Of a DNA stretch of 62,718 nt, positions 1 through 62,718 are shown piece after piece. The position numbers were made by a program, and so were the translations under genes. This stretch comes from Calothrix sp. HK-06 (lineage in GTDB: Bacteria; Cyanobacteriota; Cyanobacteriia; Cyanobacteriales; Nostocaceae). Position 1 is the stretch's first letter, and every line of letters begins with the position of its first letter. The stretch is from contig NZ_MRCD01000049.1 in assembly GCF_001904745.1 (NCBI RefSeq), positions 1-62,718 of the forward strand, read 5' to 3'. The notes under the pieces were generated by a model, which worked only from the letters and a program-made list of their open reading frames with translations, was not told the origin of the DNA and did not search any database.

Positions 1-362
1 ATCCTTGCTCTCATCATAATTTATCAATAAAGAAACCCGGTTTCTACGCAAAATCCTTGCTCTCATCATAATTTATCAATAAAGAAACCCGGTTTCTACG
101 CAAAATCCTTGCTCTCATCATAATTTATCAATAAAGAAACCCGGTTTCTACGCAAAATCTTTACTCTCATCATATTTATCAATAAAGAAACCCGGTTTCT
201 ACGCAAAATCCTTACTTTCATCATATTTATCAATAAAGAAACCCGGTTTCTAGGTAAAATCCTTGCTCTCATCATAATTTACCAATAAAGAAACCCGGTT
301 TCTAGGTAAAATCCTTACTCTCATCATAATTTATCAATAAAGAAACCCGGTTTCTAGGTAAT
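1..362. repeat. Tandem array of seven ~52-bp units
   Basis: Seven head-to-tail units start at 1, 53, 105, 157, 208, 259 and 311. Units 1-3 are identical; units 4 and 5 are one base shorter (51 bp). The last three end in ctaggtaa instead of ctacgcaa. Every unit carries the near-palindrome AGAAACCCGGTTTCT, which also occurs singly or in inverted pairs elsewhere in the window. The window begins exactly at a unit start, so the array may extend further upstream. Bases 363-500 show nothing recognisable beyond the upstream region of the next gene. Confidence 0.95.
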
Positions 363-500
363 TAGTTTCTTAATATAAGATAACCTTGGATTAATAAAAG
401 TTTAACTATGTAAATATAACTATTGTAGTAAAAGGTCTGTTCCTAAAAGTTTTAAAGTGGTACTTGCAGAATAAAAACGTAGGTATCTCAAGGAGTTAAT

Positions 501-1772
501 ATGTTTTTTTTGACAAGACTCAATAAAAAGTTTTTTACTTTTTTGAGTATTGCTTTCTTCGTGATTACGTTAGTTTTCTATCCCTCTGTGTTAGGGCGCC
601 TACCAATAATTGGCTCATCTAAGGACATTAGTATTGTCCAAGCAAAGGCGCCTCTTGGTGCATCAACAAGTGTCCAATTTGAAATTGCTCAAGCTCCTCC
701 TCCACCTGGAGACTCAGAAGAAAAAGACACGAAGAAAGAGGAAGAGGGTGTCCTTGACTTCTTCAAAATGGGGATGGGCGCCTTAGCAGGTTTGGTACTG
801 TTTATCTTTGGTGTCACCCGTCTGGCTGAAGGTCTAGAAGACTTAGGTACAGAGCGCATGAAAAGTCTTCTAAGCAAATTCACTACAAATCGCTTTGCTG
901 GTGTGTTAACTGGAGCAGTGGCAACAACGCTGCTAGAGTCCTCATCTGTGACGATAATTATGGTGATTGCGATGGTAAGTGCTGGGATACTAAATTTCGT
1001 GCAATCTCTTGGTGTAGTACTAGGCTCCAACATTGGTACAGCAGTTGGGGCACAAATTATCTCTCTAAATATTGAATTGTACGTTCCCATCTTGATGTTT
1101 ACCGGAATGTTACTATTTTTTGTAGGAAAAACACATCGTCTGAAAACCATCGGTATTATTATCTTGGGGTTTGGGCTAATGTTCTATGGGCTAGAGGCAA
1201 TTGACGAAGCGATGAAGCCTTTCCGAGACTATAAGCCTTTCATTAGTTGGATGAAAACTTTGGGCAATAATCCTATTCTGGGTGCTTTAGTGGGCGCCAT
1301 TTTTACCGTGATTATTCAATCTTCTTCTGCAACGGTTGCAATTGTGGTTACTCTGGCAAGTTCTGGCTTAATTGCTCTGCCTGCGGGGGTAGCAATTATG
1401 TTGGGTGCGGAAATTGGTACCTGTGCTGATACCCTACTAGCTACCATTGGTCGCGGAAGGGCAGCTTTACGAACAGGCGTTTTTCACTTTTTGTTTAATC
1501 TGTTCAGTGTCATTGTCGGAATTATTTTTGCCCCTCAACTCGTCCAACTAGCTCAAGCAATCTCTGGTGGAGCAGGAGTAGGAAGACAAGTTGCTAATGC
1601 CCAAATGCTGTTTAATATCTTGGGCGTTGTGATTGTAATTGGTTTCTTACCTGTAATTGCTCGCGTGTTAGAAAAACTTATTCCTGAGACACAAGCAGAC
1701 AAAGAACGTCAGAAGAGACAAGAAGAAAAGCATAAAAAGCCCCTAGATGAGCGTGTAGGCGCCAGTGTTTAG
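501..1772 (+). CDS. Na/Pi-cotransporter family membrane protein
   Basis: Likely sodium-coupled phosphate (or other anion) transporter of the NptA/PNaS family in the inner membrane. Two inverted-repeat halves carry the family's signature serine clusters: ESSS at residues 146-149 and QSSS at 273-276. Each is followed by hydrophobic helices and Gly-rich turns such as LGSNIGT (174-180) and LGAEIGT. An N-terminal hydrophobic segment (about 11-30) and a loop rich in Pro and acidic residues (65-83) precede the transporter core. Many bacterial homologues have a C-terminal PhoU-like domain; this 423-residue protein lacks it and ends in a charged Lys/Glu-rich tail. The ATG is preceded by AAGGAG at optimal spacing. 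Family assignment is strong; the transported ion is inferred from the family. Confidence 0.9.
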   Translation: MFFLTRLNKKFFTFLSIAFFVITLVFYPSVLGRLPIIGSSKDISIVQAKAPLGASTSVQFEIAQAPPPPGDSEEKDTKKEEEGVLDFFKMGMGALAGLVLFIFGVTRLAEGLEDLGTERMKSLLSKFTTNRFAGVLTGAVATTLLESSSVTIIMVIAMVSAGILNFVQSLGVVLGSNIGTAVGAQIISLNIELYVPILMFTGMLLFFVGKTHRLKTIGIIILGFGLMFYGLEAIDEAMKPFRDYKPFISWMKTLGNNPILGALVGAIFTVIIQSSSATVAIVVTLASSGLIALPAGVAIMLGAEIGTCADTLLATIGRGRAALRTGVFHFLFNLFSVIVGIIFAPQLVQLAQAISGGAGVGRQVANAQMLFNILGVVIVIGFLPVIARVLEKLIPETQADKERQKRQEEKHKKPLDERVGASV

Positions 1773-1785
1773 AGGTAATATTGAG

Positions 1786-1882
1786 TTTTGTACTTAAGTT
1801 TTGTACTTAAGTTTTATATTTAAGTATTAGACTTGAAAATTGCATTTTTTAAATATGAGTGGAATGGGCATCCTTGCCCGTT
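1786..1882. repeat. Three 13-bp direct repeats and a dispersed palindrome
   Basis: Just after the transporter gene the 13-mer TTTTGTACTTAAG occurs at 1786 and 1799, with a diverged third copy (TTTTATATTTAAG) at 1812. The imperfect palindrome AATGGGCATCCTTGCCCGTT follows at 1863-1882, of a kind commonly scattered between genes in filamentous cyanobacteria. No T-run follows, so it is not a clear terminator. Confidence 0.7.
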
Positions 1883-1958
1883 CATTAAATCTTTCTAGTA
1901 AAACGTTATAATTTACACTTAGTGAGATTAAGCGTTTGCGGTTGAAGGAGAAGTTATT

Positions 1959-2984
1959 GTGAGCCAGGAACAAGATACAGCGATAGAAGGTATATATGAG
2001 GTGTGCATTGGTATTCAAAACATGACCTCTGCAATTGAATATTGGCAACAATTTGGTTATAGGGTTGGTTGTGAAGGAACATTGAATACCACTTCTGCTT
2101 ATCTATTATACGGGGTCAATTCCTCATTAAAATCCATTCGTCTTTATCACCAAAATGCAGACCACGGGTTAATTAGATTAATGACTTGGGAACACCCAAC
2201 AAATAATGGTTTGGAAATGGGTTCGATGAAAGTGAAAGGAAATCGTTGGGTTACAAGTTTAACAGGTGATATACTCAATATTTTAAATCATGCTGAAGAA
2301 GCAGAAAAAGCTGGTTGGGATATTAAATATACAAGTCCTAGATGGGAAATTATTTATAACAAAAATCAAAAAATTAACCCTTTTATCGAATCTATGATGG
2401 GGGTACGCGAGATGATGTTATTACAGCCCTTCAGTAGACAAGTATTCTTTCAAAGATTTGGCTACACTATGCCCCATTATGGAAATATTAATCATGATTC
2501 GCTTTTCAAAGCTAGTCAATTTACTCATATGGGCTTGGTAGTTCAAGATGACAGCAAAAAAATTTTGAGATTTTATGAAGATGTTTTAGGTTTACTACGG
2601 GTACGTGATGATGTAGAAACTAGCTATGAATCTTCTATTGCAGGTCGAGAAATTTTTGACTTACTACCAGGAGAATGTTTTTTCCTCACAGCCTTTGATG
2701 ACCCTCGTTCTTCAGTTTCTGATTTAATGGCTGTTAGAAGTGGTAGGCTATATATTATTAGATTTCCTGAGTCTATCAAGTTAGATTCGCAGTTTGAAGC
2801 TACACAACCAGGAAGCTTGGGGATGTGTTTATACACTTATAAATTAGGTAATATTGAAAAATATTTTGACAGGGTAAAGTCTAGTGATGCACAGAAAATT
2901 ACTGATATCTTTGTAAATGAGTTTGGTGAAAAGAGTTTTTCTTTTGTTGCTCCTGATGGATATTTTTGGAATTTTATCAGTTAA
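1959..2984 (+). CDS. VOC (glyoxalase/dioxygenase superfamily) protein, two-domain
   Basis: A 341-residue soluble protein with two vicinal-oxygen-chelate-type halves. The first (about 10-130) begins with a typical pattern, GIYEVCIGIQNMTSAIEYWQ, and the second (about 185-335) with FTHMGLVVQD followed by FYEDVLGLLRV. VOC proteins bind a metal and act as glyoxalases, dioxygenases, isomerases or resistance proteins. The substrate here is not evident, and I did not identify a complete His/Glu metal triad. The start is GTG, chosen because AAGGAG lies eight bases upstream. It stands alone, convergent with the next gene, with no operon context to suggest a pathway. Confidence 0.75.
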   Translation: MSQEQDTAIEGIYEVCIGIQNMTSAIEYWQQFGYRVGCEGTLNTTSAYLLYGVNSSLKSIRLYHQNADHGLIRLMTWEHPTNNGLEMGSMKVKGNRWVTSLTGDILNILNHAEEAEKAGWDIKYTSPRWEIIYNKNQKINPFIESMMGVREMMLLQPFSRQVFFQRFGYTMPHYGNINHDSLFKASQFTHMGLVVQDDSKKILRFYEDVLGLLRVRDDVETSYESSIAGREIFDLLPGECFFLTAFDDPRSSVSDLMAVRSGRLYIIRFPESIKLDSQFEATQPGSLGMCLYTYKLGNIEKYFDRVKSSDAQKITDIFVNEFGEKSFSFVAPDGYFWNFIS

Positions 2985-3106
2985 CTATTAACAAGCCTCA
3001 CGCATAACTGCAAAGAAGAATAAAACATTCTCCCTTTTGCTTAAATACAAAATGGGGTTATTTATTGAGAAAAAACTATTGATAAAAACATTTATATCAA
3101 CAGCTA

Positions 3107-3940
3107 TTATATTTCTTCTGCCGCAAAAATTGGGAATCTTTCCCCTGCTAAATAGGCTTCAAAATGCTCTTGAAAATATAGCCACGAAGTCATATTTTGT
3201 ACATCCTCATGGAATTTTGGCGCTTTTTTAAATAAAGGTACGCGCTGGTTAATTTCATCTTGTAGCAGTTGCGGTAAATCTTCCAAACGGTTGACTTTAC
3301 CTCCGTAGCCACTGTATATCATGTTACCACTCATGTCTCCCATCTTCATCCAGGGAAGCCAAGAACTAATTCTATCCCAGCTTAATTGTAGTTCTGAGAC
3401 TGATAAAAGTTGCGAGTTAAATAAATCTGTTGTCGGAACGGTAATTTTGAATAACTCAGCCGCTTGATAGGTTGGATTTGGGCTATATTTTTCAAATTTA
3501 TTGTCTGTGGCTAGAGGATTGGGGTAGTTAGGAAATATATCAAACAAAAATGTAGTGCGATCTCCTTCTACTTGCACGGGGAAATTTCCTTCAAAGTAGC
3601 CTTGTACGGGATTATTCGCAACGTGCATTACTGGTAATGTTTCCAGTGTCCAGGGGTTTTCCCATTTATGCAATATTTCATTGGTTTCTGGGTTGAGGTA
3701 GTAAGTCAATTCTCTGGAGGTAAAGTTCCAGCTATTTGTTTCTGCTGGAATGCATCTGCTAACACTCACACCTACCATATTAAATAGGTGTTTTTTTCTC
3801 TCGTTAGGAATAAAAGCATAGATTTTCCCAGTCCAATATAAAAAGTTTGACTGATTGGGGTCTAGGGATGAACGAGTCTTTACCCAGTGTTTGGCTTCTA
3901 CTTCTTGAAGCAGATTTATCATACTTTGGCTATTATTCAT
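3107..3940 (-). CDS. DUF1838 family protein
   Basis: A 277-residue protein resembling the DUF1838 family of unknown function. Visible family-like features are a FLYWTGKIYAFIPNER-type segment near residue 33, LNPETNEILHKWENPWT near 83-99, and a following VMHVANNPVQGYFEG. No signal peptide or membrane helix is visible. It is transcribed convergently with the VOC gene and is separated from the signalling block by about 210 bp of AT-rich DNA in which I see no gene. Assignment rests on remembered family patterns, so the family name is likely but the function is unknown. Confidence 0.75.
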   Translation of the reverse strand: MNNSQSMINLLQEVEAKHWVKTRSSLDPNQSNFLYWTGKIYAFIPNERKKHLFNMVGVSVSRCIPAETNSWNFTSRELTYYLNPETNEILHKWENPWTLETLPVMHVANNPVQGYFEGNFPVQVEGDRTTFLFDIFPNYPNPLATDNKFEKYSPNPTYQAAELFKITVPTTDLFNSQLLSVSELQLSWDRISSWLPWMKMGDMSGNMIYSGYGGKVNRLEDLPQLLQDEINQRVPLFKKAPKFHEDVQNMTSWLYFQEHFEAYLAGERFPIFAAEEI

Positions 3941-4152
3941 ATGATTTCGTTGTAAAACTTTAACATAGTACTAAACACCAGTAGAATGCATAATTTAAAA
4001 TACAATCAATAAATTATAATAAAAATTAACAATGGGGCGCGGGTACAAATGTTAAAACATATTACTTACCAGTCCAGTAGAATTAGTATTGGTGTTCCAA
4101 ATTAAATTTTATCGGTAAATCTGGATAATTAGGCGCCATTCAACAAAAACAA

Positions 4153-5322
4153 TCAAAATTGATTTTTACCAATGGTGAAATAGAAGGTGGCGCCTTCGTT
4201 TTCAATTGCTTCTGCCCAAATGTTGCCGTTGTGTCGTTCAACAATTCGCTTTACGGTTGCAAGTCCAATACCTGAACCTGGAAATTCGCTTCTGCGATGT
4301 AAACGTTGGAAAGCAGAGAAAAGTTTACTCGCATGAGCCATTTTAAAACCTGCACCGTTATCCCGCACAAAAAAAATTTCTTGAGATTGCTCGTTTTGCA
4401 TGGCGCAAAATTCTATACAAGCTTTCGGTTTTTTAGCAGTATATTTCCAAGAGTTTCCAAGTAAGTTATCTAATAGTATTCTTAGTAACTGCTCGTCTCC
4501 GTAAGTAAAAATATTTCCCGAACATATAAATTCTACTTCTCTTTCTGGATAAGTTTGCTGGAATTGTGCGATGATATCACTAGCAATTTCACTCAAGTTA
4601 ACGTCTTGGTATGACATTTTGTTACCTTTGACTTGAGACAAAAGCATTAAACCTTCTATAAGTTTTTCCATCCGCGTAGTAGCTTCACGCATACGACGAG
4701 TATAATGTTGTCCTGTTTCACCTAGAAGTTCCGAGTATTCTTTTTCTAGAAAATAATTGAAACCATTGATACTAGTAATTGAAGAGCGTAAATCGTGAGC
4801 GACAGAATGTCCAAATGCGTCTAACTCTTGATTTACTGCTTCTAATTGAGCGGTGCGTTGTTTTAGGTCTTCTTCTACTTTGAGACGAATATTTATTTCT
4901 TCTTGTAAAAGCTGATTTTGTTGTTGCAGTTGCTTTTGTAAATTTTGTAAGCTGAGGTGTGTTTTGACGCGCGCTAGAAGTTCTGGCTTTTTTATCGGCT
5001 TTGTAATATAATCAACGGCGCCTGTATCAAATCCTTTTACTTTGTCTTCAATATCAGAGAGAGACGTAATAAATATAACTGGAATATGTTGAGTAGTTTG
5101 GTTAGCTTTAAGATGATAACATGTTTCAAAGCCATTCATTCCAGGCATTAATACATCAAGAAGAATTAAATCGGGTTTTGCGTATTTTGCTTGTTCTATT
5201 GCACTTTCACCATCAAGAGCAGCTAAAACCTCAAATCCTGACTCGATTAAATAATCTTGTAAAACTGCCAAATTATTTGGTAAGTCATCAACAATCAAAA
5301 TTACTTCTTTTATTGCATCCAT
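4153..5322 (-). CDS. Response regulator-sensor histidine kinase hybrid (REC-HisKA-HATPase)
   Basis: Cytoplasmic two-component protein of 389 residues. An N-terminal receiver domain (about 6-125) has LIVDD, the phospho-acceptor region LILLDVLMPGMNGFE, and the Lys in TKPIKKPE. It is followed by a Gln-rich coiled coil (about 125-165), a HisKA domain with the phospho-His in SVAHDLRSSI (about 175), and an HATPase domain with N, G1 (VRDNGAGF) and G2 (GSGIGLATVKRI) boxes. There is no membrane or input domain; the receiver probably takes phosphate from another kinase. It lies one base downstream of the giant hybrid kinase gene, so the two are almost certainly co-transcribed, and that kinase is the obvious phosphodonor candidate (inference). 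Confidence 0.93.
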   Translation of the reverse strand: MDAIKEVILIVDDLPNNLAVLQDYLIESGFEVLAALDGESAIEQAKYAKPDLILLDVLMPGMNGFETCYHLKANQTTQHIPVIFITSLSDIEDKVKGFDTGAVDYITKPIKKPELLARVKTHLSLQNLQKQLQQQNQLLQEEINIRLKVEEDLKQRTAQLEAVNQELDAFGHSVAHDLRSSITSINGFNYFLEKEYSELLGETGQHYTRRMREATTRMEKLIEGLMLLSQVKGNKMSYQDVNLSEIASDIIAQFQQTYPEREVEFICSGNIFTYGDEQLLRILLDNLLGNSWKYTAKKPKACIEFCAMQNEQSQEIFFVRDNGAGFKMAHASKLFSAFQRLHRRSEFPGSGIGLATVKRIVERHNGNIWAEAIENEGATFYFTIGKNQF

Positions 5323-5323
5323 G

Positions 5324-8300
5324 TTAGGGCACCTGGTAATAACGTAAAACTAAATCTTTAATATTCTTGACTTTAAATCCTTTTGCGAACGTGCGTACAA
5401 GTGTTGCAAAAGGAATAAAATCTTCAGACATATTTTCAATTAGAGTGATTTGTTCTAATATAGCTTTAACATTACCTCTTGTTGCTAAATCTAGTAACAA
5501 GGTAAGCTGCTCTGTGGGTGGGGGTACTACAGCTACTAATTCCTCGACTTGAGAATGAGAATGAGTATATTCTTGCTGTTGGTAAACCCACTCTAACCCT
5601 AAATGTATTTGCAGTAGTTCAAAAAGTACCTCCGAATCTATTGGTTTGCTGATAAAATCGTTACAACCAGCTTTGTAACTATTTTTTTTATAGTTATCAA
5701 AAACACTAGCTGACGTGGCTATTATAACCGTATTTCGTGTTTGAATAAGCTGTCGTAGGCGCCGAGTTGCTTCAAATCCATCTATAATAGGCATGACTAA
5801 GTCCATAAAAATACAATCTGGTTGTAATTCTACAGCTTTATTGAGACAATCTAAACCATTCTCGGCTTCGCTAACATGAAACCCAAGAGGTGAAAGCAGT
5901 CCAACCAATACACTACGATTAGCCCATTTATCATCTACTATCAAAATGTGATGCCGTTTACCTTTATAACCAACAAAAGTACTTTTATTTTTCTGAGTTT
6001 GAGTAACTGCTTCAACTTGCGGTAAATCTAAATCTATCCAAAAAACGCTACCTTGATTTACGGTACTCTCAACGTTGATTTTTCCACCCATTCGCTGGGC
6101 TATTTTTTGACTGATTGCTAAACCCAAACCAGTACCTTCTACAAAATGACGCTGTGTACCTACTTGCTCGAAGGGTAAAAATATTTTTTGTAAAGATTCT
6201 GGCGTCATTCCAATACCTGTATCTTCAACTTGAAAACGAATACGTTTGTAATTTTTATCTATCGGGTTAGGTGTGTCATTAATTACACTAACTTTAAAAA
6301 TTACACTACCTTTATTGGTAAATTTAACAGCATTACCTAATAAGTTAATTAAAATTTGCCGTAGTCTTTTGGCATCGCTTTTAATAATTTTAGGTAATTG
6401 ATAATTTGGTTGGTAAACAAACAAAATACTTTTTTGCTCTGCACGAATACGTATTAAGGCAGCGACCCCTTTTATTAACTCTAATAAATCAAAATTATTT
6501 AAATCTAACTCTATCTTTCCAGCTTCAATTTTAGAAAGATCTAAAATATCATTAATTAGAGTCAGTAAATGGTTGCCACATTCTTCAATAATATTTAATC
6601 CTTCAATATGTTTCTTTATTAAATTTGTATCTTCAAGTGTTGAAGTGTTTTGTTTCAGAATGTGAGCATAACCGAGAATACCGTTTAGAGGTGTTCGTAA
6701 CTCATGACTCATATTTGACAAAAATTCGCTTTTAGCTTGATTTGCTACATCTGCGAGTTCTTTTGCTTGTTTTAGTTCTTGAGTACGCTCTTCTACTTTT
6801 ATTTCTAATGTTCGTGAGTAGTCTTCTAACTGTGTGTTGGCAAGTGTGAGTTTTTCTAGAAGTAGGGCATTTTCTAGAGAAATTGCTACTTGAGCGCAAA
6901 TCAGATTTAATATTTCTAACCGTTCTTGTGTAAAGGCGCCATCTGCTAAATTATTTTCTAGATATAATATACCAATAAATTTACCTTGATTAACAATCGG
7001 GATACAAAGAATAGAGAGTGATAGTTTATTTTTTATATAAATGTCATTTGTAAATATTCCATTAGATGATGCATTTGTTAGTAGTACATTTTCTTTAGTT
7101 CTGACTACATAATTTATGATAGATAATGGCAATACTCCGCTTGCTTTCACTAGTATTGATTGTTGCACAACTATTTCATTTTTATCAACATCAACCGAAG
7201 CTTCTATCAAGAGTTTATCATCTTGCTGTAAAATCAAATAACCAATACGGGCACCTGCATTTTCAACGGCAATCTTCATTAATCTACCTAACAATTTTTT
7301 CAACTCGATTTCGCTAGATAGAGTTTGAGAAGCTTTAATAACAGTTTGTAAGTCAAGAGTGTCTAAATTATAATTAGTTGTTTTTGTTCTTGTAATCTTA
7401 TTGCTGGTTCTAACATTGTTTTCTGTTAACTTCGGATATCGTGACTCTAAATCTTTTACTTTTGCCTTTGCTCCCCAACGAAGATAACAGTAATGAGCAT
7501 CTGTTATATATACCCAGGCAATTTTTTCTTTTTTAATTGCTAAATAAAACTTTGCTGTTAATTCATATGCAAGTGCTTCTTCGTGTAAATATTCTTGGTC
7601 TTTGGCGCCATCAATAGCTTTGTCATAAAAATCTATAGCTGCTATTTCTCCTAATACCCGTGCTTTCTCAGCTTCTACTAAGTCATATTTGTGTTGATAG
7701 TTAGTTGGTGCATGTTTTGCCCAGTTTTGCATAACTTCCTGATTTGCTATGACTTGGCTGATATAATCTTCTTGTTGCGTTTTATTAATTTCATTGCATT
7801 GAGCTAATAACGCTAAGGAATAATAAAAGTTATACTCAGCGACAAAAATAGTTCCAACTACACCATCAAGTTGTAAACGCGCGCAAGTTGCATTTTCTAT
7901 AGCTTGTTTATAGTCTTGAAATAAATAGGCTAAAATTAGTTTGAAAAGATAATAACAAAATATCAACATTTTGTAGTTAGCTTTAACTATTGCTGGTAGC
8001 ATTGTTGCTTCGTCAAAGCTTTCGCCTGTTAAAACTTTTGGGTTACTACTATTACCCATAAGATTCAAAACCGCTTGGCGCCCAATTCTGATATAAAAGC
8101 TGCCAAGTTCTTGTTTGAGATTTCCTAATAACTCCTCGTATCCACTAGATTTTTGGTTAACAATGTCTAAATTTTGACCTCGAAAAAATAAATAGAAACA
8201 GTATTCAGAACTACCATAACTTAAATATTCAAAATTTCCTGTTTCTAATCCAGATTGAACCGCTACCATAAAATTAGTTGCGGAGTTACGTAAAGGTTCT

Positions 8301-11290
8301 TTCCAGGGTTGAATATGACTGGCAAATACTTTATGAACTTGACAGGTAATTGGATGATGAGGAAATTTTTCAACAACTTTTAAAGATAAGCATCTAAATT
8401 GATAACCCGCATCAAAATCATTAAACATTCCGCACAGCAATAACCCGTATAAACAATAACCGTAAGCTGACTCAGCAGTATTTCCATAATTTACCGACAA
8501 ACTAACTAACGACAGAATGATTGGCGCCAATAATTCAGGCTTGCTAAAATAAACAGGTGGTATGAGTGTAACTAAAATTTCAATAACTACTGTTTTAATA
8601 GCATCTTTCATTAAGGGTAAGTTTATGAGTGCAGCTATTTGGTGGGTTTCAAAGCTTAATAATGCGCGTAGTTGTTCTATTTGAGTTGGTATTGGGTTGC
8701 CTAGTATTTCTAAAGCTTCTAAACCTGCATCTATAGCTGCGGTTAAATTTCCTTGGCTCGTATAAAAATGAATTTTTTGCTTGTAAATTGCGGCTTTTTC
8801 TAGTACTGTTTTTGATTGGGCGATGGTAATATCAATCAACGCTTTGGAGCCTAAATAATTAGTGGTAAGATATTCTACTTCTATTGCGGCAAAGTAAACT
8901 GAGTAAGTCAGATTGTAATGAGAGTTCCAAGAACTTGGTGCTAAAAGAGATAAAGCTACTTGTAAATATTTAGCTGCTACAGAATAAGCTGTAGAAGCTT
9001 TTGCCTTTTGTCCTGCAATTAAATTAAGATTTACAAGTTGATATTTTTCGACTTCGCTCAAAATTAAGTCGGTGCCAATATTTAGATGATTAACAATTTC
9101 AAAGATATTTTCTTCAATTTCAGCTTGTGTATTATTTAGCAACTGCCTACCAATTTGCAAATGCACTTCTTTTTTATTCGCATCTGGAATGAGTGCATAT
9201 GCAGCTTGTTGTACTCGGTCGTGTAAAAATTTATATGATATAGTTAAATTAGTTAAATTATCTATATTATCAAGAAACTGGGGTATTTTATATGCATTAC
9301 TAAGAGGTAATATCAAACCTGATTCTAAAGCGTTCCAAAGACAATCAGCCGTTTCTCGAAAACTTTGTGCGTACACTATCGCTAAAGTATTAAAATCAAA
9401 TTGATTACCAATACAGGCGCCTAACTTTAAAATATTTTGTGTACTTGTATCAAGTTTTTGTATTTTACTAATCATTAAATCGACAACATTATCTGTTATC
9501 TCGGTAGCTTGAATTTGTTCAATATTCCATTGCCATCTGCTACTACCATTTTTTGCATTTGAGGATAAATTAAACGTTAAAAGCTTGTCTTGATATAGAG
9601 ACTTGAATAATTGATTTAAAAAGAAAGGATTACCATTTGTTTTTGCTTTCAATAATTCGGCTAATGGTTTTACTTGTTCTTGTAATTCATGTAAAGTATC
9701 AGCGACTAACTCAATGATGTTATTAACGTTTAAAGGATAAAGAGTAATCGTGTTTATTTTATTACTATATTGACTAATTTCATCCAAAGTTACCATTAAA
9801 GGATGTGTAGCATTTACCTCGTTATCGCGATAAGCTCCAATCACTAATAAATATTGATTATCATCGACTATTAATAATTTAAGTAAATTGAGAGAAGCTG
9901 TATCAGCCCACTGTAAATCGTCTAAGAACAGAACTAAAGGATGCTCTTTTTTTGTAAAAACATTAATAAATTGCTTAAAAACACGATTAAAGCGATTTTG
10001 CGACTCAATTGGCTCTAAAACAGATAAAGGCGCCTGTTTACCAATAATTAATTCAACTTCGGGAATTACGTCAATAATGATTTGCCCGTTATTACCCACT
10101 TCTTCATAAATTTTGCCCTTGATTGCAGCTAAAGTAGATGCATCCTCTGTTAATAGCTGGCGTATCAAATCTTGAAAAGCCTGAATTAATACACTATAAG
10201 GGATATTACGCTTAAATTGGTCAAACTTTCCAGAGATAAAATATCCACGCTGACGAATAATTGGTTTATGAATTTCTGAAACCAAAGCAGATTTACCGAT
10301 ACCGGAATAACCAGCTACTAACATCATTTCTGTCTGACCTTGACTAACTCGTTCAAAAGCAGACATTAAAGTCGCAATATCATTTTCTCGACCATAAAGT
10401 TTTTGGGTAATTTGAAATCTATCTGAAAAATCTTGTGTAGCAAGGGGAAAGTTATTAATATATTCAGTGGTTGTTAGCTGATGTAAACAAGTTTCTAAAT
10501 CTGCTTTTATACCCCATGCGCTTTGGTATCTTTCCTCCGCAGTTTTGGCGATTAATTTCATCACTATATTAGAAACAACTACCGGAATTGCAGGATTTAC
10601 TTGATGTGGCGCCTGTGGTATTCTGGCAATATGGCAGTGAATTAATTCGATTGAGTCTAATGTCGAGTACGGTAATTGTTGAGTCAGAAGTTCATAAAAA
10701 GTAATTCCTAATGAGTAAAAATCGGTACGATAATCGATATTCCGATTCATTCGTCCTGTTTGCTCAGGAGAAATATAGGCAAGGGTTCCTTCAAAAACAT
10801 TTATATTATTGACTTTTTCTATTTCACTATCTAGGTATGTTGCAATCCCAAAATCCGTAATTTTTACTACTTTTTCGAGGTTGATAATTAGATTTTCTGG
10901 TTTAATATCTTTATGAATAATATTACTTTGATGTAAATAACCAATTGCTTCTACAATTTGGATAGCAATGTGTAAAAACAAACGCAAGTTAATTTTACAA
11001 TCACTCATAAACTCTTCGAGTGATTTGCCACCAAAGTCTTCTAAAATTAGCGCGATTCCATGATTATAGTGAATTAAATCTAGGCATTTAACAATTCCTC
11101 GATGATTCAGACTCTGAGATATCGTATATTCTTGTTTAATTTGGGCAATATCTCTAATTCTAGGATAATCTGTTGATAATGTTTTGATAATAACCGATTC
11201 TTCATCTGTTGTTCTCTTAGCTCGATAAACAACAGTTTTATCACGTGTGTAAATTCGTTCTTTAATTTTATACCCAGGAATAAAAAACAT
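5324..11290 (-). CDS. Giant Ser/Thr kinase-ATPase-GAF-histidine kinase-receiver protein
   Basis: A 1988-residue multi-domain signalling protein of the cyanobacterial Hstk type. Order: Ser/Thr kinase (about 8-270, with HKDIKPENL and TDFGIA); AAA_16-like NTPase (about 290-650, Walker [10 protein letters not shown], Walker B-like [10 protein letters not shown]); a long helical TPR-like region; GAF domain (about 1340-1490); HisKA with phospho-His in [10 protein letters not shown] (about 1530); HATPase ([17 protein letters not shown]); receiver (about 1778-1890, [12 protein letters not shown]); and a helical C-terminal tail of about 95 residues. Hanks-type and His/Asp phosphotransfer are thus combined in one polypeptide. 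The gene is followed after one base by a REC-kinase gene. No transmembrane segment is evident. The signal sensed is unknown; the GAF domain is the most likely ligand-binding site. Confidence 0.95.
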
Positions 11291-11368
11291 GATAAAAGTA
11301 TTTCAACTTTTATGATTATACAACTACAGTTAAGTTGTTAATTAACTATCTGCAATTCATAGTAAAAT

Positions 11369-13702
11369 TTAAAAGTTACACACTAAGCTTGACACCGCAG
11401 CAACTAGTTCTGTCGGTTCGATAGGTTTGGGAATATGCATTTGGTAGCCTGATGTAATTGCTTTGACTCTATCTTCGTCTCGTGTGAAAGCGGTAACTGC
11501 TGCGGCTGGAATTTTTACACCTGCTCGAATCTCCCACTCTCTAACTTTACGGATGAAATCATAGCCGTCGCCCTGTGGCATACTGATATCTGAAAGAATT
11601 ACACTGGGTTTCCATGTAGTTACTTCTGTAAGTGCCTCGGTAGTTGAACTATAAGCTCGCACTTCTGCCCCACATTGTGTAAGTACTGTTTTTAAGAGGT
11701 CGCGCGCGTCAAGCTCGTCGTCTACCACAAGCACCCGTGCGCCTGTGAGGCTGTGGTTTTTTTGCGGTGAAGATTTTCTATCTATTGATTTTGTTAGCAA
11801 AGGATTAGTTTTTTCCTGGTTAGTAGCAAGGGGAAGCCGAATAGTGAAAGCAGCCCCTTTACCTTCGCCATCACTTGATACTTGCACCGTTCCGCCGTGA
11901 AGCTCAACCAAGTGGCGAACAATTGCAAGACCCAACCCCAGTCCCCCAAATTCTCTTGTGGTTGAACCGTCAGCTTGACGGAAGCGGTCAAAGACGTGCG
12001 GCAAAAAATCCGCCTTGATACCTACACCTGTGTCACTTACTACAATCTCAACTTGCTCGGATACTTGCCTCAAATCAACTTTTATCTGCCCACCTTGAGG
12101 TGTAAATTTAATTGCGTTTGAGAGAAGGTTTGATATTACTTGCCCTATGCGATTTTCGTCTGCGATGATGGGTTTGGTGTCGGTGGCAAGTTGCAGTTCT
12201 AAATTGATGCCTTTTGTTTCGGCTGTATGGCGTACTGAATCAACAACACTAGTTAGGACGGCGTCTGGGTTCAACAACTGTGGTTTGAGCCGAAGTTTTC
12301 CAGTAATAATGCGCGATGTATCAAGCAGGTCATCTACTAATTGTGCCTGAGCTTTGGCGTTCCTCTCAATGGTTTTGAGTCCATGTTGTATTTTATCTTC
12401 TTTAAGTTGCTTACTTGACAGCAACTGCGACCAACCAAGAATTGCGTTTAATGGAGTTCTAAGTTCATGAGATACAGTAATTAAAAATTCATCTTTAAGA
12501 CGGCTTGCTTCCTCTGCCGCTTCGCGTGCTGCTTCTACTTGGGCTAAATTTTCATTTCGTTCACGCTCACGCTGCGATAAAAGCTCTGCTGAAAATTTAA
12601 GTGACTTATCTAATAAGGCTACTTCCTTGATAGACGATGGGCTAATGCTAATGTACTCACCTTTAGCAAGTGCTTCTGCGGCTAAAGCTGCCGAGGCTAT
12701 ACTGTGAGATATCCATTGTGAAAGAATAACGGCGCCTACACCACTTACTAAAAACAATACTATTCCTGACCCAACGACAAGATACATTGCTCGACGAGCC
12801 GGACTTTCAAGTACCTCGACAGGAACAGCGACGGCAGTCTTCCAACCCGAAAAACTGATTTGACTAAAGGCAACATACACTTGTACTTTATCTAAAGTGG
12901 TTTCGCGATAAACACCCTCAGTTGTTTGAGCGATACGTTGTAAAAATGACTTTGTACCGCGCTGTCCAACAAACCGCTCAGGAGCGCGAGTCCGGGCAAC
13001 AACGACCCCTCGTCCATCCACAACTGTACGTGTCCACTCCCCATCTGTAGGAGTCTGGGTCTTAATTACACTAGCGAGTGCTTCTGGAGTTATTACAGCA
13101 GTAAGCACGTACCGTAACTCACCGCCACGCATTACTGGAACGCGGACAGGGAAAGCCCAGCTCTCACCAAGGCGCCCTCGAGCAAGATAGCCTAGCGTCG
13201 TTTGGCGTGTTTCGACAACATGTTGTAAGCTTTCTGGTTCGTTCACTTTGGGTAAAGGTACACCAAAAGGACGAGACGTGTTTACAACTTGATGACCATT
13301 TGGGGTTAGGAGAATAACAGTCAACCAAGTTGGTTGCGTCATAGCTGCACGTCGAACCTCCGCATGAAAAGCTTTTAAATTTCCTTTATCAAGTTGCTCA
13401 GATGCAGCTAAAGACTGAAGCGTTCGAGCAGTGGTTGAGACTTCGCGTTCTACATCTTGGGAAAGGTCGCGTGCTGCTAGAAGCATACGGTGTTCAGATG
13501 CTGTGCGCGCCTCAGCAGATAGTTTATGTACTACAAAGATTGCAAAAAGGGCAACTGGGAGCAAAGACCCAACAACAAGCAGCACAAGGTGCCATTTCAG
13601 AGGCGCCACCCTGCTAAAAGTTGTTAAACCGTGATTTATATTTGTTTTACGCAACCTAGCTCCTAAATACGAGACTAAGTTAGTCTTGGTTAATTTTGTC
13701 AC
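11369..13702 (-). CDS. Membrane hybrid sensor histidine kinase with Cache-like sensor and receiver
   Basis: Inner-membrane sensor kinase. A first membrane helix (WHLVLLVVGSLLPVALFAIF) is followed by an extracytoplasmic dCache-like region of about 240 residues and a second helix (MYLVVGSGIVLFLVSGVGAV). Then come a short HAMP-like linker and coiled coil, HisKA (phospho-His in [10 protein letters not shown]), HATPase (SDTGVGI, GGLGLGLAIV) and a C-terminal receiver (ARVLVVDDE, LSDISMPQGDG, KPIEPTE). I chose the GTG at 13702 because AGG lies eight bases upstream. An in-frame GTG at 13723 would add seven residues but lacks a ribosome site. It lies 78 bp upstream of the giant kinase on the same strand, so the three kinases may form one signalling unit. 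The ligand is unknown. Confidence 0.92.
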   Translation of the reverse strand: MTKLTKTNLVSYLGARLRKTNINHGLTTFSRVAPLKWHLVLLVVGSLLPVALFAIFVVHKLSAEARTASEHRMLLAARDLSQDVEREVSTTARTLQSLAASEQLDKGNLKAFHAEVRRAAMTQPTWLTVILLTPNGHQVVNTSRPFGVPLPKVNEPESLQHVVETRQTTLGYLARGRLGESWAFPVRVPVMRGGELRYVLTAVITPEALASVIKTQTPTDGEWTRTVVDGRGVVVARTRAPERFVGQRGTKSFLQRIAQTTEGVYRETTLDKVQVYVAFSQISFSGWKTAVAVPVEVLESPARRAMYLVVGSGIVLFLVSGVGAVILSQWISHSIASAALAAEALAKGEYISISPSSIKEVALLDKSLKFSAELLSQRERERNENLAQVEAAREAAEEASRLKDEFLITVSHELRTPLNAILGWSQLLSSKQLKEDKIQHGLKTIERNAKAQAQLVDDLLDTSRIITGKLRLKPQLLNPDAVLTSVVDSVRHTAETKGINLELQLATDTKPIIADENRIGQVISNLLSNAIKFTPQGGQIKVDLRQVSEQVEIVVSDTGVGIKADFLPHVFDRFRQADGSTTREFGGLGLGLAIVRHLVELHGGTVQVSSDGEGKGAAFTIRLPLATNQEKTNPLLTKSIDRKSSPQKNHSLTGARVLVVDDELDARDLLKTVLTQCGAEVRAYSSTTEALTEVTTWKPSVILSDISMPQGDGYDFIRKVREWEIRAGVKIPAAAVTAFTRDEDRVKAITSGYQMHIPKPIEPTELVAAVSSLVCNF

Positions 13703-13916
13703 ACTTTTTTCCTGGAAACACACGCTCGTAACTGGTGATTATAAACCACCAATTGAGCCTCAGTAGTGATAGTTAGAAAACATTCTAGCCTCACTAATGG
13801 CTGTTTTGAAAACACTGATGTTACAGTGATATATTCTATACAGTATTATATTTTCTAATATCAGGGTTCTAGCTTGAGATTATTTGCTTTTTCAAAAAAT
13901 GTATAGTCACAAACAA

Positions 13917-13938
13917 GGGCGGGCTAACAGCCCACCCC
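13917..13938. repeat. Dispersed palindrome downstream of the NRPS gene
   Basis: The inverted repeat GGGCGGGCTAACAGCCCACC lies 37-58 bases past the NRPS stop. It could slow transcription of the NRPS gene, but no clear U-tract follows in that direction. I therefore list it as an interspersed cyanobacterial palindrome rather than a terminator. Confidence 0.6.
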
Positions 13939-13974
13939 ACAAGAACATTTTGAAGATTTTTTATTGAGATGACT

Positions 13975-16900
13975 TTAGGTGGTTGAACATTTTGCAAGGT
14001 TTGCTTTCAATTTTTCTGCAAGTAACTCTAAATGGGGTTGTTCAAACATATTCACGTGAGAACCGGAAATATATTGCACATCTAGTTCGCCAGTTACTAC
14101 ATCCCCCCATCCGAATTGAGGGTCGTATTCAATAGCTATGGCTTCGTCTCTATTTTCGTCTTTTGTTCGTAACAGAGTTACTGAACCTGAGTAAGTTTGA
14201 TAGATATATTGACTACTAGCTAGTGCGTTAGCGTCTATAACTTTTAAGTGTTTGTCATCTGATATTCCATGCACGACTTGCAAGTGATGTTTATACCTCT
14301 CTTTAAGATGATATGTTCCCCATTCTCTCCAACCTACTAGTTTTTGCTTTATGTAGGGGAGTCCTCCTTGTACAATATATTTGATGTGCAAATACACTCG
14401 TTTCAAAATAGGCGAGCGCTTGCTATATCCAGGACGACAACTATCCAATACACAGAGAAAGGCTACTTTTTGCCCAAGTTTTAGGAGTTGTTGCGCCATT
14501 TCAAAGGCAACTGCTCCTCCAAAAGAATAGCCCATTAAATAGTAAGGGCCATTTGGTTGAACAGTCTGAATTTCCTGTATGTAATGCGATGCCATGTCTT
14601 CAATACGGGTATAGGGAGTTTGCTTCCCATCTAAACCTTGCGGTTGTAACCCATACACTGGTTGTTCTGCCCCTAAATGCGGCGCCAAATCGTAGTAACA
14701 AAATATTTCTCCACCAAGGGGATGAATGCAGAATAAAGGTGGTTTAGAGCCACTTGTCTTAATTTTTACCAAGGAAGACCAAGAAATTTCTGTTTGCTCT
14801 TGTTGAGAAACTATTTTTGCTAAAGATTCAACGGTACCTGATTTAAACAGTGTAGCTAGAGGAATTGATACGCCGAATTTCTTCTCGATTTGCGTAAATA
14901 AGCTTACAGCTAGCAAAGAATGCCCACCTAAATCGAAGAAGTTATCTTTGATGCCAATGTTTTGGATGCCTAATACTTCTTCCCAAATTTGCCTCATCTG
15001 GGATTCTAACTGATTACGGGGGGCAACGAAGGTTTCTTCTATTTGTTTAATTTGGTCTGGTATTGGCAGAGCTTGGTGATTTATTTTGCCGTTGGCAGTT
15101 AGAGGTAAAGTGTCCAGCATTACAAATACTGAAGGAATCATGTATTTGGGCAATTTCTCCCGAAGCGTGCGTCGCAGTTCATCAACTGTACATTGTTTTT
15201 CTTGCGAAACAATATAAGCAACTAGGCGCCTATTACCAGGTTGGTCTTCGCGTGCGACTACTACAACAGAGCGTACAGCAGGATGTTGTTCTAATTGCGT
15301 CTCAATTTCTCTAAGCTCAATTCGTACTCCATTAATTTTAACTTGACGGTCTAAGCGACCCAAAATTTCTAGAAAACCATCAGGACAGTAGCGACCTCTA
15401 TCACCTGTATAGTAAATTAAATCTTGTTCGTCGTTGCGGAAGGGATTTTTAATAAACTTATTTTGGTTTTCTTGAGAAGCGTTTATATATCCTAAGCTAC
15501 GAAATGGTGTGCGTATAACAATTTGTCCTGGTTCTCCCATTCCGCAAAGTTGGTTATTTTCTGACAAAACTAGTGCTTGAGTTTGAGGAAGTGGTGAGCC
15601 AACAGGTTGCACGCTCTTGAGTTCGTCACCAATAACTCGGTGATAGCATTTTGCTAAAGTTGTCTCTGTTGGTCCATAAAGATTAATAATTTCTCCTCCT
15701 AGCAAATCTCGCCAGTGGCGTACTAATGTATCCTTGAGAGGTTCTCCTGCAAAAAAGATATATCTTAAACTTTGTAGAGAAACCCCTGATGGAACATTAA
15801 CTAACCACGACTGAGCAAGAGAAGGAACTGTATGTAGGAGAGATATTTGCTCGCGTTCCAACCAACTGAGAATTTTTGCAGGCTCCAGTTCATCTCCAGA
15901 TGCTGGCAAGCAAAGCGTTGCTCCACTAGTCAAAGGTAAAAATACATCTCTAAGAACAACATCAAAGGAAAGTCCCGTTAATTGGGCACTACGGTCTTGC
16001 GGGTTAACCCCAAAAGTTTGTCGCTGCCAGGTGAGAAAATGCGCTAACCCACTATGGCGCCCTAATACACCTTTGGGAACGCCAGTGGTGCCAGAAGTAA
16101 AGAAAACATAAGCAGCATCGTCAGCAGATATTTGTGGCAAAGTAATTTGACAAGTATCTCTCTTGATATTAGTTGCTGCGGTATCAGGATTTACACAAAT
16201 TACTTGATAGTGAGTCGTGTTGAGTGAGTCGTGCTGAGTACCAATGTATAATAAATACTTGGCTTTGGCTTCAGTCAGCATAACCTGTTGTCGTGATGTC
16301 GGCAGGTTGGGGTCTACAGTTAGTAAGGTGCCTCCACTCATAAGCACACCCATCATGCTGGCAATTAGTCCAAAACTTCGCGAACCTAATACAGCTACTA
16401 CTTCACCTTGCTTCACCCCATAACTTAGCAAAAGTTTTGCGAGAGAATCAGCGCTCTTCGATAACTCGCTATAGCTCCAAGTGCGCTCCGACATGCGGAT
16501 GGCTACATGTTCGGGTATAGATTTTGACCAATTAGTAAACATTGCGGGCACAAGTTCATACTGTGGCGCCGACAAAATTACACTTGGGTCTGGAAGCAAA
16601 AGTCTAGATTCAGGGGTGACGAGGGAATATGAATTAATTGGATTATTGGGAGTTGCAACAATTTGTTCGAGCAAATACTGGTATTGATTGAGAAGGGTAT
16701 TTATACGTGCCGTAGTAAACAAAGACCTCTGATACACTAGTTTTAAACTTAACTCGTCTGAGTTTTCCTGCACATACAAAGTCATGGAAAATTTTGATTC
16801 GGGTTCGCTTACTTCTAATGACTCAACACTTAATCCCGGAATTTCCCAAGAGAAACTAGGAGTATTGATAAAGTTAAACAAAACATCAAATATTGGACTG

Positions 16901-19782
16901 CGGCTTAAGTTACGTTCTGGTTGTAATTCTTCTACTAATTTCTCGAAAGGCATATCTTGGTGAGTATAAGCGGACATCGCCACTTTTTTAACTCGCCCTA
17001 GCAATTCTAAGAAACTTGGGTTGCCTGTAAGGTTAGTACGTAGAGCAAGTGTGTTAATAAAACAACCAATCATTTCTTCAGTCACTGTTTGATTGCGACC
17101 TGCAATTGGAGTGCCAATAATAATATCTTCCTGAACTGTATAGCGATAAAGTAATGTTTTGAAAGCTGCTAGTAGAGTCATGAATAAAGTACTACCCACG
17201 CTAGCGCTTAGTCTCTTAAGTGCTTCAGTCAGCTTTTTTGATATTACTGTATGTTGGTATTCTCCTTGGTAATTTTGGACTGATGGTCGTGGTTTGTCAG
17301 TCGGTAATTCGAGTAAAGGTAAAGTACCTGCTAGCTGATTTTTCCAGTAATTTAACTGGGTGTTTAAGACTTCACCCGATAGCCATTGCCGTTGCCAAGC
17401 AGCAAAGTCAGCATATTGGATGGATAATTGTGCCCCGGCAAAAGGCTTATTATTTAAAATTGCTTTATAGACGTTTGCTAACTGCTGCCATAAAATCGCT
17501 GTTGACCAGCCATCTGAGGCTATATGGTGCATAACCAACAATAAAATATGCTCTTGCTCATCTATTTGTATTAACGTGGCGCGTAGCATCAAGTCTGATG
17601 TTAAGTTGAACGGGCGCCTGCTTTCTTGGTTCAATATACGTTGTGCTTGCTCGTCTTTGCTTTGTTCTTGCGTTAAATTAATCACTTTCATCTCAATTGG
17701 ACGCGGCGCCCTAATTACTTGTATTAGGTTGCCATCATCTGATGTGATGAAATTGGTTCTTATTGTCTCGTGATGAGCAGCAATAGCATCTAGAGATTGT
17801 TGCAATATATTAAGAGATAATTTGCCCTGCAAGCGTTTTGCACTTGTAACCAAGTAAGCTCCACTGTTTGGTTCTAATTGATTTACAAACCACATTCTTT
17901 GCTGGGCAAAGGATAAAGGCGCCGACTGTCGATTGACTAATTGAGGAATCTGATTATCTAGATTTTTTGTACTATACAAATTAGTTTGAACGATAGCTTC
18001 TGCAAAACTGGAAATTGTCGGCTTTTCAAACAGTAGATTTAAAGAAACTTCTACATCAAAGCTTTGGCGACACCGAGAGATGATTTGCATTGCTAACAGC
18101 GAATCTCCTCCCATTTCAAAGAAATTGTCATTAATACCGATTTGTTCTAGCCTCAAAACTTGTCGCCAAATCTTCACGAGTAGTGCTTCGGTGTCTGTGC
18201 GGGGTGCAACAAAATCATTTGATACAAAACTTGACGTATCGGGTGCAGGCAACGCACGAAGGTCTACTTTGCCGTTGGGGTTTAATGGTAGAGCATCTAA
18301 GAAAACAAAAGCGGCAGGCGCCATATACTCAGGTAATTTATCGAGCAAATAACGACGCAACTCACTTGGGTTAGTAATGTTAAGAGGATTAGCAACAACA
18401 TAAGCCACCAGCCGTTTATTACCACTATTATCTTCTCTCGCCATAACTAAAGACTGTTGTAACGCCGGATGTTGCTGTAATATGGCTTCAATTTCTCCTA
18501 GTTCAATGCGGAAACCGCGAATTTTGACTTGATGGTCAATACGTCCAAGGAATTCAAGATTACCATCGCTACCATAACGTACTAAATCACCAGTTTTATA
18601 TAAACGTGCTTCTGGTTGCTGGCTGTAAGGATTAGAAATAAACTTCTCTTTGGTTAAATCAGGACGGTTAAGGTAACCTCTCGCCAAGCCAATACCACCA
18701 ATGTGGAGTTCTCCTGCTTCACCCGCAGGTACGAGTTGCAGATTTTCATCCAATATATAAATTTCTGTATTGGCAATGGGCTTACCAATCGGAGCAACTG
18801 AGTAATTATTTCCGCGTTGACATATCCAATAAGTCGAAGCGATGGAAGTTTCTGTTGGCCCGTAGTAATTTACCAACGCACTTTCTAAACTCCAGTCTAA
18901 ATTCTTCATGCAAGCAAAGAATAGCTCTATCAGTTGCCCAGAAAGAGCTTCTCCACCTACCGTCACCTGCCTCAAACTTCTACATTCAGAGATTCCTTCT
19001 TCTTCTAGCAACATTCGGAGTATAGAAGGTACTAGATTTAGAACGGTTATCTGCTGTTCTTTTACAGTCTTGACCAAATAGGCAGTATCTTGATGCCCAC
19101 CTGGACGAGCCATTACTAGCTGCGCTCCAAAGCATAAAGTCCAAAATATCTGAACAACTGAGGGGTCAAAACTAAAAGAAAATGTTTGTAAAAGTTTATC
19201 TGTATTCGTTAATTTAAAAGTTGTCTGTGACCATTCAAGTAGATTGCGGACACCACAATGATGAACCATTACACCTTTTGGTTTCCCAGTGGAACCAGAT
19301 GTATAAATTACGTAGATGAGATTATTACTTTTTGTTTCACAAACTGGATTAGAGCAAATGTTTTGAGCTATTAATTCCCAATCTGAATCTAAACAAACTA
19401 CTTGCGCTCCACTTGGTAAATTCTTGACTAATTTCTTTTGGGTTAGCACGAAAGGCGCCTGAGTATCTTTCAAGATAAAGTCTAACCGCTCTATTGGATA
19501 TGTTGGGTCTAGAGGTACGTATGCTGCTCCAGCTTTCAAGATTCCTAGTATTCCAACTATCATTTCTAGAGAACGCTCTAAACATATACCTACCAATATT
19601 TCAGTACCAACGCCTAAGCTACGGAGATAGTATGCTAATTGATTTGCTTTGTCGTTAAGTTGAGAGTACGTAAGATATTTATCTTCAAAGACTACAGCAA
19701 TACTATCAGGCGCCTTAGAGACTTGTTCCTCAAACATCTGATGTACACAAATACTTTCGTATAAATTATTGCTTTTTTGCAT
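13975..19782 (-). CDS. Two-module non-ribosomal peptide synthetase (A-T-C-A-T-TE)
   Basis: A 1935-residue NRPS. Order: adenylation A1 (about 15-515, YTSGSTGKPKG at 160-170, NYYGPTE); carrier T1 (GGDSL, Ser about 561); condensation domain (about 620-1060, MHHIASDG near 752); adenylation A2 (about 1085-1575, FTSGTTGVPKG near 1228, NLYGPTE); carrier T2 (GGHSL, Ser about 1622); type I thioesterase (GYSFGG, Ser about 1753). It starts directly with an A domain and ends with a TE, so it could build a dipeptide alone. Both A domains keep the A4 Asp and the A10 Lys (NGK). My hand reading of the ten pocket positions is DPVSVVYIAK for A1 and DVRSFALLAK for A2; neither matches a code I know. The ATG at 19782 is preferred over an upstream in-frame TTG at 19821. 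No tailoring or carrier-activating gene is adjacent. Confidence 0.95.
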   Translation of the reverse strand: MQKSNNLYESICVHQMFEEQVSKAPDSIAVVFEDKYLTYSQLNDKANQLAYYLRSLGVGTEILVGICLERSLEMIVGILGILKAGAAYVPLDPTYPIERLDFILKDTQAPFVLTQKKLVKNLPSGAQVVCLDSDWELIAQNICSNPVCETKSNNLIYVIYTSGSTGKPKGVMVHHCGVRNLLEWSQTTFKLTNTDKLLQTFSFSFDPSVVQIFWTLCFGAQLVMARPGGHQDTAYLVKTVKEQQITVLNLVPSILRMLLEEEGISECRSLRQVTVGGEALSGQLIELFFACMKNLDWSLESALVNYYGPTETSIASTYWICQRGNNYSVAPIGKPIANTEIYILDENLQLVPAGEAGELHIGGIGLARGYLNRPDLTKEKFISNPYSQQPEARLYKTGDLVRYGSDGNLEFLGRIDHQVKIRGFRIELGEIEAILQQHPALQQSLVMAREDNSGNKRLVAYVVANPLNITNPSELRRYLLDKLPEYMAPAAFVFLDALPLNPNGKVDLRALPAPDTSSFVSNDFVAPRTDTEALLVKIWRQVLRLEQIGINDNFFEMGGDSLLAMQIISRCRQSFDVEVSLNLLFEKPTISSFAEAIVQTNLYSTKNLDNQIPQLVNRQSAPLSFAQQRMWFVNQLEPNSGAYLVTSAKRLQGKLSLNILQQSLDAIAAHHETIRTNFITSDDGNLIQVIRAPRPIEMKVINLTQEQSKDEQAQRILNQESRRPFNLTSDLMLRATLIQIDEQEHILLLVMHHIASDGWSTAILWQQLANVYKAILNNKPFAGAQLSIQYADFAAWQRQWLSGEVLNTQLNYWKNQLAGTLPLLELPTDKPRPSVQNYQGEYQHTVISKKLTEALKRLSASVGSTLFMTLLAAFKTLLYRYTVQEDIIIGTPIAGRNQTVTEEMIGCFINTLALRTNLTGNPSFLELLGRVKKVAMSAYTHQDMPFEKLVEELQPERNLSRSPIFDVLFNFINTPSFSWEIPGLSVESLEVSEPESKFSMTLYVQENSDELSLKLVYQRSLFTTARINTLLNQYQYLLEQIVATPNNPINSYSLVTPESRLLLPDPSVILSAPQYELVPAMFTNWSKSIPEHVAIRMSERTWSYSELSKSADSLAKLLLSYGVKQGEVVAVLGSRSFGLIASMMGVLMSGGTLLTVDPNLPTSRQQVMLTEAKAKYLLYIGTQHDSLNTTHYQVICVNPDTAATNIKRDTCQITLPQISADDAAYVFFTSGTTGVPKGVLGRHSGLAHFLTWQRQTFGVNPQDRSAQLTGLSFDVVLRDVFLPLTSGATLCLPASGDELEPAKILSWLEREQISLLHTVPSLAQSWLVNVPSGVSLQSLRYIFFAGEPLKDTLVRHWRDLLGGEIINLYGPTETTLAKCYHRVIGDELKSVQPVGSPLPQTQALVLSENNQLCGMGEPGQIVIRTPFRSLGYINASQENQNKFIKNPFRNDEQDLIYYTGDRGRYCPDGFLEILGRLDRQVKINGVRIELREIETQLEQHPAVRSVVVVAREDQPGNRRLVAYIVSQEKQCTVDELRRTLREKLPKYMIPSVFVMLDTLPLTANGKINHQALPIPDQIKQIEETFVAPRNQLESQMRQIWEEVLGIQNIGIKDNFFDLGGHSLLAVSLFTQIEKKFGVSIPLATLFKSGTVESLAKIVSQQEQTEISWSSLVKIKTSGSKPPLFCIHPLGGEIFCYYDLAPHLGAEQPVYGLQPQGLDGKQTPYTRIEDMASHYIQEIQTVQPNGPYYLMGYSFGGAVAFEMAQQLLKLGQKVAFLCVLDSCRPGYSKRSPILKRVYLHIKYIVQGGLPYIKQKLVGWREWGTYHLKERYKHHLQVVHGISDDKHLKVIDANALASSQYIYQTYSGSVTLLRTKDENRDEAIAIEYDPQFGWGDVVTGELDVQYISGSHVNMFEQPHLELLAEKLKANLAKCSTT

Positions 19783-20426
19783 GATTGGCTTAGTATATTT
19801 ACACAACAAAATTGAAAACAATTGAAGTTACTTTCTTGCTAAACCTGATCAGCTACTGGTCTGTGTCATTAATTTTGGAAGCTTGTAGCATATCTGTCTC
19901 AGATGTGCAGTCATATATATTTTTTACTACAAAGACACAAAGGACACAAACCACTAGATTCAAAAATCGGCGTTGCAGTTTGTAAAATCAGGCATAGATA
20001 AACTACCTTTGAATGTCGATTTAGCATTCAAGGCAAAACTCGAAATTATTTTTAATTCAGAACAGCTATATTCCATAGAGTAGAATAAGTTTTTTTTTTT
20101 ATTTTTCGATTAACTTATCTAATCTACATTCATAATATTTAGCAAATAATTGCTGAGATAGTATAAAGTTAAGTTAAAGTATTTACTTTTTATATAAAGT
20201 TTTAATTAATGCTCAGGATTTATCTTGAAAATATACGAAAAAATGCTTATTTGCTATTTCATTTTCTCTCTATAAAAATAATTAACATGAAAAAATAATT
20301 GCTGGATAATCATATAGTTTTAAAGCATTAGATTAGGGTTACTGCATAGTTTCAAAAACTGTGTCCTATAGATAAATATAATCTCCACTGGTAAAGCAAC
20401 ATGCTGGAAACAGAAACCTTAAATCT
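19783..20426. other. AT-rich intergenic region upstream of the NRPS gene
   Basis: About 640 bases without a convincing gene. It contains a run of ten T at about 20092-20101 and a patch of the AAAGACACAAAGGACACAAA type that recurs in cyanobacterial intergenic DNA. The NRPS promoter should lie at its left end, but I cannot name a specific site. Confidence 0.5.
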
Positions 20427-20581
20427 TTATTTAATTGGAATTTCAATTATAAATTCCGTTCCCTGACCTAATACCGAATTACAACTTAGGCGCCTAAATT
20501 AAATTTTTTGACTTTATGGTCAGTTTCTGTTGCGGTCATAAATATAATAGGAATATCTTGAGTGAGAGGCGCCAAGTTTAT
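20427..20581 (-). pseudogene. Remnant of a hybrid histidine kinase / response regulator gene
   Basis: Reading the minus strand from 20581, one frame gives the receiver-domain stretch LAPLTQDIPIIFMTATETD, then HKVKKFNLGA and a stop at 20486-20488. This is the beta-4/alpha-4 region of a CheY-like domain. Immediately downstream another stretch reads SVLGQGTEFIIEIPIK and a stop at 20427-20429, the typical last strand of an HATPase domain. The two pieces belong at different places in a hybrid kinase, so a large internal deletion has joined them. The receiver part is cut off on its upstream side near a MITE-like hairpin (20604-20724). It is non-functional as it stands. Confidence 0.75.
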
Positions 20582-20603
20582 TTACTCTCGAAACTTCGCA
20601 TAC

Positions 20604-20724
20604 CTCACATCTTGCAGCATTCTCAATAAGCTTAAAGAAACCGGGCTTCTGTACGAAAAATCAACGTTTTATAGCAAAGTTTTTGTCAAGAAGCCCGGTT
20701 TCTAGGCCTGGTGCAAGATGTGAG
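20604..20724. mobile_element. MITE-like inverted-repeat element (121 bp)
   Basis: The outer 13-base arms CTCACATCTTGCA (20604-20616) and TGCAAGATGTGAG (20712-20724) are perfect inverse complements. Nested inside is a second perfect pair, AGAAACCGGGCTTCT (20636-20650) and AGAAGCCCGGTTTCT (20689-20703), a variant of the palindrome in the 1-362 array. There is no coding capacity. Size, nested arms and position beside a broken gene suggest a non-autonomous miniature element. I could not define a target-site duplication. Confidence 0.75.
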
Positions 20725-20811
20725 ATACCCAAGCTCTCTTTTTTGATATATTGTAATCAAAACAAATATTTTGCGTAGAAACTTGATTTTTTGCGTAAGT
20801 CGTGAGGGTAA

Positions 20812-22199
20812 ATGGCTAGCATTATGGATTTCAACTTAAATGAGGCAATTCAGGTTGCTAATCAAGCAGTTAATCAAAAATTTAATAGAAATTTAACAGA
20901 TATAGAGATTATCATTCTCAAAGGTGCCTGGGAGCGGCAAGAATACGATGAAATAGCAGCAAAACATCTATATGCTACTACTTATATAAGCCAAGATGTG
21001 GCGCCGAAGCTTTGGAAGCTACTTTCTGATTCATTGGGGGAAAAAGTCAAGAAAAATAGTTTTAAAGAAGCATTAAAGCGAAGATGGGAATTAATAGCAA
21101 GCAGTAATAACAATAAAAGCTTGCCTAATACTGGTATAATTTCAGACGAGGTTGGTACTAAAATGCCAATTAATTTAGAGATTAAGCAAGAAGAGTTAGA
21201 AAATATAATTCCTGAAATTTACGTTCAGAGACACCCAATAGAATCTATTTGCTACGAGACCCTTTTACAACCAGGTTCTTTAATCCGTATTAAAGCACCG
21301 AGTTTAATGGGGAAAACATCATTGATGATTAATGTAATTACAAAATTATCGAAACAAGACTTTCGCAGCGTAATATTAAGTTTTGAGCTAGCAGATAGAA
21401 ACACCCATTTTACTAACTTGAATAAATTCTTACGTTGGTTTTGTACTAATGTGAGTCGAGAGTTATCATATAAAAGTGAGTTAGATGAATATTGGGATGA
21501 AGAAGGTATGGGGGCAAAGGTAAGTTGCACCACCTACTTTGAAGAATATTTGTTAGCTGTTACTGATAGTCCTTTAATTTTATGCCTAGATAATGTAGAT
21601 TTACTTTTTCCTTATCCAGAAATTTATGAAGATTTTTTGGATTATTGCGTTCCTGGTACGAAAAAGCAAGAACCAGAAAAATGTGGGCAAAGCTGCGGTT
21701 GGTGCTGATACATTCTACCGATGTTTATATTCGATTAAATATTAACCAATCTCCATTTAATGTTGGACTACCATTAGAATTATCAGAATTTACGCGCGAG
21801 CAGGTACAAAATTTTGCCCAGCAACATGGGCTGGATCTAAACGCAAGTTTAATAGACTCGCTTATAAACTTAGTAGGGGGGCATCCTCATTTATTAGAAA
21901 TTGCTTTTTCTCACCTCAAAAATTATCCAGATATTACCTTAGAGCAAATCTTGATGCAAGGAACTACAGAAACTGGTATTTACGCTCATCATTTACGCGA
22001 ACATCGGTTAAATTTACAACAACATCCTGAATTAGCAAAATCCTTTACCAAAGTTAATAATTCTACGCATCCTGTGCAATTAGAACCAGTGTTAGCTTAT
22101 CAATTACAAAGCATAGGTCTAGTAAAACTTTCTGGTAATTTAGTCGAGCCAAGATGTCATTTATACCGCCAGTATTTTCAAGCGCATTTGCTGGAATAA
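20812..22199 (+). pseudogene. AAA-like (AAA_35-type) ATPase with N-terminal vWA-MoxR-associated-like domain, frameshifted
   Basis: The N-terminal part (20812-21708) has a helical domain of about 95 residues like that found N-terminally on cyanobacterial AAA_35 and vWA-MoxR-associated proteins. It continues into an AAA_35 ATPase with a Walker A-like SLMGKTSL and a Walker B-like LILCLDNVD. The frame is then lost. The remaining domain continues in the next frame from about 21639 to 22199 (LRSWYEKA, LVLIHSTDVYI, INQSPFNVGLP, typical of this family). The break is at the six-T run 21633-21638. One more T would restore gat-ttt-ttt-gga-tta-ttg, giving D-F-F-G-L-L-R-S-W-Y as the family expects. It is a single-base deletion, a slippage site or an assembly error; otherwise the gene looks undamaged. 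Confidence 0.85.
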
Positions 22200-22442
22200 T
22201 AATTTAGGTTTTTTCGGCGCCTATTTTATGAATGATAAAAAATTATATTCGCGACTTTTTAGGACTAGCAAAAAAATCTTGCCATTCTAAATTGGGATGC
22301 TCCCCTTCTATCTGGGCATGAGATAAGTTCATATTTTACTCGTTTGTAGCTGAAGGGGTGATAAAGGCGCCAACATCCCTTAAGTGTCCAAAAGCTATTA
22401 GTTCATTTAGAGTAAGAATTATTCACCCCAAGAGATGCGCTA

Positions 22443-23144
22443 TTAGGTATTAGTTATTAGTCTTTGAATTTGCTCGTAGCAACAATCTAAAAAATAGGTA
22501 AACCAAGTGACTATTCCTAAGAATTTTGAACCTTCTTCTATTGAAGTATGTAACACCATTGTTTCTGGAGTTCCAATATCAACTAAAATTGATAATGCAA
22601 AAAACAATATTGTTAAACTAAAAATTGGATAATTTGTTTTTTTGAATAGAGCTTTAAATTTTAGTATATAAATCGAAATTAAAACAAAATATATAACAAA
22701 AAACAATAGTTCAAATAGATTGATGAAAAATCGGGCGTTTTTGACAGTGCTTAAATCTATAAATGGTTGGTAATAATACTCATGAATTTGGAATAAGTCA
22801 TCAAAAAGCATTATTAATGTTATACAACCTGAATATAATAAAAATTTTGACCATTTTCTTGTTTGCAATTCTTTATGTTTAGTTAGTACATAGGAAGTGA
22901 ATAAACAGATTACCGCAGATGCACACCAAAATAATATACCTATCATGGAAATCATTCCTGCGTATGGAGGTAAACCACTTATTGCATTAGGGTCTCCTAC
23001 TAATATATTTGTGGAAATGCCTTTGAATCTAAATATCAAGAGTACTGCTATTAAGAATAGTGTGGTTGGTAAAACTACTTTTAATATGACTGATAACAAA
23101 TTTTTAAATAGTCGAAAGTTGTTTGAATTTGATCTTATATTCAT
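22443..23144 (-). CDS. Hypothetical membrane protein
   Basis: I do not recognise this 233-residue protein. It has about six hydrophobic segments. Conserved-looking polar residues lie at the ends of helices: LFDDLFQIHEYYY near the middle and HTSIEEGSKFLG close to the C terminus. Clustered acidic and His residues in a multi-helix membrane protein could mark a metal-dependent membrane enzyme or a sensor, but that is speculation. It is followed after about 310 bp by the export locus on the same strand, without evidence of co-transcription. Its codon use is AT-rich like the rest of the window. Confidence 0.65.
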   Translation of the reverse strand: MNIRSNSNNFRLFKNLLSVILKVVLPTTLFLIAVLLIFRFKGISTNILVGDPNAISGLPPYAGMISMIGILFWCASAVICLFTSYVLTKHKELQTRKWSKFLLYSGCITLIMLFDDLFQIHEYYYQPFIDLSTVKNARFFINLFELLFFVIYFVLISIYILKFKALFKKTNYPIFSLTILFFALSILVDIGTPETMVLHTSIEEGSKFLGIVTWFTYFLDCCYEQIQRLITNT

Positions 23145-23454
23145 TTTAAGTCTCTTCCCAAATGGTAAATTTATACATTTAAGGACTTTTAGAATTCCAT
23201 GTGAAAAATTCTCCGACGAATGAAAATTAATCTCATTGCTACGGAGCTAAGTAATGGCTTTGTGTGTTGTTTCAATCCTCAATCTGTGAGAATAGATATT
23301 TAAGACTAGATTAAGGTGACTATAATAAAATATTAAATTAAAATCTCAAGAAAAGTTCTTACTTTGGAGGGTTTTTATTGTGGTTAAACTCCCTTCCCTT
23401 CTCTAAAGTCTCTGTGGTAAACAAATATGTGACTGCACAGTTGAGACGCCTGTG
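23145..23454. other. Intergenic region, no gene seen
   Basis: About 310 AT-rich bases between the end of the HlyD gene and the start of the membrane-protein gene. I see no RNA gene, strong hairpin or repeat. It should hold the promoter of the membrane-protein gene at its left end. Confidence 0.4.
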
Positions 23455-24957
23455 CTACATGTCGGTGATAAGTTTTGCTTTTCTTAAGAAGAATTGTAGT
23501 GCATTATCTTCTCGTGAGATAATATCTGCTCTACCTTCCATTCCTAGTTGGATAGGACATTTGTTTTTACCTTTGCCTAAAATAAGACTGTTTGGTTCTA
23601 CTGTTACTTCATAGAATGTGGCGCCTACACCAGGTTTTTGAGTTGTGGCAATGGCGCCATTAGCATTACCATAAGCTTGGGGGGTAATGGCATCTGGAGA
23701 TATTGCTTTAACTTTGCCGGAAAGTGTTCCGTAGTCTGGGTAAGGACAAGCTGATACTCGTAAGTTGACTTTTTGTCCTATTTTGACTTTGCTTACATCT
23801 TGAGAGTCAACGACTGCTTTTACTACTACATTGCTGTTGTTGGGTGCAATATGAGCAATTTCTTCACCTGCTCTTACTGTTTGGTTGGAGTTTCGTAGAA
23901 CTAGTTTGAATATAGTACCGTCTGCTGGCGCCGCTATAACTGTTTGTTTAATGTCGGTTTCTACTTGTTGTAATTCACGACTATCTCGTTCTAATTGTTT
24001 TTGAATATCTATTCGTTGATTAATTAAAGCCTGTCGTTCTTTGCTTAGTGCAGCAAAGCTAGCTTTAAGGGTTGCTTTTTCTTGAGCTATACGTTGTTGT
24101 GCTATTCCTACTTCTGAATTACTAGGATTGAGGATAGCTTGTGCGCGTTGTTTTCTAGCACGTGCTGCCAAGACAGCTTGTTCTAAACGTTTAATTGTTT
24201 GTTTTTGTGAATCTATTAATGCTTTTTGCGCTTCTACTGCTTGTTCTTGTTGCGAGACAGCTAACTGTGTTTCTTCTAATTGATTCTTAGAAATAGCTCC
24301 TTCTTTAGCTACACTTTCGTATCTTTCTCGTTTTGTTCGTGCTGCTGCTAAAATAGCTTGAGTTGCATAATAGTTTGAATGTACTGATTTTAAATCGGCG
24401 TAGCCTTTATGTAGTTCTTCTTGAGCGATTCCTATATTGGCATCAGCTTCTTGGACTTCTGCTACTGTCGTCAAGTTTTTATCTCTAAACTCACGGGTAC
24501 GACCGCTTAATTCGGCTTCTGCTGAGGCAATAGTGCGGGTTATGCGCTCTGTTTCGGCGCGAATTTGATTACCCATTGCATTTATTTGAGCATTGATTTG
24601 GACGAGTTGTAATTTGCTTTGTTGGAGATTGCTTTGCAGTTGACTTTTTTTAGTTTGCAGACGCGAGTCGTCAATAGTGGCAATGATGTCTCCTTTTTTG
24701 ACTATTTGATTTTCTTGGACGGAGATATGCATTACTTGACCCTCAGTCGCTGACTGAACGATTCGTAATTCTCCAGCGGGACGGATAGTTGCTTGTGCTT
24801 TGACGGTAACTTTATATTTGGCAAAGGAAGCTATTGGAATAGTTAGACCCAATACAGTAAGGATAAAAATTCCACCAAACTGAGTCCAGCGTTTAATTGG
24901 GGGTAGAAAATTTTGTTCAACAGGGGTTGAAAAATCGTGTGGAGTTTGAGTAAGCAT
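23455..24957 (-). CDS. HlyD-family membrane fusion protein (export adaptor)
   Basis: Periplasmic adaptor of a type I or bacteriocin-type exporter, 500 residues. A short cytoplasmic N terminus and one membrane helix (FGGIFILTVLGLTIPIASFA, about 29-48) lead into a biotinyl-lipoyl-like half-motif (ATEGQVMHISVQENQIVKKG). A very long Gln/Glu-rich alpha-helical hairpin (about 105-340) follows, then the returning lipoyl half (VIAAPADGTIFKLVLR) and a beta-barrel domain. The gene start overlaps the end of the C39-ABC transporter gene by 41 bases, so the two are translationally coupled. Together they would form the inner-membrane and periplasmic parts of an export machine; the outer-membrane TolC-like partner is not in this window. 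Confidence 0.93.
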   Translation of the reverse strand: MLTQTPHDFSTPVEQNFLPPIKRWTQFGGIFILTVLGLTIPIASFAKYKVTVKAQATIRPAGELRIVQSATEGQVMHISVQENQIVKKGDIIATIDDSRLQTKKSQLQSNLQQSKLQLVQINAQINAMGNQIRAETERITRTIASAEAELSGRTREFRDKNLTTVAEVQEADANIGIAQEELHKGYADLKSVHSNYYATQAILAAARTKRERYESVAKEGAISKNQLEETQLAVSQQEQAVEAQKALIDSQKQTIKRLEQAVLAARARKQRAQAILNPSNSEVGIAQQRIAQEKATLKASFAALSKERQALINQRIDIQKQLERDSRELQQVETDIKQTVIAAPADGTIFKLVLRNSNQTVRAGEEIAHIAPNNSNVVVKAVVDSQDVSKVKIGQKVNLRVSACPYPDYGTLSGKVKAISPDAITPQAYGNANGAIATTQKPGVGATFYEVTVEPNSLILGKGKNKCPIQLGMEGRADIISREDNALQFFLRKAKLITDM

Positions 24958-27118
24958 AACGAGTAGGGGGGAGAAAATCTTCTAGAAAATCTAAGTGTTC
25001 GCCTGGTATTTCGCGCAGTTGTTCTGGACTACCTTGAATTTTCAGGCGCCCTTCTTCTAGTAGTACAATTACATCCGCACGCTGGATGACTTTAGGACGG
25101 TGACTAATCATGATTGTGGTTTTACCCTGACGGTAGTACAATAGTTTGTCTAGTACTTCCGCTTCACTAACTGGGTCGAGGGCGCCTGTAGATTCGTCTA
25201 ATATTAATACAGGTGGGTCTGTTACTATAGCTCTAGCAATAGCTAATCTTTGTCGCTGTCCACCAGAAAGGTTGGCGCCAAATTCACCTAACACAGTTTG
25301 ATATTTGTCAGGTAATTTACTAATAAAATCGTCTGCACCAGCGATTTGACAAGCTTTGACAATTTGCTCAAAACTAATATTGGGATAACTAAAGCGGAAA
25401 TTATCAACTATAGAGCGACTCCAGAAGTGCGGTTCTTGGGGAACTAATACAACTGAAGAACGTAAACAGTCTAGAGAAAGGTCTTGCTGATTATAAAGAC
25501 CATAACGAATATTGCCCGATTGCGACTCATATAAACCAGCAAGTAGTTTAGCAAGGGTACTTTTACCACAACCCGATTTGCCAATTAAAGCAATAACTTT
25601 ACCACCTGGAATAGTTAGAGAAAAATCTTCTAGTAAGTCAACCCTACCTGCATGGTGGAAATTAAGATTATTACAATTAATATCAGCATTGCCAGGGATT
25701 TCTGCCCAAGGTTTTTTAAAATCGTTTTCGTCTTCTGGAGTGGCGTCAATAACTTCAGTCAAGCGTTGAATTACTATTTGAGCAGTGATAAACTCATCAG
25801 CTAACCCAATAACGGAACTTAAAAAACCAAGAAAGTTACCACTCATACCATTAAACATCAGCAATTGCCCAATGCTTAAAGTTTGATTAATTACTAAACT
25901 GCTACCTAACCAAAGTAAACCAATATTAGTTAAAGTCGAAATAATACTTGTAAAAGTACCGCTATATAACCCTAATTGCATCCGACTCCAGCCCAAATGA
26001 GCTAGGCGCCCGAAATTATTTTGATACTCTTCCCAAGCTTGAGGAGTTGCTTGTGTAGTTTTTAACACCTGAACACCGCGAAAGGTTTCGACAAGAAAAC
26101 CTTGATTTTCTGTACCCAGTACCAATAGATTGCGGCTTTTATTACGCAATGCTGGCAAAAAAAGCAGATTAATTCCCGTAACAATGATAAAAACAACAAT
26201 TGAAGCGCAAGTAAGTTCCCAACTGTAAACCAGCATTAAACTTAAGGAAACCAGAGCAATAAAAAATTGACTAGGCAAACCCAAGACGATTTGGGAAACT
26301 AAGGCATTAATAGCATTAACATCAGAAATGCGACTAACTACTTCTCCACTACGGCGCCCTTCAAAATAAGATAGCGGCAAATGTAGTAATTTTTGACCGT
26401 ATTCCAGAATTAATCCTAACTGTAACTTTTGTGCAAAGTGCCCTATTAAGTTTGACTGTACTAAACCAATAGCACTTCTAACCAAATTCATGACAATTAC
26501 GCCTATTGCCACAGTAGTTAGCAACTGAGTATCTCCCCGCACCAGCACATCATCTGTAAGTAGTTGCATCATAAAGGGAGAAGCAAGCGATAATAATCCA
26601 ATAAACAAGTTGATTACAATAGCTTGGGCAAGAATCATGCGATAAGGTAAAACCCGTTGAATATAACGCCCAAAACCGCCAATTTTATCAGATTCTTGTA
26701 GGTAAAAACGGCTATCATCAGGTTCTAATAGCAACATTACGCCATTCATCCAACCAGCGACTAATTCTTGACTGGTTAAGTAGCGTATGCCAACAGCAGG
26801 GTCGGCAATTACGTATTTTTTACCCTTTTTACCGTATAAAACAACCCAGTGATAACCCTTCCAATGAATAGTTGCAGGCAAAGGAATTTCATTAAGTCTT
26901 TCTAGTAATTGAGGAGTAGCTTTGACTTGACGTGCATGGAAACCTAGTGTTTCTGCTCCCCGTTTTAAACCTAGTAGACTTGTACCTCGCGAGCCTGTAC
27001 CCACTGCTTCACGCGCGCGGTTAATAGCAAAGGTGCGTCCATAGTGTTTAGCAATAGTTGCAAGGCAAGCAGCACCACAGTCTTCCTCGCTATGTTGAAG
27101 AACAATTTGATATTTCAT
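24917..27118 (-). CDS. C39-peptidase-containing ABC transporter (PCAT)
   Basis: A 733-residue exporter that cleaves and secretes double-glycine-leader substrates. The N-terminal C39 cysteine peptidase (1-135) has Cys14 in EEDCGAACLA, His90 in GYHWVVLYG and Asp106 in IADPAVG, a complete catalytic triad by family comparison. Six membrane helices (about 160-440) precede the nucleotide-binding domain with Walker A GKSGCGKST, signature LSGGQRQRLAIARAI and Walker B VLILDESTGALD. Layout and order resemble HetC-like and SunT/LctT-like transporters. It lies 145 bp downstream of a small gene with a textbook double-glycine leader and overlaps the HlyD gene, giving a complete substrate-peptidase-exporter-adaptor set. 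All key residues are present, so it should be active. Confidence 0.95.
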   Translation of the reverse strand: MKYQIVLQHSEEDCGAACLATIAKHYGRTFAINRAREAVGTGSRGTSLLGLKRGAETLGFHARQVKATPQLLERLNEIPLPATIHWKGYHWVVLYGKKGKKYVIADPAVGIRYLTSQELVAGWMNGVMLLLEPDDSRFYLQESDKIGGFGRYIQRVLPYRMILAQAIVINLFIGLLSLASPFMMQLLTDDVLVRGDTQLLTTVAIGVIVMNLVRSAIGLVQSNLIGHFAQKLQLGLILEYGQKLLHLPLSYFEGRRSGEVVSRISDVNAINALVSQIVLGLPSQFFIALVSLSLMLVYSWELTCASIVVFIIVTGINLLFLPALRNKSRNLLVLGTENQGFLVETFRGVQVLKTTQATPQAWEEYQNNFGRLAHLGWSRMQLGLYSGTFTSIISTLTNIGLLWLGSSLVINQTLSIGQLLMFNGMSGNFLGFLSSVIGLADEFITAQIVIQRLTEVIDATPEDENDFKKPWAEIPGNADINCNNLNFHHAGRVDLLEDFSLTIPGGKVIALIGKSGCGKSTLAKLLAGLYESQSGNIRYGLYNQQDLSLDCLRSSVVLVPQEPHFWSRSIVDNFRFSYPNISFEQIVKACQIAGADDFISKLPDKYQTVLGEFGANLSGGQRQRLAIARAIVTDPPVLILDESTGALDPVSEAEVLDKLLYYRQGKTTIMISHRPKVIQRADVIVLLEEGRLKIQGSPEQLREIPGEHLDFLEDFLPPTRYAYSNSTRFFNPC

Positions 27119-27130
27119 AATTAAATAGTA

Positions 27131-27254
27131 GGTTGGGTGTTAACCCAACCCCACTCTTAAACAACACTATAAGTTACGTTGTACAAAAGAAACCCGGTTT
27201 CTTATGATAAGCTATGCTAATAAAGCTAAATCTTCGTAGAGAAACCCGGTTTCT
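27131..27254. repeat. Three palindromes between substrate gene and ABC gene
   Basis: GGTTGGGTGTTAACCCAACC (27131-27150) and two copies of AGAAACCCGGTTTCT (27188-27202 and 27240-27254) fill the 145-bp gap. They lie between the end of the leader-peptide gene and the start of the ABC gene. They could form mRNA hairpins that end or slow transcription, lowering exporter expression relative to substrate. That is inference; both palindrome types are also dispersed elsewhere. Confidence 0.8.
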
Positions 27255-27263
27255 TTAGGTTTC

Positions 27264-27680
27264 TTAAACAATGCTGTAGGTTACATCGTAAACGGAACCA
27301 GAACCACTAACTCGGATTGTTTTTGTACCATTAGTTGGAGTGCTTCCTACAGTAAAACCTCCCATATAGTCGTCATCGTTGGGCCAGGGGTCGCCGTCAA
27401 AAAGATTAACCTTGGCGCTTCCATTGAAATATACTCGTTTGTTAATACGAGCAGTTTCGCCAGTATCTACGTCGTCAAGAGTTCCAAAAACTTGTTTGCC
27501 GTTAACTTTGATTTTTAGGTCGTCTCCGTTACTTGGTCCGAAGTCGGCGCCAGCTTTAATAGCAGTTGCATTATGTAAAATTAGGTAGGCGCCTCCTTCA
27601 ATTACAGATGCTTCTTCAGCAGTTAATTCGGTAAACAGTTCTTGTTCGACGCTAGAAATATTAGAAGTAGAAAGTGACAT
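27264..27680 (-). CDS. Double-glycine-leader secreted protein, probable PCAT substrate
   Basis: A 138-residue protein. Residues 1-30 form a double-glycine leader (LFTELTAEEASVIEGG), the site cut by C39 peptidases. The 108-residue mature part is far longer than a classical bacteriocin. It has no Cys, is rich in Gly, Asp, Asn, Thr and Val, and shows alternating beta-strand patterns such as LKIKVNGKQVFG and SVYDVTYSIV. An acidic loop (FDGDPWPNDDDYMGG) resembles calcium-binding loops of C2-like beta-sandwich domains (inference). It is encoded directly upstream of the C39-ABC and HlyD genes on the same strand, so it is the natural cargo. Export and cleavage after Gly30 are expected; the activity is unknown. 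No modification enzyme is adjacent. Confidence 0.85.
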   Translation of the reverse strand: MSLSTSNISSVEQELFTELTAEEASVIEGGAYLILHNATAIKAGADFGPSNGDDLKIKVNGKQVFGTLDDVDTGETARINKRVYFNGSAKVNLFDGDPWPNDDDYMGGFTVGSTPTNGTKTIRVSGSGSVYDVTYSIV

Positions 27681-27925
27681 AAAGAAAGTCCTTGATTTTT
27701 TATTTGTGTTAATTGTTGGAAACGAAAGCTTTAGTTGCTTTCTATTAATAGTATGTTTGAAGACATTATTGAAGTGTTGAGTGAAATTGAGGAGTATAAA
27801 ATGAGATTTACAAAGCAGTAATTCTGTTAAATTCAGGAAAATTCAGGTAAGACACTGAAAATATCGCCAGTGGGCTGAAACGATATATAATTTGGTAAAA
27901 ATAAAGCCTTTGTGGGGAATCGAAG

Positions 27926-30220
27926 ATGAGGGCTGATTTTAACTCCAACTACAAATATCAAGCCGGAGGAAGTCTACCTGCTGACGCTCCTACTTATATT
28001 GTTCGTTCAGCAGACCATGAACTTTACAATGCCTTGTTAGCAGGCGAATATTGCTACGTTCTCAATTCCCGACAAATGGGCAAATCAAGCTTACGCATTC
28101 GTACAATGTACAAGCTACAAGCACAAGACATCGCCTGTGTTGAGATTGAATTAAGTGGAATTGGAAGCCAAGAAATTACTGCTTCCCAATGGTATGGGGG
28201 TATTATTCAAGAACTAATAAGCGGCTTTGAGTTAAAGATAGACCGTCGTAGTTGGTGGCGCCAACAAGAAGACCTTTCGCCAGTGCAACGTTTAGGGGAG
28301 TTTATTGAAAAGGTATTACTGACGCAACTCAAACAAAATATAGTTATCTTTATTGATGAAATAGACAGTGTTCTTAGTTTAAGCTTTGCCACAGATGAGT
28401 TTTTTGCTTTAATCCGCAACTGTTACGATAAAAGAGCAAGCAAAACAGAATATCGAAGACTTTCTTTTGCACTATTGGGTGTAGCAACACCTGCTGATTT
28501 GATACAAGATGAAAATGCCACTCCCTTTAATATCGGTAGAGCCATTGAATTAAAAGGCTTTCAACTGCACGAAAGTAACACTTTTATGCAAGGTTTACGA
28601 GAAAAAACTACCAACCCAGAAGCAGCTTTAAAACGAGTACTGTACTGGACTTCTGGACAACCGTTTTTAACGCAAAAACTTTGTTTGCTTATTTCCCAGC
28701 AACCCAAACTGCAAACAGCTCAGTCAATAAACGAATTAGTCAAAAAGCGAATTATTGAGAATTGGGAATCTCAAGATGAACCAGAGCATTTACGCACAGT
28801 TCGTGACCGCATTCTTAGAAACGCGCGCTCCACACAACGCTTACTATTACTATATAAAAAAATTTTGCAGCAGGGTAAAATACTTGCAAATAATTCTAGC
28901 GAGCATTTAGAATTACGCCTCTCAGGCTTAGTACATCAGCATCAGGGAAATTTAGTCATCAAGAACCCCATCTATCAAGCGGTTTTTGATTTGAAATGGC
29001 TTAACAAACATCTAGAGTATGACAAATCAAGTACTATACCAATTTGGCAAGTTGCTTTTGCCAGTGTCGCTGTTAGTAGTATAGTAATTACCATTAGAAC
29101 GCTTGGTTTGTTGCAAGCATGGGAACTTCAAGCTTACGACCAACTAATGCGCTGGCGCCCTTCTGAAGGAGTAGATAAGCGGTTATTAATAGTTACCATT
29201 ACAGACGAAGACGTTCAGTCGCAACCTGTTACAGAACGTGGAGCAGCTTCTTTATCAGAGCGTTATTTAGCACGATTACTATCAAAACTAGAACAGTCTC
29301 AACCACGAGCTATTGGTTTAGATATATATAGAGAAACAGGTGTAGGAGAAAAATATCCAAACCTAGCCAAACAAATGAAAAGCGATAATTTTTTTGCAAT
29401 TTGTATGTATGGCAAACCAGGTATCAAGCCACCTTCATATGTTCCCAAACACGGTCAGGGATTTAATAATGTAGAACGCGACCCCGATGGAATTTTACGG
29501 CGTCAAATACTAGCTGTAGATGTTGCAACTCCCTGCCAAAGCAAATACTCGTTTAACTGGAAACTTGCGACCCATTATTTAGCTTCTTCTGGAATTAAAC
29601 AAGAATTTACACGAGATAATTACTTAAAACTTGGCGAAGTAACATTTAAACCTTTAGAAGAGAATACTACTGGCTATCGCAAAATCAACGCTAGTGGTCA
29701 TCAAATATTACTTAACTATCGCGCGTCATCAGAGATTGCCGAAAAAGTAACTCTTCAAGATATTCTCAGCAATCAGTTTGATGTAGAAAGAGCCAAAAAT
29801 CGTATAGTACTTATTGGCACGACAGGCCCTAGCTTCGGAGATTATCAGTGGCGCACACCTTATAGTAGTGGCGATTTAACAGAAGAGACTCTAGCAGGTG
29901 TAGAAATTCAAGCACATATGGTTAGCCATATTCTTAGTGCAGTACTAGATAAACGACCCTTAATTTGGTCTTTGCCAAAACCAGTAGAAACTATATGGAT
30001 TTTTAGTTGGTCATTAGTAGGAGGTGTACTAGCTTGGCGTTTAATGTCAGCACATTTAATATTACTAGGAGCAGGAATTGCTACAGGCGCCTTGTATATA
30101 ACCTGTTGGGGATTACTAGTTTTCAAGGGAGGTTGGATACCTTTAGTACCTGCTGCTTTGGCATTAATAGCTGTTATTAGTGTTATAGTTGTTTATCGAT
30201 ATAAATATAATCCCCCCTAG
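27926..30220 (+). CDS. AAA-like ATPase-CHASE2 membrane protein
   Basis: A 764-residue protein joining a cytoplasmic AAA_35-type ATPase to an extracytoplasmic CHASE2 sensor. The ATPase part (about 10-335) has the [11 protein letters not shown]-loop variant and a Walker B-like [10 protein letters not shown] membrane helix lies near 370-390. The CHASE2 domain (about 395-650) starts with [12 protein letters not shown] and contains [12 protein letters not shown]. Three closely spaced C-terminal helices end the chain. No kinase or cyclase output domain is present; the ATPase itself is the only output candidate. In cyanobacteria CHASE2 proteins often neighbour TPS exoproteins and CHAT proteins, as here: the next gene starts about 80 bp downstream on the same strand. 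Confidence 0.9.
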
Positions 30221-30256
30221 CCCTGCTTCATAATGGGGAGACAAGAGGTCTGAAAG

Positions 30257-30274
30257 CCCCCCTTATTAAGGGGG
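30257..30274. repeat. Dispersed palindrome CCCCCCTTATTAAGGGGG
   Basis: The inverted repeat CCCCCCTTATTAAGGGGG lies in the short gap before the exoprotein gene. A longer near-identical copy is at 51555-51575. Such C-rich/G-rich hairpins are commonly interspersed in filamentous cyanobacteria. Here it could partly uncouple the two flanking genes. Confidence 0.8.
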
Positions 30275-30303
30275 TTGGGAGATTTATTAATAGGAATTTG
30301 CTT

Positions 30304-33300
30304 ATGAAAAGCACCAAAATAAAACTTTTTTTAGCGATAGAAATTGCATTTATAGTTGCATCAAGTAATTGTGTCCTTGCCCAAATTACTCCAGATAACA
30401 CTTTAGGTGCCGAACGTTCAGTAATTACCCCCAATGTAAATATAAAAGGTGCTACGGCTGAACAAATAGATGGTGGTGCCATCCGAGGCAGTAACATTTT
30501 TCACAGCTTTAGTGAATTTAATATTAAAGATGGACAGCGAGTATATTTCTCAAATCCTTCTGGAATAAATAATATTCTAAGTAGAGTCACAGGTAATAAC
30601 CCCTCTAATATTTTGGGTACTTTGGGTGTAAATGGTAACGCTAATTTGTTTATACTTAATCCCAACGGGGTAATTTTTGGACAAAATGCACGTTTGGATG
30701 TTGGGGGTTCATTTGTTGCTAGTACGGCAAATGCAATTCAGTTTGGTGAGCAAGGCTTTTTCAGCGTAGCTAATAGAGAGGCGCCTGCGCTACTAACAGT
30801 CAATCCTTCTGCATTATTCTTTAACCAGATAAATAATAAACAAATCGAAAATCGCTCTAGGGTGGAAGCAGGGTTAAACGTGGCAGGAACTCCTTTATTT
30901 GGCTTACGAGTACCAGATGGCAAAAGCTTGTTACTACTGGGGAGAGGAATTGTCATTGATTCTGGAGGACTGCACGCATTAGGGGGTCAAGTAGAATTAG
31001 CAAGTGTAGGAATGGGAGCAGTAGGGTTAATTATCAATGACAACAAACCGAGTATCAATCCTGAGAAAATAGAACGAGCAGATATATCCCTTCGTAACGG
31101 AGCATCTGTTAGTACTAGTAAGCAAGGAGGGGGTAATATTAGGGTTTTTGGAAAACGTGTGACAGTTAGTGATGGTTCGCGAATTGAAGCCAATACTTTA
31201 GGGTCGCTAGTTGGTGGAGATTTGAGTATAGATGCTTCAGAAATATTAGAAGTAGTTGGAGAATCACCTACTGGTCAACGTAGTGAGTTAGTTGCACGCA
31301 CCACAGGAACAGGTAATGCCGGAAACTTAACAATTACTGCTCCCGTATTTCGCATTTTAGAAGGCGCCAGGGTTTCCACTACTACTGGTGGATCAGGAAA
31401 GGCGGGAAATTTAAGGGTAACAGCATCAGAAGTCAAAGTAAGTGGTTTCACTAAAAGTCGTGAATTTGGTAGTGATTTATTTGCTCAAACTCGCAGGGGT
31501 TCAACTGGAGATGGCGGAGAACTGACTGTTACTACCAAACGATTATTCGTGCAGGATGGGGGACAAATTGGAGTTTCGACTTTTGGAAATGGCAATGGTG
31601 GAAGGTTAACTATCAACGCATCTGAATTGATAGAAGTTAGTGGCTCCTCCGATAGTATTTTGGCAGCCAACACAAATGGGAAAGGCAAGGGGGGAGACCT
31701 GATAATCAATACAGGAAAACTACTTGTCCAAGATGGTGCAGAAATTAGTGCGAGTACGTCAGGTGATGGCGATGCTGGAAGTTTACTTGTAAACGCCTCA
31801 GAATCAGTACATGTGCGCGGGGCTTCAGCTTCGGGTAAGTTTGTGAGTGAGTTGACTGCTGGTGCCTACGCAACAGGCAAAGGAGGAGAGTTAACGATTA
31901 ACACACCACTGTTACGAGTTGAAGGGGCGGATATTTTTGCAGGAACCGCTAGTAAAGGTGATGCAGGCAACCTGACAATTAATACTGGTTATTTATTTGC
32001 TGACAAGGGAGCGCAGATTTCTACTTTAACTGTTGGCAGTGGGAATGGAGGACGTTTAGCTGTAAATGCTTCAAAACAAGTGCAATTGAATGGAACTTCA
32101 GATGATGGCAAACAAACTACTGGTTTTTTTGCTAGTACTTACAATGTAGGCAAAGCCGGAGACTTGATTGTTAATACTCCAGTACTGATAGTTGATAACG
32201 GCGCTCAAATTTCAACTAGTACTATTGGTGGAGGTGAGGGAGGAAAATTGACGATAAAAGCTTCAGAGTCAGTGCTGCTCGAAGGTATTGGTAGTGGATT
32301 ATCTTCTCAAGCTCAAAGAACAGGTAATGCAGGAAGCATCATCCTCAACACCCCCAACCTGACTATCCAAGAACAGGCAAGAATTGCAGCGGAAAGCATT
32401 AATAAAGGCAACGCAGGAGATATAAATATTGATACTGGCAGATTGATGATTCGAGAGGGTGGAATTATTTCTAGTGCCACTACAAACGAGGGAAGCGGTG
32501 GCAAGTTAACGGTAAACGCCACTGAATCAATACAAGTAATAAATAATCCCAATGAATTGGGTATAAGTGGTTTATTTACCGAAACTCAAGGTACTGGAAA
32601 CGCGCAAACTTTGACTATCAATACTCCAGTTCTAATTGTCAAAGATGGAGCGCAGATTGATGCTGGAACTGATATCGGTAGTACAGGTTCGGGTGGGGAT
32701 TTAATAGTAAACGCATCAGAATCAGTGCAATTAATCGGAACTACAGCAATTCGTAAATTTCCAAGTGGTTTATTTACCGCTACTAGAGGCACAGGAAAAG
32801 CGGGAAATCTTACCGTTAATAGCCCAAAACTTATTATTCGGGATGGAGCAACTATCTCTAGTGCAACCAATAATGGTGCTAGTGGTAACATTTCAATCAT
32901 AGCAAATCGCTTAGAAACCACTAATGGAGGTAAATTCCGCACTAGTACAACAGGCATTAATAAAGCTGGCGACATCACTTTGAACGTTAGGGACAGCATA
33001 CTTATAGCTGGAGTAAATAGTGGGTTGTTTGCCAACACTCAAACAGGCTCTACTGGCGATGGTGGTAATATCTTTATTGACCCTAGAAGCATCATCCTGA
33101 AAGACGGCGCCCGTATTGCTGTAGATAGCCAAGGTAGTGGAAAGGGTGGTGATATTCAAATTGAAGCAGGCGCCCTCACCTTAGACAATCAAGCCGCCAT
33201 TTCCGCCGAAACCGCTAGCAACACTGGAGGTAGTATCAACCTAAAAATGCAAGAACTATTACTATTGCGTCGCGGGGGCAAAATCTCTACCAACGCTGGA

Positions 33301-33975
33301 ACTAACTCTTCAGGAGGAAATGGCGGCAACATTGACATAACTGCTAAATTCATCGTTGCTTCCCCAAACGAAAATAGCGACATCACCGCAAATGCTTTTC
33401 AAGGTAGTGGTGGCAAGGTGGATATTAATGCTGCTGGGATATTTGGGCTAAAACCACTTAGTCGTCAAGAACTTGAGCGGTTTTTACAAACCACTGACCC
33501 TACAAAACTCAACCCTAGTCAGTTACAAACAAGTGATATTACCGCCATTTCTCAAACCAACCCTTCGTTAAATGGTGAAATAAATCTTAATACACCTGAT
33601 AACTTTAGCAGAAGAATAGAAGAATTACCAACAGATACAGTTGATGCTTCTGGGTTAGTCAATCAAAATCTTTGCGTTGCATCTATTGGTAGTGAATTTA
33701 CTATGACTGGTAGAGGTGGTTTACCAGCTTCTCCTTATGGAATTGTTAGTACAAATGCAGCTTGGGAAGATTGGTCGATACTAGAACCATATCAAAGCAA
33801 ACCAGCAATAACTAATAACTCACCACGCTCCTCACCAGAAATATCTACAAGAATTGTTGAAGCTCAAGGTTGGGTAACTGATGCAAATGGTAATGTAATA
33901 CTCACGGCAAAACCTGTAACCGTGGCGCCTAAAAATACTTGGTTACATTCTTTAAATTGCCAAACGGGGAGGTAA
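30304..33975 (+). CDS. FhaB-like two-partner-secretion exoprotein (filamentous haemagglutinin N-terminal domain)
   Basis: A secreted or surface-anchored beta-helix protein of 1223 residues. An N-terminal signal peptide (LFLAIEIAFIVASSNCVLAQ) is followed by the TPS haemagglutination-activity domain with NPNGVIFGQNARLDVGGSF and NPSGINNI-type motifs. A long right-handed beta-helix of imperfect repeats comes next, with recurring NGGRLTINASE / GKAGDLIVNTP patterns. The C-terminal GRGGLPASP segment is typical of cyanobacterial members. I chose ATG 30304 because AGGA lies eight bases upstream; an in-frame TTG at 30298 is the alternative. The cognate ShlB/FhaC outer-membrane translocator is not in the window. 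The CHAT gene starts three bases after its stop, so the two are co-expressed. Confidence 0.92.
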   Translation: MKSTKIKLFLAIEIAFIVASSNCVLAQITPDNTLGAERSVITPNVNIKGATAEQIDGGAIRGSNIFHSFSEFNIKDGQRVYFSNPSGINNILSRVTGNNPSNILGTLGVNGNANLFILNPNGVIFGQNARLDVGGSFVASTANAIQFGEQGFFSVANREAPALLTVNPSALFFNQINNKQIENRSRVEAGLNVAGTPLFGLRVPDGKSLLLLGRGIVIDSGGLHALGGQVELASVGMGAVGLIINDNKPSINPEKIERADISLRNGASVSTSKQGGGNIRVFGKRVTVSDGSRIEANTLGSLVGGDLSIDASEILEVVGESPTGQRSELVARTTGTGNAGNLTITAPVFRILEGARVSTTTGGSGKAGNLRVTASEVKVSGFTKSREFGSDLFAQTRRGSTGDGGELTVTTKRLFVQDGGQIGVSTFGNGNGGRLTINASELIEVSGSSDSILAANTNGKGKGGDLIINTGKLLVQDGAEISASTSGDGDAGSLLVNASESVHVRGASASGKFVSELTAGAYATGKGGELTINTPLLRVEGADIFAGTASKGDAGNLTINTGYLFADKGAQISTLTVGSGNGGRLAVNASKQVQLNGTSDDGKQTTGFFASTYNVGKAGDLIVNTPVLIVDNGAQISTSTIGGGEGGKLTIKASESVLLEGIGSGLSSQAQRTGNAGSIILNTPNLTIQEQARIAAESINKGNAGDINIDTGRLMIREGGIISSATTNEGSGGKLTVNATESIQVINNPNELGISGLFTETQGTGNAQTLTINTPVLIVKDGAQIDAGTDIGSTGSGGDLIVNASESVQLIGTTAIRKFPSGLFTATRGTGKAGNLTVNSPKLIIRDGATISSATNNGASGNISIIANRLETTNGGKFRTSTTGINKAGDITLNVRDSILIAGVNSGLFANTQTGSTGDGGNIFIDPRSIILKDGARIAVDSQGSGKGGDIQIEAGALTLDNQAAISAETASNTGGSINLKMQELLLLRRGGKISTNAGTNSSGGNGGNIDITAKFIVASPNENSDITANAFQGSGGKVDINAAGIFGLKPLSRQELERFLQTTDPTKLNPSQLQTSDITAISQTNPSLNGEINLNTPDNFSRRIEELPTDTVDASGLVNQNLCVASIGSEFTMTGRGGLPASPYGIVSTNAAWEDWSILEPYQSKPAITNNSPRSSPEISTRIVEAQGWVTDANGNVILTAKPVTVAPKNTWLHSLNCQTGR

Positions 33976-33978
33976 ATT

Positions 33979-36621
33979 ATGAGGTGCCTACTAAACTTGA
34001 TGTTACCTGGTATTTTTGGACTAATATTCAGCTTGGTTATTCCAGTAATTCCCGTTATTGCACAAATACCAAACCAAGTTGAACAAAGTAACTTAGCGTC
34101 AGCTTTCACTTTAGTGCAGTCTGGCAAAAAATATTATGATGCTGGACAATTTTTTGTAGCAGCGCAGTTGTTAGAAAAGGCAGTTAGTATTTATCAAGTA
34201 TCGGGAAACAAACTTAATCAAACTCAGGTATTAAGTTTACTATCTTTGGTACAGCAAAAACTTGGACAATGGCAGCAAGCAAAAACAGCAATTGACACAA
34301 GTTTAGATTTATTAGATAAATTACCGTCTGAACGAGAGTCATATAAAGTCCGCGCGCAAGTTTTCACTAGTCAAGGACATTGGCAACTAGCGCAGGGACA
34401 AACCGAAGCAGCGCAACAAAGCTTTACGTTAGCACAAAAATTTTATGCTCAAGCTGGTGATACTGTTAGTATTATTGGTAGTCAGATAAATCAAGCTAAT
34501 TCGTTGCAAACCTTGGGGCTTTACCGTCGAGCGGAGAAATTATTAACTCAAGCCGAGCAACAATTATATCAACAATCTGACTCTTCCTTAAAAGTATCGG
34601 GTTTGCTTAATCTTGGTAATATTCGCCGATTTGATGGAGATTTTGAAAAATCGACTGAAATTTTGACTAATGCTTTAGATGTTGCTCAAAAATTGAATTT
34701 ACCCCAAGAACAAAGTATAGCTTTACTCAATTTAGGAAATGTCGAAATAGCTGTTGCTAACAGAGCAGAAGCATTAAAAGATACAGATAATACACAGAAG
34801 CACAGGCAAAAAGGTTTAGAATATTATCAAAAAGCATTAGTACTTGCAGCTTTGCCTATTACCAAAATTCAAGCGCAACTCAATCAAATTGCAGTGTTAA
34901 TTAATACTAATGAGCTTGCATCTATTTCGCCATTAATAAATAAACTTAGTGCTTCAATTAGTCAACTACCAGCAAGTCGAGCATCTATTTACGCGCGCGT
35001 TAACTTTGCTCAAAGTTTAATGAATATGGAAAAAATAGATAGTTCTCAAGATATTATTCAGGTATTAGAAACGGCAATTAATCAATCTCGTACATTGCAA
35101 GACCAACGCGCGGAATCTTACGCACTTGGAACTCTCGGTACATTATACGAGAATATTAAAGATTGGTCGAATGCAAAAAAATTTACTACTATTGCCTTAT
35201 CTATTGCACAGGGTATTAATGCACCAGATATTAGCTATTTATGGCAGTGGCAAATGGGAAGATTGTTGCAGAGACAAGCAGAAACACAACAAGGCGCCAA
35301 CAAACAAGCTGTTGAATATTACACTCAAGCATTTAATAATCTCAGTAGTTTACGCAGTGATTTAGTTGCTCTTAGTCCAGAAGTTCAGTTTTCCTTTCGA
35401 GAAAGTGTAGAACCTGTGTATCGGCAATTAGTCGAATTGCTTTTGCTCTCCCCAAGTAAAAGTAATCTCATCCAAGCGCGTCAAGTAATGGAAGCGCTAC
35501 AACTAGCAGAACTCGATAACTTTTTTGGAGATGCTTGTGCCAAACCAAAACAAGTAAATATTGACAATTTAGACCCAAATGCTGCTGTTATTTATCCAAT
35601 TGTCTTACAAAACCGTTTGGAGATAATACTCAAATTACCAGGTTCAGATAATTTACGTCATTATGCTCATGTAAATGTCTCGGAGCAAGAAGTCGATGCA
35701 GCAGTAACACAACTGCAAAAGTCTCTAACACGACCTAGCACGAGCTTAAAACAAGTCAAAGCAGAAGCACAACAATTATATAACTGGTTAATTAAACCTT
35801 TTGCGGCTGAACTTGGCGCCACAACTACACGAGAACAAAGTCACATTAAAACATTAGTATTTGTTCTTGATGGTTCATTGCGAAATATTCCAATGGCTGT
35901 TCTTTTTGACGGAGAAAAATATTTACTCGAAAGATATGCTGTAAGCGTTACTCCCACTTTACAATTACTTGAAGCTAAACCATTACAGCGTTCTAATGTG
36001 AGTGTGTTAATTGCAGGCGCCAGTGATGCTCCTAGCTTCAAAAAAGAAGGATTAGGAGTAATTGATAATGTTGAATTAGAATTAGCGGGAATTAAGCAGA
36101 AGGTACAACGCCATCAGACACTAGAAAATCAACAATTCATTAAAAATAACGTGCAAGCCAAGATTAATACAACAAATTTCAATATTGTCCACTTAGCAAC
36201 TCATGGTAAATTTAGCTCCAATCCTGAACAAACTTATATTTTAGATTGGAATGGACGCATAAAAGTCAAAGATTTAGATAACTTACTGCGTTTAGATTAT
36301 CAAAAAAGTGGTAAGCCAATTGAATTACTAATTCTTAGTGCTTGCGAAACAGCAACTGGAGATAAGCGGGCAGCATTAGGTCTAGCAGGTGTAGCCATTC
36401 GAGCAGGCGCCCGTACTACTCTAGCTTCGTTGTGGCAAATTAACGATGCATCTACCGCAGAATTTATGATTGAATTTTACCAACAACTCAACCTAGGGCA
36501 AGTCACAAAAGCAGAAGCTTTAAGAAACGCTCAAATTAAGTTTTTGAAAGAATCGTCAAGCCGAGATTATAATCGTCCCTATTATTGGGCTTCATTTATT
36601 TTGGTGGGAAACTGGCTTTAG
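33979..36621 (+). CDS. TPR-CHAT domain protein (caspase-like peptidase)
   Basis: An 880-residue protein with a signal-peptide-like start (about 1-32, hydrophobic, ending PVIAQI). About ten TPR-type helical repeats (about 35-480) precede a C-terminal CHAT domain (about 590-880). The CHAT catalytic pair is visible: His742 in HLATHGKF and Cys789 in ILSACETATGD. CHAT proteins are caspase-family peptidases or scaffolds; an exported version is plausible given the leader (inference). It begins three bases after the TPS exoprotein gene. Its TAG stop overlaps the stop of the convergent DUF928 gene by four bases. A decayed fragment of a paralogue lies at 41455-41640. Confidence 0.93.
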   Translation: MRCLLNLMLPGIFGLIFSLVIPVIPVIAQIPNQVEQSNLASAFTLVQSGKKYYDAGQFFVAAQLLEKAVSIYQVSGNKLNQTQVLSLLSLVQQKLGQWQQAKTAIDTSLDLLDKLPSERESYKVRAQVFTSQGHWQLAQGQTEAAQQSFTLAQKFYAQAGDTVSIIGSQINQANSLQTLGLYRRAEKLLTQAEQQLYQQSDSSLKVSGLLNLGNIRRFDGDFEKSTEILTNALDVAQKLNLPQEQSIALLNLGNVEIAVANRAEALKDTDNTQKHRQKGLEYYQKALVLAALPITKIQAQLNQIAVLINTNELASISPLINKLSASISQLPASRASIYARVNFAQSLMNMEKIDSSQDIIQVLETAINQSRTLQDQRAESYALGTLGTLYENIKDWSNAKKFTTIALSIAQGINAPDISYLWQWQMGRLLQRQAETQQGANKQAVEYYTQAFNNLSSLRSDLVALSPEVQFSFRESVEPVYRQLVELLLLSPSKSNLIQARQVMEALQLAELDNFFGDACAKPKQVNIDNLDPNAAVIYPIVLQNRLEIILKLPGSDNLRHYAHVNVSEQEVDAAVTQLQKSLTRPSTSLKQVKAEAQQLYNWLIKPFAAELGATTTREQSHIKTLVFVLDGSLRNIPMAVLFDGEKYLLERYAVSVTPTLQLLEAKPLQRSNVSVLIAGASDAPSFKKEGLGVIDNVELELAGIKQKVQRHQTLENQQFIKNNVQAKINTTNFNIVHLATHGKFSSNPEQTYILDWNGRIKVKDLDNLLRLDYQKSGKPIELLILSACETATGDKRAALGLAGVAIRAGARTTLASLWQINDASTAEFMIEFYQQLNLGQVTKAEALRNAQIKFLKESSSRDYNRPYYWASFILVGNWL

Positions 36622-37406
36622 AAACCCGGTTTCTCGCCAATTATATCCACTTGAGCAATACTTTCTAAACCAACTTGTTTAGCGCTTAAAAGCTCAACCC
36701 ACATCTTTTTAAAAGTAGGATTTTGTGGTTCTTTTAAACGTAATTGCGCCAACTCCGTTATTGTTTCGTACCAAATGCCATACTTAGTATAAACAGAAAC
36801 TTTCTCTAAAGGGCTGCTTGCTTTTTCTAATTGCCTTGCCAGTTCAACTGGTACTGACTGTCGTTGTATAAGTCCTGTTATCGAAGCTGGTGTAGCTGAG
36901 TTACCTCTATTGGAGGCGCCGTGACAGTTAACTTCAACATACCATCGATACGAGTTACCAATAGCTAAAGCTGGTACAGTTGATGGCAAACTCACACTAA
37001 TAATTCCAGCTTTTTCTGGTAAGCGAAAGCGAGTGCGATATAACTCAACGTCACCATCCTGCAAGGAAAATTCTCCTGACTCCGCATCAGTCGAAGTATA
37101 AGGCACATAAACCCAAACAGTTGGACGCTCATTCACTGTTGACTTCAATTGATTACCACCTACCACACGAGTTAATGGTATCATGCCCTGCTTGTACCCA
37201 CAGTTACCTCTGCTTCCCGTACCCTCTTTGGCTGGAGGAGTTCCTCTACTTGGAGGGTCTTTTTCTTCTTGGACTGCATTAGTTTGTGCCTGATGGTCAT
37301 TACTAGCTAGCTTTTCTGTAAATGCAACAGAAGGCGCCGAACAGCCAGTCCAGCTAACGAGTAACCACAAAAAGAAAAATAAACCTTTTTTACAATCTAA
37401 CAACAT
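36618..37406 (-). CDS. DUF928 family protein, probable lipoprotein or secreted
   Basis: A 262-residue protein of the cyanobacterial DUF928 family. The N-terminal hydrophobic segment ends in LVSWTGCSA, which resembles a lipobox, so an exported lipoprotein is likely. A low-complexity linker (PPSRGTPPAKEGTGSRGNCG) precedes the conserved domain with LTRVVGG and NERPTVWVYVPY. DUF928 genes usually accompany TPS exoproteins and CHAT proteins in cyanobacteria; no biochemical function is known to me. The last residues (EKPGF) are encoded by a copy of the dispersed AGAAACCCGGTTTCT palindrome, so the repeat has supplied the C terminus. It is convergent with the CHAT gene and overlaps it by four bases. 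Confidence 0.88.
   Translation of the reverse strand: MLLDCKKGLFFFLWLLVSWTGCSAPSVAFTEKLASNDHQAQTNAVQEEKDPPSRGTPPAKEGTGSRGNCGYKQGMIPLTRVVGGNQLKSTVNERPTVWVYVPYTSTDAESGEFSLQDGDVELYRTRFRLPEKAGIISVSLPSTVPALAIGNSYRWYVEVNCHGASNRGNSATPASITGLIQRQSVPVELARQLEKASSPLEKVSVYTKYGIWYETITELAQLRLKEPQNPTFKKMWVELLSAKQVGLESIAQVDIIGEKPGF
36620..36634. repeat. Dispersed palindrome inside a coding end
   Basis: AGAAACCCGGTTTCT sits across the stop codon of the CHAT gene and encodes the last residues plus part of the stop of the convergent DUF928 gene. It is the same element as in the 1-362 array and at 27188, 27240 and 37631. Confidence 0.9.
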
Positions 37407-37730
37407 CGCTATATCCGGCTATATTTTTCGTTTTCTATCCATAGTATTTAACTACAATATCTAGCTGTATCATTCCAGATATGAGCAATCTCCGGCTTTT
37501 CAACTTCATTAGTACAGTACAAATGTAACAACCGATGTTAAAAATGAAACTAAATAAAAATTACACAGGAACTACATAAGAAACCGGGTTTATACAGAAA
37601 ATAGTTGTTTTTATTACAAGTCATCAATCAAGAAACCCGGTTTCTAAATTAATTTTTGAAATAAAAATTTGATTAGAGAAGTAAACACTTGGTATACTTA
37701 GTAGTCAGATAAAATAAACAAAGCCTGTAA
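37407..37730. other. Divergent promoter region with inverted palindrome pair
   Basis: The 324-bp gap between the divergent DUF928 and ECF sigma genes holds AAGAAACCGGGTTTAT (about 37578-37593) and AGAAACCCGGTTTCT (37631-37645). The two are in inverted orientation about 37 bases apart and could form a long stem. Promoters for both genes must lie here; I cannot assign a specific -35/-10 pair. Confidence 0.6.
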
Positions 37731-38285
37731 ATGGATTGCCGACCCATATCCGATGATGCGCTGCTAAGTCAAATCGCCAAGCATGACCAGACTGCTTTGT
37801 CTGAACTGTATAATCGCTATGCGAAAATTATTTATTCGGTTGCCTTTAGCAGTTTGAAATCAGTAGAGGAAAGCGAAGAAGTTGTACTAGATGTTTTTTC
37901 TCAAGTATGGCGAATCGCTGAACGTTATGATACTACTAAAGGTAGAGTCGATACTTGGGTTTTTATGCTAGCCCGCAGTCGGATTTTAGATAAACTTCGC
38001 AAACTCCAGCGAAATCAATTCTTATCCCCTGTTTTAACAAAACTTTCAGAAATTGAAACATCGACAACTATTGACCCAACAGAAAATGTAGCAATTTACG
38101 AACGGCGCCTGCGCGTTAGTGATGCGCTACGACTTCTACCTTCTGAACAGCGTCAAGTAATTGAGCTAGCTTATTATCATGGTTTAAGCCATAGCCAAAT
38201 TTCTGTTCAAACCGGTATCTCTTTGGGAACCGTTAAAACCAGAATTAGGTTAGGCTTAAATAAGTTAAAATCGGCACTTGAATAA
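37731..38285 (+). CDS. ECF-type RNA polymerase sigma factor
   Basis: A 184-residue group IV sigma factor. Region 2 spans about 15-85 (LYNRYAKIIYSVAFSSL, then VVLDVFSQVWRIAERYD). Region 4 spans about 125-180 (LPSEQRQVIELAYYHGLSH, helix-turn-helix SQISVQTGISLGTVKTRI). It is followed after 27 bp by a ChrR-type cupin anti-sigma factor, an arrangement like RpoE-ChrR systems that respond to singlet oxygen or organic peroxides. That stress link is known for the family and only inferred here. The regulon is unknown; the adjacent TPS/CHAT/DUF928 genes are possible targets because DUF928 shares the upstream region. Confidence 0.92.
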   Translation: MDCRPISDDALLSQIAKHDQTALSELYNRYAKIIYSVAFSSLKSVEESEEVVLDVFSQVWRIAERYDTTKGRVDTWVFMLARSRILDKLRKLQRNQFLSPVLTKLSEIETSTTIDPTENVAIYERRLRVSDALRLLPSEQRQVIELAYYHGLSHSQISVQTGISLGTVKTRIRLGLNKLKSALE

Positions 38286-38312
38286 CACCCGTACACGCAA
38301 ACTAAACTCCCA

Positions 38313-38924
38313 ATGGCTATTGAAAACAACTGTTTCTGCGAACTAGTTCCACTATATGTACTAGATTTACTAGCCGACTCAAAGCGGGTTTGGGTCGAGC
38401 GAGAAATTCAACAATCTCCAGAGCTAGCCGAAGAATTAGCTTATTACCAAATAGCCGCAACGGCAATTCCTTATAGCGCACCCGTTGCACCAATGGCTTC
38501 AGATTTAAAAGACCGACTGTTCGCTCGCTTACAACTGGCGCCACCATCTCAACCCCCACAGCCAGAAAATACCGAGAAATCTTTAACAGCAATACGCTTT
38601 CAAGATTTGGAATGGCAACCTTATTGCATCCCAGGTGTGGAAATTGCGAATTTAAATATAGATAACACGAAGCGCGAACTTGTTGGAATATTACGCGCGC
38701 AAAGCGGTGTTTGTTATCCTTTGCACGGTCATGGAGAAGGAGAGGAAATTTTTATGTTAGAAGGTGATTTGGTAGTTGATAATAAAGTTTATGGCGCCTT
38801 CGACTACATCCACTCCGAACCAGGTCCCAGCCATACTCCTCATACAATAGGTGGTTGTATGTTCTTCTTTCGCACTTCAATAAATGATGAGTATGTTACT
38901 CACAATAGTGGTATCGACAAGTAA
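38313..38924 (+). CDS. ChrR-like anti-sigma factor with cupin domain
   Basis: A 203-residue protein with a helical N-terminal anti-sigma-like part (about 1-85) and a C-terminal cupin domain (about 105-195). The cupin has the metal-ligand pattern PLHGHGEGEEIFMLEGDLVV and a later His in HTPHTIGG. In characterised ChrR proteins the N-terminal domain binds zinc and holds the sigma factor, while the cupin senses the oxidative signal. Here the N-terminal half lacks an obvious His-x3-Cys-x2-Cys zinc motif (only CFCEL near the start), so zinc-independent sigma binding is possible. It is co-transcribed with the ECF sigma gene. Confidence 0.85.
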   Translation: MAIENNCFCELVPLYVLDLLADSKRVWVEREIQQSPELAEELAYYQIAATAIPYSAPVAPMASDLKDRLFARLQLAPPSQPPQPENTEKSLTAIRFQDLEWQPYCIPGVEIANLNIDNTKRELVGILRAQSGVCYPLHGHGEGEEIFMLEGDLVVDNKVYGAFDYIHSEPGPSHTPHTIGGCMFFFRTSINDEYVTHNSGIDK

Positions 38925-39041
38925 TAATCGTGTTTATAGTTCGGTTTTGTATAGTTAAATATAGACAGACGTAGTTTTCTATAATACATAACTTCTACTT
39001 CTTGACAAAGCCTTGTAAAAGTATTGAAACTGAATTCTGAC

Positions 39042-39205
39042 TTAAAAGCGAGTCACCATTTTAGGTGCATATCCTTGTAAATTTACCTTCCTGGGGGTAA
39101 CTAAAACCTCTCTATCCCCTATCTTGAAAGCTTTGGAGAATGCTTTGACTAAAATGTTATAACTGCCCCATTCATATCAGCATTGAGAGCAGTAACATCA
39201 GTTTC
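39042..39205 (-). pseudogene. C-terminal remnant of an IS200/IS605-type tnpB
   Basis: Reading the minus strand from 39205 gives ETDVTALNADMNGA, then after a one-base frame change NILVKAFSKAFKIGD and further to a stop at 39042-39044. NAD-x-NGA-x-NIL-x-KA is the characteristic C-terminal pattern of TnpB/OrfB proteins, including the conserved Asp. A stop codon precedes the fragment and a frameshift splits it, so the element is dead. The rest of the gap (38925-39041 and 39206-39397) shows no recognisable gene or terminal hairpins. Confidence 0.8.
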
Positions 39206-39397
39206 TCAGCCTGTAAATCATTTGAAAAATACAAAGGATAGAGGCGCCGACAGCCAATTGGCTAATTGACTAAAACGCAAATAGGAACGGATATGAGCGC
39301 CGTAAAGAACCGAATATATAAATATCTTGGCTGCTCAACTGAGTTATCAGGAAGTTCATAGATAAAGAGAGCGATGGAATCAAAACGAGTAGATTTG

Positions 39398-40309
39398 TTA
39401 TTTCCCATCCTCCAAAAGACGACGAAATATCCTCTCCCCCATTACTGCATTGCGAGGATTATCAATTAATCCCGTATCTAGCAAAAGAACACCGAAAAGT
39501 ATCGCCCATCCCTTGGCTCGTTGCAGTGTGGCATGAGAAATATCCCCATATTCTTTAATTACTTGTTCGCGCGCGCTCGCCCTAGAAAACAACATCCAAA
39601 TCGCGGCTAAATCGGTGGCAATATCTCCTTTTGTAATATCACCCCAATCGATAATACCTGTAATTACACCATTCTCTACTAAGATGTTGCGTGGATGCAA
39701 ATCCCCATGTAACCAAGTTGGCAGTACATCGATTGGTGTATTCAAAGCCTGATTCCAAGTATTTTTTATCTCCGGTGTAATCAGGTCGGTTTTTGTCTCT
39801 AATCGCTGCATCCGTTCCAACAGCATTACTTCCCGTTGGTGCAAAGGTACACCCCGAAATGGATTTTGTGGTGCATTTAATGGTGCAGGTGTATGGAGCA
39901 TACGCAAAAACGAAGCAAAGTATTTCGCTTGTTCTGGGTAGGGTTCCTGTTGATCAGCTGCAACACCTACTAACCAAGGTAGTATGCTCCACCGCCACGG
40001 ATAATTGCCTGTTGGTTGACCAATTCGATAGGGTTTAGGAACGGGTATAGGAAGACGGTCAGCAAGTTGGGGAAGCCAAATTAGTTCGTTTTCGATAAGT
40101 GTGGCTGCAACTTGACGACGGGGGAGCCGAATTGATAAGTCCTCGCCCAATCGAAACATGGCATTATCCCAACCCGCATCAACTAGACGAATTGGTAGGT
40201 ATGCTAAATCGGGGTGTTGTTCTTGCAATAAATTGGTGACGAGGGATACATCGATTTCGACTTCCGATATTGGCGTTCCTAACCAACTGGGCTTTCCTGG
40301 CATTTGCAT
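39398..40309 (-). CDS. Aminoglycoside phosphotransferase (APH)-family kinase
   Basis: A 303-residue small-molecule kinase-like protein. The catalytic loop WLHGDLHPRNIL with Asp and Asn, and the metal-binding IIDWGD (the DFG equivalent), are both present. The N-terminal lobe has a FRLGEDLSIRLPRRQ stretch rather than a clear Lys in the usual position. Family members phosphorylate antibiotics, choline, homoserine or sugars; the substrate here is unknown and resistance should not be assumed. I prefer the ATG at 40309 (MQMPGKP) over an in-frame TTG at 40360. It lies just downstream of a DinB-family gene on the same strand, suggesting co-transcription. Confidence 0.85.
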   Translation of the reverse strand: MQMPGKPSWLGTPISEVEIDVSLVTNLLQEQHPDLAYLPIRLVDAGWDNAMFRLGEDLSIRLPRRQVAATLIENELIWLPQLADRLPIPVPKPYRIGQPTGNYPWRWSILPWLVGVAADQQEPYPEQAKYFASFLRMLHTPAPLNAPQNPFRGVPLHQREVMLLERMQRLETKTDLITPEIKNTWNQALNTPIDVLPTWLHGDLHPRNILVENGVITGIIDWGDITKGDIATDLAAIWMLFSRASAREQVIKEYGDISHATLQRAKGWAILFGVLLLDTGLIDNPRNAVMGERIFRRLLEDGK

Positions 40310-40363
40310 TTTTGACTGTCTGCCTCGAATTAATAGATTTTTACCTGTTCCAAGTACCAAAAC

Positions 40364-40867
40364 CTAGAACTCGTAGTAAGGATTGTATGGAAGGTCAGTA
40401 CTTCCATAATTAATCCCCATTTTATGTAGCTCGGAGGTAATTTGACTTCTATGATGTGTTTGATGGTTAAACATTTGCATGTAATAGAAGGCTCTGGGTA
40501 CTCTTCTATTTCGATTCAATCTCTCACTCCAAAATTCAAAAACCTCATCAAGCCAAGCTTGAGAAGATTCTTGAGATTCTTTAACCAGTTTTTCATCAAA
40601 CTCAAAACGTGCAGTTTTTAATATAATATATTCAGGGTATGGGATGAAGTTTGGGTCAAATTCGGGAAGAGTTTTCGTATAAATCAACGAATGAATAGTT
40701 TCATCCACATGAATAATATGATTCAGAGTTTTAAACATTGAATCGAAAAACATTCCTCTATTCAAACGGAGTTGATCATCACTTAACTCATCACAAAGAG
40801 TAAATAGGCTTTCGTTCTGCCACTTGTTATATGAAGCCATTGTTTGTAATCCGTTTGAAGTAATCAT
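40364..40867 (-). CDS. DinB-family protein
   Basis: A 167-residue four-helix-bundle protein of the DinB/YfiT-like family, which usually carry a three-His metal site and include thiol-dependent transferases. Visible features are the NHIIHVDE helix (about 49-56), the MQMFNHQTHHRSQITSELHK helix (about 130-150) with the expected His cluster, and a Tyr-rich C terminus. Molecular function is uncertain; some relatives use mycothiol or bacillithiol, others are damage-inducible. It lies upstream of the APH-family gene on the same strand. Confidence 0.87.
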   Translation of the reverse strand: MITSNGLQTMASYNKWQNESLFTLCDELSDDQLRLNRGMFFDSMFKTLNHIIHVDETIHSLIYTKTLPEFDPNFIPYPEYIILKTARFEFDEKLVKESQESSQAWLDEVFEFWSERLNRNRRVPRAFYYMQMFNHQTHHRSQITSELHKMGINYGSTDLPYNPYYEF

Positions 40868-40960
40868 GATTATTAGTCTACGAAAACTTTACTATGCGCC
40901 TATTTTAACGCTTCTATCGCTGGCTAAAAACGCGCGGCACCGTTTCTTATTGGATTCAAA

Positions 40961-41032
40961 GTAGAGACGCGCAAGCGAATCTTCTCCGCAGGTAAATTTT
41001 CCTGCGGTACACTCCGCTCTGCACGTCTCTAC
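40961..41032. mobile_element. MITE-like nested hairpin (72 bp)
   Basis: The outer arms GTAGAGACG (40961-40969) and CGTCTCTAC (41024-41032) are perfect inverse complements. An inner pair, CCGCAGG (40986-40992) and CCTGCGG (41001-41007), makes a second hairpin. GTAGAGACG...CGTCTCTAC ends are typical of small interspersed elements in heterocystous cyanobacteria. There is no coding capacity. Confidence 0.75.
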
Positions 41033-41073
41033 AGCTTACAATTTTAATTGAACTTGATTGACTTATAGAACAT

Positions 41074-41433
41074 ATGCTCACTGAAAGTCAAGCACATACG
41101 CTCGCTGTTCATTGGGTTGAGGCATGGAATTCTCATGACCTTGCTCAAATTATGTTCCACTATGCAGAAAATGTTACTCTGGTATCGCCTGTTGCAGCAA
41201 AGATACTTAACGACCCATCAGGGACAGTAATAGGTAAAAATGCGTTACGAGAATATTTCAAGAAGGGGCTTGAAGTTTACCCAAATCTAAAGTTTGAACT
41301 TATAGATGTAATGTGGGGAATTTCGAGCGTTGTTCTTTACTACATTAATCAGAAGGGCGCGAAAACAGCAGAATTCATGGAAATAGATTCAACTGGAAAA
41401 GTAACTAAAGTGATTGCTAATTATAACAGGTGA
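41074..41433 (+). CDS. NTF2/SnoaL-like small protein
   Basis: A 119-residue protein with the cone-fold pattern of SnoaL/NTF2-like proteins: an N-terminal helix (ALAVHWVEAWNSHDLAQIM), then YAENVTLVSP, a central helix with a KNALREYF segment, and C-terminal strands (SVVLYYINQKG, KVTKVIANY). Members include isomerases, cyclases and scaffold proteins, so function cannot be assigned. It starts about 40 bp after a MITE-like hairpin. Its 3' end abuts, on the opposite strand, a remnant of a CHAT-TPR gene, so this is a rearranged neighbourhood. Start chosen at the ATG; the ribosome site is weak. Confidence 0.8.
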   Translation: MLTESQAHTLAVHWVEAWNSHDLAQIMFHYAENVTLVSPVAAKILNDPSGTVIGKNALREYFKKGLEVYPNLKFELIDVMWGISSVVLYYINQKGAKTAEFMEIDSTGKVTKVIANYNR

Positions 41434-41454
41434 GACAATTGGCGCCGGGAGTTG

Positions 41455-41640
41455 GATGTTTAAAGCTGATTCTGTATGTTGCTGCGCTGTAGGCCATTGT
41501 TTGGCAAACTCGTAAACTTGACCCAACTGACCCAAAGCATACAACTGCGCGCGTAAATCTTGAATTTCTTGAGCTTGTTGTATACCTTTATTTAATAACT
41601 GCACTATATCTTGATTTGGTGCCGAAGTCTTTGACGCTGC
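41455..41640 (-). pseudogene. Fragment of a CHAT-TPR protein gene
   Basis: On the minus strand one frame encodes QDIVQLLNKGIQQAQEIQD, then LRAQLYALGQLGQVYEFAKQ and WPTAQQHTESALNI. This aligns without gaps to the TPR region of the intact CHAT protein at 33979-36621 (QDIIQVLETAINQSRTLQD, then RAESYALGTLGTLYENIKDW). No start region, CHAT domain or further repeats are present. It is a relic of a second copy, reduced to about one and a half TPRs. A stop codon bounds it upstream. The rest of the gap (41641-41882) shows nothing recognisable. Confidence 0.8.
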
Positions 41641-41882
41641 ATATCAACCAAATACGAAATTACGCCAAGGTAAACGCGGTTTTGTGTTCAGAATCTTAAG
41701 AAATTATATCTATTTTTGAAAAAAAGCTGCAATTGATATATTGGGCGAAGCAACACAAGCTGAACGCTTTATATACATTTTATTTTTCCTGTTTGTTCTC
41801 AGATAAGCATAATTCGTAAATCTCACCCCTATCATTTTTTAGAAGAGAAACAATCCTAAAAATAATAGTACAGAGGTATATT

Positions 41883-42818
41883 ATGATGACTGTTACTGGA
41901 AATACAAAACAATTATCCGAAATCAAGCAACCTTTCAAGCGTGCGTCTTTAGAATATCGTGACGGTCAACCATCTTCTGTAGATGTGTTAACACCATTAG
42001 GAGTTGTCAGTTTCGGGCAAAATCATCCGCTTGTTGTTGTGGCTGGTCCTTGCTCGGTTGAAAATGAAGACATGATTATTGAAACAGCGCAGGTAGTTAA
42101 AGCATCTGGCGCCAAGTTTCTTCGAGGAGGAGCTTTTAAACCTCGCACCTCTCCTTATGCTTTCCAAGGACATGGGGAAAGCGCCCTATCTCTTTTAGCA
42201 AAAGCGAAAGAAGCTACAGGTTTAGGGGTTATTACAGAATTGATGGATACTAGCGATATTGACGCAGTGGCTGCCGTTGCTGATATAATCCAAATCGGCG
42301 CCCGCAATATGCAAAATTTCTCTCTACTCAAAAAAGTTGGCGCCACTGGTAAACCAATTTTGCTGAAGCGAGGTTTGTCTGCGACCATAGAAGAATGGTT
42401 GATGGCAGCTGAGTATATTATGGCTGCTGATAATCCAAATGTCATTTTGTGCGAACGCGGTATTCGTAGCTTTGACCGTCAATATACCAGAAATACGCTT
42501 GATTTATCTGTTGTACCTGTATTGCGTACACTTACACATTTGCCAATCATGATCGACCCCAGTCATGCTACTGGTTACTCGCAATATGTAGCAACAATGG
42601 CTAAAGCATCAGTGGCAGTTGGAACAGATTCTTTAATGATAGAAGTTCATCCAAATCCTTCAGTTGCTTTGTGCGATGGTCCTCAGTCTTTGACACCAAC
42701 AGATTATATGGAATTAATGCACGATATCAATTCGCTTGCTCAATTTGTCGGTCGTGGTCAATCTTTTACAAATTATATACCCCGTGTCGCAACCCCAAAA
42801 AATCGGGTTTTCGCATAA
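41883..42818 (+). CDS. aroF: 3-deoxy-7-phosphoheptulonate (DAHP) synthase
   Basis: First enzyme of the shikimate pathway: phosphoenolpyruvate plus erythrose-4-phosphate gives DAHP. The 311-residue chain matches the type I-beta (AroA(G)/KDO8P-synthase-like) family, with VVVAGPCSVENEDMI, FLRGGAFKPRTSPYAFQGHG, IQIGARNMQNF, PILLKRGLS and IMIDPSHATG. It lacks a chorismate-mutase or ACT regulatory extension, although about 45 N-terminal residues precede the barrel. It begins an operon-like run with trpE(G), trpC, trpA and trpB on the same strand, so it probably feeds chorismate into tryptophan for the neighbouring cluster rather than serving housekeeping needs (inference). A Shine-Dalgarno-like AGAGG precedes the ATG pair at 41883/41886. 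Confidence 0.95.
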   Translation: MMTVTGNTKQLSEIKQPFKRASLEYRDGQPSSVDVLTPLGVVSFGQNHPLVVVAGPCSVENEDMIIETAQVVKASGAKFLRGGAFKPRTSPYAFQGHGESALSLLAKAKEATGLGVITELMDTSDIDAVAAVADIIQIGARNMQNFSLLKKVGATGKPILLKRGLSATIEEWLMAAEYIMAADNPNVILCERGIRSFDRQYTRNTLDLSVVPVLRTLTHLPIMIDPSHATGYSQYVATMAKASVAVGTDSLMIEVHPNPSVALCDGPQSLTPTDYMELMHDINSLAQFVGRGQSFTNYIPRVATPKNRVFA

Positions 42819-42899
42819 TTGACATTTTGCACCTTCCACTTTTATAGAGTGTAGGTAAGCAGTGCCCACCATACGATTAAATATTAAGAGGTAGAAATC

Positions 42900-45095
42900 A
42901 TGTATTTTGATACAAACAGCACACATAGCTACGTAACTCAAGGTGGAATATTTGTATCTCGTTCTATGACTAGTATTTCGATGCAAACAGCAACAGAAGA
43001 AGTATTAGTACGATTGGATTCACAACGGGGAGGTTTGCTAGCTAGTAGCTATGAATACCCTGGACGTTATAAAAGATGGGCAGTAGGTTTTGTAAATCCT
43101 CCTTTAGAGATATTTACTCGTGATAATTCATTTACTATTACAGCGCATAATGAACGAGGAAAGGTGTTGGTTTCTTATATTGCAGAAATTTTGAGCAATT
43201 CTACAGACCTTGAGATTGTAAATCAAACGAGTAAATCTATAACGGGTTTAGTTAAACCAACCGAACGATTGTTTTTAGAAGAAGAGCGTAGCAAACAACC
43301 ATCGGTTTTTACTGTACTTCGTGAGATTATGTCTGCTTTCGCTAGTCCAGAAGATGAGCATTTAGGACTTTATGGAGCATTTGGCTATGATTTAGTTTTT
43401 CAGTTTGAGCAGATGCCAAAGCATTTGAAGCGTGCAGATGACCAAAGGGATTTGGTATTATACTTGCCTGATGAACTAATTATTGTTGATTACTATCTGC
43501 AAAAAGCGTTTCGCTTACAGTATGATTTTGTAACTCATAACGCTAGTACTAAAGATTTACCTCGTACTGGTGAAGTGATGGACTACCGAGGTAAGGGTTT
43601 GACTGCTACAAAAAAAGCAGACCATGAACCAGGTGAATACGAGCAACAAGTAAGTATTGCTTTAGATTATTTCCGTCGCGGTGATTTATTTGAAGTTGTA
43701 CCTGGTCAAAGTTTCTTTGAAACCTGCACTACATCTCCCTCTCAACTTTTCCGCACGCTTCTTTCTATCAACCCTAGTCCCTACGGGTTTATTTTCAACT
43801 TAGGTTACGAGTATTTGATTGGCGCCTCTCCAGAAATGTTTGTGCGTGTTGATGGTAAACGTGTAGAAACTTGTCCGATTAGCGGTACAATTCGTCGCGG
43901 ACAAACACCTATCGATGACGCGGTGCAAATTCAAAAACTCCTCAACTCGTGCAAAGATGAGTCTGAGCTTACGATGTGTACTGACGTTGACCGTAATGAT
44001 AAATCGCGTATTTGTGAACCAGGGTCAGTTAAAGTTATTGGTCGGCGCCAAATTGAGTTATATAGTCATCTAATTCATACAGTAGACCATGTAGAAGGGT
44101 TGATGCGTCCAGAGTTTGATGCATTGGATGCTTTTTTGACTCATCTTTGGGCTGTAACAGTTACAGGGGCGCCAAAACGTTCAGCAATGCAGTTTCTTGA
44201 ACAGCACGAACGTAGTCCTAGACGTTGGTATGGTGGAGCAGTCGGATACCTAAATTTTAAGGGCAACTTAAATACTGGCTTAATTCTTCGCACTATTCAA
44301 CTTAAAGACTCCATAGCAGAAGTACGAGTTGGTGCAACAGTTCTTTATGACTCGGAACCGGAAGCTGAAGCTCAAGAAACTATTACAAAAGCTGCTGCTT
44401 TGTTCCAAACACTTCGCTCTTCACAAAATAAAAACATCATCAGTACATCAAATATACCTAACGAGCAAAACGTCAATTCTGCATTTGGTAAGCGTGTCTT
44501 ATTAATTGACTACGAAGATTCATTTGTACATACCCTGGCAAATTATATCCGGCAAACAGGCGCCACAGTTACAACATTACGACATGGGTTTTCTGAATCT
44601 ATGTTCGATACAGAAAAACCCGATTTAGTTATCTTATCTCCTGGACCTGGTAGTCCTAGCGAATTTGGCATAACACATACAATTAATGCCTGCAAAAAAA
44701 GAGAAATACCTTTGTTTGGTGTCTGTTTAGGATTGCAGGCAATTGTTGAAGCACACGGAGGTTCTTTGGGAGTTCTTGATTATCCTCAACATGGTAAAGT
44801 TTCTAATGTTTCAGTTACTGATGCAAATTCCATACTGTTTAAAAACTTACCAGAAACATTTGAAGTCGGTCGATACCACTCTTTATATGCATTACCAGAA
44901 AGTTTACCTCAAGAATTGAAAGTTACAGCCATGTCTTCTGACGGTGTAATTATGGGGATTGAGCATAAATCATTACCAATTGCTGCCGTTCAGTTTCATC
45001 CAGAATCAATTATGACCTTAGCTTCTGAAGTCGGGTTAGAAATTATCAAAAATGCAGTTTATTTTACAACCAGTAAAACCAAGTCATATGCTTGA
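42900..45095 (+). CDS. trpE: Anthranilate synthase, fused TrpE-TrpG
   Basis: Converts chorismate and glutamine to anthranilate. The 731-residue fusion has the TrpE part (about 1-510) with [32 protein letters not shown] and [13 protein letters not shown] TrpG amidotransferase part (about 535-731) has [13 protein letters not shown], the catalytic Cys in FGVCLGLQ, and His/Glu in QFHPESI. It is the single-chain type known from rhizobia and some cyanobacteria. The N-terminal feedback region reads [12 protein letters not shown], the rhizobial-type motif rather than LLES; whether it is tryptophan-sensitive cannot be told. AGAGGT lies upstream of the ATG. Its stop overlaps the likely trpC start by eight bases. 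A GTGGGCA-type dispersed palindrome precedes it (about 42850-42875). Confidence 0.95.
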
Positions 45096-45906
45096 AGAAA
45101 TTGTTTTACACAAGCTTGAAGAAGTCGCTTTTAAGCGCGCGCAATTACCTTTGTCAGATTTAATGCTTCAGCTAGATAATGCTCCACCAGTGAGGGATTT
45201 TTTGAAAGCATTACGACAAAACCCAGTTAAACCTAGTATTATCGCTGAAGTTAAAAAAGCTTCACCGAGTAAAGGAGTAATACGCCCTAACTTTAACCCG
45301 CTAGAAATAGCTTTAGCCTATGAAAGAGGTGGCGCCAGTTGCATTTCGGTACTAACCGATGAAAAATTCTTTCAGGGTAGCTTTGAAAATTTAGTAACAA
45401 TTAGAAATGCCGTCCAAATTCCGCTTCTTTGTAAAGAGTTTATTATCGACTCTTACCAAATTTATTTAGCACGAGTCAAGGGAGCAGATGCTATTTTACT
45501 AATTGCAGCAATTCTACCTGATGAAGCAATAAATTATTACCTTGAAATTGCTCACGGATTAGGAATGACTGTTTTAGTCGAGGTACATTCATCTTCTGAA
45601 ATTGAAAGAGTAATGGCAATACAAAATATCAGATTAATTGGGATTAATAACCGAAATTTATCTGATTTTAGTGTTGACTTAAAGGTAACTAAAGACTTGT
45701 TAATGCAGCATAAGCAAAAGTTAAATGATTTAGATATTACTGTTGTTAGTGAATCTGGCTTGTATACATCTGATGATTTAGCTTTTGTGTTAAATGCCGG
45801 CGCCGAAGCTGTGTTAATAGGGGAATCATTAGTTAGGCAAGAAGATTTGGAGCAAGCTGTTAAGAACCTCTCCCCCAACCCCTCTCCTTGTAGGAGAGGG
45901 GAGTAA
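45088..45906 (+). CDS. trpC: Indole-3-glycerol-phosphate synthase
   Basis: Closes the indole ring of indole-3-glycerol phosphate from the CdRP intermediate. The TIM-barrel motifs [44 protein letters not shown] and VVSESGLYT are present. I chose ATG 45088 (MLEEIVLHK), which overlaps the trpE stop, because homologues begin this way; an in-frame ATG at 45052 would add 12 residues with no ribosome site. The C terminus is odd: after EQAVKN it reads [12 protein letters not shown], which is encoded by a dispersed palindromic repeat (45871-45958) inserted at the gene end. The barrel core is complete, so activity should be kept. Confidence 0.94.
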
Positions 45907-45958
45907 CACCCTCCTACCTCTCCCTTCCCTAAGAGGGAAGGGGGTCGGGGGGTTAGGT
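45871..45958. repeat. Dispersed C/G-rich palindromic repeat cluster
   Basis: Two adjacent imperfect hairpins: one built on CCCCTCTCCTTGTAGGAGAGGGG, the other on CTCCCTTCCCTAAGAGGGAAGG. Elements of this type are widespread between genes of filamentous cyanobacteria. This one begins inside the trpC reading frame and supplies its last residues. It could make an mRNA hairpin between trpC and trpA. Confidence 0.85.
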
Positions 45959-45982
45959 AATGTAAATTTATTGTAGAAAGCC

Positions 45983-46786
45983 ATGACAATTACAACTACA
46001 TCAATTTCCAAACATTTTGAATATTTGCGTGCTGCAAACGAATGTGCGTTAATTCCTTTTATCACAGCAGGAGACCCAGACTTAGAAAACACCGCAGAAG
46101 CTCTACGAATTTTAGATACAAGCGGCGCCGACTTTATTGAATTAGGGGTTCCTTACTCTGACCCGTTAGCAGATGGACCAATAATTCAAGCAGCAGCTAC
46201 GCGCGCGCTTGACAAGGGGACTCGTTTAGCTGATGTTTTAAATATGCTACAGTCAGTAACTCGTAGTCTAAAATCGCAGATTATCCTCTTTACTTATTAC
46301 AACCCAATTCTCAATCTTGGTATTGAGCAATTTCTAACACGAGTTGCTGCTGCTGGTGTTAAAGGGTTAGTTATACCAGATTTACCTTTAGAAGAAACTG
46401 CTGATGTCATAAATTATGCTGATAGCGTTGGCGTTGAAGTTACGCTACTTGTAACTCCTAATAGTTCAAAAGAACGCATTCGAGCAATTGCTCTGCAATC
46501 TCGTGGATTTATTTACTTAGTAAGCGTTATTGGTGTTACGGGTGTGCGAACAGAAGTACAAACACGGGTTAAAGATGTAATTACTGAAATTCGCAGTGTT
46601 ACAGATAAACCTATTGGTGTTGGTTTTGGTATTTCGACCCCAGAGCAAGCTCGAATTATGCGAGATTGGGGCGCCGATGCGGTAATTGTCGGCAGTGCTT
46701 TTGTACAGCGTTTAGGAGAAACTACACCTTACCGTGGACTGCGAGCAATTCGAGAATTTTGTTGTGATTTGAAAGCTGCAATTTAG
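45983..46786 (+). CDS. trpA: Tryptophan synthase alpha subunit
   Basis: Cleaves indole-3-glycerol phosphate to indole and glyceraldehyde-3-phosphate and passes indole to TrpB. The 267-residue barrel has the catalytic Glu and Asp in [24 protein letters not shown], the phosphate-binding GFGIS, and VGSAF near the end. It follows trpC after a palindromic repeat and precedes trpB by 32 bp. The gene order trpC-trpA-trpB, with a DAHP synthase in front and trpD and trpF missing, resembles the duplicated aromatic-supply genes attached to the scytonemin locus of Nostoc (established for that locus; similarity here is inference). Confidence 0.95.
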
Positions 46787-46818
46787 CTGTAATTAAGCTG
46801 TAATTAAAAGGAGAAACC

Positions 46819-48057
46819 ATGTTATTAGATATACAGAACAAAAGAAACCAGCTACCTGATGCTTTTGGTCGCTTTGGTGAATTTGGTGGCAAATTTGTGC
46901 CTGAAACATTGATGCCTGCATTAAGCGAGTTAGAAGCGGCATTTCACAAGTATCGCGATGATACTGATTTTCAAACGGAATTGCAAGGTCTTTTACGCGA
47001 CTACGTAGGACGCGCCACTCCTCTTTACTTCGCCGAACGGTTAACTCAACACTACGCTCAACCAGATGGCTCTGGATTGCAAATTTATTTAAAGCGCGAG
47101 GACTTAAATCATACTGGCGCCCATAAAATTAATAATGCTTTAGGTCAGGTATTACTGGCTAAACGCATGGGTAAGCAGCGAATTATAGCTGAAACCGGAG
47201 CAGGGCAACATGGTGTGGCAACTGCGACAGTTTGCGCGCGTTTTGGTTTGGAGTGCATTATTTATATGGGCGTTCACGACATGGAGAGGCAAGCTTTAAA
47301 TGTGTTTAGGATGAGATTAATGGGGGCAGAAGTTCGACCTGTAGCAGCAGGAACAGGAACGCTGAAAGATGCTACTTCTGAAGCAATTCGGGATTGGGTG
47401 ACAAATGTAGAAACAACTCATTATATTCTTGGTTCTGTTGCAGGTCCTCATCCTTACCCAATGATAGTACGCGAGTTTCAAGCGATAATTGGCAAGGAAG
47501 CGCGCGTTCAGTGTCAAGAGAAATGGGGGGGATTACCAGATATACTACTTGCTTGCGTTGGTGGTGGTTCTAATGCAATTGGGCTTTGGCATGAGTTTGT
47601 AAATGAGCCATCTGTAAGTTTAATTGGTATCGAAGCAGCAGGTGAAGGAATTGATACTGATAAACACGCTGCTACTTTAACACTTGGACGTGTCGGTGTT
47701 TTGCACGGCGCCCTTAGTTATTTGTTACAAGATGACGATGGTCAGATTATTGAAGCACACTCTATTAGCGCTGGTTTAGATTATCCAGGTGTTGGACCAG
47801 AGCATAGTTACTTGAAAAAATTGGGACGCGCGCGATACTACAGTATTACTGATGCAGAAGCATTAGCTGCATTTAAAAAGTTATCACAACTTGAAGGTAT
47901 TATTCCTGCACTTGAGACATCTCACGCAATTGCTTTCTTATCCAAGCTTGCAACAAAAATTGTTGGTAGTCCGCGAGTTGTGATTTGCTGTTCTGGACGC
48001 GGTGATAAGGATGTGCAGACGGTCGCAACGAATAAATTAGTTACTGACCCTGCATAA
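46819..48057 (+). CDS. trpB: Tryptophan synthase beta subunit
   Basis: PLP enzyme joining indole and serine to give tryptophan. The 412-residue chain has the N-terminal [19 protein letters not shown], the PLP-binding Lys in HTGAHKINN, the Glu in [11 protein letters not shown], the phosphate-binding [10 protein letters not shown], and the C-terminal CCSGRGDKD. The ribosome site AAGGAG is the strongest in the operon. It is the last trp gene here; trpD (phosphoribosyltransferase) and trpF are not in this window, so the pathway must borrow those steps from elsewhere in the genome. An inverted repeat follows 48 bases after the stop. Confidence 0.96.
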
Positions 48058-48104
48058 ACAAAGTAGTTTGGATACTACTAAATAACTGGAAGGCTGGCAA
48101 CAGA

Positions 48105-48185
48105 TGAACACGGATGTAACGGATGATTTATTTGTTACAAACAAAGATTTATTTTATAAAATAACCTATCCGTTACATCTGTTCA
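48105..48185. repeat. Inverted repeat downstream of trpB
   Basis: TGAACACGGATGTAACGGAT (48105-48124) pairs imperfectly with ATCCGTTACATCTGTTCA (48168-48185) around an AT-rich loop. It may act as a weak terminator for the trp operon or be a small dispersed element. There is no T-tract directly after it. Confidence 0.7.
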
Positions 48186-48274
48186 CTATCCGTTGCGAAT
48201 CTTTCTCTGATCAAAACGTCGAATATGAACTAGTAGTGGTGTCGGTACTTTTGGAGTGAAGTGGGTATAAATAA

Positions 48275-49912
48275 ATGTCAATAAACCTGTTTGTAGAAAA
48301 CAAATTTCGGCGCCTATCGTTGAATAGTTGTCTTGCATTCTCTTTGTTATTCCTCAGTGCTTACCCAGCGAGTGCAGAAGAAATAGTTTCTTCTGACCCC
48401 GAACCGATGAATCAGGTAACAAATGTTAATCAACTTAGCGATGTTCAACCGACTGATTGGGCATTTCAAGCTTTACAGTCGCTAGTAGAAAGGTATGGTT
48501 GTATTGCTGGATATCCGAATTCAACTTTCCGTGGGTCGCGGGCAATGACTCGCTATGAGTTTGCAGCAGGTCTTAATGCTTGCTTAGATAGGATTAATGA
48601 ATTAATTGCAACTGCAACTGCTGATGCAGTCAAAAAAGATGATTTAGTAAATTTGCAGAAATTACAAGAGAGTTTTGCTACTGAATTGGCAACAGTACGC
48701 GGTCGAGTCGATACTTTAGAAGTCAAAACGGCCGAACTCGAAGCTAATCAGTTTTCTACAACTACTAAGCTGCAAGGTCAAGTGATAATTTCTGCTACCG
48801 CTGGTGGTTTTAGTGGTGACAGGATAGTTGATGCAACAGGTCGGGCAATTACTCGACAACCCAATGCAACAGTCGTGTATCGAGCTGGGGTAGATTTAAA
48901 TACTAGTTTTAGTGGAACTGACTTACTCAAGGTTCGCCTTGAACAAGGAAGCGGTTTTGACGAAAACGGTCAACCAGCTGGTGGAAAAGACAATACTGCT
49001 GGTTTACTTGAACCATTTTTTGGCAGCGCGCTTGATTACTCGATTAATCCTCCTACAAATAATATATTGGAGATATCAAGACTTTATTACTCTTTTGCTC
49101 CTATCAAAGACTTGAATGTTGCGGTTGGTCCAGTTATTCGCGCCGCTGATTACTTGGACTTTAACAGGTATGCTAAACTAAGCTTTCGCGACTTTAGTAC
49201 TCAAGCATTTTCAAATAACTATGTTCTGTTTCTAATAAATATTCCCAGTGGGGGAGCGGTAGTTGAATGGAAACCTAGCGGAGGAACATTTGCTGTACGA
49301 GGAGTTTATACTGCAGCAAATGTTTCCAACCCAGGAAATACTGGGGCATCTGTTGGCACTGCACGATTCCTTGATATTTTATATGCTAATGATTTTAGAC
49401 CCGGTATTGGAGGAGGTCCTCCGAGTCCTCGTGGTTCGAGAGGTTTATTTGGAGATAGCTATCAAGGTATGGTGGAAGTAGAATATAACCCCTCGCGCAA
49501 TTTTGCCATGCGTTTACAATATGCAGGTGGCGAAATATTTGATAGACGTTTTGATGCGATTGGGGCAAACGTTGAACTTACTCTCGGAAAACTTGGTATT
49601 TTTGGACGTTACGGTTTCGGTAGCTATACTGACACGGTGTTTGGTGATGTTAAACCTAATTATTGGATGGCAGGTGCTAGCGTGCGGGATTTGTTCGTAC
49701 AAGGTGCTATAGCAGGAGTTGCCGTTGGTCAGCCATTCATCGCTAACGAAATTGGCGATTCTACTCAAACTAATTATGAAGCATTTTATAACTATCCATT
49801 TAGTAGAAATGTTCAAATTACACCCGTGCTTCAAGTTATAGACCATGCTGGCAATCAGGGAAGTAATGGGATGATTTATTCAGGTTCACTTCGTACAGTC
49901 TTTTCTTTTTGA
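48275..49912 (+). CDS. SLH-domain outer-membrane porin (cyanobacterial iron-uptake-type / OprB-like)
   Basis: A 545-residue outer-membrane protein. A signal peptide (LAFSLLFLSAYPASA) is followed by one S-layer-homology domain (about 45-110; DVQPTDWAFQALQSLVERYG, AMTRYEFAAGLNACLDRI) that anchors to the cell wall. A short coiled coil (about 115-165, VRGRVDTLEVKTAELEA) and a beta-barrel ending in an aromatic residue (RTVFSF) follow. This is the common cyanobacterial porin type, often annotated as iron uptake porin. Its place between the tryptophan operon and the tryptophan-derived product cluster could make it the outer-membrane route for the product or simply a neighbour. A strong bidirectional terminator lies 49 bases downstream. 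Confidence 0.9.
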   Translation: MSINLFVENKFRRLSLNSCLAFSLLFLSAYPASAEEIVSSDPEPMNQVTNVNQLSDVQPTDWAFQALQSLVERYGCIAGYPNSTFRGSRAMTRYEFAAGLNACLDRINELIATATADAVKKDDLVNLQKLQESFATELATVRGRVDTLEVKTAELEANQFSTTTKLQGQVIISATAGGFSGDRIVDATGRAITRQPNATVVYRAGVDLNTSFSGTDLLKVRLEQGSGFDENGQPAGGKDNTAGLLEPFFGSALDYSINPPTNNILEISRLYYSFAPIKDLNVAVGPVIRAADYLDFNRYAKLSFRDFSTQAFSNNYVLFLINIPSGGAVVEWKPSGGTFAVRGVYTAANVSNPGNTGASVGTARFLDILYANDFRPGIGGGPPSPRGSRGLFGDSYQGMVEVEYNPSRNFAMRLQYAGGEIFDRRFDAIGANVELTLGKLGIFGRYGFGSYTDTVFGDVKPNYWMAGASVRDLFVQGAIAGVAVGQPFIANEIGDSTQTNYEAFYNYPFSRNVQITPVLQVIDHAGNQGSNGMIYSGSLRTVFSF

Positions 49913-49960
49913 GTAGGGTGGGCAGTGCCTACCTTACGTATCAGCTACAATACTACAAAT

Positions 49961-49998
49961 AAAAATCCCCGTCACATAAAAAGTGGCGGGGATTTTTT
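49961..49998. terminator. Bidirectional intrinsic terminator
   Basis: AAAAATCCCCGTCAC and GTGGCGGGGATTTTTT form a GC-rich stem with one bulge, flanked by A- and T-runs. It therefore works for the porin gene on the plus strand and the Ser/Thr-kinase gene on the minus strand. It overlaps the last two bases of the kinase stop region. Confidence 0.92.
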
Positions 49999-51430
49999 AG
50001 TCGGTAATTTTTAATTTATAAATGCGTTCTTTAAATTGTTGCGCCCGTTCTTGATTTGGAATTTCAGCTACCAAATTTTCTATCAATTGGTTTGGACTTG
50101 AATGCGGGGATTGAGCTAAAGCTTTTTCGAGAAGAACACTAGCAATAGGTCCAATAAAACTAGTTAATTCTCGTCGGCAATTGTTTAGGAAGTCTGGATT
50201 GCTAATTGCTGGAAAGTCTACTGTTGGTTGCGAATCAAATAAATTTTGCAGTTTTTCTATATTTGTTTTTTCCGGAAGTTTAACTCGGCTTCTAAATTCA
50301 TGCGCGCGTATACGGTTAGGTATCTTTGCTGATACTGCATCCAAAAGTTCTTCTGCTGTCATTTGTGGAGATTTTGCTAAATTATGTTTTATCAAAACGC
50401 TCGCAAATGGTCCAATAAAACTCGTTAACTCTTGCTGTAAGTAATCTAAATATTCTGTGCTGAGAGAAATAGGCGCCTGGGGATGTAATCTTGTCGGCGC
50501 CTGATTTTCTGATTGAACTTCAAACAATTCTATTGGTTGCGGTTCACCAATTGTTACTTTACTAGTTGTTACTTTACTATGGATGGCATTAAGTTCAAAA
50601 ATAACTTCTTGGGCTGATTGATAACGTTCGGTTGGTACTTCTGCTAGCATTTTGTTTAGGATGTTAGCAAAAGAATCACTAGTTTTAGCATAAGAACGCC
50701 ATTGCCAGTTTAGCGAGTCATCTAGTAATGAATTTGGCATTCTCCCAGTTAAAAGCACAATAGCACAAACAGCTAGTGCATAAATATCACTGTTAGGATA
50801 ACATTTTCCTAAGCGTAACTGTTCGGGTGGTGAATAACCAATTTTTCCTACAACCGAACCAGACAAAGAAAAATTATTATGTGCGGCATTTGCAGATAAT
50901 AGCTGCGTAAATTTCTGTTTAACTACTCCAAAATCAATCAATACAGGTTGCGATTGATTTTGCGGTAGCATAATATTATCAAGCGAAATATCGCGGTGAA
51001 TTATACTGCGGTCATGGAGATAATTTAGTATGGGTAATATTTTTAACAACCATGTTTTAACTTCGACCTCGGAAAATGGTTTGCGTGTCTGGGTCAGACG
51101 TTCCTGTAAAATTTGTGAGTAACTTTTACCGTTAATATATTCCTGTACAATAAATAATCGCTCTCTATTAGTTATCCAAGCTAAAAACTTGGGAATATGA
51201 GGATGATCTAATTCGTATAAAACTTTAGCTTCTCTCTCGAATAATTCCCTTGATTTACGTATAAGCTCCGTGTTTGTGGTTGCAGGTAAAAACTCTTTTA
51301 ATACACATTGTTCATCGAAACGCTGTGTATCAGTAGCTAAATATGTTCGTCCAAACCCGCCTTGTCCAAGAGTTCGATTAATTAGATAACGATTGTTGAT
51401 TAAAGTCCCTGGATTTATCTCTGGTATCAT
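49997..51430 (-). CDS. Ser/Thr protein kinase with duplicated C-terminal domain
   Basis: A 477-residue cytoplasmic Hanks-type kinase. The kinase domain (about 12-270) has LGQGGFGRTYLA, the Lys in CVLKEFL, IHRDISLDNIML and VLIDFGVVKQ. The C-terminal third contains two copies of a domain of about 55 residues, both with ELTSFIGP-x-ASVL followed by a PN-x-x-RA-x-x-F segment (about 330-400 and 415-477). No membrane helix is visible. I prefer ATG 51430 (MIPEINPGT) over an in-frame TTG at 51478. It is the last gene of the minus-strand cluster, immediately downstream of the MFS-FHA fusion, and so is a candidate to phosphorylate a partner read by that FHA domain (inference). Confidence 0.92.
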   Translation of the reverse strand: MIPEINPGTLINNRYLINRTLGQGGFGRTYLATDTQRFDEQCVLKEFLPATTNTELIRKSRELFEREAKVLYELDHPHIPKFLAWITNRERLFIVQEYINGKSYSQILQERLTQTRKPFSEVEVKTWLLKILPILNYLHDRSIIHRDISLDNIMLPQNQSQPVLIDFGVVKQKFTQLLSANAAHNNFSLSGSVVGKIGYSPPEQLRLGKCYPNSDIYALAVCAIVLLTGRMPNSLLDDSLNWQWRSYAKTSDSFANILNKMLAEVPTERYQSAQEVIFELNAIHSKVTTSKVTIGEPQPIELFEVQSENQAPTRLHPQAPISLSTEYLDYLQQELTSFIGPFASVLIKHNLAKSPQMTAEELLDAVSAKIPNRIRAHEFRSRVKLPEKTNIEKLQNLFDSQPTVDFPAISNPDFLNNCRRELTSFIGPIASVLLEKALAQSPHSSPNQLIENLVAEIPNQERAQQFKERIYKLKITD

Positions 51431-51494
51431 TGTGCTTGTGTTGACTATAACTTCACTACATTTAGTTATACAGCTCAAAATTTATAAATATGCA

Positions 51495-51595
51495 TGGTAA
51501 TAGAATCCCCCCAACAAGAACGCGAGTTCGGGGGGTTAAGAGGCAAGCTAAATTCCCCCCCTTATTAAGGGGGGGATCAAATTCGGGGGATTAAT
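51495..51595. repeat. Dispersed C/G-rich palindromes between kinase and MFS genes
   Basis: The gap contains a CCCCCCAAC...GTTCGGGGGG hairpin and CCCCCCCTTATTAAGGGGGG (starting 51555), the latter also found at 30257. The elements lie directly after the MFS stop and may weaken read-through into the kinase gene. Confidence 0.8.
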
Positions 51596-51597
51596 AT

Positions 51598-53280
51598 TTA
51601 TGATATATCAAACATAAATGTCATCATATCTTTCCGACCGAGTGAGAAGCAAAGACCCGGTTTTAGCTTATACCAAACTCCTGGGAGTGTTGGGTATTTA
51701 TTTATGAAAACACCGTTAGAACTTCTTAAATCTTGAATATAGTAATCATTTCCATCAAAGCGTATTTGAGCGTGCATACGCGAGACAACGTGAGAATTCG
51801 GGAAATCAGAAGTATCAATATCCACAGGAATTTTACCATTGCGTTTGCCAATAGTAATTACATCGAACTCTTCTGGTAGTTCAATTGTTTGATTGGTTTG
51901 CATGTGGATAAGTTGTGCAGTTGGGTGTTGTAAGATTGTCGGTGATGCTGTTAGTTCTTCAATATCTGGCGCCGGGATATGAGTTGGTGCTTCGGTATGT
52001 GGTGGTGCTTCGGTATGTGGTGGCGCCGAACCCCTATGTGATGGTGCCGATATATGTATAGTTTTTGCGGTAAAGCTAAATACTTTAGTAGTAAGAAAAT
52101 AATTGAAGACAGCAAATGAAATTAGCGAGAAAACGACGCTGCTGAAAAATACTGATTGTATTCCCCAATATTTTAATGCAACACTTCCGAGAAATGGACC
52201 GAGTGTTTGTCCCAATGATACAAAAGTTAGATTAACTGCAGTAAATCCACCGCGAGATTCAGAGGCGGCAAGTCCTGCCAGGAATGACTGTGAAGTAGGA
52301 AGCGACAAACCCTGAGCAGCACCCAACAGTAACATCGGGATAAATAGCAACCAAAAGTTGGAAATAAAGGGTAAAATTAAAAGCGCGCAGGCAAATAATA
52401 AAAAAGAGAGTTTGATTAGTTTAATTTCTGAGATATTTTGCTCTAATAGTTCAAGTTGGGAAGCAACAACCGCAAGGGAAATTGACATACTAGCCAGAAT
52501 TAAACCATTTTGCGCGTCTGATGTCTGAAACCTTTGTACTGCAAAAAATGGAATATAAGTTAAGCAGACATTTAGCAGTAAAAATAAGGACATTACGGCA
52601 AATAACAATCCAATTACCGGGCGATTGTTAATGCTTTTCCAAGTACCTTGTAAGTAAGGTTTTAATTTGAATTTCTCGGTACGATGTTGTTTTGGCAGCC
52701 TTAGTGTTGTTATTATTAATAGCGTTAGCGGAACGGCAAGCAAAGCAAGTAAAAATGTATACCGCCAGTTATATCCACCTATTACCCCACCAATCAGAGG
52801 AAATATTACCCCGCTAATACCAATCAAGCTAGCATTAAAAGCCATCGCCTTACCTAGGGTTCTGCCACGGTAAAGGTCACCGATAAGGGTGACTTGTAGC
52901 GGTTCTAAACTAGCGGCGCCAACACCTTGTAATAATCGCCATCCTAAATGGTTTGCAAAGATAGATGTCAACCCACTCAAGGCGCCGCCAGCAGCAAATA
53001 ATAATAGTGAAGGAATTATGATTATTTTTCTACCAAAAATATCAGCTAATATTCCAATTACTGGAGTAATAATAGCACTGGGTAACTGAAAAATAGTCGA
53101 TATCAAAGAAGCTTCGTCGGCAGAAATATTAAAAGCATGTTGGATAGTAGGTAAAACTGGATTATAAAGCGTTCCTCCTAAAACCCCCATCAATGTAATA
53201 AAATTAATAATATAGAAGTTTTTATCATTAAAGATGTTAGTTTTACTTTTTGGTATGCTTCCGGTATTGGGTGGGTTCAT
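51598..53280 (-). CDS. MFS transporter fused to a C-terminal FHA domain
   Basis: A 560-residue protein. Residues about 20-400 are a 12-helix drug/H+-antiporter-type MFS transporter (MGVLGGTLYNPVLPTIQ, GILADIFGRK motif A, WRLLQGVGAASLEP). A Pro/His-rich linker (about 405-440; repeated PPHTEA, from an 18-bp tandem DNA repeat at 51985-52020) leads to a forkhead-associated domain (about 460-560; ITIGKR, SHVVSRMHAQIRF, DLRSSNGVFIN). FHA domains bind phosphothreonine, so export could be coupled to kinase signalling; a Ser/Thr kinase gene follows. By position it is the likely exporter of the cluster product. MFS-FHA fusions are not an architecture I know as characterised. Confidence 0.92.
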   Translation of the reverse strand: MNPPNTGSIPKSKTNIFNDKNFYIINFITLMGVLGGTLYNPVLPTIQHAFNISADEASLISTIFQLPSAIITPVIGILADIFGRKIIIIPSLLLFAAGGALSGLTSIFANHLGWRLLQGVGAASLEPLQVTLIGDLYRGRTLGKAMAFNASLIGISGVIFPLIGGVIGGYNWRYTFLLALLAVPLTLLIITTLRLPKQHRTEKFKLKPYLQGTWKSINNRPVIGLLFAVMSLFLLLNVCLTYIPFFAVQRFQTSDAQNGLILASMSISLAVVASQLELLEQNISEIKLIKLSFLLFACALLILPFISNFWLLFIPMLLLGAAQGLSLPTSQSFLAGLAASESRGGFTAVNLTFVSLGQTLGPFLGSVALKYWGIQSVFFSSVVFSLISFAVFNYFLTTKVFSFTAKTIHISAPSHRGSAPPHTEAPPHTEAPTHIPAPDIEELTASPTILQHPTAQLIHMQTNQTIELPEEFDVITIGKRNGKIPVDIDTSDFPNSHVVSRMHAQIRFDGNDYYIQDLRSSNGVFINKYPTLPGVWYKLKPGLCFSLGRKDMMTFMFDIS

Positions 53281-53333
53281 GATGTTGATTTCGGATTGAT
53301 TAATAGGTTTGATAGATTTAGAGTCTTGTGGAA

Positions 53334-53391
53334 GGGCATAGAAAGCCCGTCATATATATAGGGGGCATAGAAAGCCCGTCATATATATAAG
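53334..53391. repeat. Two direct copies of a 29-bp repeat
   Basis: The unit GGGCATAGAAAGCCCGTCAT plus ATATATA occurs at 53334 and again at 53363, offset 29 bases. Each copy contains a small GGGC...GCCC hairpin. It lies in the leader of the MFS gene, between it and the small peptidoglycan-binding gene. Confidence 0.85.
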
Positions 53392-53443
53392 GGGGTAGGC
53401 GGGGACGCCCACTCCACTTTTATGCCCACCCCTAATCTAGTGT

Positions 53444-53668
53444 TTAACCTTGTGATAAAGCCTTTCCTAACGCTTGTCCAGTTTGGCGCCCAACTACTCC
53501 ATCAGTACTTAGGTTGTTATCTTGCTGAAACTTGATAACAGCTTGTTCAGTGTTTGCACCAAAATCACCGTCAATTGCTCCAACGCTGTATCCTAATCTT
53601 GTTAAATCTCCTTGTAGCTTTTGTACATCTGCACCATTGGCGCCGCGTTGTAATGTTGGTGGGTTCAT
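53444..53668 (-). CDS. Small peptidoglycan-binding (PG_binding_1) domain protein
   Basis: A 74-residue protein made of almost nothing but one PG_binding_1 domain: LQRGANGADVQKLQGDLTRL, GYSVGAIDGDFGANTEQAV, IKFQQDNNLSTDGVVG. There is no signal peptide and no catalytic domain, which is unusual; such domains normally target cell-wall hydrolases. The ribosome site AGGAG precedes the ATG. It shares the first four residues (MNPP) and some surrounding DNA with the start of the MFS-FHA gene. It lies inside the natural-product cluster between a P450 gene and the MFS gene. Its role there is unknown. Confidence 0.85.
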   Translation of the reverse strand: MNPPTLQRGANGADVQKLQGDLTRLGYSVGAIDGDFGANTEQAVIKFQQDNNLSTDGVVGRQTGQALGKALSQG

Positions 53669-53740
53669 GATTTGTGACTCCTGTCATTAATATAGTTGAT
53701 ATAGATTAATAGTGGTGAGATTTTGAGAATATGCAATTCC

Positions 53741-54991
53741 TTATCCCCATTCCACAAATAACTGACTAAAGCCGCGAAATATAATTGTGGGAATATGTGT
53801 GAATTCTTGATTTGGGCAAAGCCGTAAGTTTGGCAATCTTTGAGACAATAACTCTAAAGCAATGCGCGCTTCTTTTCGAGCTAAGTTAGAACCGATACAG
53901 TGATGGATTCCGTGACCAAATGCCAGATGGTTTGGTGTAGTATGCGCGAAACGCTCTATATCTAACTCGTTCGCATTGTTGTATTTAGCTTCGTCGCGAT
54001 TAGCAGAACCGTACATTAAAAAGATACGAGTATTTGCTGGTAAAGTAATTCCAGCTAGCTCAACTTCCTGGGTAGTTGTACGACTCATCGAAGAAACCGG
54101 AGCGTCATACCGAAGAGCCTCTTCAACTACATGGGGAATTAGTGATGGATTGTTGCAGATAGCTTGCCATAAATGCGGATGTTCTAATAAGTGCTTTACA
54201 GCATTGCCAATCAAATGTGAACTAGTTTTATGTCCAGCTTGGATTAACCCACATAAAATCCGCACGCAGTAAGGCATACTTAAGTCAGAGGTGGCTATGG
54301 TACTTATTAAATCATCTTTATTTTGAGGCGCCTTCCGTTGTTCTTCAATTAAACTCGCAACATAATGTTGCATTGCGACAAAACTATGAGCGCATTTAAC
54401 TTGTTCGGATGGTGGCAATGGTGAAAAAATCAAAGCATTCATGTCATAGCACCATCCTTTGATATCAGCCATCTTATCTGTCGCGATACCGTACATGGTT
54501 AAAATAGCTTCTAAGGGTAGAGGATGAGCAAATTGTGAAATAATATCGGTTTTACCGTCATTAATAAAAGCGTCGATTAACCGATTGGATATTGCGTAAA
54601 TATCACTTTCAACTGCTTCGAGCTTTTCGAGTGAAAATGCTTTTAGAAACGGCGCCCGTAAGCGTTGATGTTCTTCACCATCGCTATTTACCAAGTCACG
54701 CACTAAAGGAAAACCTTGACGAAATACTTGATATACTTCTGGAGTAAACTCAACAATTGGACTTAAGGTATCGGTTGAAGAAAAGCGCACGTGGTCTTTA
54801 AGAACAGCAAGAATATCATCGTAACGAGTTAACACATACCCATTTAGTAATGGGCTATAAAAAAGTGGTTCCTCAACTCTGGCACGTTCATAAAATGAAT
54901 AAGGGTTTTCAAGTTGTGAGGTAAAAGGTTGAAATTCCTTTCCCAAATGAGGACACTTAATGCTAGGTTGTGTTGAATGTTCTGTAGTCAT
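53741..54991 (-). CDS. Cytochrome P450 with atypical I-helix
   Basis: A 416-residue soluble bacterial P450 (CYP107-like class). The haem-binding loop FGHGIHHCIGSNLARKEA has Cys365 as axial ligand, and the K-helix ExxR is EEALR. The I-helix reads LIQAGHKTSSHL: the Glu/Asp normally before the catalytic Thr (AGHETT in the other P450 of this cluster) is replaced by Lys. That residue usually helps proton delivery and oxygen activation, so the enzyme may run a less common reaction, such as radical coupling or C-N bond formation rather than simple hydroxylation (inference). It lies 33 bases downstream of a small VOC gene on the same strand. Redox partners are not in the window. Confidence 0.92.
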   Translation of the reverse strand: MTTEHSTQPSIKCPHLGKEFQPFTSQLENPYSFYERARVEEPLFYSPLLNGYVLTRYDDILAVLKDHVRFSSTDTLSPIVEFTPEVYQVFRQGFPLVRDLVNSDGEEHQRLRAPFLKAFSLEKLEAVESDIYAISNRLIDAFINDGKTDIISQFAHPLPLEAILTMYGIATDKMADIKGWCYDMNALIFSPLPPSEQVKCAHSFVAMQHYVASLIEEQRKAPQNKDDLISTIATSDLSMPYCVRILCGLIQAGHKTSSHLIGNAVKHLLEHPHLWQAICNNPSLIPHVVEEALRYDAPVSSMSRTTTQEVELAGITLPANTRIFLMYGSANRDEAKYNNANELDIERFAHTTPNHLAFGHGIHHCIGSNLARKEARIALELLSQRLPNLRLCPNQEFTHIPTIIFRGFSQLFVEWG

Positions 54992-55024
54992 AGTTTGTTT
55001 GGGATTAATTAACTTTAGTACTGG

Positions 55025-55396
55025 TTACTCTTGACAATCAATAGTAAATGGGTTGCCTTCTGTATCAACTCCTTCAGCAATTTTCACTCCAGGGGAAGGA
55101 CAACGAATTGGACTTAGCTTTAAACCGCGAAGCGTCAAAGTCTGATGCGCGCTTTCAATATCGCTGACGCTAAATGCAAGTTTTGGTCTATCTTTACCAA
55201 TTTGCGTTTCTAAATTGCCATGCAATACTAAAGTACATTCACCTGTAAAAAACTCTACCCATTGTTTATCTTTACGCCCATCTATACAGAGCTTATTTTT
55301 TACAGTTAAACCCAATTTACCCTGATAAAATTCTGTTTGCTTGTCAATATCTTTGACGTAAAGTATCGTCTTTGTTAAGCCTTGGATAATGCTCAT
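55025..55396 (-). CDS. Small VOC-family (glyoxalase/bleomycin-resistance type) protein
   Basis: A 123-residue single-domain VOC protein: TKTILYVKDIDKQTEFYQGK, LGLTVKN, and a C-terminal VDTEGNPFTIDCQE. Members are metal enzymes or ligand-sequestering self-protection proteins. It sits tightly between the two P450 genes (gaps of 33 and 24 bases), so it belongs to the same transcript. It may act on a pathway intermediate or give self-resistance. The metal ligands cannot be assigned with confidence: the usual first-strand His is replaced by Lys or Thr, so binding without catalysis is possible. Confidence 0.85.
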   Translation of the reverse strand: MSIIQGLTKTILYVKDIDKQTEFYQGKLGLTVKNKLCIDGRKDKQWVEFFTGECTLVLHGNLETQIGKDRPKLAFSVSDIESAHQTLTLRGLKLSPIRCPSPGVKIAEGVDTEGNPFTIDCQE

Positions 55397-55420
55397 ATGT
55401 GTGATTTGTTACTAATGTTG

Positions 55421-56659
55421 CTAGGGTTTTCTGAAACCAACTGTTAATTTTTTTGGTCCATGAAAAATGATATTATTTGCCCACTTAATGTTGTCTTCTA
55501 GCAAATGCAATTCGGGTAAACGGTTAAGCAAAACGTTTAAAGCGATTTGACCTTCCGCGCGCGCTAAAGAAGCACCGAGACAATAGTGAATACCACCACC
55601 AAAACCGCAACTTTTAGTATCTTCACGCTGAATATCAAATACTTCTGGATTTTGATAGCGGGCGGGGTCGCGGTTAGCAGAACCAAGCATGATACCTACA
55701 CTATCTCCACGCTTTATTTGTTGACCACCAATTTCAATATCAGCATATGCCCAGCGTGTAATCATTTGGATAGGGGTATCGTAACGAATCATTTCTTCGA
55801 TAGCATTAGGCATATATTCAGGATGAGAACGCAATAGTTTAAATTGCTCAGGGTTGCGAAGTAATGCAAGTGTTCCTTTAGCTATCAAATTAACTGTGGT
55901 TTCATGTCCCGCTGTTAATAAGTGGGTACAGGTTGCTACGATTTCTTCATCGGTAAGTTTATCTCCTTCATCCGCAGCTTTGACCAAATTAGAAATTAAA
56001 TCATCTTTGGGATTATTTCGTCGGTCTGTAATTATCGGCTTAAAGTAGTTGATAAACTCTTGACTAGCTTTTTCTGCGTTTTCGTAAACTGCTGGTGGTG
56101 GTTTTAACCGTGATGCACTCGCATATTGTAAAGCTAATGCCCATTTGCGGAATAATGGGTGGTCATTGGGGTCGGCGCCTAGCATCATTGCGATTACCAT
56201 TATTGGTAAGCGAAAAGCATATTCCTCAACTAAGTCCATTTCCCCGCGCGCATGAACATTATCTAATAAACTATCTGCGATTTGGTAAACACAAGGACGT
56301 AAGTTTTCAACAACTCTCGGTGTAAAAGCTTTACTAACTAACGATTTTAAGCGTGTGTGGTCGGGTGGTTCACGGAAAACAATCCACTTACTGACCATTG
56401 TCAAGAAAGTAGTATACGCTGTCGGTACTGGTGTCGTTTCTACATCTTCGCGTTTGAGAGATTCGCGTCCAAATCTACGGTCTTCCAAAACTTGCATAAC
56501 ATCTTCATAGCGGAAAACGTACCAGGCGCCTTCTAATTGTGGATTGGAAGACACCCCCCAATGCACTGGGTCTTCTGCTCGATAGCGACGGTAATGAGTG
56601 TAAGGGTCTGAAATAAATTCCTGAACGAATGGGTTTAATCTTTGAATTGTTGTAGACAT
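55421..56659 (-). CDS. Cytochrome P450, StaP/RebP-like
   Basis: A 412-residue P450. The haem loop is FGGGIHYCLGASLARAE with Cys360; the I-helix LLTAGHETTVN and K-helix EEMIRYD are canonical. From remembered StaP sequence it shares unusual stretches beyond general P450 motifs: DPYxxYRRYR near the start, RWAYxDI, LGSANRDPAR, and an FHGP-x-x-L C-terminal strand. StaP/RebP convert chromopyrrolic acid to the indolocarbazole core by aryl-aryl coupling and oxidative decarboxylation. The neighbouring VioB/StaD-family gene supplies exactly that type of substrate, so the role is likely, though sequence memory is not a search. It is transcribed with the GST and VOC genes. Confidence 0.9.
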   Translation of the reverse strand: MSTTIQRLNPFVQEFISDPYTHYRRYRAEDPVHWGVSSNPQLEGAWYVFRYEDVMQVLEDRRFGRESLKREDVETTPVPTAYTTFLTMVSKWIVFREPPDHTRLKSLVSKAFTPRVVENLRPCVYQIADSLLDNVHARGEMDLVEEYAFRLPIMVIAMMLGADPNDHPLFRKWALALQYASASRLKPPPAVYENAEKASQEFINYFKPIITDRRNNPKDDLISNLVKAADEGDKLTDEEIVATCTHLLTAGHETTVNLIAKGTLALLRNPEQFKLLRSHPEYMPNAIEEMIRYDTPIQMITRWAYADIEIGGQQIKRGDSVGIMLGSANRDPARYQNPEVFDIQREDTKSCGFGGGIHYCLGASLARAEGQIALNVLLNRLPELHLLEDNIKWANNIIFHGPKKLTVGFRKP

Positions 56660-56711
56660 TATATGTTACCTGCTAAATTTTATAATCTGGGGTGTAGCAC
56701 AGGCTATAAGC

Positions 56712-57374
56712 TTATGCAACGAGTTCCAACGGATACTCCAACTTAGAGAGCATCTGTGTCATTTGTTCGTATCCGGAGTGGAAAATTTGTACTATAGATG
56801 GTCGGGACTCTAAACGTTTGACATAATTTGTCAAATTAGGTAAATGCTCGTAGCTATAAACCATACGCAAATAGGCTAAAGTCGGAGCCGCAGCGCAATC
56901 TGCTAACGAAAATTCATCTACAAGCCAGGTACGTTTTGCGAGTCGCTCATCAAGTAATGCTAATGCTGTCTCCATTAATCTACGTGCTTTGACAACATTC
57001 CCGGCGCCTCGCATGGACGGAGTGCGTTGAGTGTCACTAAATAATGCTTCGCGTCCAGTGTTGATGTAAACATCAATAATTCGCTCCAGCATCTGTGTTT
57101 CTAAAGCTTTTTCTGGATTCACAGGAATAAGCTGTGGTACATTTTGATACGTTTTATCCAGGTATTCGATGATGATGTTAGCTTCAAATAATACTGTTCC
57201 ATCATCAGTAACTAAGGTAGGTACTTTGCCAAAAGGGTTGATTTTTAAATAGTTTTGGCGTACCTCTGGGTCAAAAAGGTTAACTTGGATAGGTGTAAAA
57301 TTAACCTGTTTTTCATAAAGAGCTATCAGAACTCTTTGCGAATAGGATGAGGCTGGGGCATAGTAAAGCTTCAT
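56712..57374 (-). CDS. Glutathione S-transferase-like protein
   Basis: A 220-residue two-domain GST. The thioredoxin-like N-terminal domain (1-80) has LYYAPASSYSQRVLIALYEK, the cis-Pro motif NPFGKVPTLV and the glutathione-contacting FEANIIIEYLD. An all-helical C-terminal domain follows with the N-capping box SLADCAAAP. It could conjugate or isomerise a reactive pathway intermediate or protect the cell. Its position between the VioB-like and StaP-like genes on the same strand suggests a pathway role. GSTs are not part of the classical staurosporine, rebeccamycin or violacein gene sets known to me. Confidence 0.9.
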   Translation of the reverse strand: MKLYYAPASSYSQRVLIALYEKQVNFTPIQVNLFDPEVRQNYLKINPFGKVPTLVTDDGTVLFEANIIIEYLDKTYQNVPQLIPVNPEKALETQMLERIIDVYINTGREALFSDTQRTPSMRGAGNVVKARRLMETALALLDERLAKRTWLVDEFSLADCAAAPTLAYLRMVYSYEHLPNLTNYVKRLESRPSIVQIFHSGYEQMTQMLSKLEYPLELVA

Positions 57375-57487
57375 ATTACAATCGCGGTATCACTCTTAAA
57401 GTATCTAGGGGTGGGAAAAAAGAATTATGCAACGTCGGGTTTTTGTGTGATGTGTTTGCTCTCTGAACTTTTCACGGTAATTTCTAA

Positions 57488-60400
57488 TTAATGTAATAAA
57501 GATTGAGGAGATAAAGCCAAATCATTAAAAAACTTGGTATAAAACTCGAACATTTCACAGACTGTGTTTGGCACAACTTCGTATTCTCTTGCTTTATCTC
57601 TTAATTGCTCAAATCGGCGCGATATTGTAGTCATTGCGACCTCTGGCGTAGAAATATAAGTAGGTGTAGCAATTTCAAACGATGGTCCAGCAGTTTTACC
57701 ACGTTTACCCGAAGGCAAACTCATTAATAACTCACCTAAAGGACGCATCATACCTGTCATTACATCAATGCCAGCATTCATTAATTTGGAACGTCTTAAA
57801 CTACCAGTTGGCGCCATTCCAAAATGCTGTACCATTAACTGCATCATCAGAAAATAAGTTTCGTTAAATATTTCCATGACTGCACGAGTTTCAGGTACTG
57901 TCACAACATTGCTGCTGTAATCTCGGTGGTATAACGAAGGATTTCGTAATGCTGGGTAAGAAGGATTCCACGGGACTTGGTGTCCTGTTTCTGGGTCAGA
58001 CATTTGTTCGCAAGCGAGCGAGTCAGCCAAGCGACGGAATTTTTGATAGTGGGAACGCTCGAATGAAGGTGATTGTTTGTTGGCGCCTTCTCCTTGTTCG
58101 GTTATTAAGTCTACAGCAAAGAGCGCGCTGTTTAAATCATCGACTTGTAATTGGTAATCTGGGTGCGCTCGATTAAAATCATCACGCATAAATAAACGAT
58201 GTTCGCCACCAGTAGAACCTTTTTTAACAACAAATAAATCTGGAATATTTTGCAGTGCTTCGCGGATTTGGCGGTATAGTTCGCTTAAAGAACCATAATT
58301 ATGTAAGCGGTCAGCAGTGAAGTCTTTTAATACAGGTTCGTTAGCTAAATTTGATTCTAAAAAGTCGGGCATTTCTAAATGCATAAACCGCTGTAAAGAT
58401 GATGCATTCAATGGTTCGAGTGCGAAATCTACATCGATTGGGAAGCGCGCGTTTAGTGTACTCCAATTAGGTACTGCTGGGTAAAAGGGTTCACCAATTG
58501 CCATCAATATATTATTGACCATCAAAAAGTGTATCATTTCCTCGCGAGAAACTTCGAGTAAGACTCCCCGCATCCCGTAATTATGTACTTCTTTACCATC
58601 ACCGCAAGCTAATTGTAGTTGTTGAGGAGTCCATAAACCCCGACGTACATATTCTTCCCCAGTCACGTAATTAGGTACTGAATATCCTGCATAAATATAT
58701 TGCAGCATCACAGTTACTTCCAATTCCGCTGCATGTCGCAGTGCTGTTACTAATTCTGCACGATTTTGAATACTGCGTTGAATTTGTTTAGGTTCGCTGT
58801 TAACAGGTGGAACGTAACCAACTTGCTGTTGATTTTGCAAGAATTTACGTAATAAATTTGTTTTTGGTTGTGACATATCACGACTAGGAGGCATATAATA
58901 AGTTTTGTATTTATTTTTTGGGTCAGACATTTGCCACATCAAGCGTGCGTAAGTTTCGACTTTACACTGGTCAGCGAGACTAAAAACATCGACCTTCATG
59001 AATGAAAAGCTAAATTCATAGAATGCAAGAACGTGTTTGTAAATAAGATCAAAATCTACAGCTTCTCTTGGAATATCTTCTAAATACCAATCATTCCCTA
59101 ACACACGCACGGCAAAGAAACCAGCACCAGCCCAATAATTGAGATTATCATCGTTATCATAAGCAACTTCCGCATCATCAACTAATTCATCGGGGTTGAC
59201 GGTAAGTAAAACTTTTGCACTACCTGACTTGGCGCCACGTATTGTCACCCAACCACGTCCGTTTGAGTCGGTGGAAATTTTACCCAAAGGAACAAACTCC
59301 GCTTTTTCGCACAGGACACCAGGTTTAAAATGTACAATCGGCATCGACGAACTGGGTGGAAACTCAAAAGTCTTCCCGGCATTTTCTGCAAAGTTTTCAA
59401 ACTCATATTTCAATTGAGGAAAAGCTTTGGGGTTATAAAACTGACGTAAATAAACATCAACCTTTGCAGGGCGCCCTCTAACAAAAGACCGCACCTCTAA
59501 CTCAACAGCATGGTCAAGACCATGTTTCCGATTAGGATGTTCAATAAATAAACAACCATCATCTATCTGAAGATTGATTTCTTGTTCTTGAACGAGAATT
59601 TGCGGTTGTTTATTTGCATCATATGCAACAATACATAACCCCTCATCTTCTATCTGGGCGCCCAACTCACATGGAATAGGAACATCTATTATTCCACTTG
59701 TTAAACTATGCGCTTCAAGCTGATACGCTTGTTTCGGTATAAGCGCGATTAATGTTTGACTCTTAATTGTACGCAATTCTAAATCACCCAAATCAAGCTT
59801 AGAAGTAATCGGGTGAATAGGGCCTTTTTCTGGTTTGGCAGCACGTCCAACACCAGGTACAGCCGTAATCATGTTTAAACTGACACCTTGGGGAGTAACT
59901 TGAAGCGTCAAATTAGAAAGTGACTTTTGAGATTTATCAAGATGACAAGGAGTGAGTAACCGACCGTGAGGATAAGTACGAAGTTCGTCTTTACACCACA
60001 ACCCAATCGTTCCGTGCAGTTCCCAAAAACTTGGTAAGTCAGGTTGAACTGGTGCAGACATATTACTAATACTAAATTGCACCACCAACCCCAGCACATC
60101 ATCACGGCCCATTGCTTGTTGTAACATTGATACCGTAGGAGATTGAGCGACATCACCCCACAAAAAATCTTCGGCATCTTTGGGTATTGCAAACTGATAA
60201 ACAGCAGCGCGCTGAAATTGTTTATTCAAACAGTGTTGAGGTAAATTATGCAGATGATTAAAATCTTGCCAGCGCGCTAACTGCATACCTGTAATAGGAG
60301 CAGAAACCATATACGGAACTTCATGCGAACCTCCTTGTCTTCCAAAACTTAGCTGACCTAACATAATTGTGTCAGTCCAATTTGATGCCGGGTCACATTC

Positions 60401-60805
60401 AAAAAAGCGCGCGCGGTTAAAAGTTGTTTTGACGTAATCATTATAATGACCCCACAAGTCAACACTGCGTCCCACCACTGGGTCAAGAGGGTCAACTTCT
60501 CCAAACGCGCGTTGAGTGCTGATTATTTGTGCTTCGATAGAGAAATGACCATTTCCGCCAAAATTCCAACCCGTAGCCATACTAAAGGCGCCGTTTTCAT
60601 CGTATTGTCCCTGAGAATTGAAGCGAGGACCCAAATTATAAAGATATTCGTGGTATTCAGATGAAGGTAAACTACTATCAACAGGTTTACCATTCATATA
60701 AACAGTGTTGCTACTGACATCAACATTTCCATATTTATGTCCCGTAGGAGCATGAATACGCGCAAAACCCTGGAAATGCAGACGGGGAAAATCTAAAATA
60801 CTCAT
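57488..60805 (-). CDS. VioB/RebD/StaD-family enzyme (chromopyrrolate synthase / IPA-imine dimer synthase type)
   Basis: A 1105-residue enzyme of the family that dimerises indole-3-pyruvate imine. RebD and StaD give chromopyrrolic acid; VioB gives the violacein precursor. It starts with the family signature MSILDFPRLHFQGFARI. It keeps LWGHYNDYxxTTFNRAR, FSISNMSAPVQP, VFSLADQCKVETYARLMWQM and YYMPPSR. The ferritin-like iron domain (about 680-850) has ELEVTVMLQYIYAGYSVPNY and REEMIHFLMVNNIL. The C-terminal GSLRRSKLMNAGIDVMTG also matches. Length is closest to StaD-type members. It is the first gene of the minus-strand cluster and is divergent from a VioA/StaO-like oxidase. Since StaP-like P450s follow, the indolocarbazole branch is more likely than violacein. 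Confidence 0.95.
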   Translation of the reverse strand: MSILDFPRLHFQGFARIHAPTGHKYGNVDVSSNTVYMNGKPVDSSLPSSEYHEYLYNLGPRFNSQGQYDENGAFSMATGWNFGGNGHFSIEAQIISTQRAFGEVDPLDPVVGRSVDLWGHYNDYVKTTFNRARFFECDPASNWTDTIMLGQLSFGRQGGSHEVPYMVSAPITGMQLARWQDFNHLHNLPQHCLNKQFQRAAVYQFAIPKDAEDFLWGDVAQSPTVSMLQQAMGRDDVLGLVVQFSISNMSAPVQPDLPSFWELHGTIGLWCKDELRTYPHGRLLTPCHLDKSQKSLSNLTLQVTPQGVSLNMITAVPGVGRAAKPEKGPIHPITSKLDLGDLELRTIKSQTLIALIPKQAYQLEAHSLTSGIIDVPIPCELGAQIEDEGLCIVAYDANKQPQILVQEQEINLQIDDGCLFIEHPNRKHGLDHAVELEVRSFVRGRPAKVDVYLRQFYNPKAFPQLKYEFENFAENAGKTFEFPPSSSMPIVHFKPGVLCEKAEFVPLGKISTDSNGRGWVTIRGAKSGSAKVLLTVNPDELVDDAEVAYDNDDNLNYWAGAGFFAVRVLGNDWYLEDIPREAVDFDLIYKHVLAFYEFSFSFMKVDVFSLADQCKVETYARLMWQMSDPKNKYKTYYMPPSRDMSQPKTNLLRKFLQNQQQVGYVPPVNSEPKQIQRSIQNRAELVTALRHAAELEVTVMLQYIYAGYSVPNYVTGEEYVRRGLWTPQQLQLACGDGKEVHNYGMRGVLLEVSREEMIHFLMVNNILMAIGEPFYPAVPNWSTLNARFPIDVDFALEPLNASSLQRFMHLEMPDFLESNLANEPVLKDFTADRLHNYGSLSELYRQIREALQNIPDLFVVKKGSTGGEHRLFMRDDFNRAHPDYQLQVDDLNSALFAVDLITEQGEGANKQSPSFERSHYQKFRRLADSLACEQMSDPETGHQVPWNPSYPALRNPSLYHRDYSSNVVTVPETRAVMEIFNETYFLMMQLMVQHFGMAPTGSLRRSKLMNAGIDVMTGMMRPLGELLMSLPSGKRGKTAGPSFEIATPTYISTPEVAMTTISRRFEQLRDKAREYEVVPNTVCEMFEFYTKFFNDLALSPQSLLH

Positions 60806-60880
60806 TTTAAGAAAATCACAATCTGGTTATACAAATAGATAGGGGACACAAATATAGTTTATGCAAATAAAGCAATCGTA

Positions 60881-61385
60881 GCGCCCTTACCCCCTATAAG
60901 GGCGTGACCCCACAACAACTCAAATTTTTTACACCTACTTCAAACAACTTGGCGTGGGTTTTACTGGTATTTAATCACACATCACAACACGTTGGCTTTA
61001 AGGTAGTACCAAGGTAATGTTTACCTCAAAACAATACTTGTTATGACGGTATGATTTTACTGTGGTACGAAATGATAAAAACCAAGAGCTTTGTAACAAT
61101 TATTTTCACTTCTCTATAGTATTAAGTGGCGCCCTTACCCCCTATAAGGGCGTGACCCCACAACAACTCAAATTTTTTACACCTACTCCAAACAACTTGG
61201 CGTGGGTTTTACTGATATTTAATTACACACCAAAACACGTTGGCTTTAAGGTAGTACCAAGGTAATGTTTACCTCAAAACAATATTTGTTATGACGGTAC
61301 GATTTTACTGTGGTACGGAATGATAACAACCAAGAGCTTCGTAACAATTATTTTCACTTCTCCATAGTATTAAGTGGCGCCCTTC
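60881..61385. repeat. 248-bp tandem duplication in the divergent promoter region
   Basis: A 248-bp unit occurs at 60881-61128 and again at 61129-61376, nearly identical, with the first eight bases of a third copy (gcgccctt) at 61377. Each unit starts with the hairpin CGCCCTTA...TAAGGGCG. It lies between the VioB-like gene and the divergent amine-oxidase gene, so any promoter or operator within the unit is duplicated. The rest of the 723-bp gap (60806-60880 and 61386-61528) shows no gene. Confidence 0.93.
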
Positions 61386-61528
61386 AAAATGCATAAATCA
61401 AAATTCTTATCTGTAGATAAAAGTATAAGCAGTTGTGAGGCTAAGAGTTTAAACACACTCTTTATCTTCGCTACTTCAAACACAAAAATGTTAAAAACTC
61501 AAGAACATTATTTAAGAGGTATCAAATC

Positions 61529-62718
61529 ATGGACACCAAATTTATGCTGGAAATGGCGCAATTCGCAAACTTTGAACCCGGTAAAAAAATTACAATATTA
61601 GGAGCAGGAATCGCTGGATTAGTTGCTGCAAGAGAATTAGAGCGCATGGGACATGAAGTCGATATTATGGAAGCAAGTCCACGCATAGGTGGCAGAGTTT
61701 GGACACATCGCTTCAGCTTAGAACCAGATGCACCCTATGCAGAGTTAGGAGCAATGCGTATCCCCAGTTCCCACCAACATACATTACATTATATTAAAGA
61801 AATGGGTTTAAGCAATAAACTCTGCAAGTTTATGACAGTATTTGAAGAAGAAAACGCTTTTATGAATATGGAAGGAAACCTCTTCCGGATGAAAGATGCC
61901 ATTAATTTCTTCAGCACTCGCTACCCAGAAATCTTTACATCAAGCTACAGCCAACAAACAAAACTTTTCGCAGCATGGCTAAAAACAATTGTTAATACCA
62001 TTTCCCCCGGAAGCTTACGTGAAAGTTTAGACCAAGATTTACGCTCACATTTGATGGACGAATTGGAACGCCTAGACTTAACGCCATATTTTAACGAAAG
62101 GAGCGAAACTATCAACCTACAAAAATTCGTTCAAGAAAATCCTGGTTTCCGCGCGCGTTGCAGTAAAGCATTAGATACATTCCTTGGCGACATCGTAACA
62201 GAAACCAGCCATGATTTGCTACAAATTAAAGGTGGTACACAACTTTTAATTGACCGCTTGGTAGAATCAGTTAAGGCGCCAATCAAATGTAACCAACCAG
62301 TAGTAGCAATCCGTGTTCGCTCTAACTATACAGAAATTGACTACTTAGAAAATGGACAAAAACAAACCCGTCGTTGCGACTATGTACTTTGCACAATTCC
62401 TTTCTCTGTAATGAGAAAAATGGAATTAGAAGGATTTGATAGCCGAAAAATTGAATCTATCAACAACACAGTATACTGTCCTGCAACAAAAGTAGCTTTT
62501 CATACTAAAGAAAACTTTTGGGCATCCCAAGGAATTAAAGGTGGAGCATCATTTAGCGGCGCCGGAGTTCGTCAAACCTACTACCCCAGTATAAAATTTA
62601 ATCCAGAACGCGGTAGTGTAATGTTAGCAAGCTACACAATAGGTGATGATGCAGACCGTTTAGGCAACATGACCGAACAACAACGTCACAGCTATGTAAA
62701 AGAAGTAGTCAGTAACGT
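61529..62718 (+). CDS. Flavin amine oxidase, VioA/RebO/StaO-like (partial)
   Basis: FAD-dependent L-amino-acid oxidase; the first 396 codons are in the window and the 3' end is cut. The N-terminal Rossmann motif ITILGAGIAGLVAARELERM (about 17-36) and the GGRVWTHRF motif are clear. AELGAMRIP, IKGGTQLLIDRL and the VLCTIPFSVMRKM stretch fit the monoamine-oxidase-like fold shared with tryptophan oxidases. In rebeccamycin, staurosporine and violacein pathways such an enzyme oxidises tryptophan to the indole-3-pyruvate imine used by the RebD/StaD/VioB enzyme, whose homologue lies divergently next door. The start at 61529 has AGAGG nine bases upstream. Chlorinated or other tryptophan analogues cannot be excluded as substrates. 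Confidence 0.92.
   Translation, partial: MDTKFMLEMAQFANFEPGKKITILGAGIAGLVAARELERMGHEVDIMEASPRIGGRVWTHRFSLEPDAPYAELGAMRIPSSHQHTLHYIKEMGLSNKLCKFMTVFEEENAFMNMEGNLFRMKDAINFFSTRYPEIFTSSYSQQTKLFAAWLKTIVNTISPGSLRESLDQDLRSHLMDELERLDLTPYFNERSETINLQKFVQENPGFRARCSKALDTFLGDIVTETSHDLLQIKGGTQLLIDRLVESVKAPIKCNQPVVAIRVRSNYTEIDYLENGQKQTRRCDYVLCTIPFSVMRKMELEGFDSRKIESINNTVYCPATKVAFHTKENFWASQGIKGGASFSGAGVRQTYYPSIKFNPERGSVMLASYTIGDDADRLGNMTEQQRHSYVKEVVSN

Follow-up and report, generated by a model that had tools for sequence, protein, structure and literature searches.

The contig NZ_MRCD01000049.1 of Calothrix sp. HK-06, analysed here in its entirety (62,718 nt; hereafter the window), quite likely encodes a cyanobacterial indolocarbazole pathway that works without RebC. 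An entry pair of the chromopyrrolic acid type and a StaP/RebP-type P450 had been proposed for this DNA in the initial annotation, and family matches, trees and gene neighbourhoods all bear this out, every gene it named being confirmed in its place (Table 1). Indolocarbazole gene prediction has already been published for Chlorogloeopsis, as mentioned in PMC11392904; cyanobacterial indolocarbazole genes are not new as a category. In the window a deletion of about 1.8 kb has removed a RebC-like gene between the VioB-like and glutathione S-transferase (GST) genes, in a cluster whose remaining reading frames are all open.

Extent and distribution of the cluster

A scan of named genomes found the VioB-like gene in 34 cyanobacterial loci, many of which also hold oxidase, RebC-like, GST, StaP-like P450, VOC and MFS genes as its neighbours; the E-values, together with this synteny, exclude chance. 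The second P450 (P450b), VOC protein, GST and exporter claimed earlier are what they were taken for, as judged by Pfam, and their frequency varies from locus to locus: GST occurs in 23 of the 34, the VOC gene in 16, an MFS gene of at least 52% identity in 16, and P450b in nine, with a P450 of another family (F13) in six, including those of Calothrix PCC 7716 and PCC 7103.

The unit needs to be extended leftward to a tryptophan operon, which was overlooked in the earlier reading of this DNA and belongs to the region, being syntenic in Calothrix PCC 7716. In loci L059, L073 and L075 trp genes lie shortly before the oxidase, a TrpD-type gene separating the two. TrpB has two further close copies in the genome, on contigs C235 (83%) and C216 (80%). 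The porin between operon and cluster has a copy (86%) at the same place in PCC 7716, and also in PCC 7103 over the 29% of its length covered by the locus. Neither Rfam nor tRNA scanning of the window gave a match. A linked trp operon may aid genome mining for such clusters.

Table 1. Features of the cluster region, in window positions
Feature	Position	Strand	Basis and remarks
DAHP synthase, first trp operon gene	41883..42818	+	Sequence reading and position beside TrpEG; PCC 7716 copy 94%, same order by cluster
TrpE-TrpG fusion, anthranilate synthase	42900..45095	+	Sequence reading; 94% to copy beside PCC 7716 cluster
TrpC	45052..45906	+	Sequence reading; 90% to PCC 7716 copy
TrpA	45983..46786	+	Sequence reading; 95% to PCC 7716 copy
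TrpB	46819..48057	+	Sequence reading; 91% to PCC 7716 copy
SLH/OprB-type outer-membrane porin	48275..49912	+	Sequence reading; between trp operon and cluster; pathway membership uncertain
Ser/Thr protein kinase, flanking	49997..51478	-	PF00069; syntenic in L045, L046, L077; membership uncertain
MFS exporter with C-terminal FHA domain	51598..53280	-	PF07690, PF00498
Second P450 (P450b)	53741..54991	-	Best solved matches 6gii, 6ldl, 6laa
VOC/glyoxalase-fold protein	55025..55396	-	PF00903
StaP/RebP-type P450 (P450a), predicted aryl-aryl coupling and decarboxylation of chromopyrrolic acid	55421..56659	-	2z3t best match; P450 tree
Glutathione S-transferase family protein	56712..57374	-	PF13417, PF13410
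Site of missing RebC-like gene	57448..57488	.	About 41 bp, against 1780 bp with RebC-like gene in PCC 7716 (L045 13324-15103)
RebD/StaD/VioB-family enzyme, predicted chromopyrrolic acid synthase	57488..60805	-	1105 aa; TIGR04492, PF12902; trees
Two tandem copies of a 248-bp unit (95%)	60881..61384	.	Divergent intergenic region, adjoining start of oxidase repeat
RebO-type L-tryptophan/amino-acid oxidase, first 396 codons	61529..62718	+	PF01593 (61529-62716); truncated by contig end

Coupling enzyme, P450s and the lost flavoenzyme

The VioB-like protein, encoded by a single-copy gene, is full length, keeps 177 of 177 highly conserved columns and carries the Pfam Ferritin-like domain PF12902. Against the NCBIfam model TIGR04492 (VioB) it reaches 952.5 bits (E 2.5e-286), whereas the equivalog cut-off lies at 1250, a shortfall that stands without the scores of actinobacterial members for comparison. 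In the trees, the proteins of the 34 cyanobacterial loci form one clade beside the actinobacterial RebD/StaD clade, which includes those of the Salinispora and Lentzea loci; the branch uniting both against VioB has a support of 94, below the star mark. The first tree held 81 rows, exclusive of ferritin-only and G387 proteins, and the second held 25 of these 81 plus 11 rows from L029-L036 and L041. A grouping with non-bisindole ferritin-like proteins would have argued against the family assignment; however, four ferritin-only homologues fall outside the VioB-like/RebD/StaD group (support 99, in a quick tree with long-branch warnings) and the window protein falls with the RebD/StaD type. Viral contigs gave no relative of it.

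P450a, with the haem motif FGGGIHYCLG, finds its best solved structure in 2z3t (378.6 bits, the next reaching 321.7), an entry titled only 'Cytochrome P450' which we take to be StaP. It also falls in one clade (support 99) with the P450s adjoining actinobacterial RebD/StaD homologues and not with other P450s there, which agrees with the StaP/RebP-like stretches first noticed in it. The structures closest to P450b are presumably CYP116-type haem domains.

RebC/StaC decides which indolocarbazole forms. The RebC-like protein of the relative at L038 aligns along its whole length with RebC (2r0c) at 621 bits, and such an enzyme is normal in the cyanobacterial VioB-like family and was lost in the window lineage: the best match in the genome of Calothrix sp. 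HK-06 has 33% identity, whilst the positive control in PCC 7716 gave 78%. The early remark that VioC/D/E- or StaC-type enzymes are not seen holds for the cluster itself, but the absence of StaC/RebC is a loss of this lineage, since close relatives have the RebC-like gene. The RebC-less state recurs, because in six other cyanobacterial genomes with P450a the search for a RebC-like gene likewise found nothing above 33%. Of the 40 actinobacterial loci that hold a P450 of this type, 15 have no RebC-like gene of at least 42% within the fetched stretch; cyanobacteria are not alone in lacking a RebC-like gene nearby.

The oxidase and competing readings

The oxidase carries the amine oxidase domain and is 44% and 40% identical to the oxidases adjoining RebD/StaD homologues in Lentzea and Salinispora, respectively, so that the VioA/RebO/StaO-like character attributed to it stands, as does its divergent orientation. 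It is not a fixed neighbour, and belongs to a dispersed family. Four more copies lie at unrelated places in the genome, two intact (506 and 508 aa) and two damaged, and the 3′ part missing from the window copy is present in the genome only in these four. The two closest relatives, PCC 7716 and PCC 7103, have no oxidase at the corresponding locus. The linkage of a RebO/StaO-type oxidase to the coupling gene is seen over 396 codons and is unstable in close relatives, and the assignment of the oxidase to the cluster is by similarity, because it is incomplete, divergent and missing at the locus of those two relatives. From these same facts it could be argued that the window oxidase is a stray member of a dispersed amino-acid oxidase family and that the pathway uses another one. 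We consider this unlikely, albeit worth serious attention, since an oxidase of at least 50% identity precedes the VioB-like gene in 20 of the 34 cyanobacterial loci (co-directionally, in contrast to the window) and follows it in one, L061; that the intact copies elsewhere are similar enough to serve is also counted here among the points against it.

Spread of the extra copies as a recent mobile element was rejected on account of their dS, their ragged repeat ends and their differing neighbours. The intact copies differ by a dS of 0.41-0.54 within the genome, matching the dS of 0.30-0.44 from PCC 7716/7103, with dN/dS of 0.07-0.08.

The RebC deletion could also mean that the pathway was left without a useful product and that its other genes are being lost, in which case the cluster would be a decaying remnant. 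In line with this, dN/dS is higher in pairs that include the window than between PCC 7716 and PCC 7103 for P450a (0.11-0.12 vs 0.02), the MFS protein (0.27 vs 0.13) and the VioB-like protein (0.13-0.14 vs 0.09), and the region upstream of the VioB-like gene departs from that of the relatives beyond position 60865. Selection may have relaxed mildly after RebC loss. Decay is nevertheless improbable: dN/dS against the Calothrix relatives is 0.07-0.27 across the cluster (0.13-0.17 for the VioB-like gene), far below 1, which shows purifying selection; no conserved column of the VioB-like protein has been given up; and the RebC-less state is met again in the six other genomes.

Kinship with the tjipanazoles, chlorinated and glycosylated indolo[2,3-a]carbazoles, had been suggested for the product and is not supported. 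These compounds come from filamentous cyanobacteria, and the tjp cluster of Symphyonema bifilamentata 97.28 is said to resemble the sta and reb clusters (PMC12842986, PMC8065813). However, neither a halogenase nor a glycosyltransferase is found among the eight Pfam-scanned cluster proteins, and a halogenase motif, searched without a positive control, is absent from the window ORFs and from the ORFs of at least 300 aa in 37 cyanobacterial loci, which makes a pathway like that of S. bifilamentata very improbable. The scan of named genomes brought up no tjp locus. On another contig PF04820 exceeds its cut-off twice, at 42.6 bits in the better case, which is undiagnostic of a halogenase since five of the 14 controls, the E. 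coli genome among them, exceed it as well.

A violacein-type pathway, with a VioE beyond the contig end rerouting the imine dimer to prodeoxyviolacein, is largely refuted and hardly to be credited. In its favour, a second PCC 7103 locus (L061), with an oxidase and VioE behind its VioB-like gene, encodes a VioB-like protein that shares 87% identity with that of the window. Against it, VioE was not found in the window genome by the query that found it in that of PCC 7103 (positive control), the neighbouring StaP-type P450, GST and VOC genes are those of indolocarbazole-type loci, and the window oxidase shares only 56-57% identity with its counterpart at the VioE locus.

In two other cyanobacteria, VioB-like genes of this clade lie next to VioC, VioD and VioE, and in one case, G387, VioE is accompanied by a ScyA-related enzyme. 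Membership of the clade does not by itself determine the product, given that VioE-linked members share it, and the wider survey suggests that the indolocarbazole and violacein pathways of cyanobacteria share one clade of coupling enzymes. No title among the matches listed names violacein genes from cyanobacteria, although this does not prove that none have been published. The switch between both pathways is open to study between close homologues, namely the window VioB-like protein and its VioE-linked counterpart in PCC 7103.

Predicted product and comparison with known systems

Returning to an indolocarbazole pathway without RebC, the identity, orthology and synteny of the genes, the loss of RebC and the purifying selection are observed, whereas we infer the chemistry, from work on the Reb and Sta enzymes, and the roles of P450b, GST, VOC protein and exporter. 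The linked trp operon would supply tryptophan, which the RebO-type oxidase would turn into indole-3-pyruvate imine; the VioB/RebD-like enzyme would couple two imines into chromopyrrolic acid; and the StaP-type P450 would join the two indoles and remove the carboxylates, with the MFS protein probably exporting the product. Without a RebC/StaC-type flavoenzyme, nothing would steer how far the last ring is oxidised. The most likely output of the cluster is chromopyrrolic acid, followed by an indolocarbazole oxidised without the guidance of RebC. Because this flavoenzyme was lost, the core probably resembles arcyriaflavin/7-hydroxy-K252c instead of being K252c alone, unless P450b, GST or the VOC protein take over the RebC step, and for the same reason the product may differ from known indolocarbazoles.

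Tentatively, and with somewhat less than even confidence, we propose that cyanobacteria have one entry module (trp operon, oxidase and VioB-like enzyme) with an exchangeable tail, which may be a StaP-type P450, alone or alongside RebC; VioE, either by itself or joined by VioC/VioD; or VioE and a ScyA-related enzyme as in G387. The window would then be a RebC-less branch in which regioselective oxidation was handed to P450b, GST and the VOC protein, yielding an as yet undescribed indolocarbazole. Nature here provides a cluster that lacks RebC yet keeps its partners intact, a state found repeatedly among cyanobacterial genomes; in it one can test directly what the StaP-type P450 does alone, and whether GST, the VOC protein or the second P450 took over the role of RebC.

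Amongst known systems, the tjp cluster differs, judged from the window side only, in that the window's cluster proteins include no halogenase or glycosyltransferase. With the violacein cluster (VioABCDE) the window shares a VioB-family enzyme; in contrast, its genome has no detected VioE, P450s stand in place of VioC and VioD (neither of which profile scans of the cluster proteins found), and its oxidase has no match in two Oxalobacteraceae loci. The rebeccamycin- and staurosporine-type clusters of Actinobacteria, which we take to consist of RebO-RebD-RebP-RebC and StaO-StaD-StaP-StaC, are closer, their RebO-type oxidase, RebD/StaD-family enzyme and StaP/RebP-type P450 being orthologous to those of the window by tree and neighbourhood. 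They differ in their RebC/StaC-type enzyme, and in the glycosylation and halogenation genes that the scanned cluster proteins of the window lack; on the other hand, the GST and VOC protein of the window (both at E 1e-8) and its trp genes have no match in the fetched stretches of 44 actinobacterial loci, in agreement with the early impression of a gene set unlike the actinobacterial one. The closest resemblance is to other cyanobacterial loci (Calothrix PCC 7716 and 7103, Scytonema, Brasilonema, Nostoc and Chlorogloeopsis fritschii PCC 6912), where gene set and order are similar save for swaps, PCC 7716 and 7103 differing from the window in that both keep RebC and have another second P450; the position of the oxidase differs as well.

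The cluster and its relatives

The assembly holding the window amounts to 9.99 Mb in 243 contigs, the window being one complete contig (G000:C188), and its VioB-like protein (1105 aa), the predicted chromopyrrolic acid synthase, is single-copy in the genome. The initial annotation had rightly spotted a biosynthetic cluster here, and both the cluster and the genes it named are real, though the features that say most about it (loss of RebC, a linked trp operon, an unstable oxidase) lay beyond its view.

An order-wide search found VioB-like matches in 11 of 388 genomes, six with VioB-like proteins or sizeable pieces thereof, the other five giving one 100-residue fragment and four ferritin-domain matches at 27-31%. 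Scanning named genomes yielded 132 relatives; the best 80, which were retained, comprise 34 cyanobacterial, 44 actinobacterial and two Oxalobacteraceae loci, the cyanobacterial ones coming from fewer genomes (two loci each from PCC 7103, Anabaena azotica and Mastigocoleus testarum). Among these 80 the core enzymes are in themselves widespread, and the nearest named relatives of the window, by scan and tree, are Calothrix PCC 7716 and PCC 7103. An 81-row VioB-like tree splits off the cyanobacterial, actinobacterial and Oxalobacteraceae groups by one branch each, and places the window's protein with those of PCC 7716, PCC 7103 and the second PCC 7103 locus. A second tree, to which the split protein of genome G387 and four ferritin-only homologues were added, leaves the latter outside (support 99), joins cyanobacteria with actinobacteria (94, slightly below the program's star) and groups the first half of the split protein with Oxalobacteraceae VioB (96); both trees are quick ones, with SH-aLRT support only and long-branch warnings. 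In a quick tree of 82 P450s, the StaP/RebP-type P450 of the window (P450a), whose best solved match is 2z3t, falls in one clade (99) with P450s adjoining actinobacterial RebD/StaD homologues, separate from those loci's other P450s and from the second P450 of the window (P450b).

Positions of the features, occurrence among the best 80 of 132 relatives (cyanobacterial counts within 10 kb, less where contigs end) and dN/dS
Feature	Position	Cyanobacterial loci (of 34)	Actinobacterial loci (of 44)	dN/dS, window vs PCC 7716/7103	dN/dS, PCC 7716 vs 7103
Oxidase	61529-62716(+)	21	43		
VioB-like	57488-60805(-)			0.13-0.14	0.09
RebC-like		20	27 (at least 42%)		
GST	56712-57374	23		0.26	0.28
P450a (StaP-type)	55421-56659(-)	19	40	0.11-0.12	0.02
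VOC	55025-55396	16		0.09-0.11	
P450b (window's kind)	53741-54991(-)	9			
Another P450 family		6			
MFS exporter	51598-53280	16		0.27	0.13
Kinase	49997-51478				
VioE		3			
DAHPS-TrpEG-TrpC-TrpA-TrpB	41883-48057				
NRPS-like 1948-aa protein, ABC peptidase-exporter, HlyD-type protein	13975-27680				
Small precursor-like ORF within the latter	27264-27680				
L059, Nostoc flagelliforme FACHB-838: trp genes, oxidase, VioB-like, VioC-/VioD-like, VioE	1-20854				
L057, Anabaena azotica FACHB-119: VioB-like, VioC, VioD, VioE, trp operon	9887-23336				
L061, PCC 7103, second locus: VioB-like, different oxidase, VioE	9995-16435				
L041, G387: chimeric-looking, VioB-like split over two overlapping ORFs	1-19765				
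L058, Nostoc paludosum FACHB-159: indolocarbazole-type, Rieske oxygenase, two methyltransferases	1987-13235				
L072, Pseudanabaenales MAG: oxidase, VioB-like (two ORFs), P450, two methyltransferases, glycosyltransferase, Rieske protein	146-10772				
L023 (G000:C165): interrupted oxidase, small membrane-type protein	8943-11285				
L143, Scytonematopsis contorta: three co-directional oxidases in 9 kb	9663-18418				

Identity thresholds for the gene counts were chosen by us, and pieces shorter than a quarter of the query were left out. In cyanobacteria the genes usually run oxidase, VioB-like, RebC-like, GST, P450a, VOC, second P450 and MFS, the oxidase preceding VioB-like in 20 loci and following it in one. 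GST, VOC, DAHPS, TrpEG, TrpC, TrpA and TrpB gave no match at E 1e-8 in the 44 actinobacterial loci, some of them short (down to 5.9 kb).

Every reading frame of the window's cluster genes is open, and VioB-like retains every one of the 177 columns that at least 97% of the 78 other rows conserve. Because dN/dS of VioB-like, P450a and MFS exceeds that between the two RebC-bearing relatives, there is room for mild relaxation of these genes in the window; that of GST is not higher there.

The missing RebC-like flavoenzyme

In PCC 7716 and PCC 7103 a RebC-like gene lies between VioB-like and GST, a relative's product matching RebC (2r0c) along its entire length. The window has about 41 bp at the position holding 1780 bp in PCC 7716, and nothing above 33% is found in its genome. 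Of the 19 P450a-bearing cyanobacterial loci, 12 contain a RebC-like gene and seven do not; whole-genome searches (E 1e-30) recovered one for a single member of these seven (78%) and nothing above 33% in the other six genomes; for two of these (L050, L053) the absence counts for less, as they are MAGs. For L066, a locus without P450a, the genome carries a RebC-like gene at another site (77%). A caution against overreading the cyanobacterial absence comes from the actinobacteria: within the stretches fetched, 15 of the 40 loci with a StaP-type P450 likewise show no RebC-like gene reaching 42% identity.

In the Reb, Sta and Vio pathways the oxidase yields indole-3-pyruvate imine, two molecules of which are joined by the VioB/RebD-family enzyme so that chromopyrrolic acid is formed, the StaP-type P450 carries out indole coupling and decarboxylation, and RebC or StaC fix the final oxidation state, a mixture arising without them. 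By analogy, the window's pathway would lead from the oxidase through VioB-like to chromopyrrolic acid and on to P450a. Since the RebC-type enzyme setting the oxidation state is missing, either a mixture or a takeover of this step by P450b, GST or VOC would be expected.

Oxidase copies and tryptophan supply

The window's oxidase, whose ORF meets the contig end after 396 codons, is a RebO-type enzyme, with 44% identity to a Lentzea oxidase beside a RebD homologue, 40% in Salinispora and no match in either Oxalobacteraceae locus. It is divergent from VioB-like, with a 248-bp tandem duplication between them, and similarity to PCC 7716 and PCC 7103 ends at 60865; the juxtaposition of the two genes is therefore specific to the window among these three. 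Further copies in the genome, at unrelated sites and with 93-97% protein identity where they align, are full-length on contigs C89 and C208, interrupted on C165 and 5'-truncated on C170. The divergence between intact copies (dS 0.41-0.54 inside this genome, dN/dS 0.07-0.08) indicates old, functional genes rather than a recent burst. At E 1e-40, PCC 7716 has one copy, distant from its VioB-like gene and sharing flavodiiron-type neighbours (named from sequence reading) with the C170 copy; PCC 7103 has three, two of them on one contig in similar surroundings, plus a divergent one (57%); and Scytonematopsis contorta has five, one in its cluster, the trio of L143 lying on a contig other than that of its bisindole cluster. 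The protein following the interrupted C165 copy is 61% identical over 152 aa to family F6, present in 13 of the 34 cyanobacterial clusters and absent from the window's, and this stretch is perhaps a fragment of another cluster.

A porin gene and the kinase gene lie between the window's trp operon and the MFS side of the cluster, and PCC 7716 has the trp operon in an identical arrangement (90-95% identity). Trp genes lie ahead of the oxidase in L059, L073 (Chlorogloeopsis fritschii PCC 6912) and L075, with a TrpD-type gene (PF00591, PF02885) between, and after the cluster in L057; only five of the 34 cyanobacterial loci have them, the fetched stretches often being too short to reach them (e.g., PCC 7716). 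The window's genome also has a lone TrpB on C216, and C235 carries another trp operon, next to EboA, EboC, EboE and a prephenate dehydrogenase, surroundings that form the setting of scytonemin clusters.

Related loci and known clusters

Two loci carry violacein-type sets. L057 scores 768.5 bits for VioC (cut-off 760), 633.7 for VioD (620) and 271.4 for VioE (177), with no oxidase inside the fetched 10 kb; the VioC- and VioD-like proteins of L059 are 84-86% identical to these, and its VioE reaches 310.7 bits (PF18234). L061, with a VioB-like protein 87% and an oxidase 56% identical to the window's and VioE over the cut-off (273.9 bits), reads as a prodeoxyviolacein-type set within the window's own VioB subclade. 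L041 combines a VioE-like protein under the cut-off of 177 (162.8 bits), an oxidase (41%), a ScyA-related TPP enzyme (1025.4 bits, cut-off 1000) under the cut-off for ScyA itself, an acyl-CoA-dehydrogenase/flavin-monooxygenase-like protein, a glycosyltransferase, a P450, two methyltransferases, TrpEG and DAHPS. L058 might match the cyano-indolocarbazole of Nostoc sphaericum EX-5-1, which bears methoxy and N-methyl groups, and L072 is a candidate glycosylated bisindole locus, outside Nostocales by its record title. Within the window, 13975-27680 is, on a reading of its sequence, possibly another metabolite locus.

Among the literature matches listed, no description appears of a RebC-less cluster of this type, of a trp operon linked to one or of violacein-type sets in cyanobacteria. 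Indolocarbazole clusters as such are already known: the tjipanazole cluster has been published (PMC8065813, PMC12842986), and was at that time reported to occur in no other genome (PMC8065813), and a gene prediction tool flags an indolocarbazole in Chlorogloeopsis fritschii PCC 6912 (PMC11392904). The window's locus is a real biosynthetic cluster and a variant of a kind already known.
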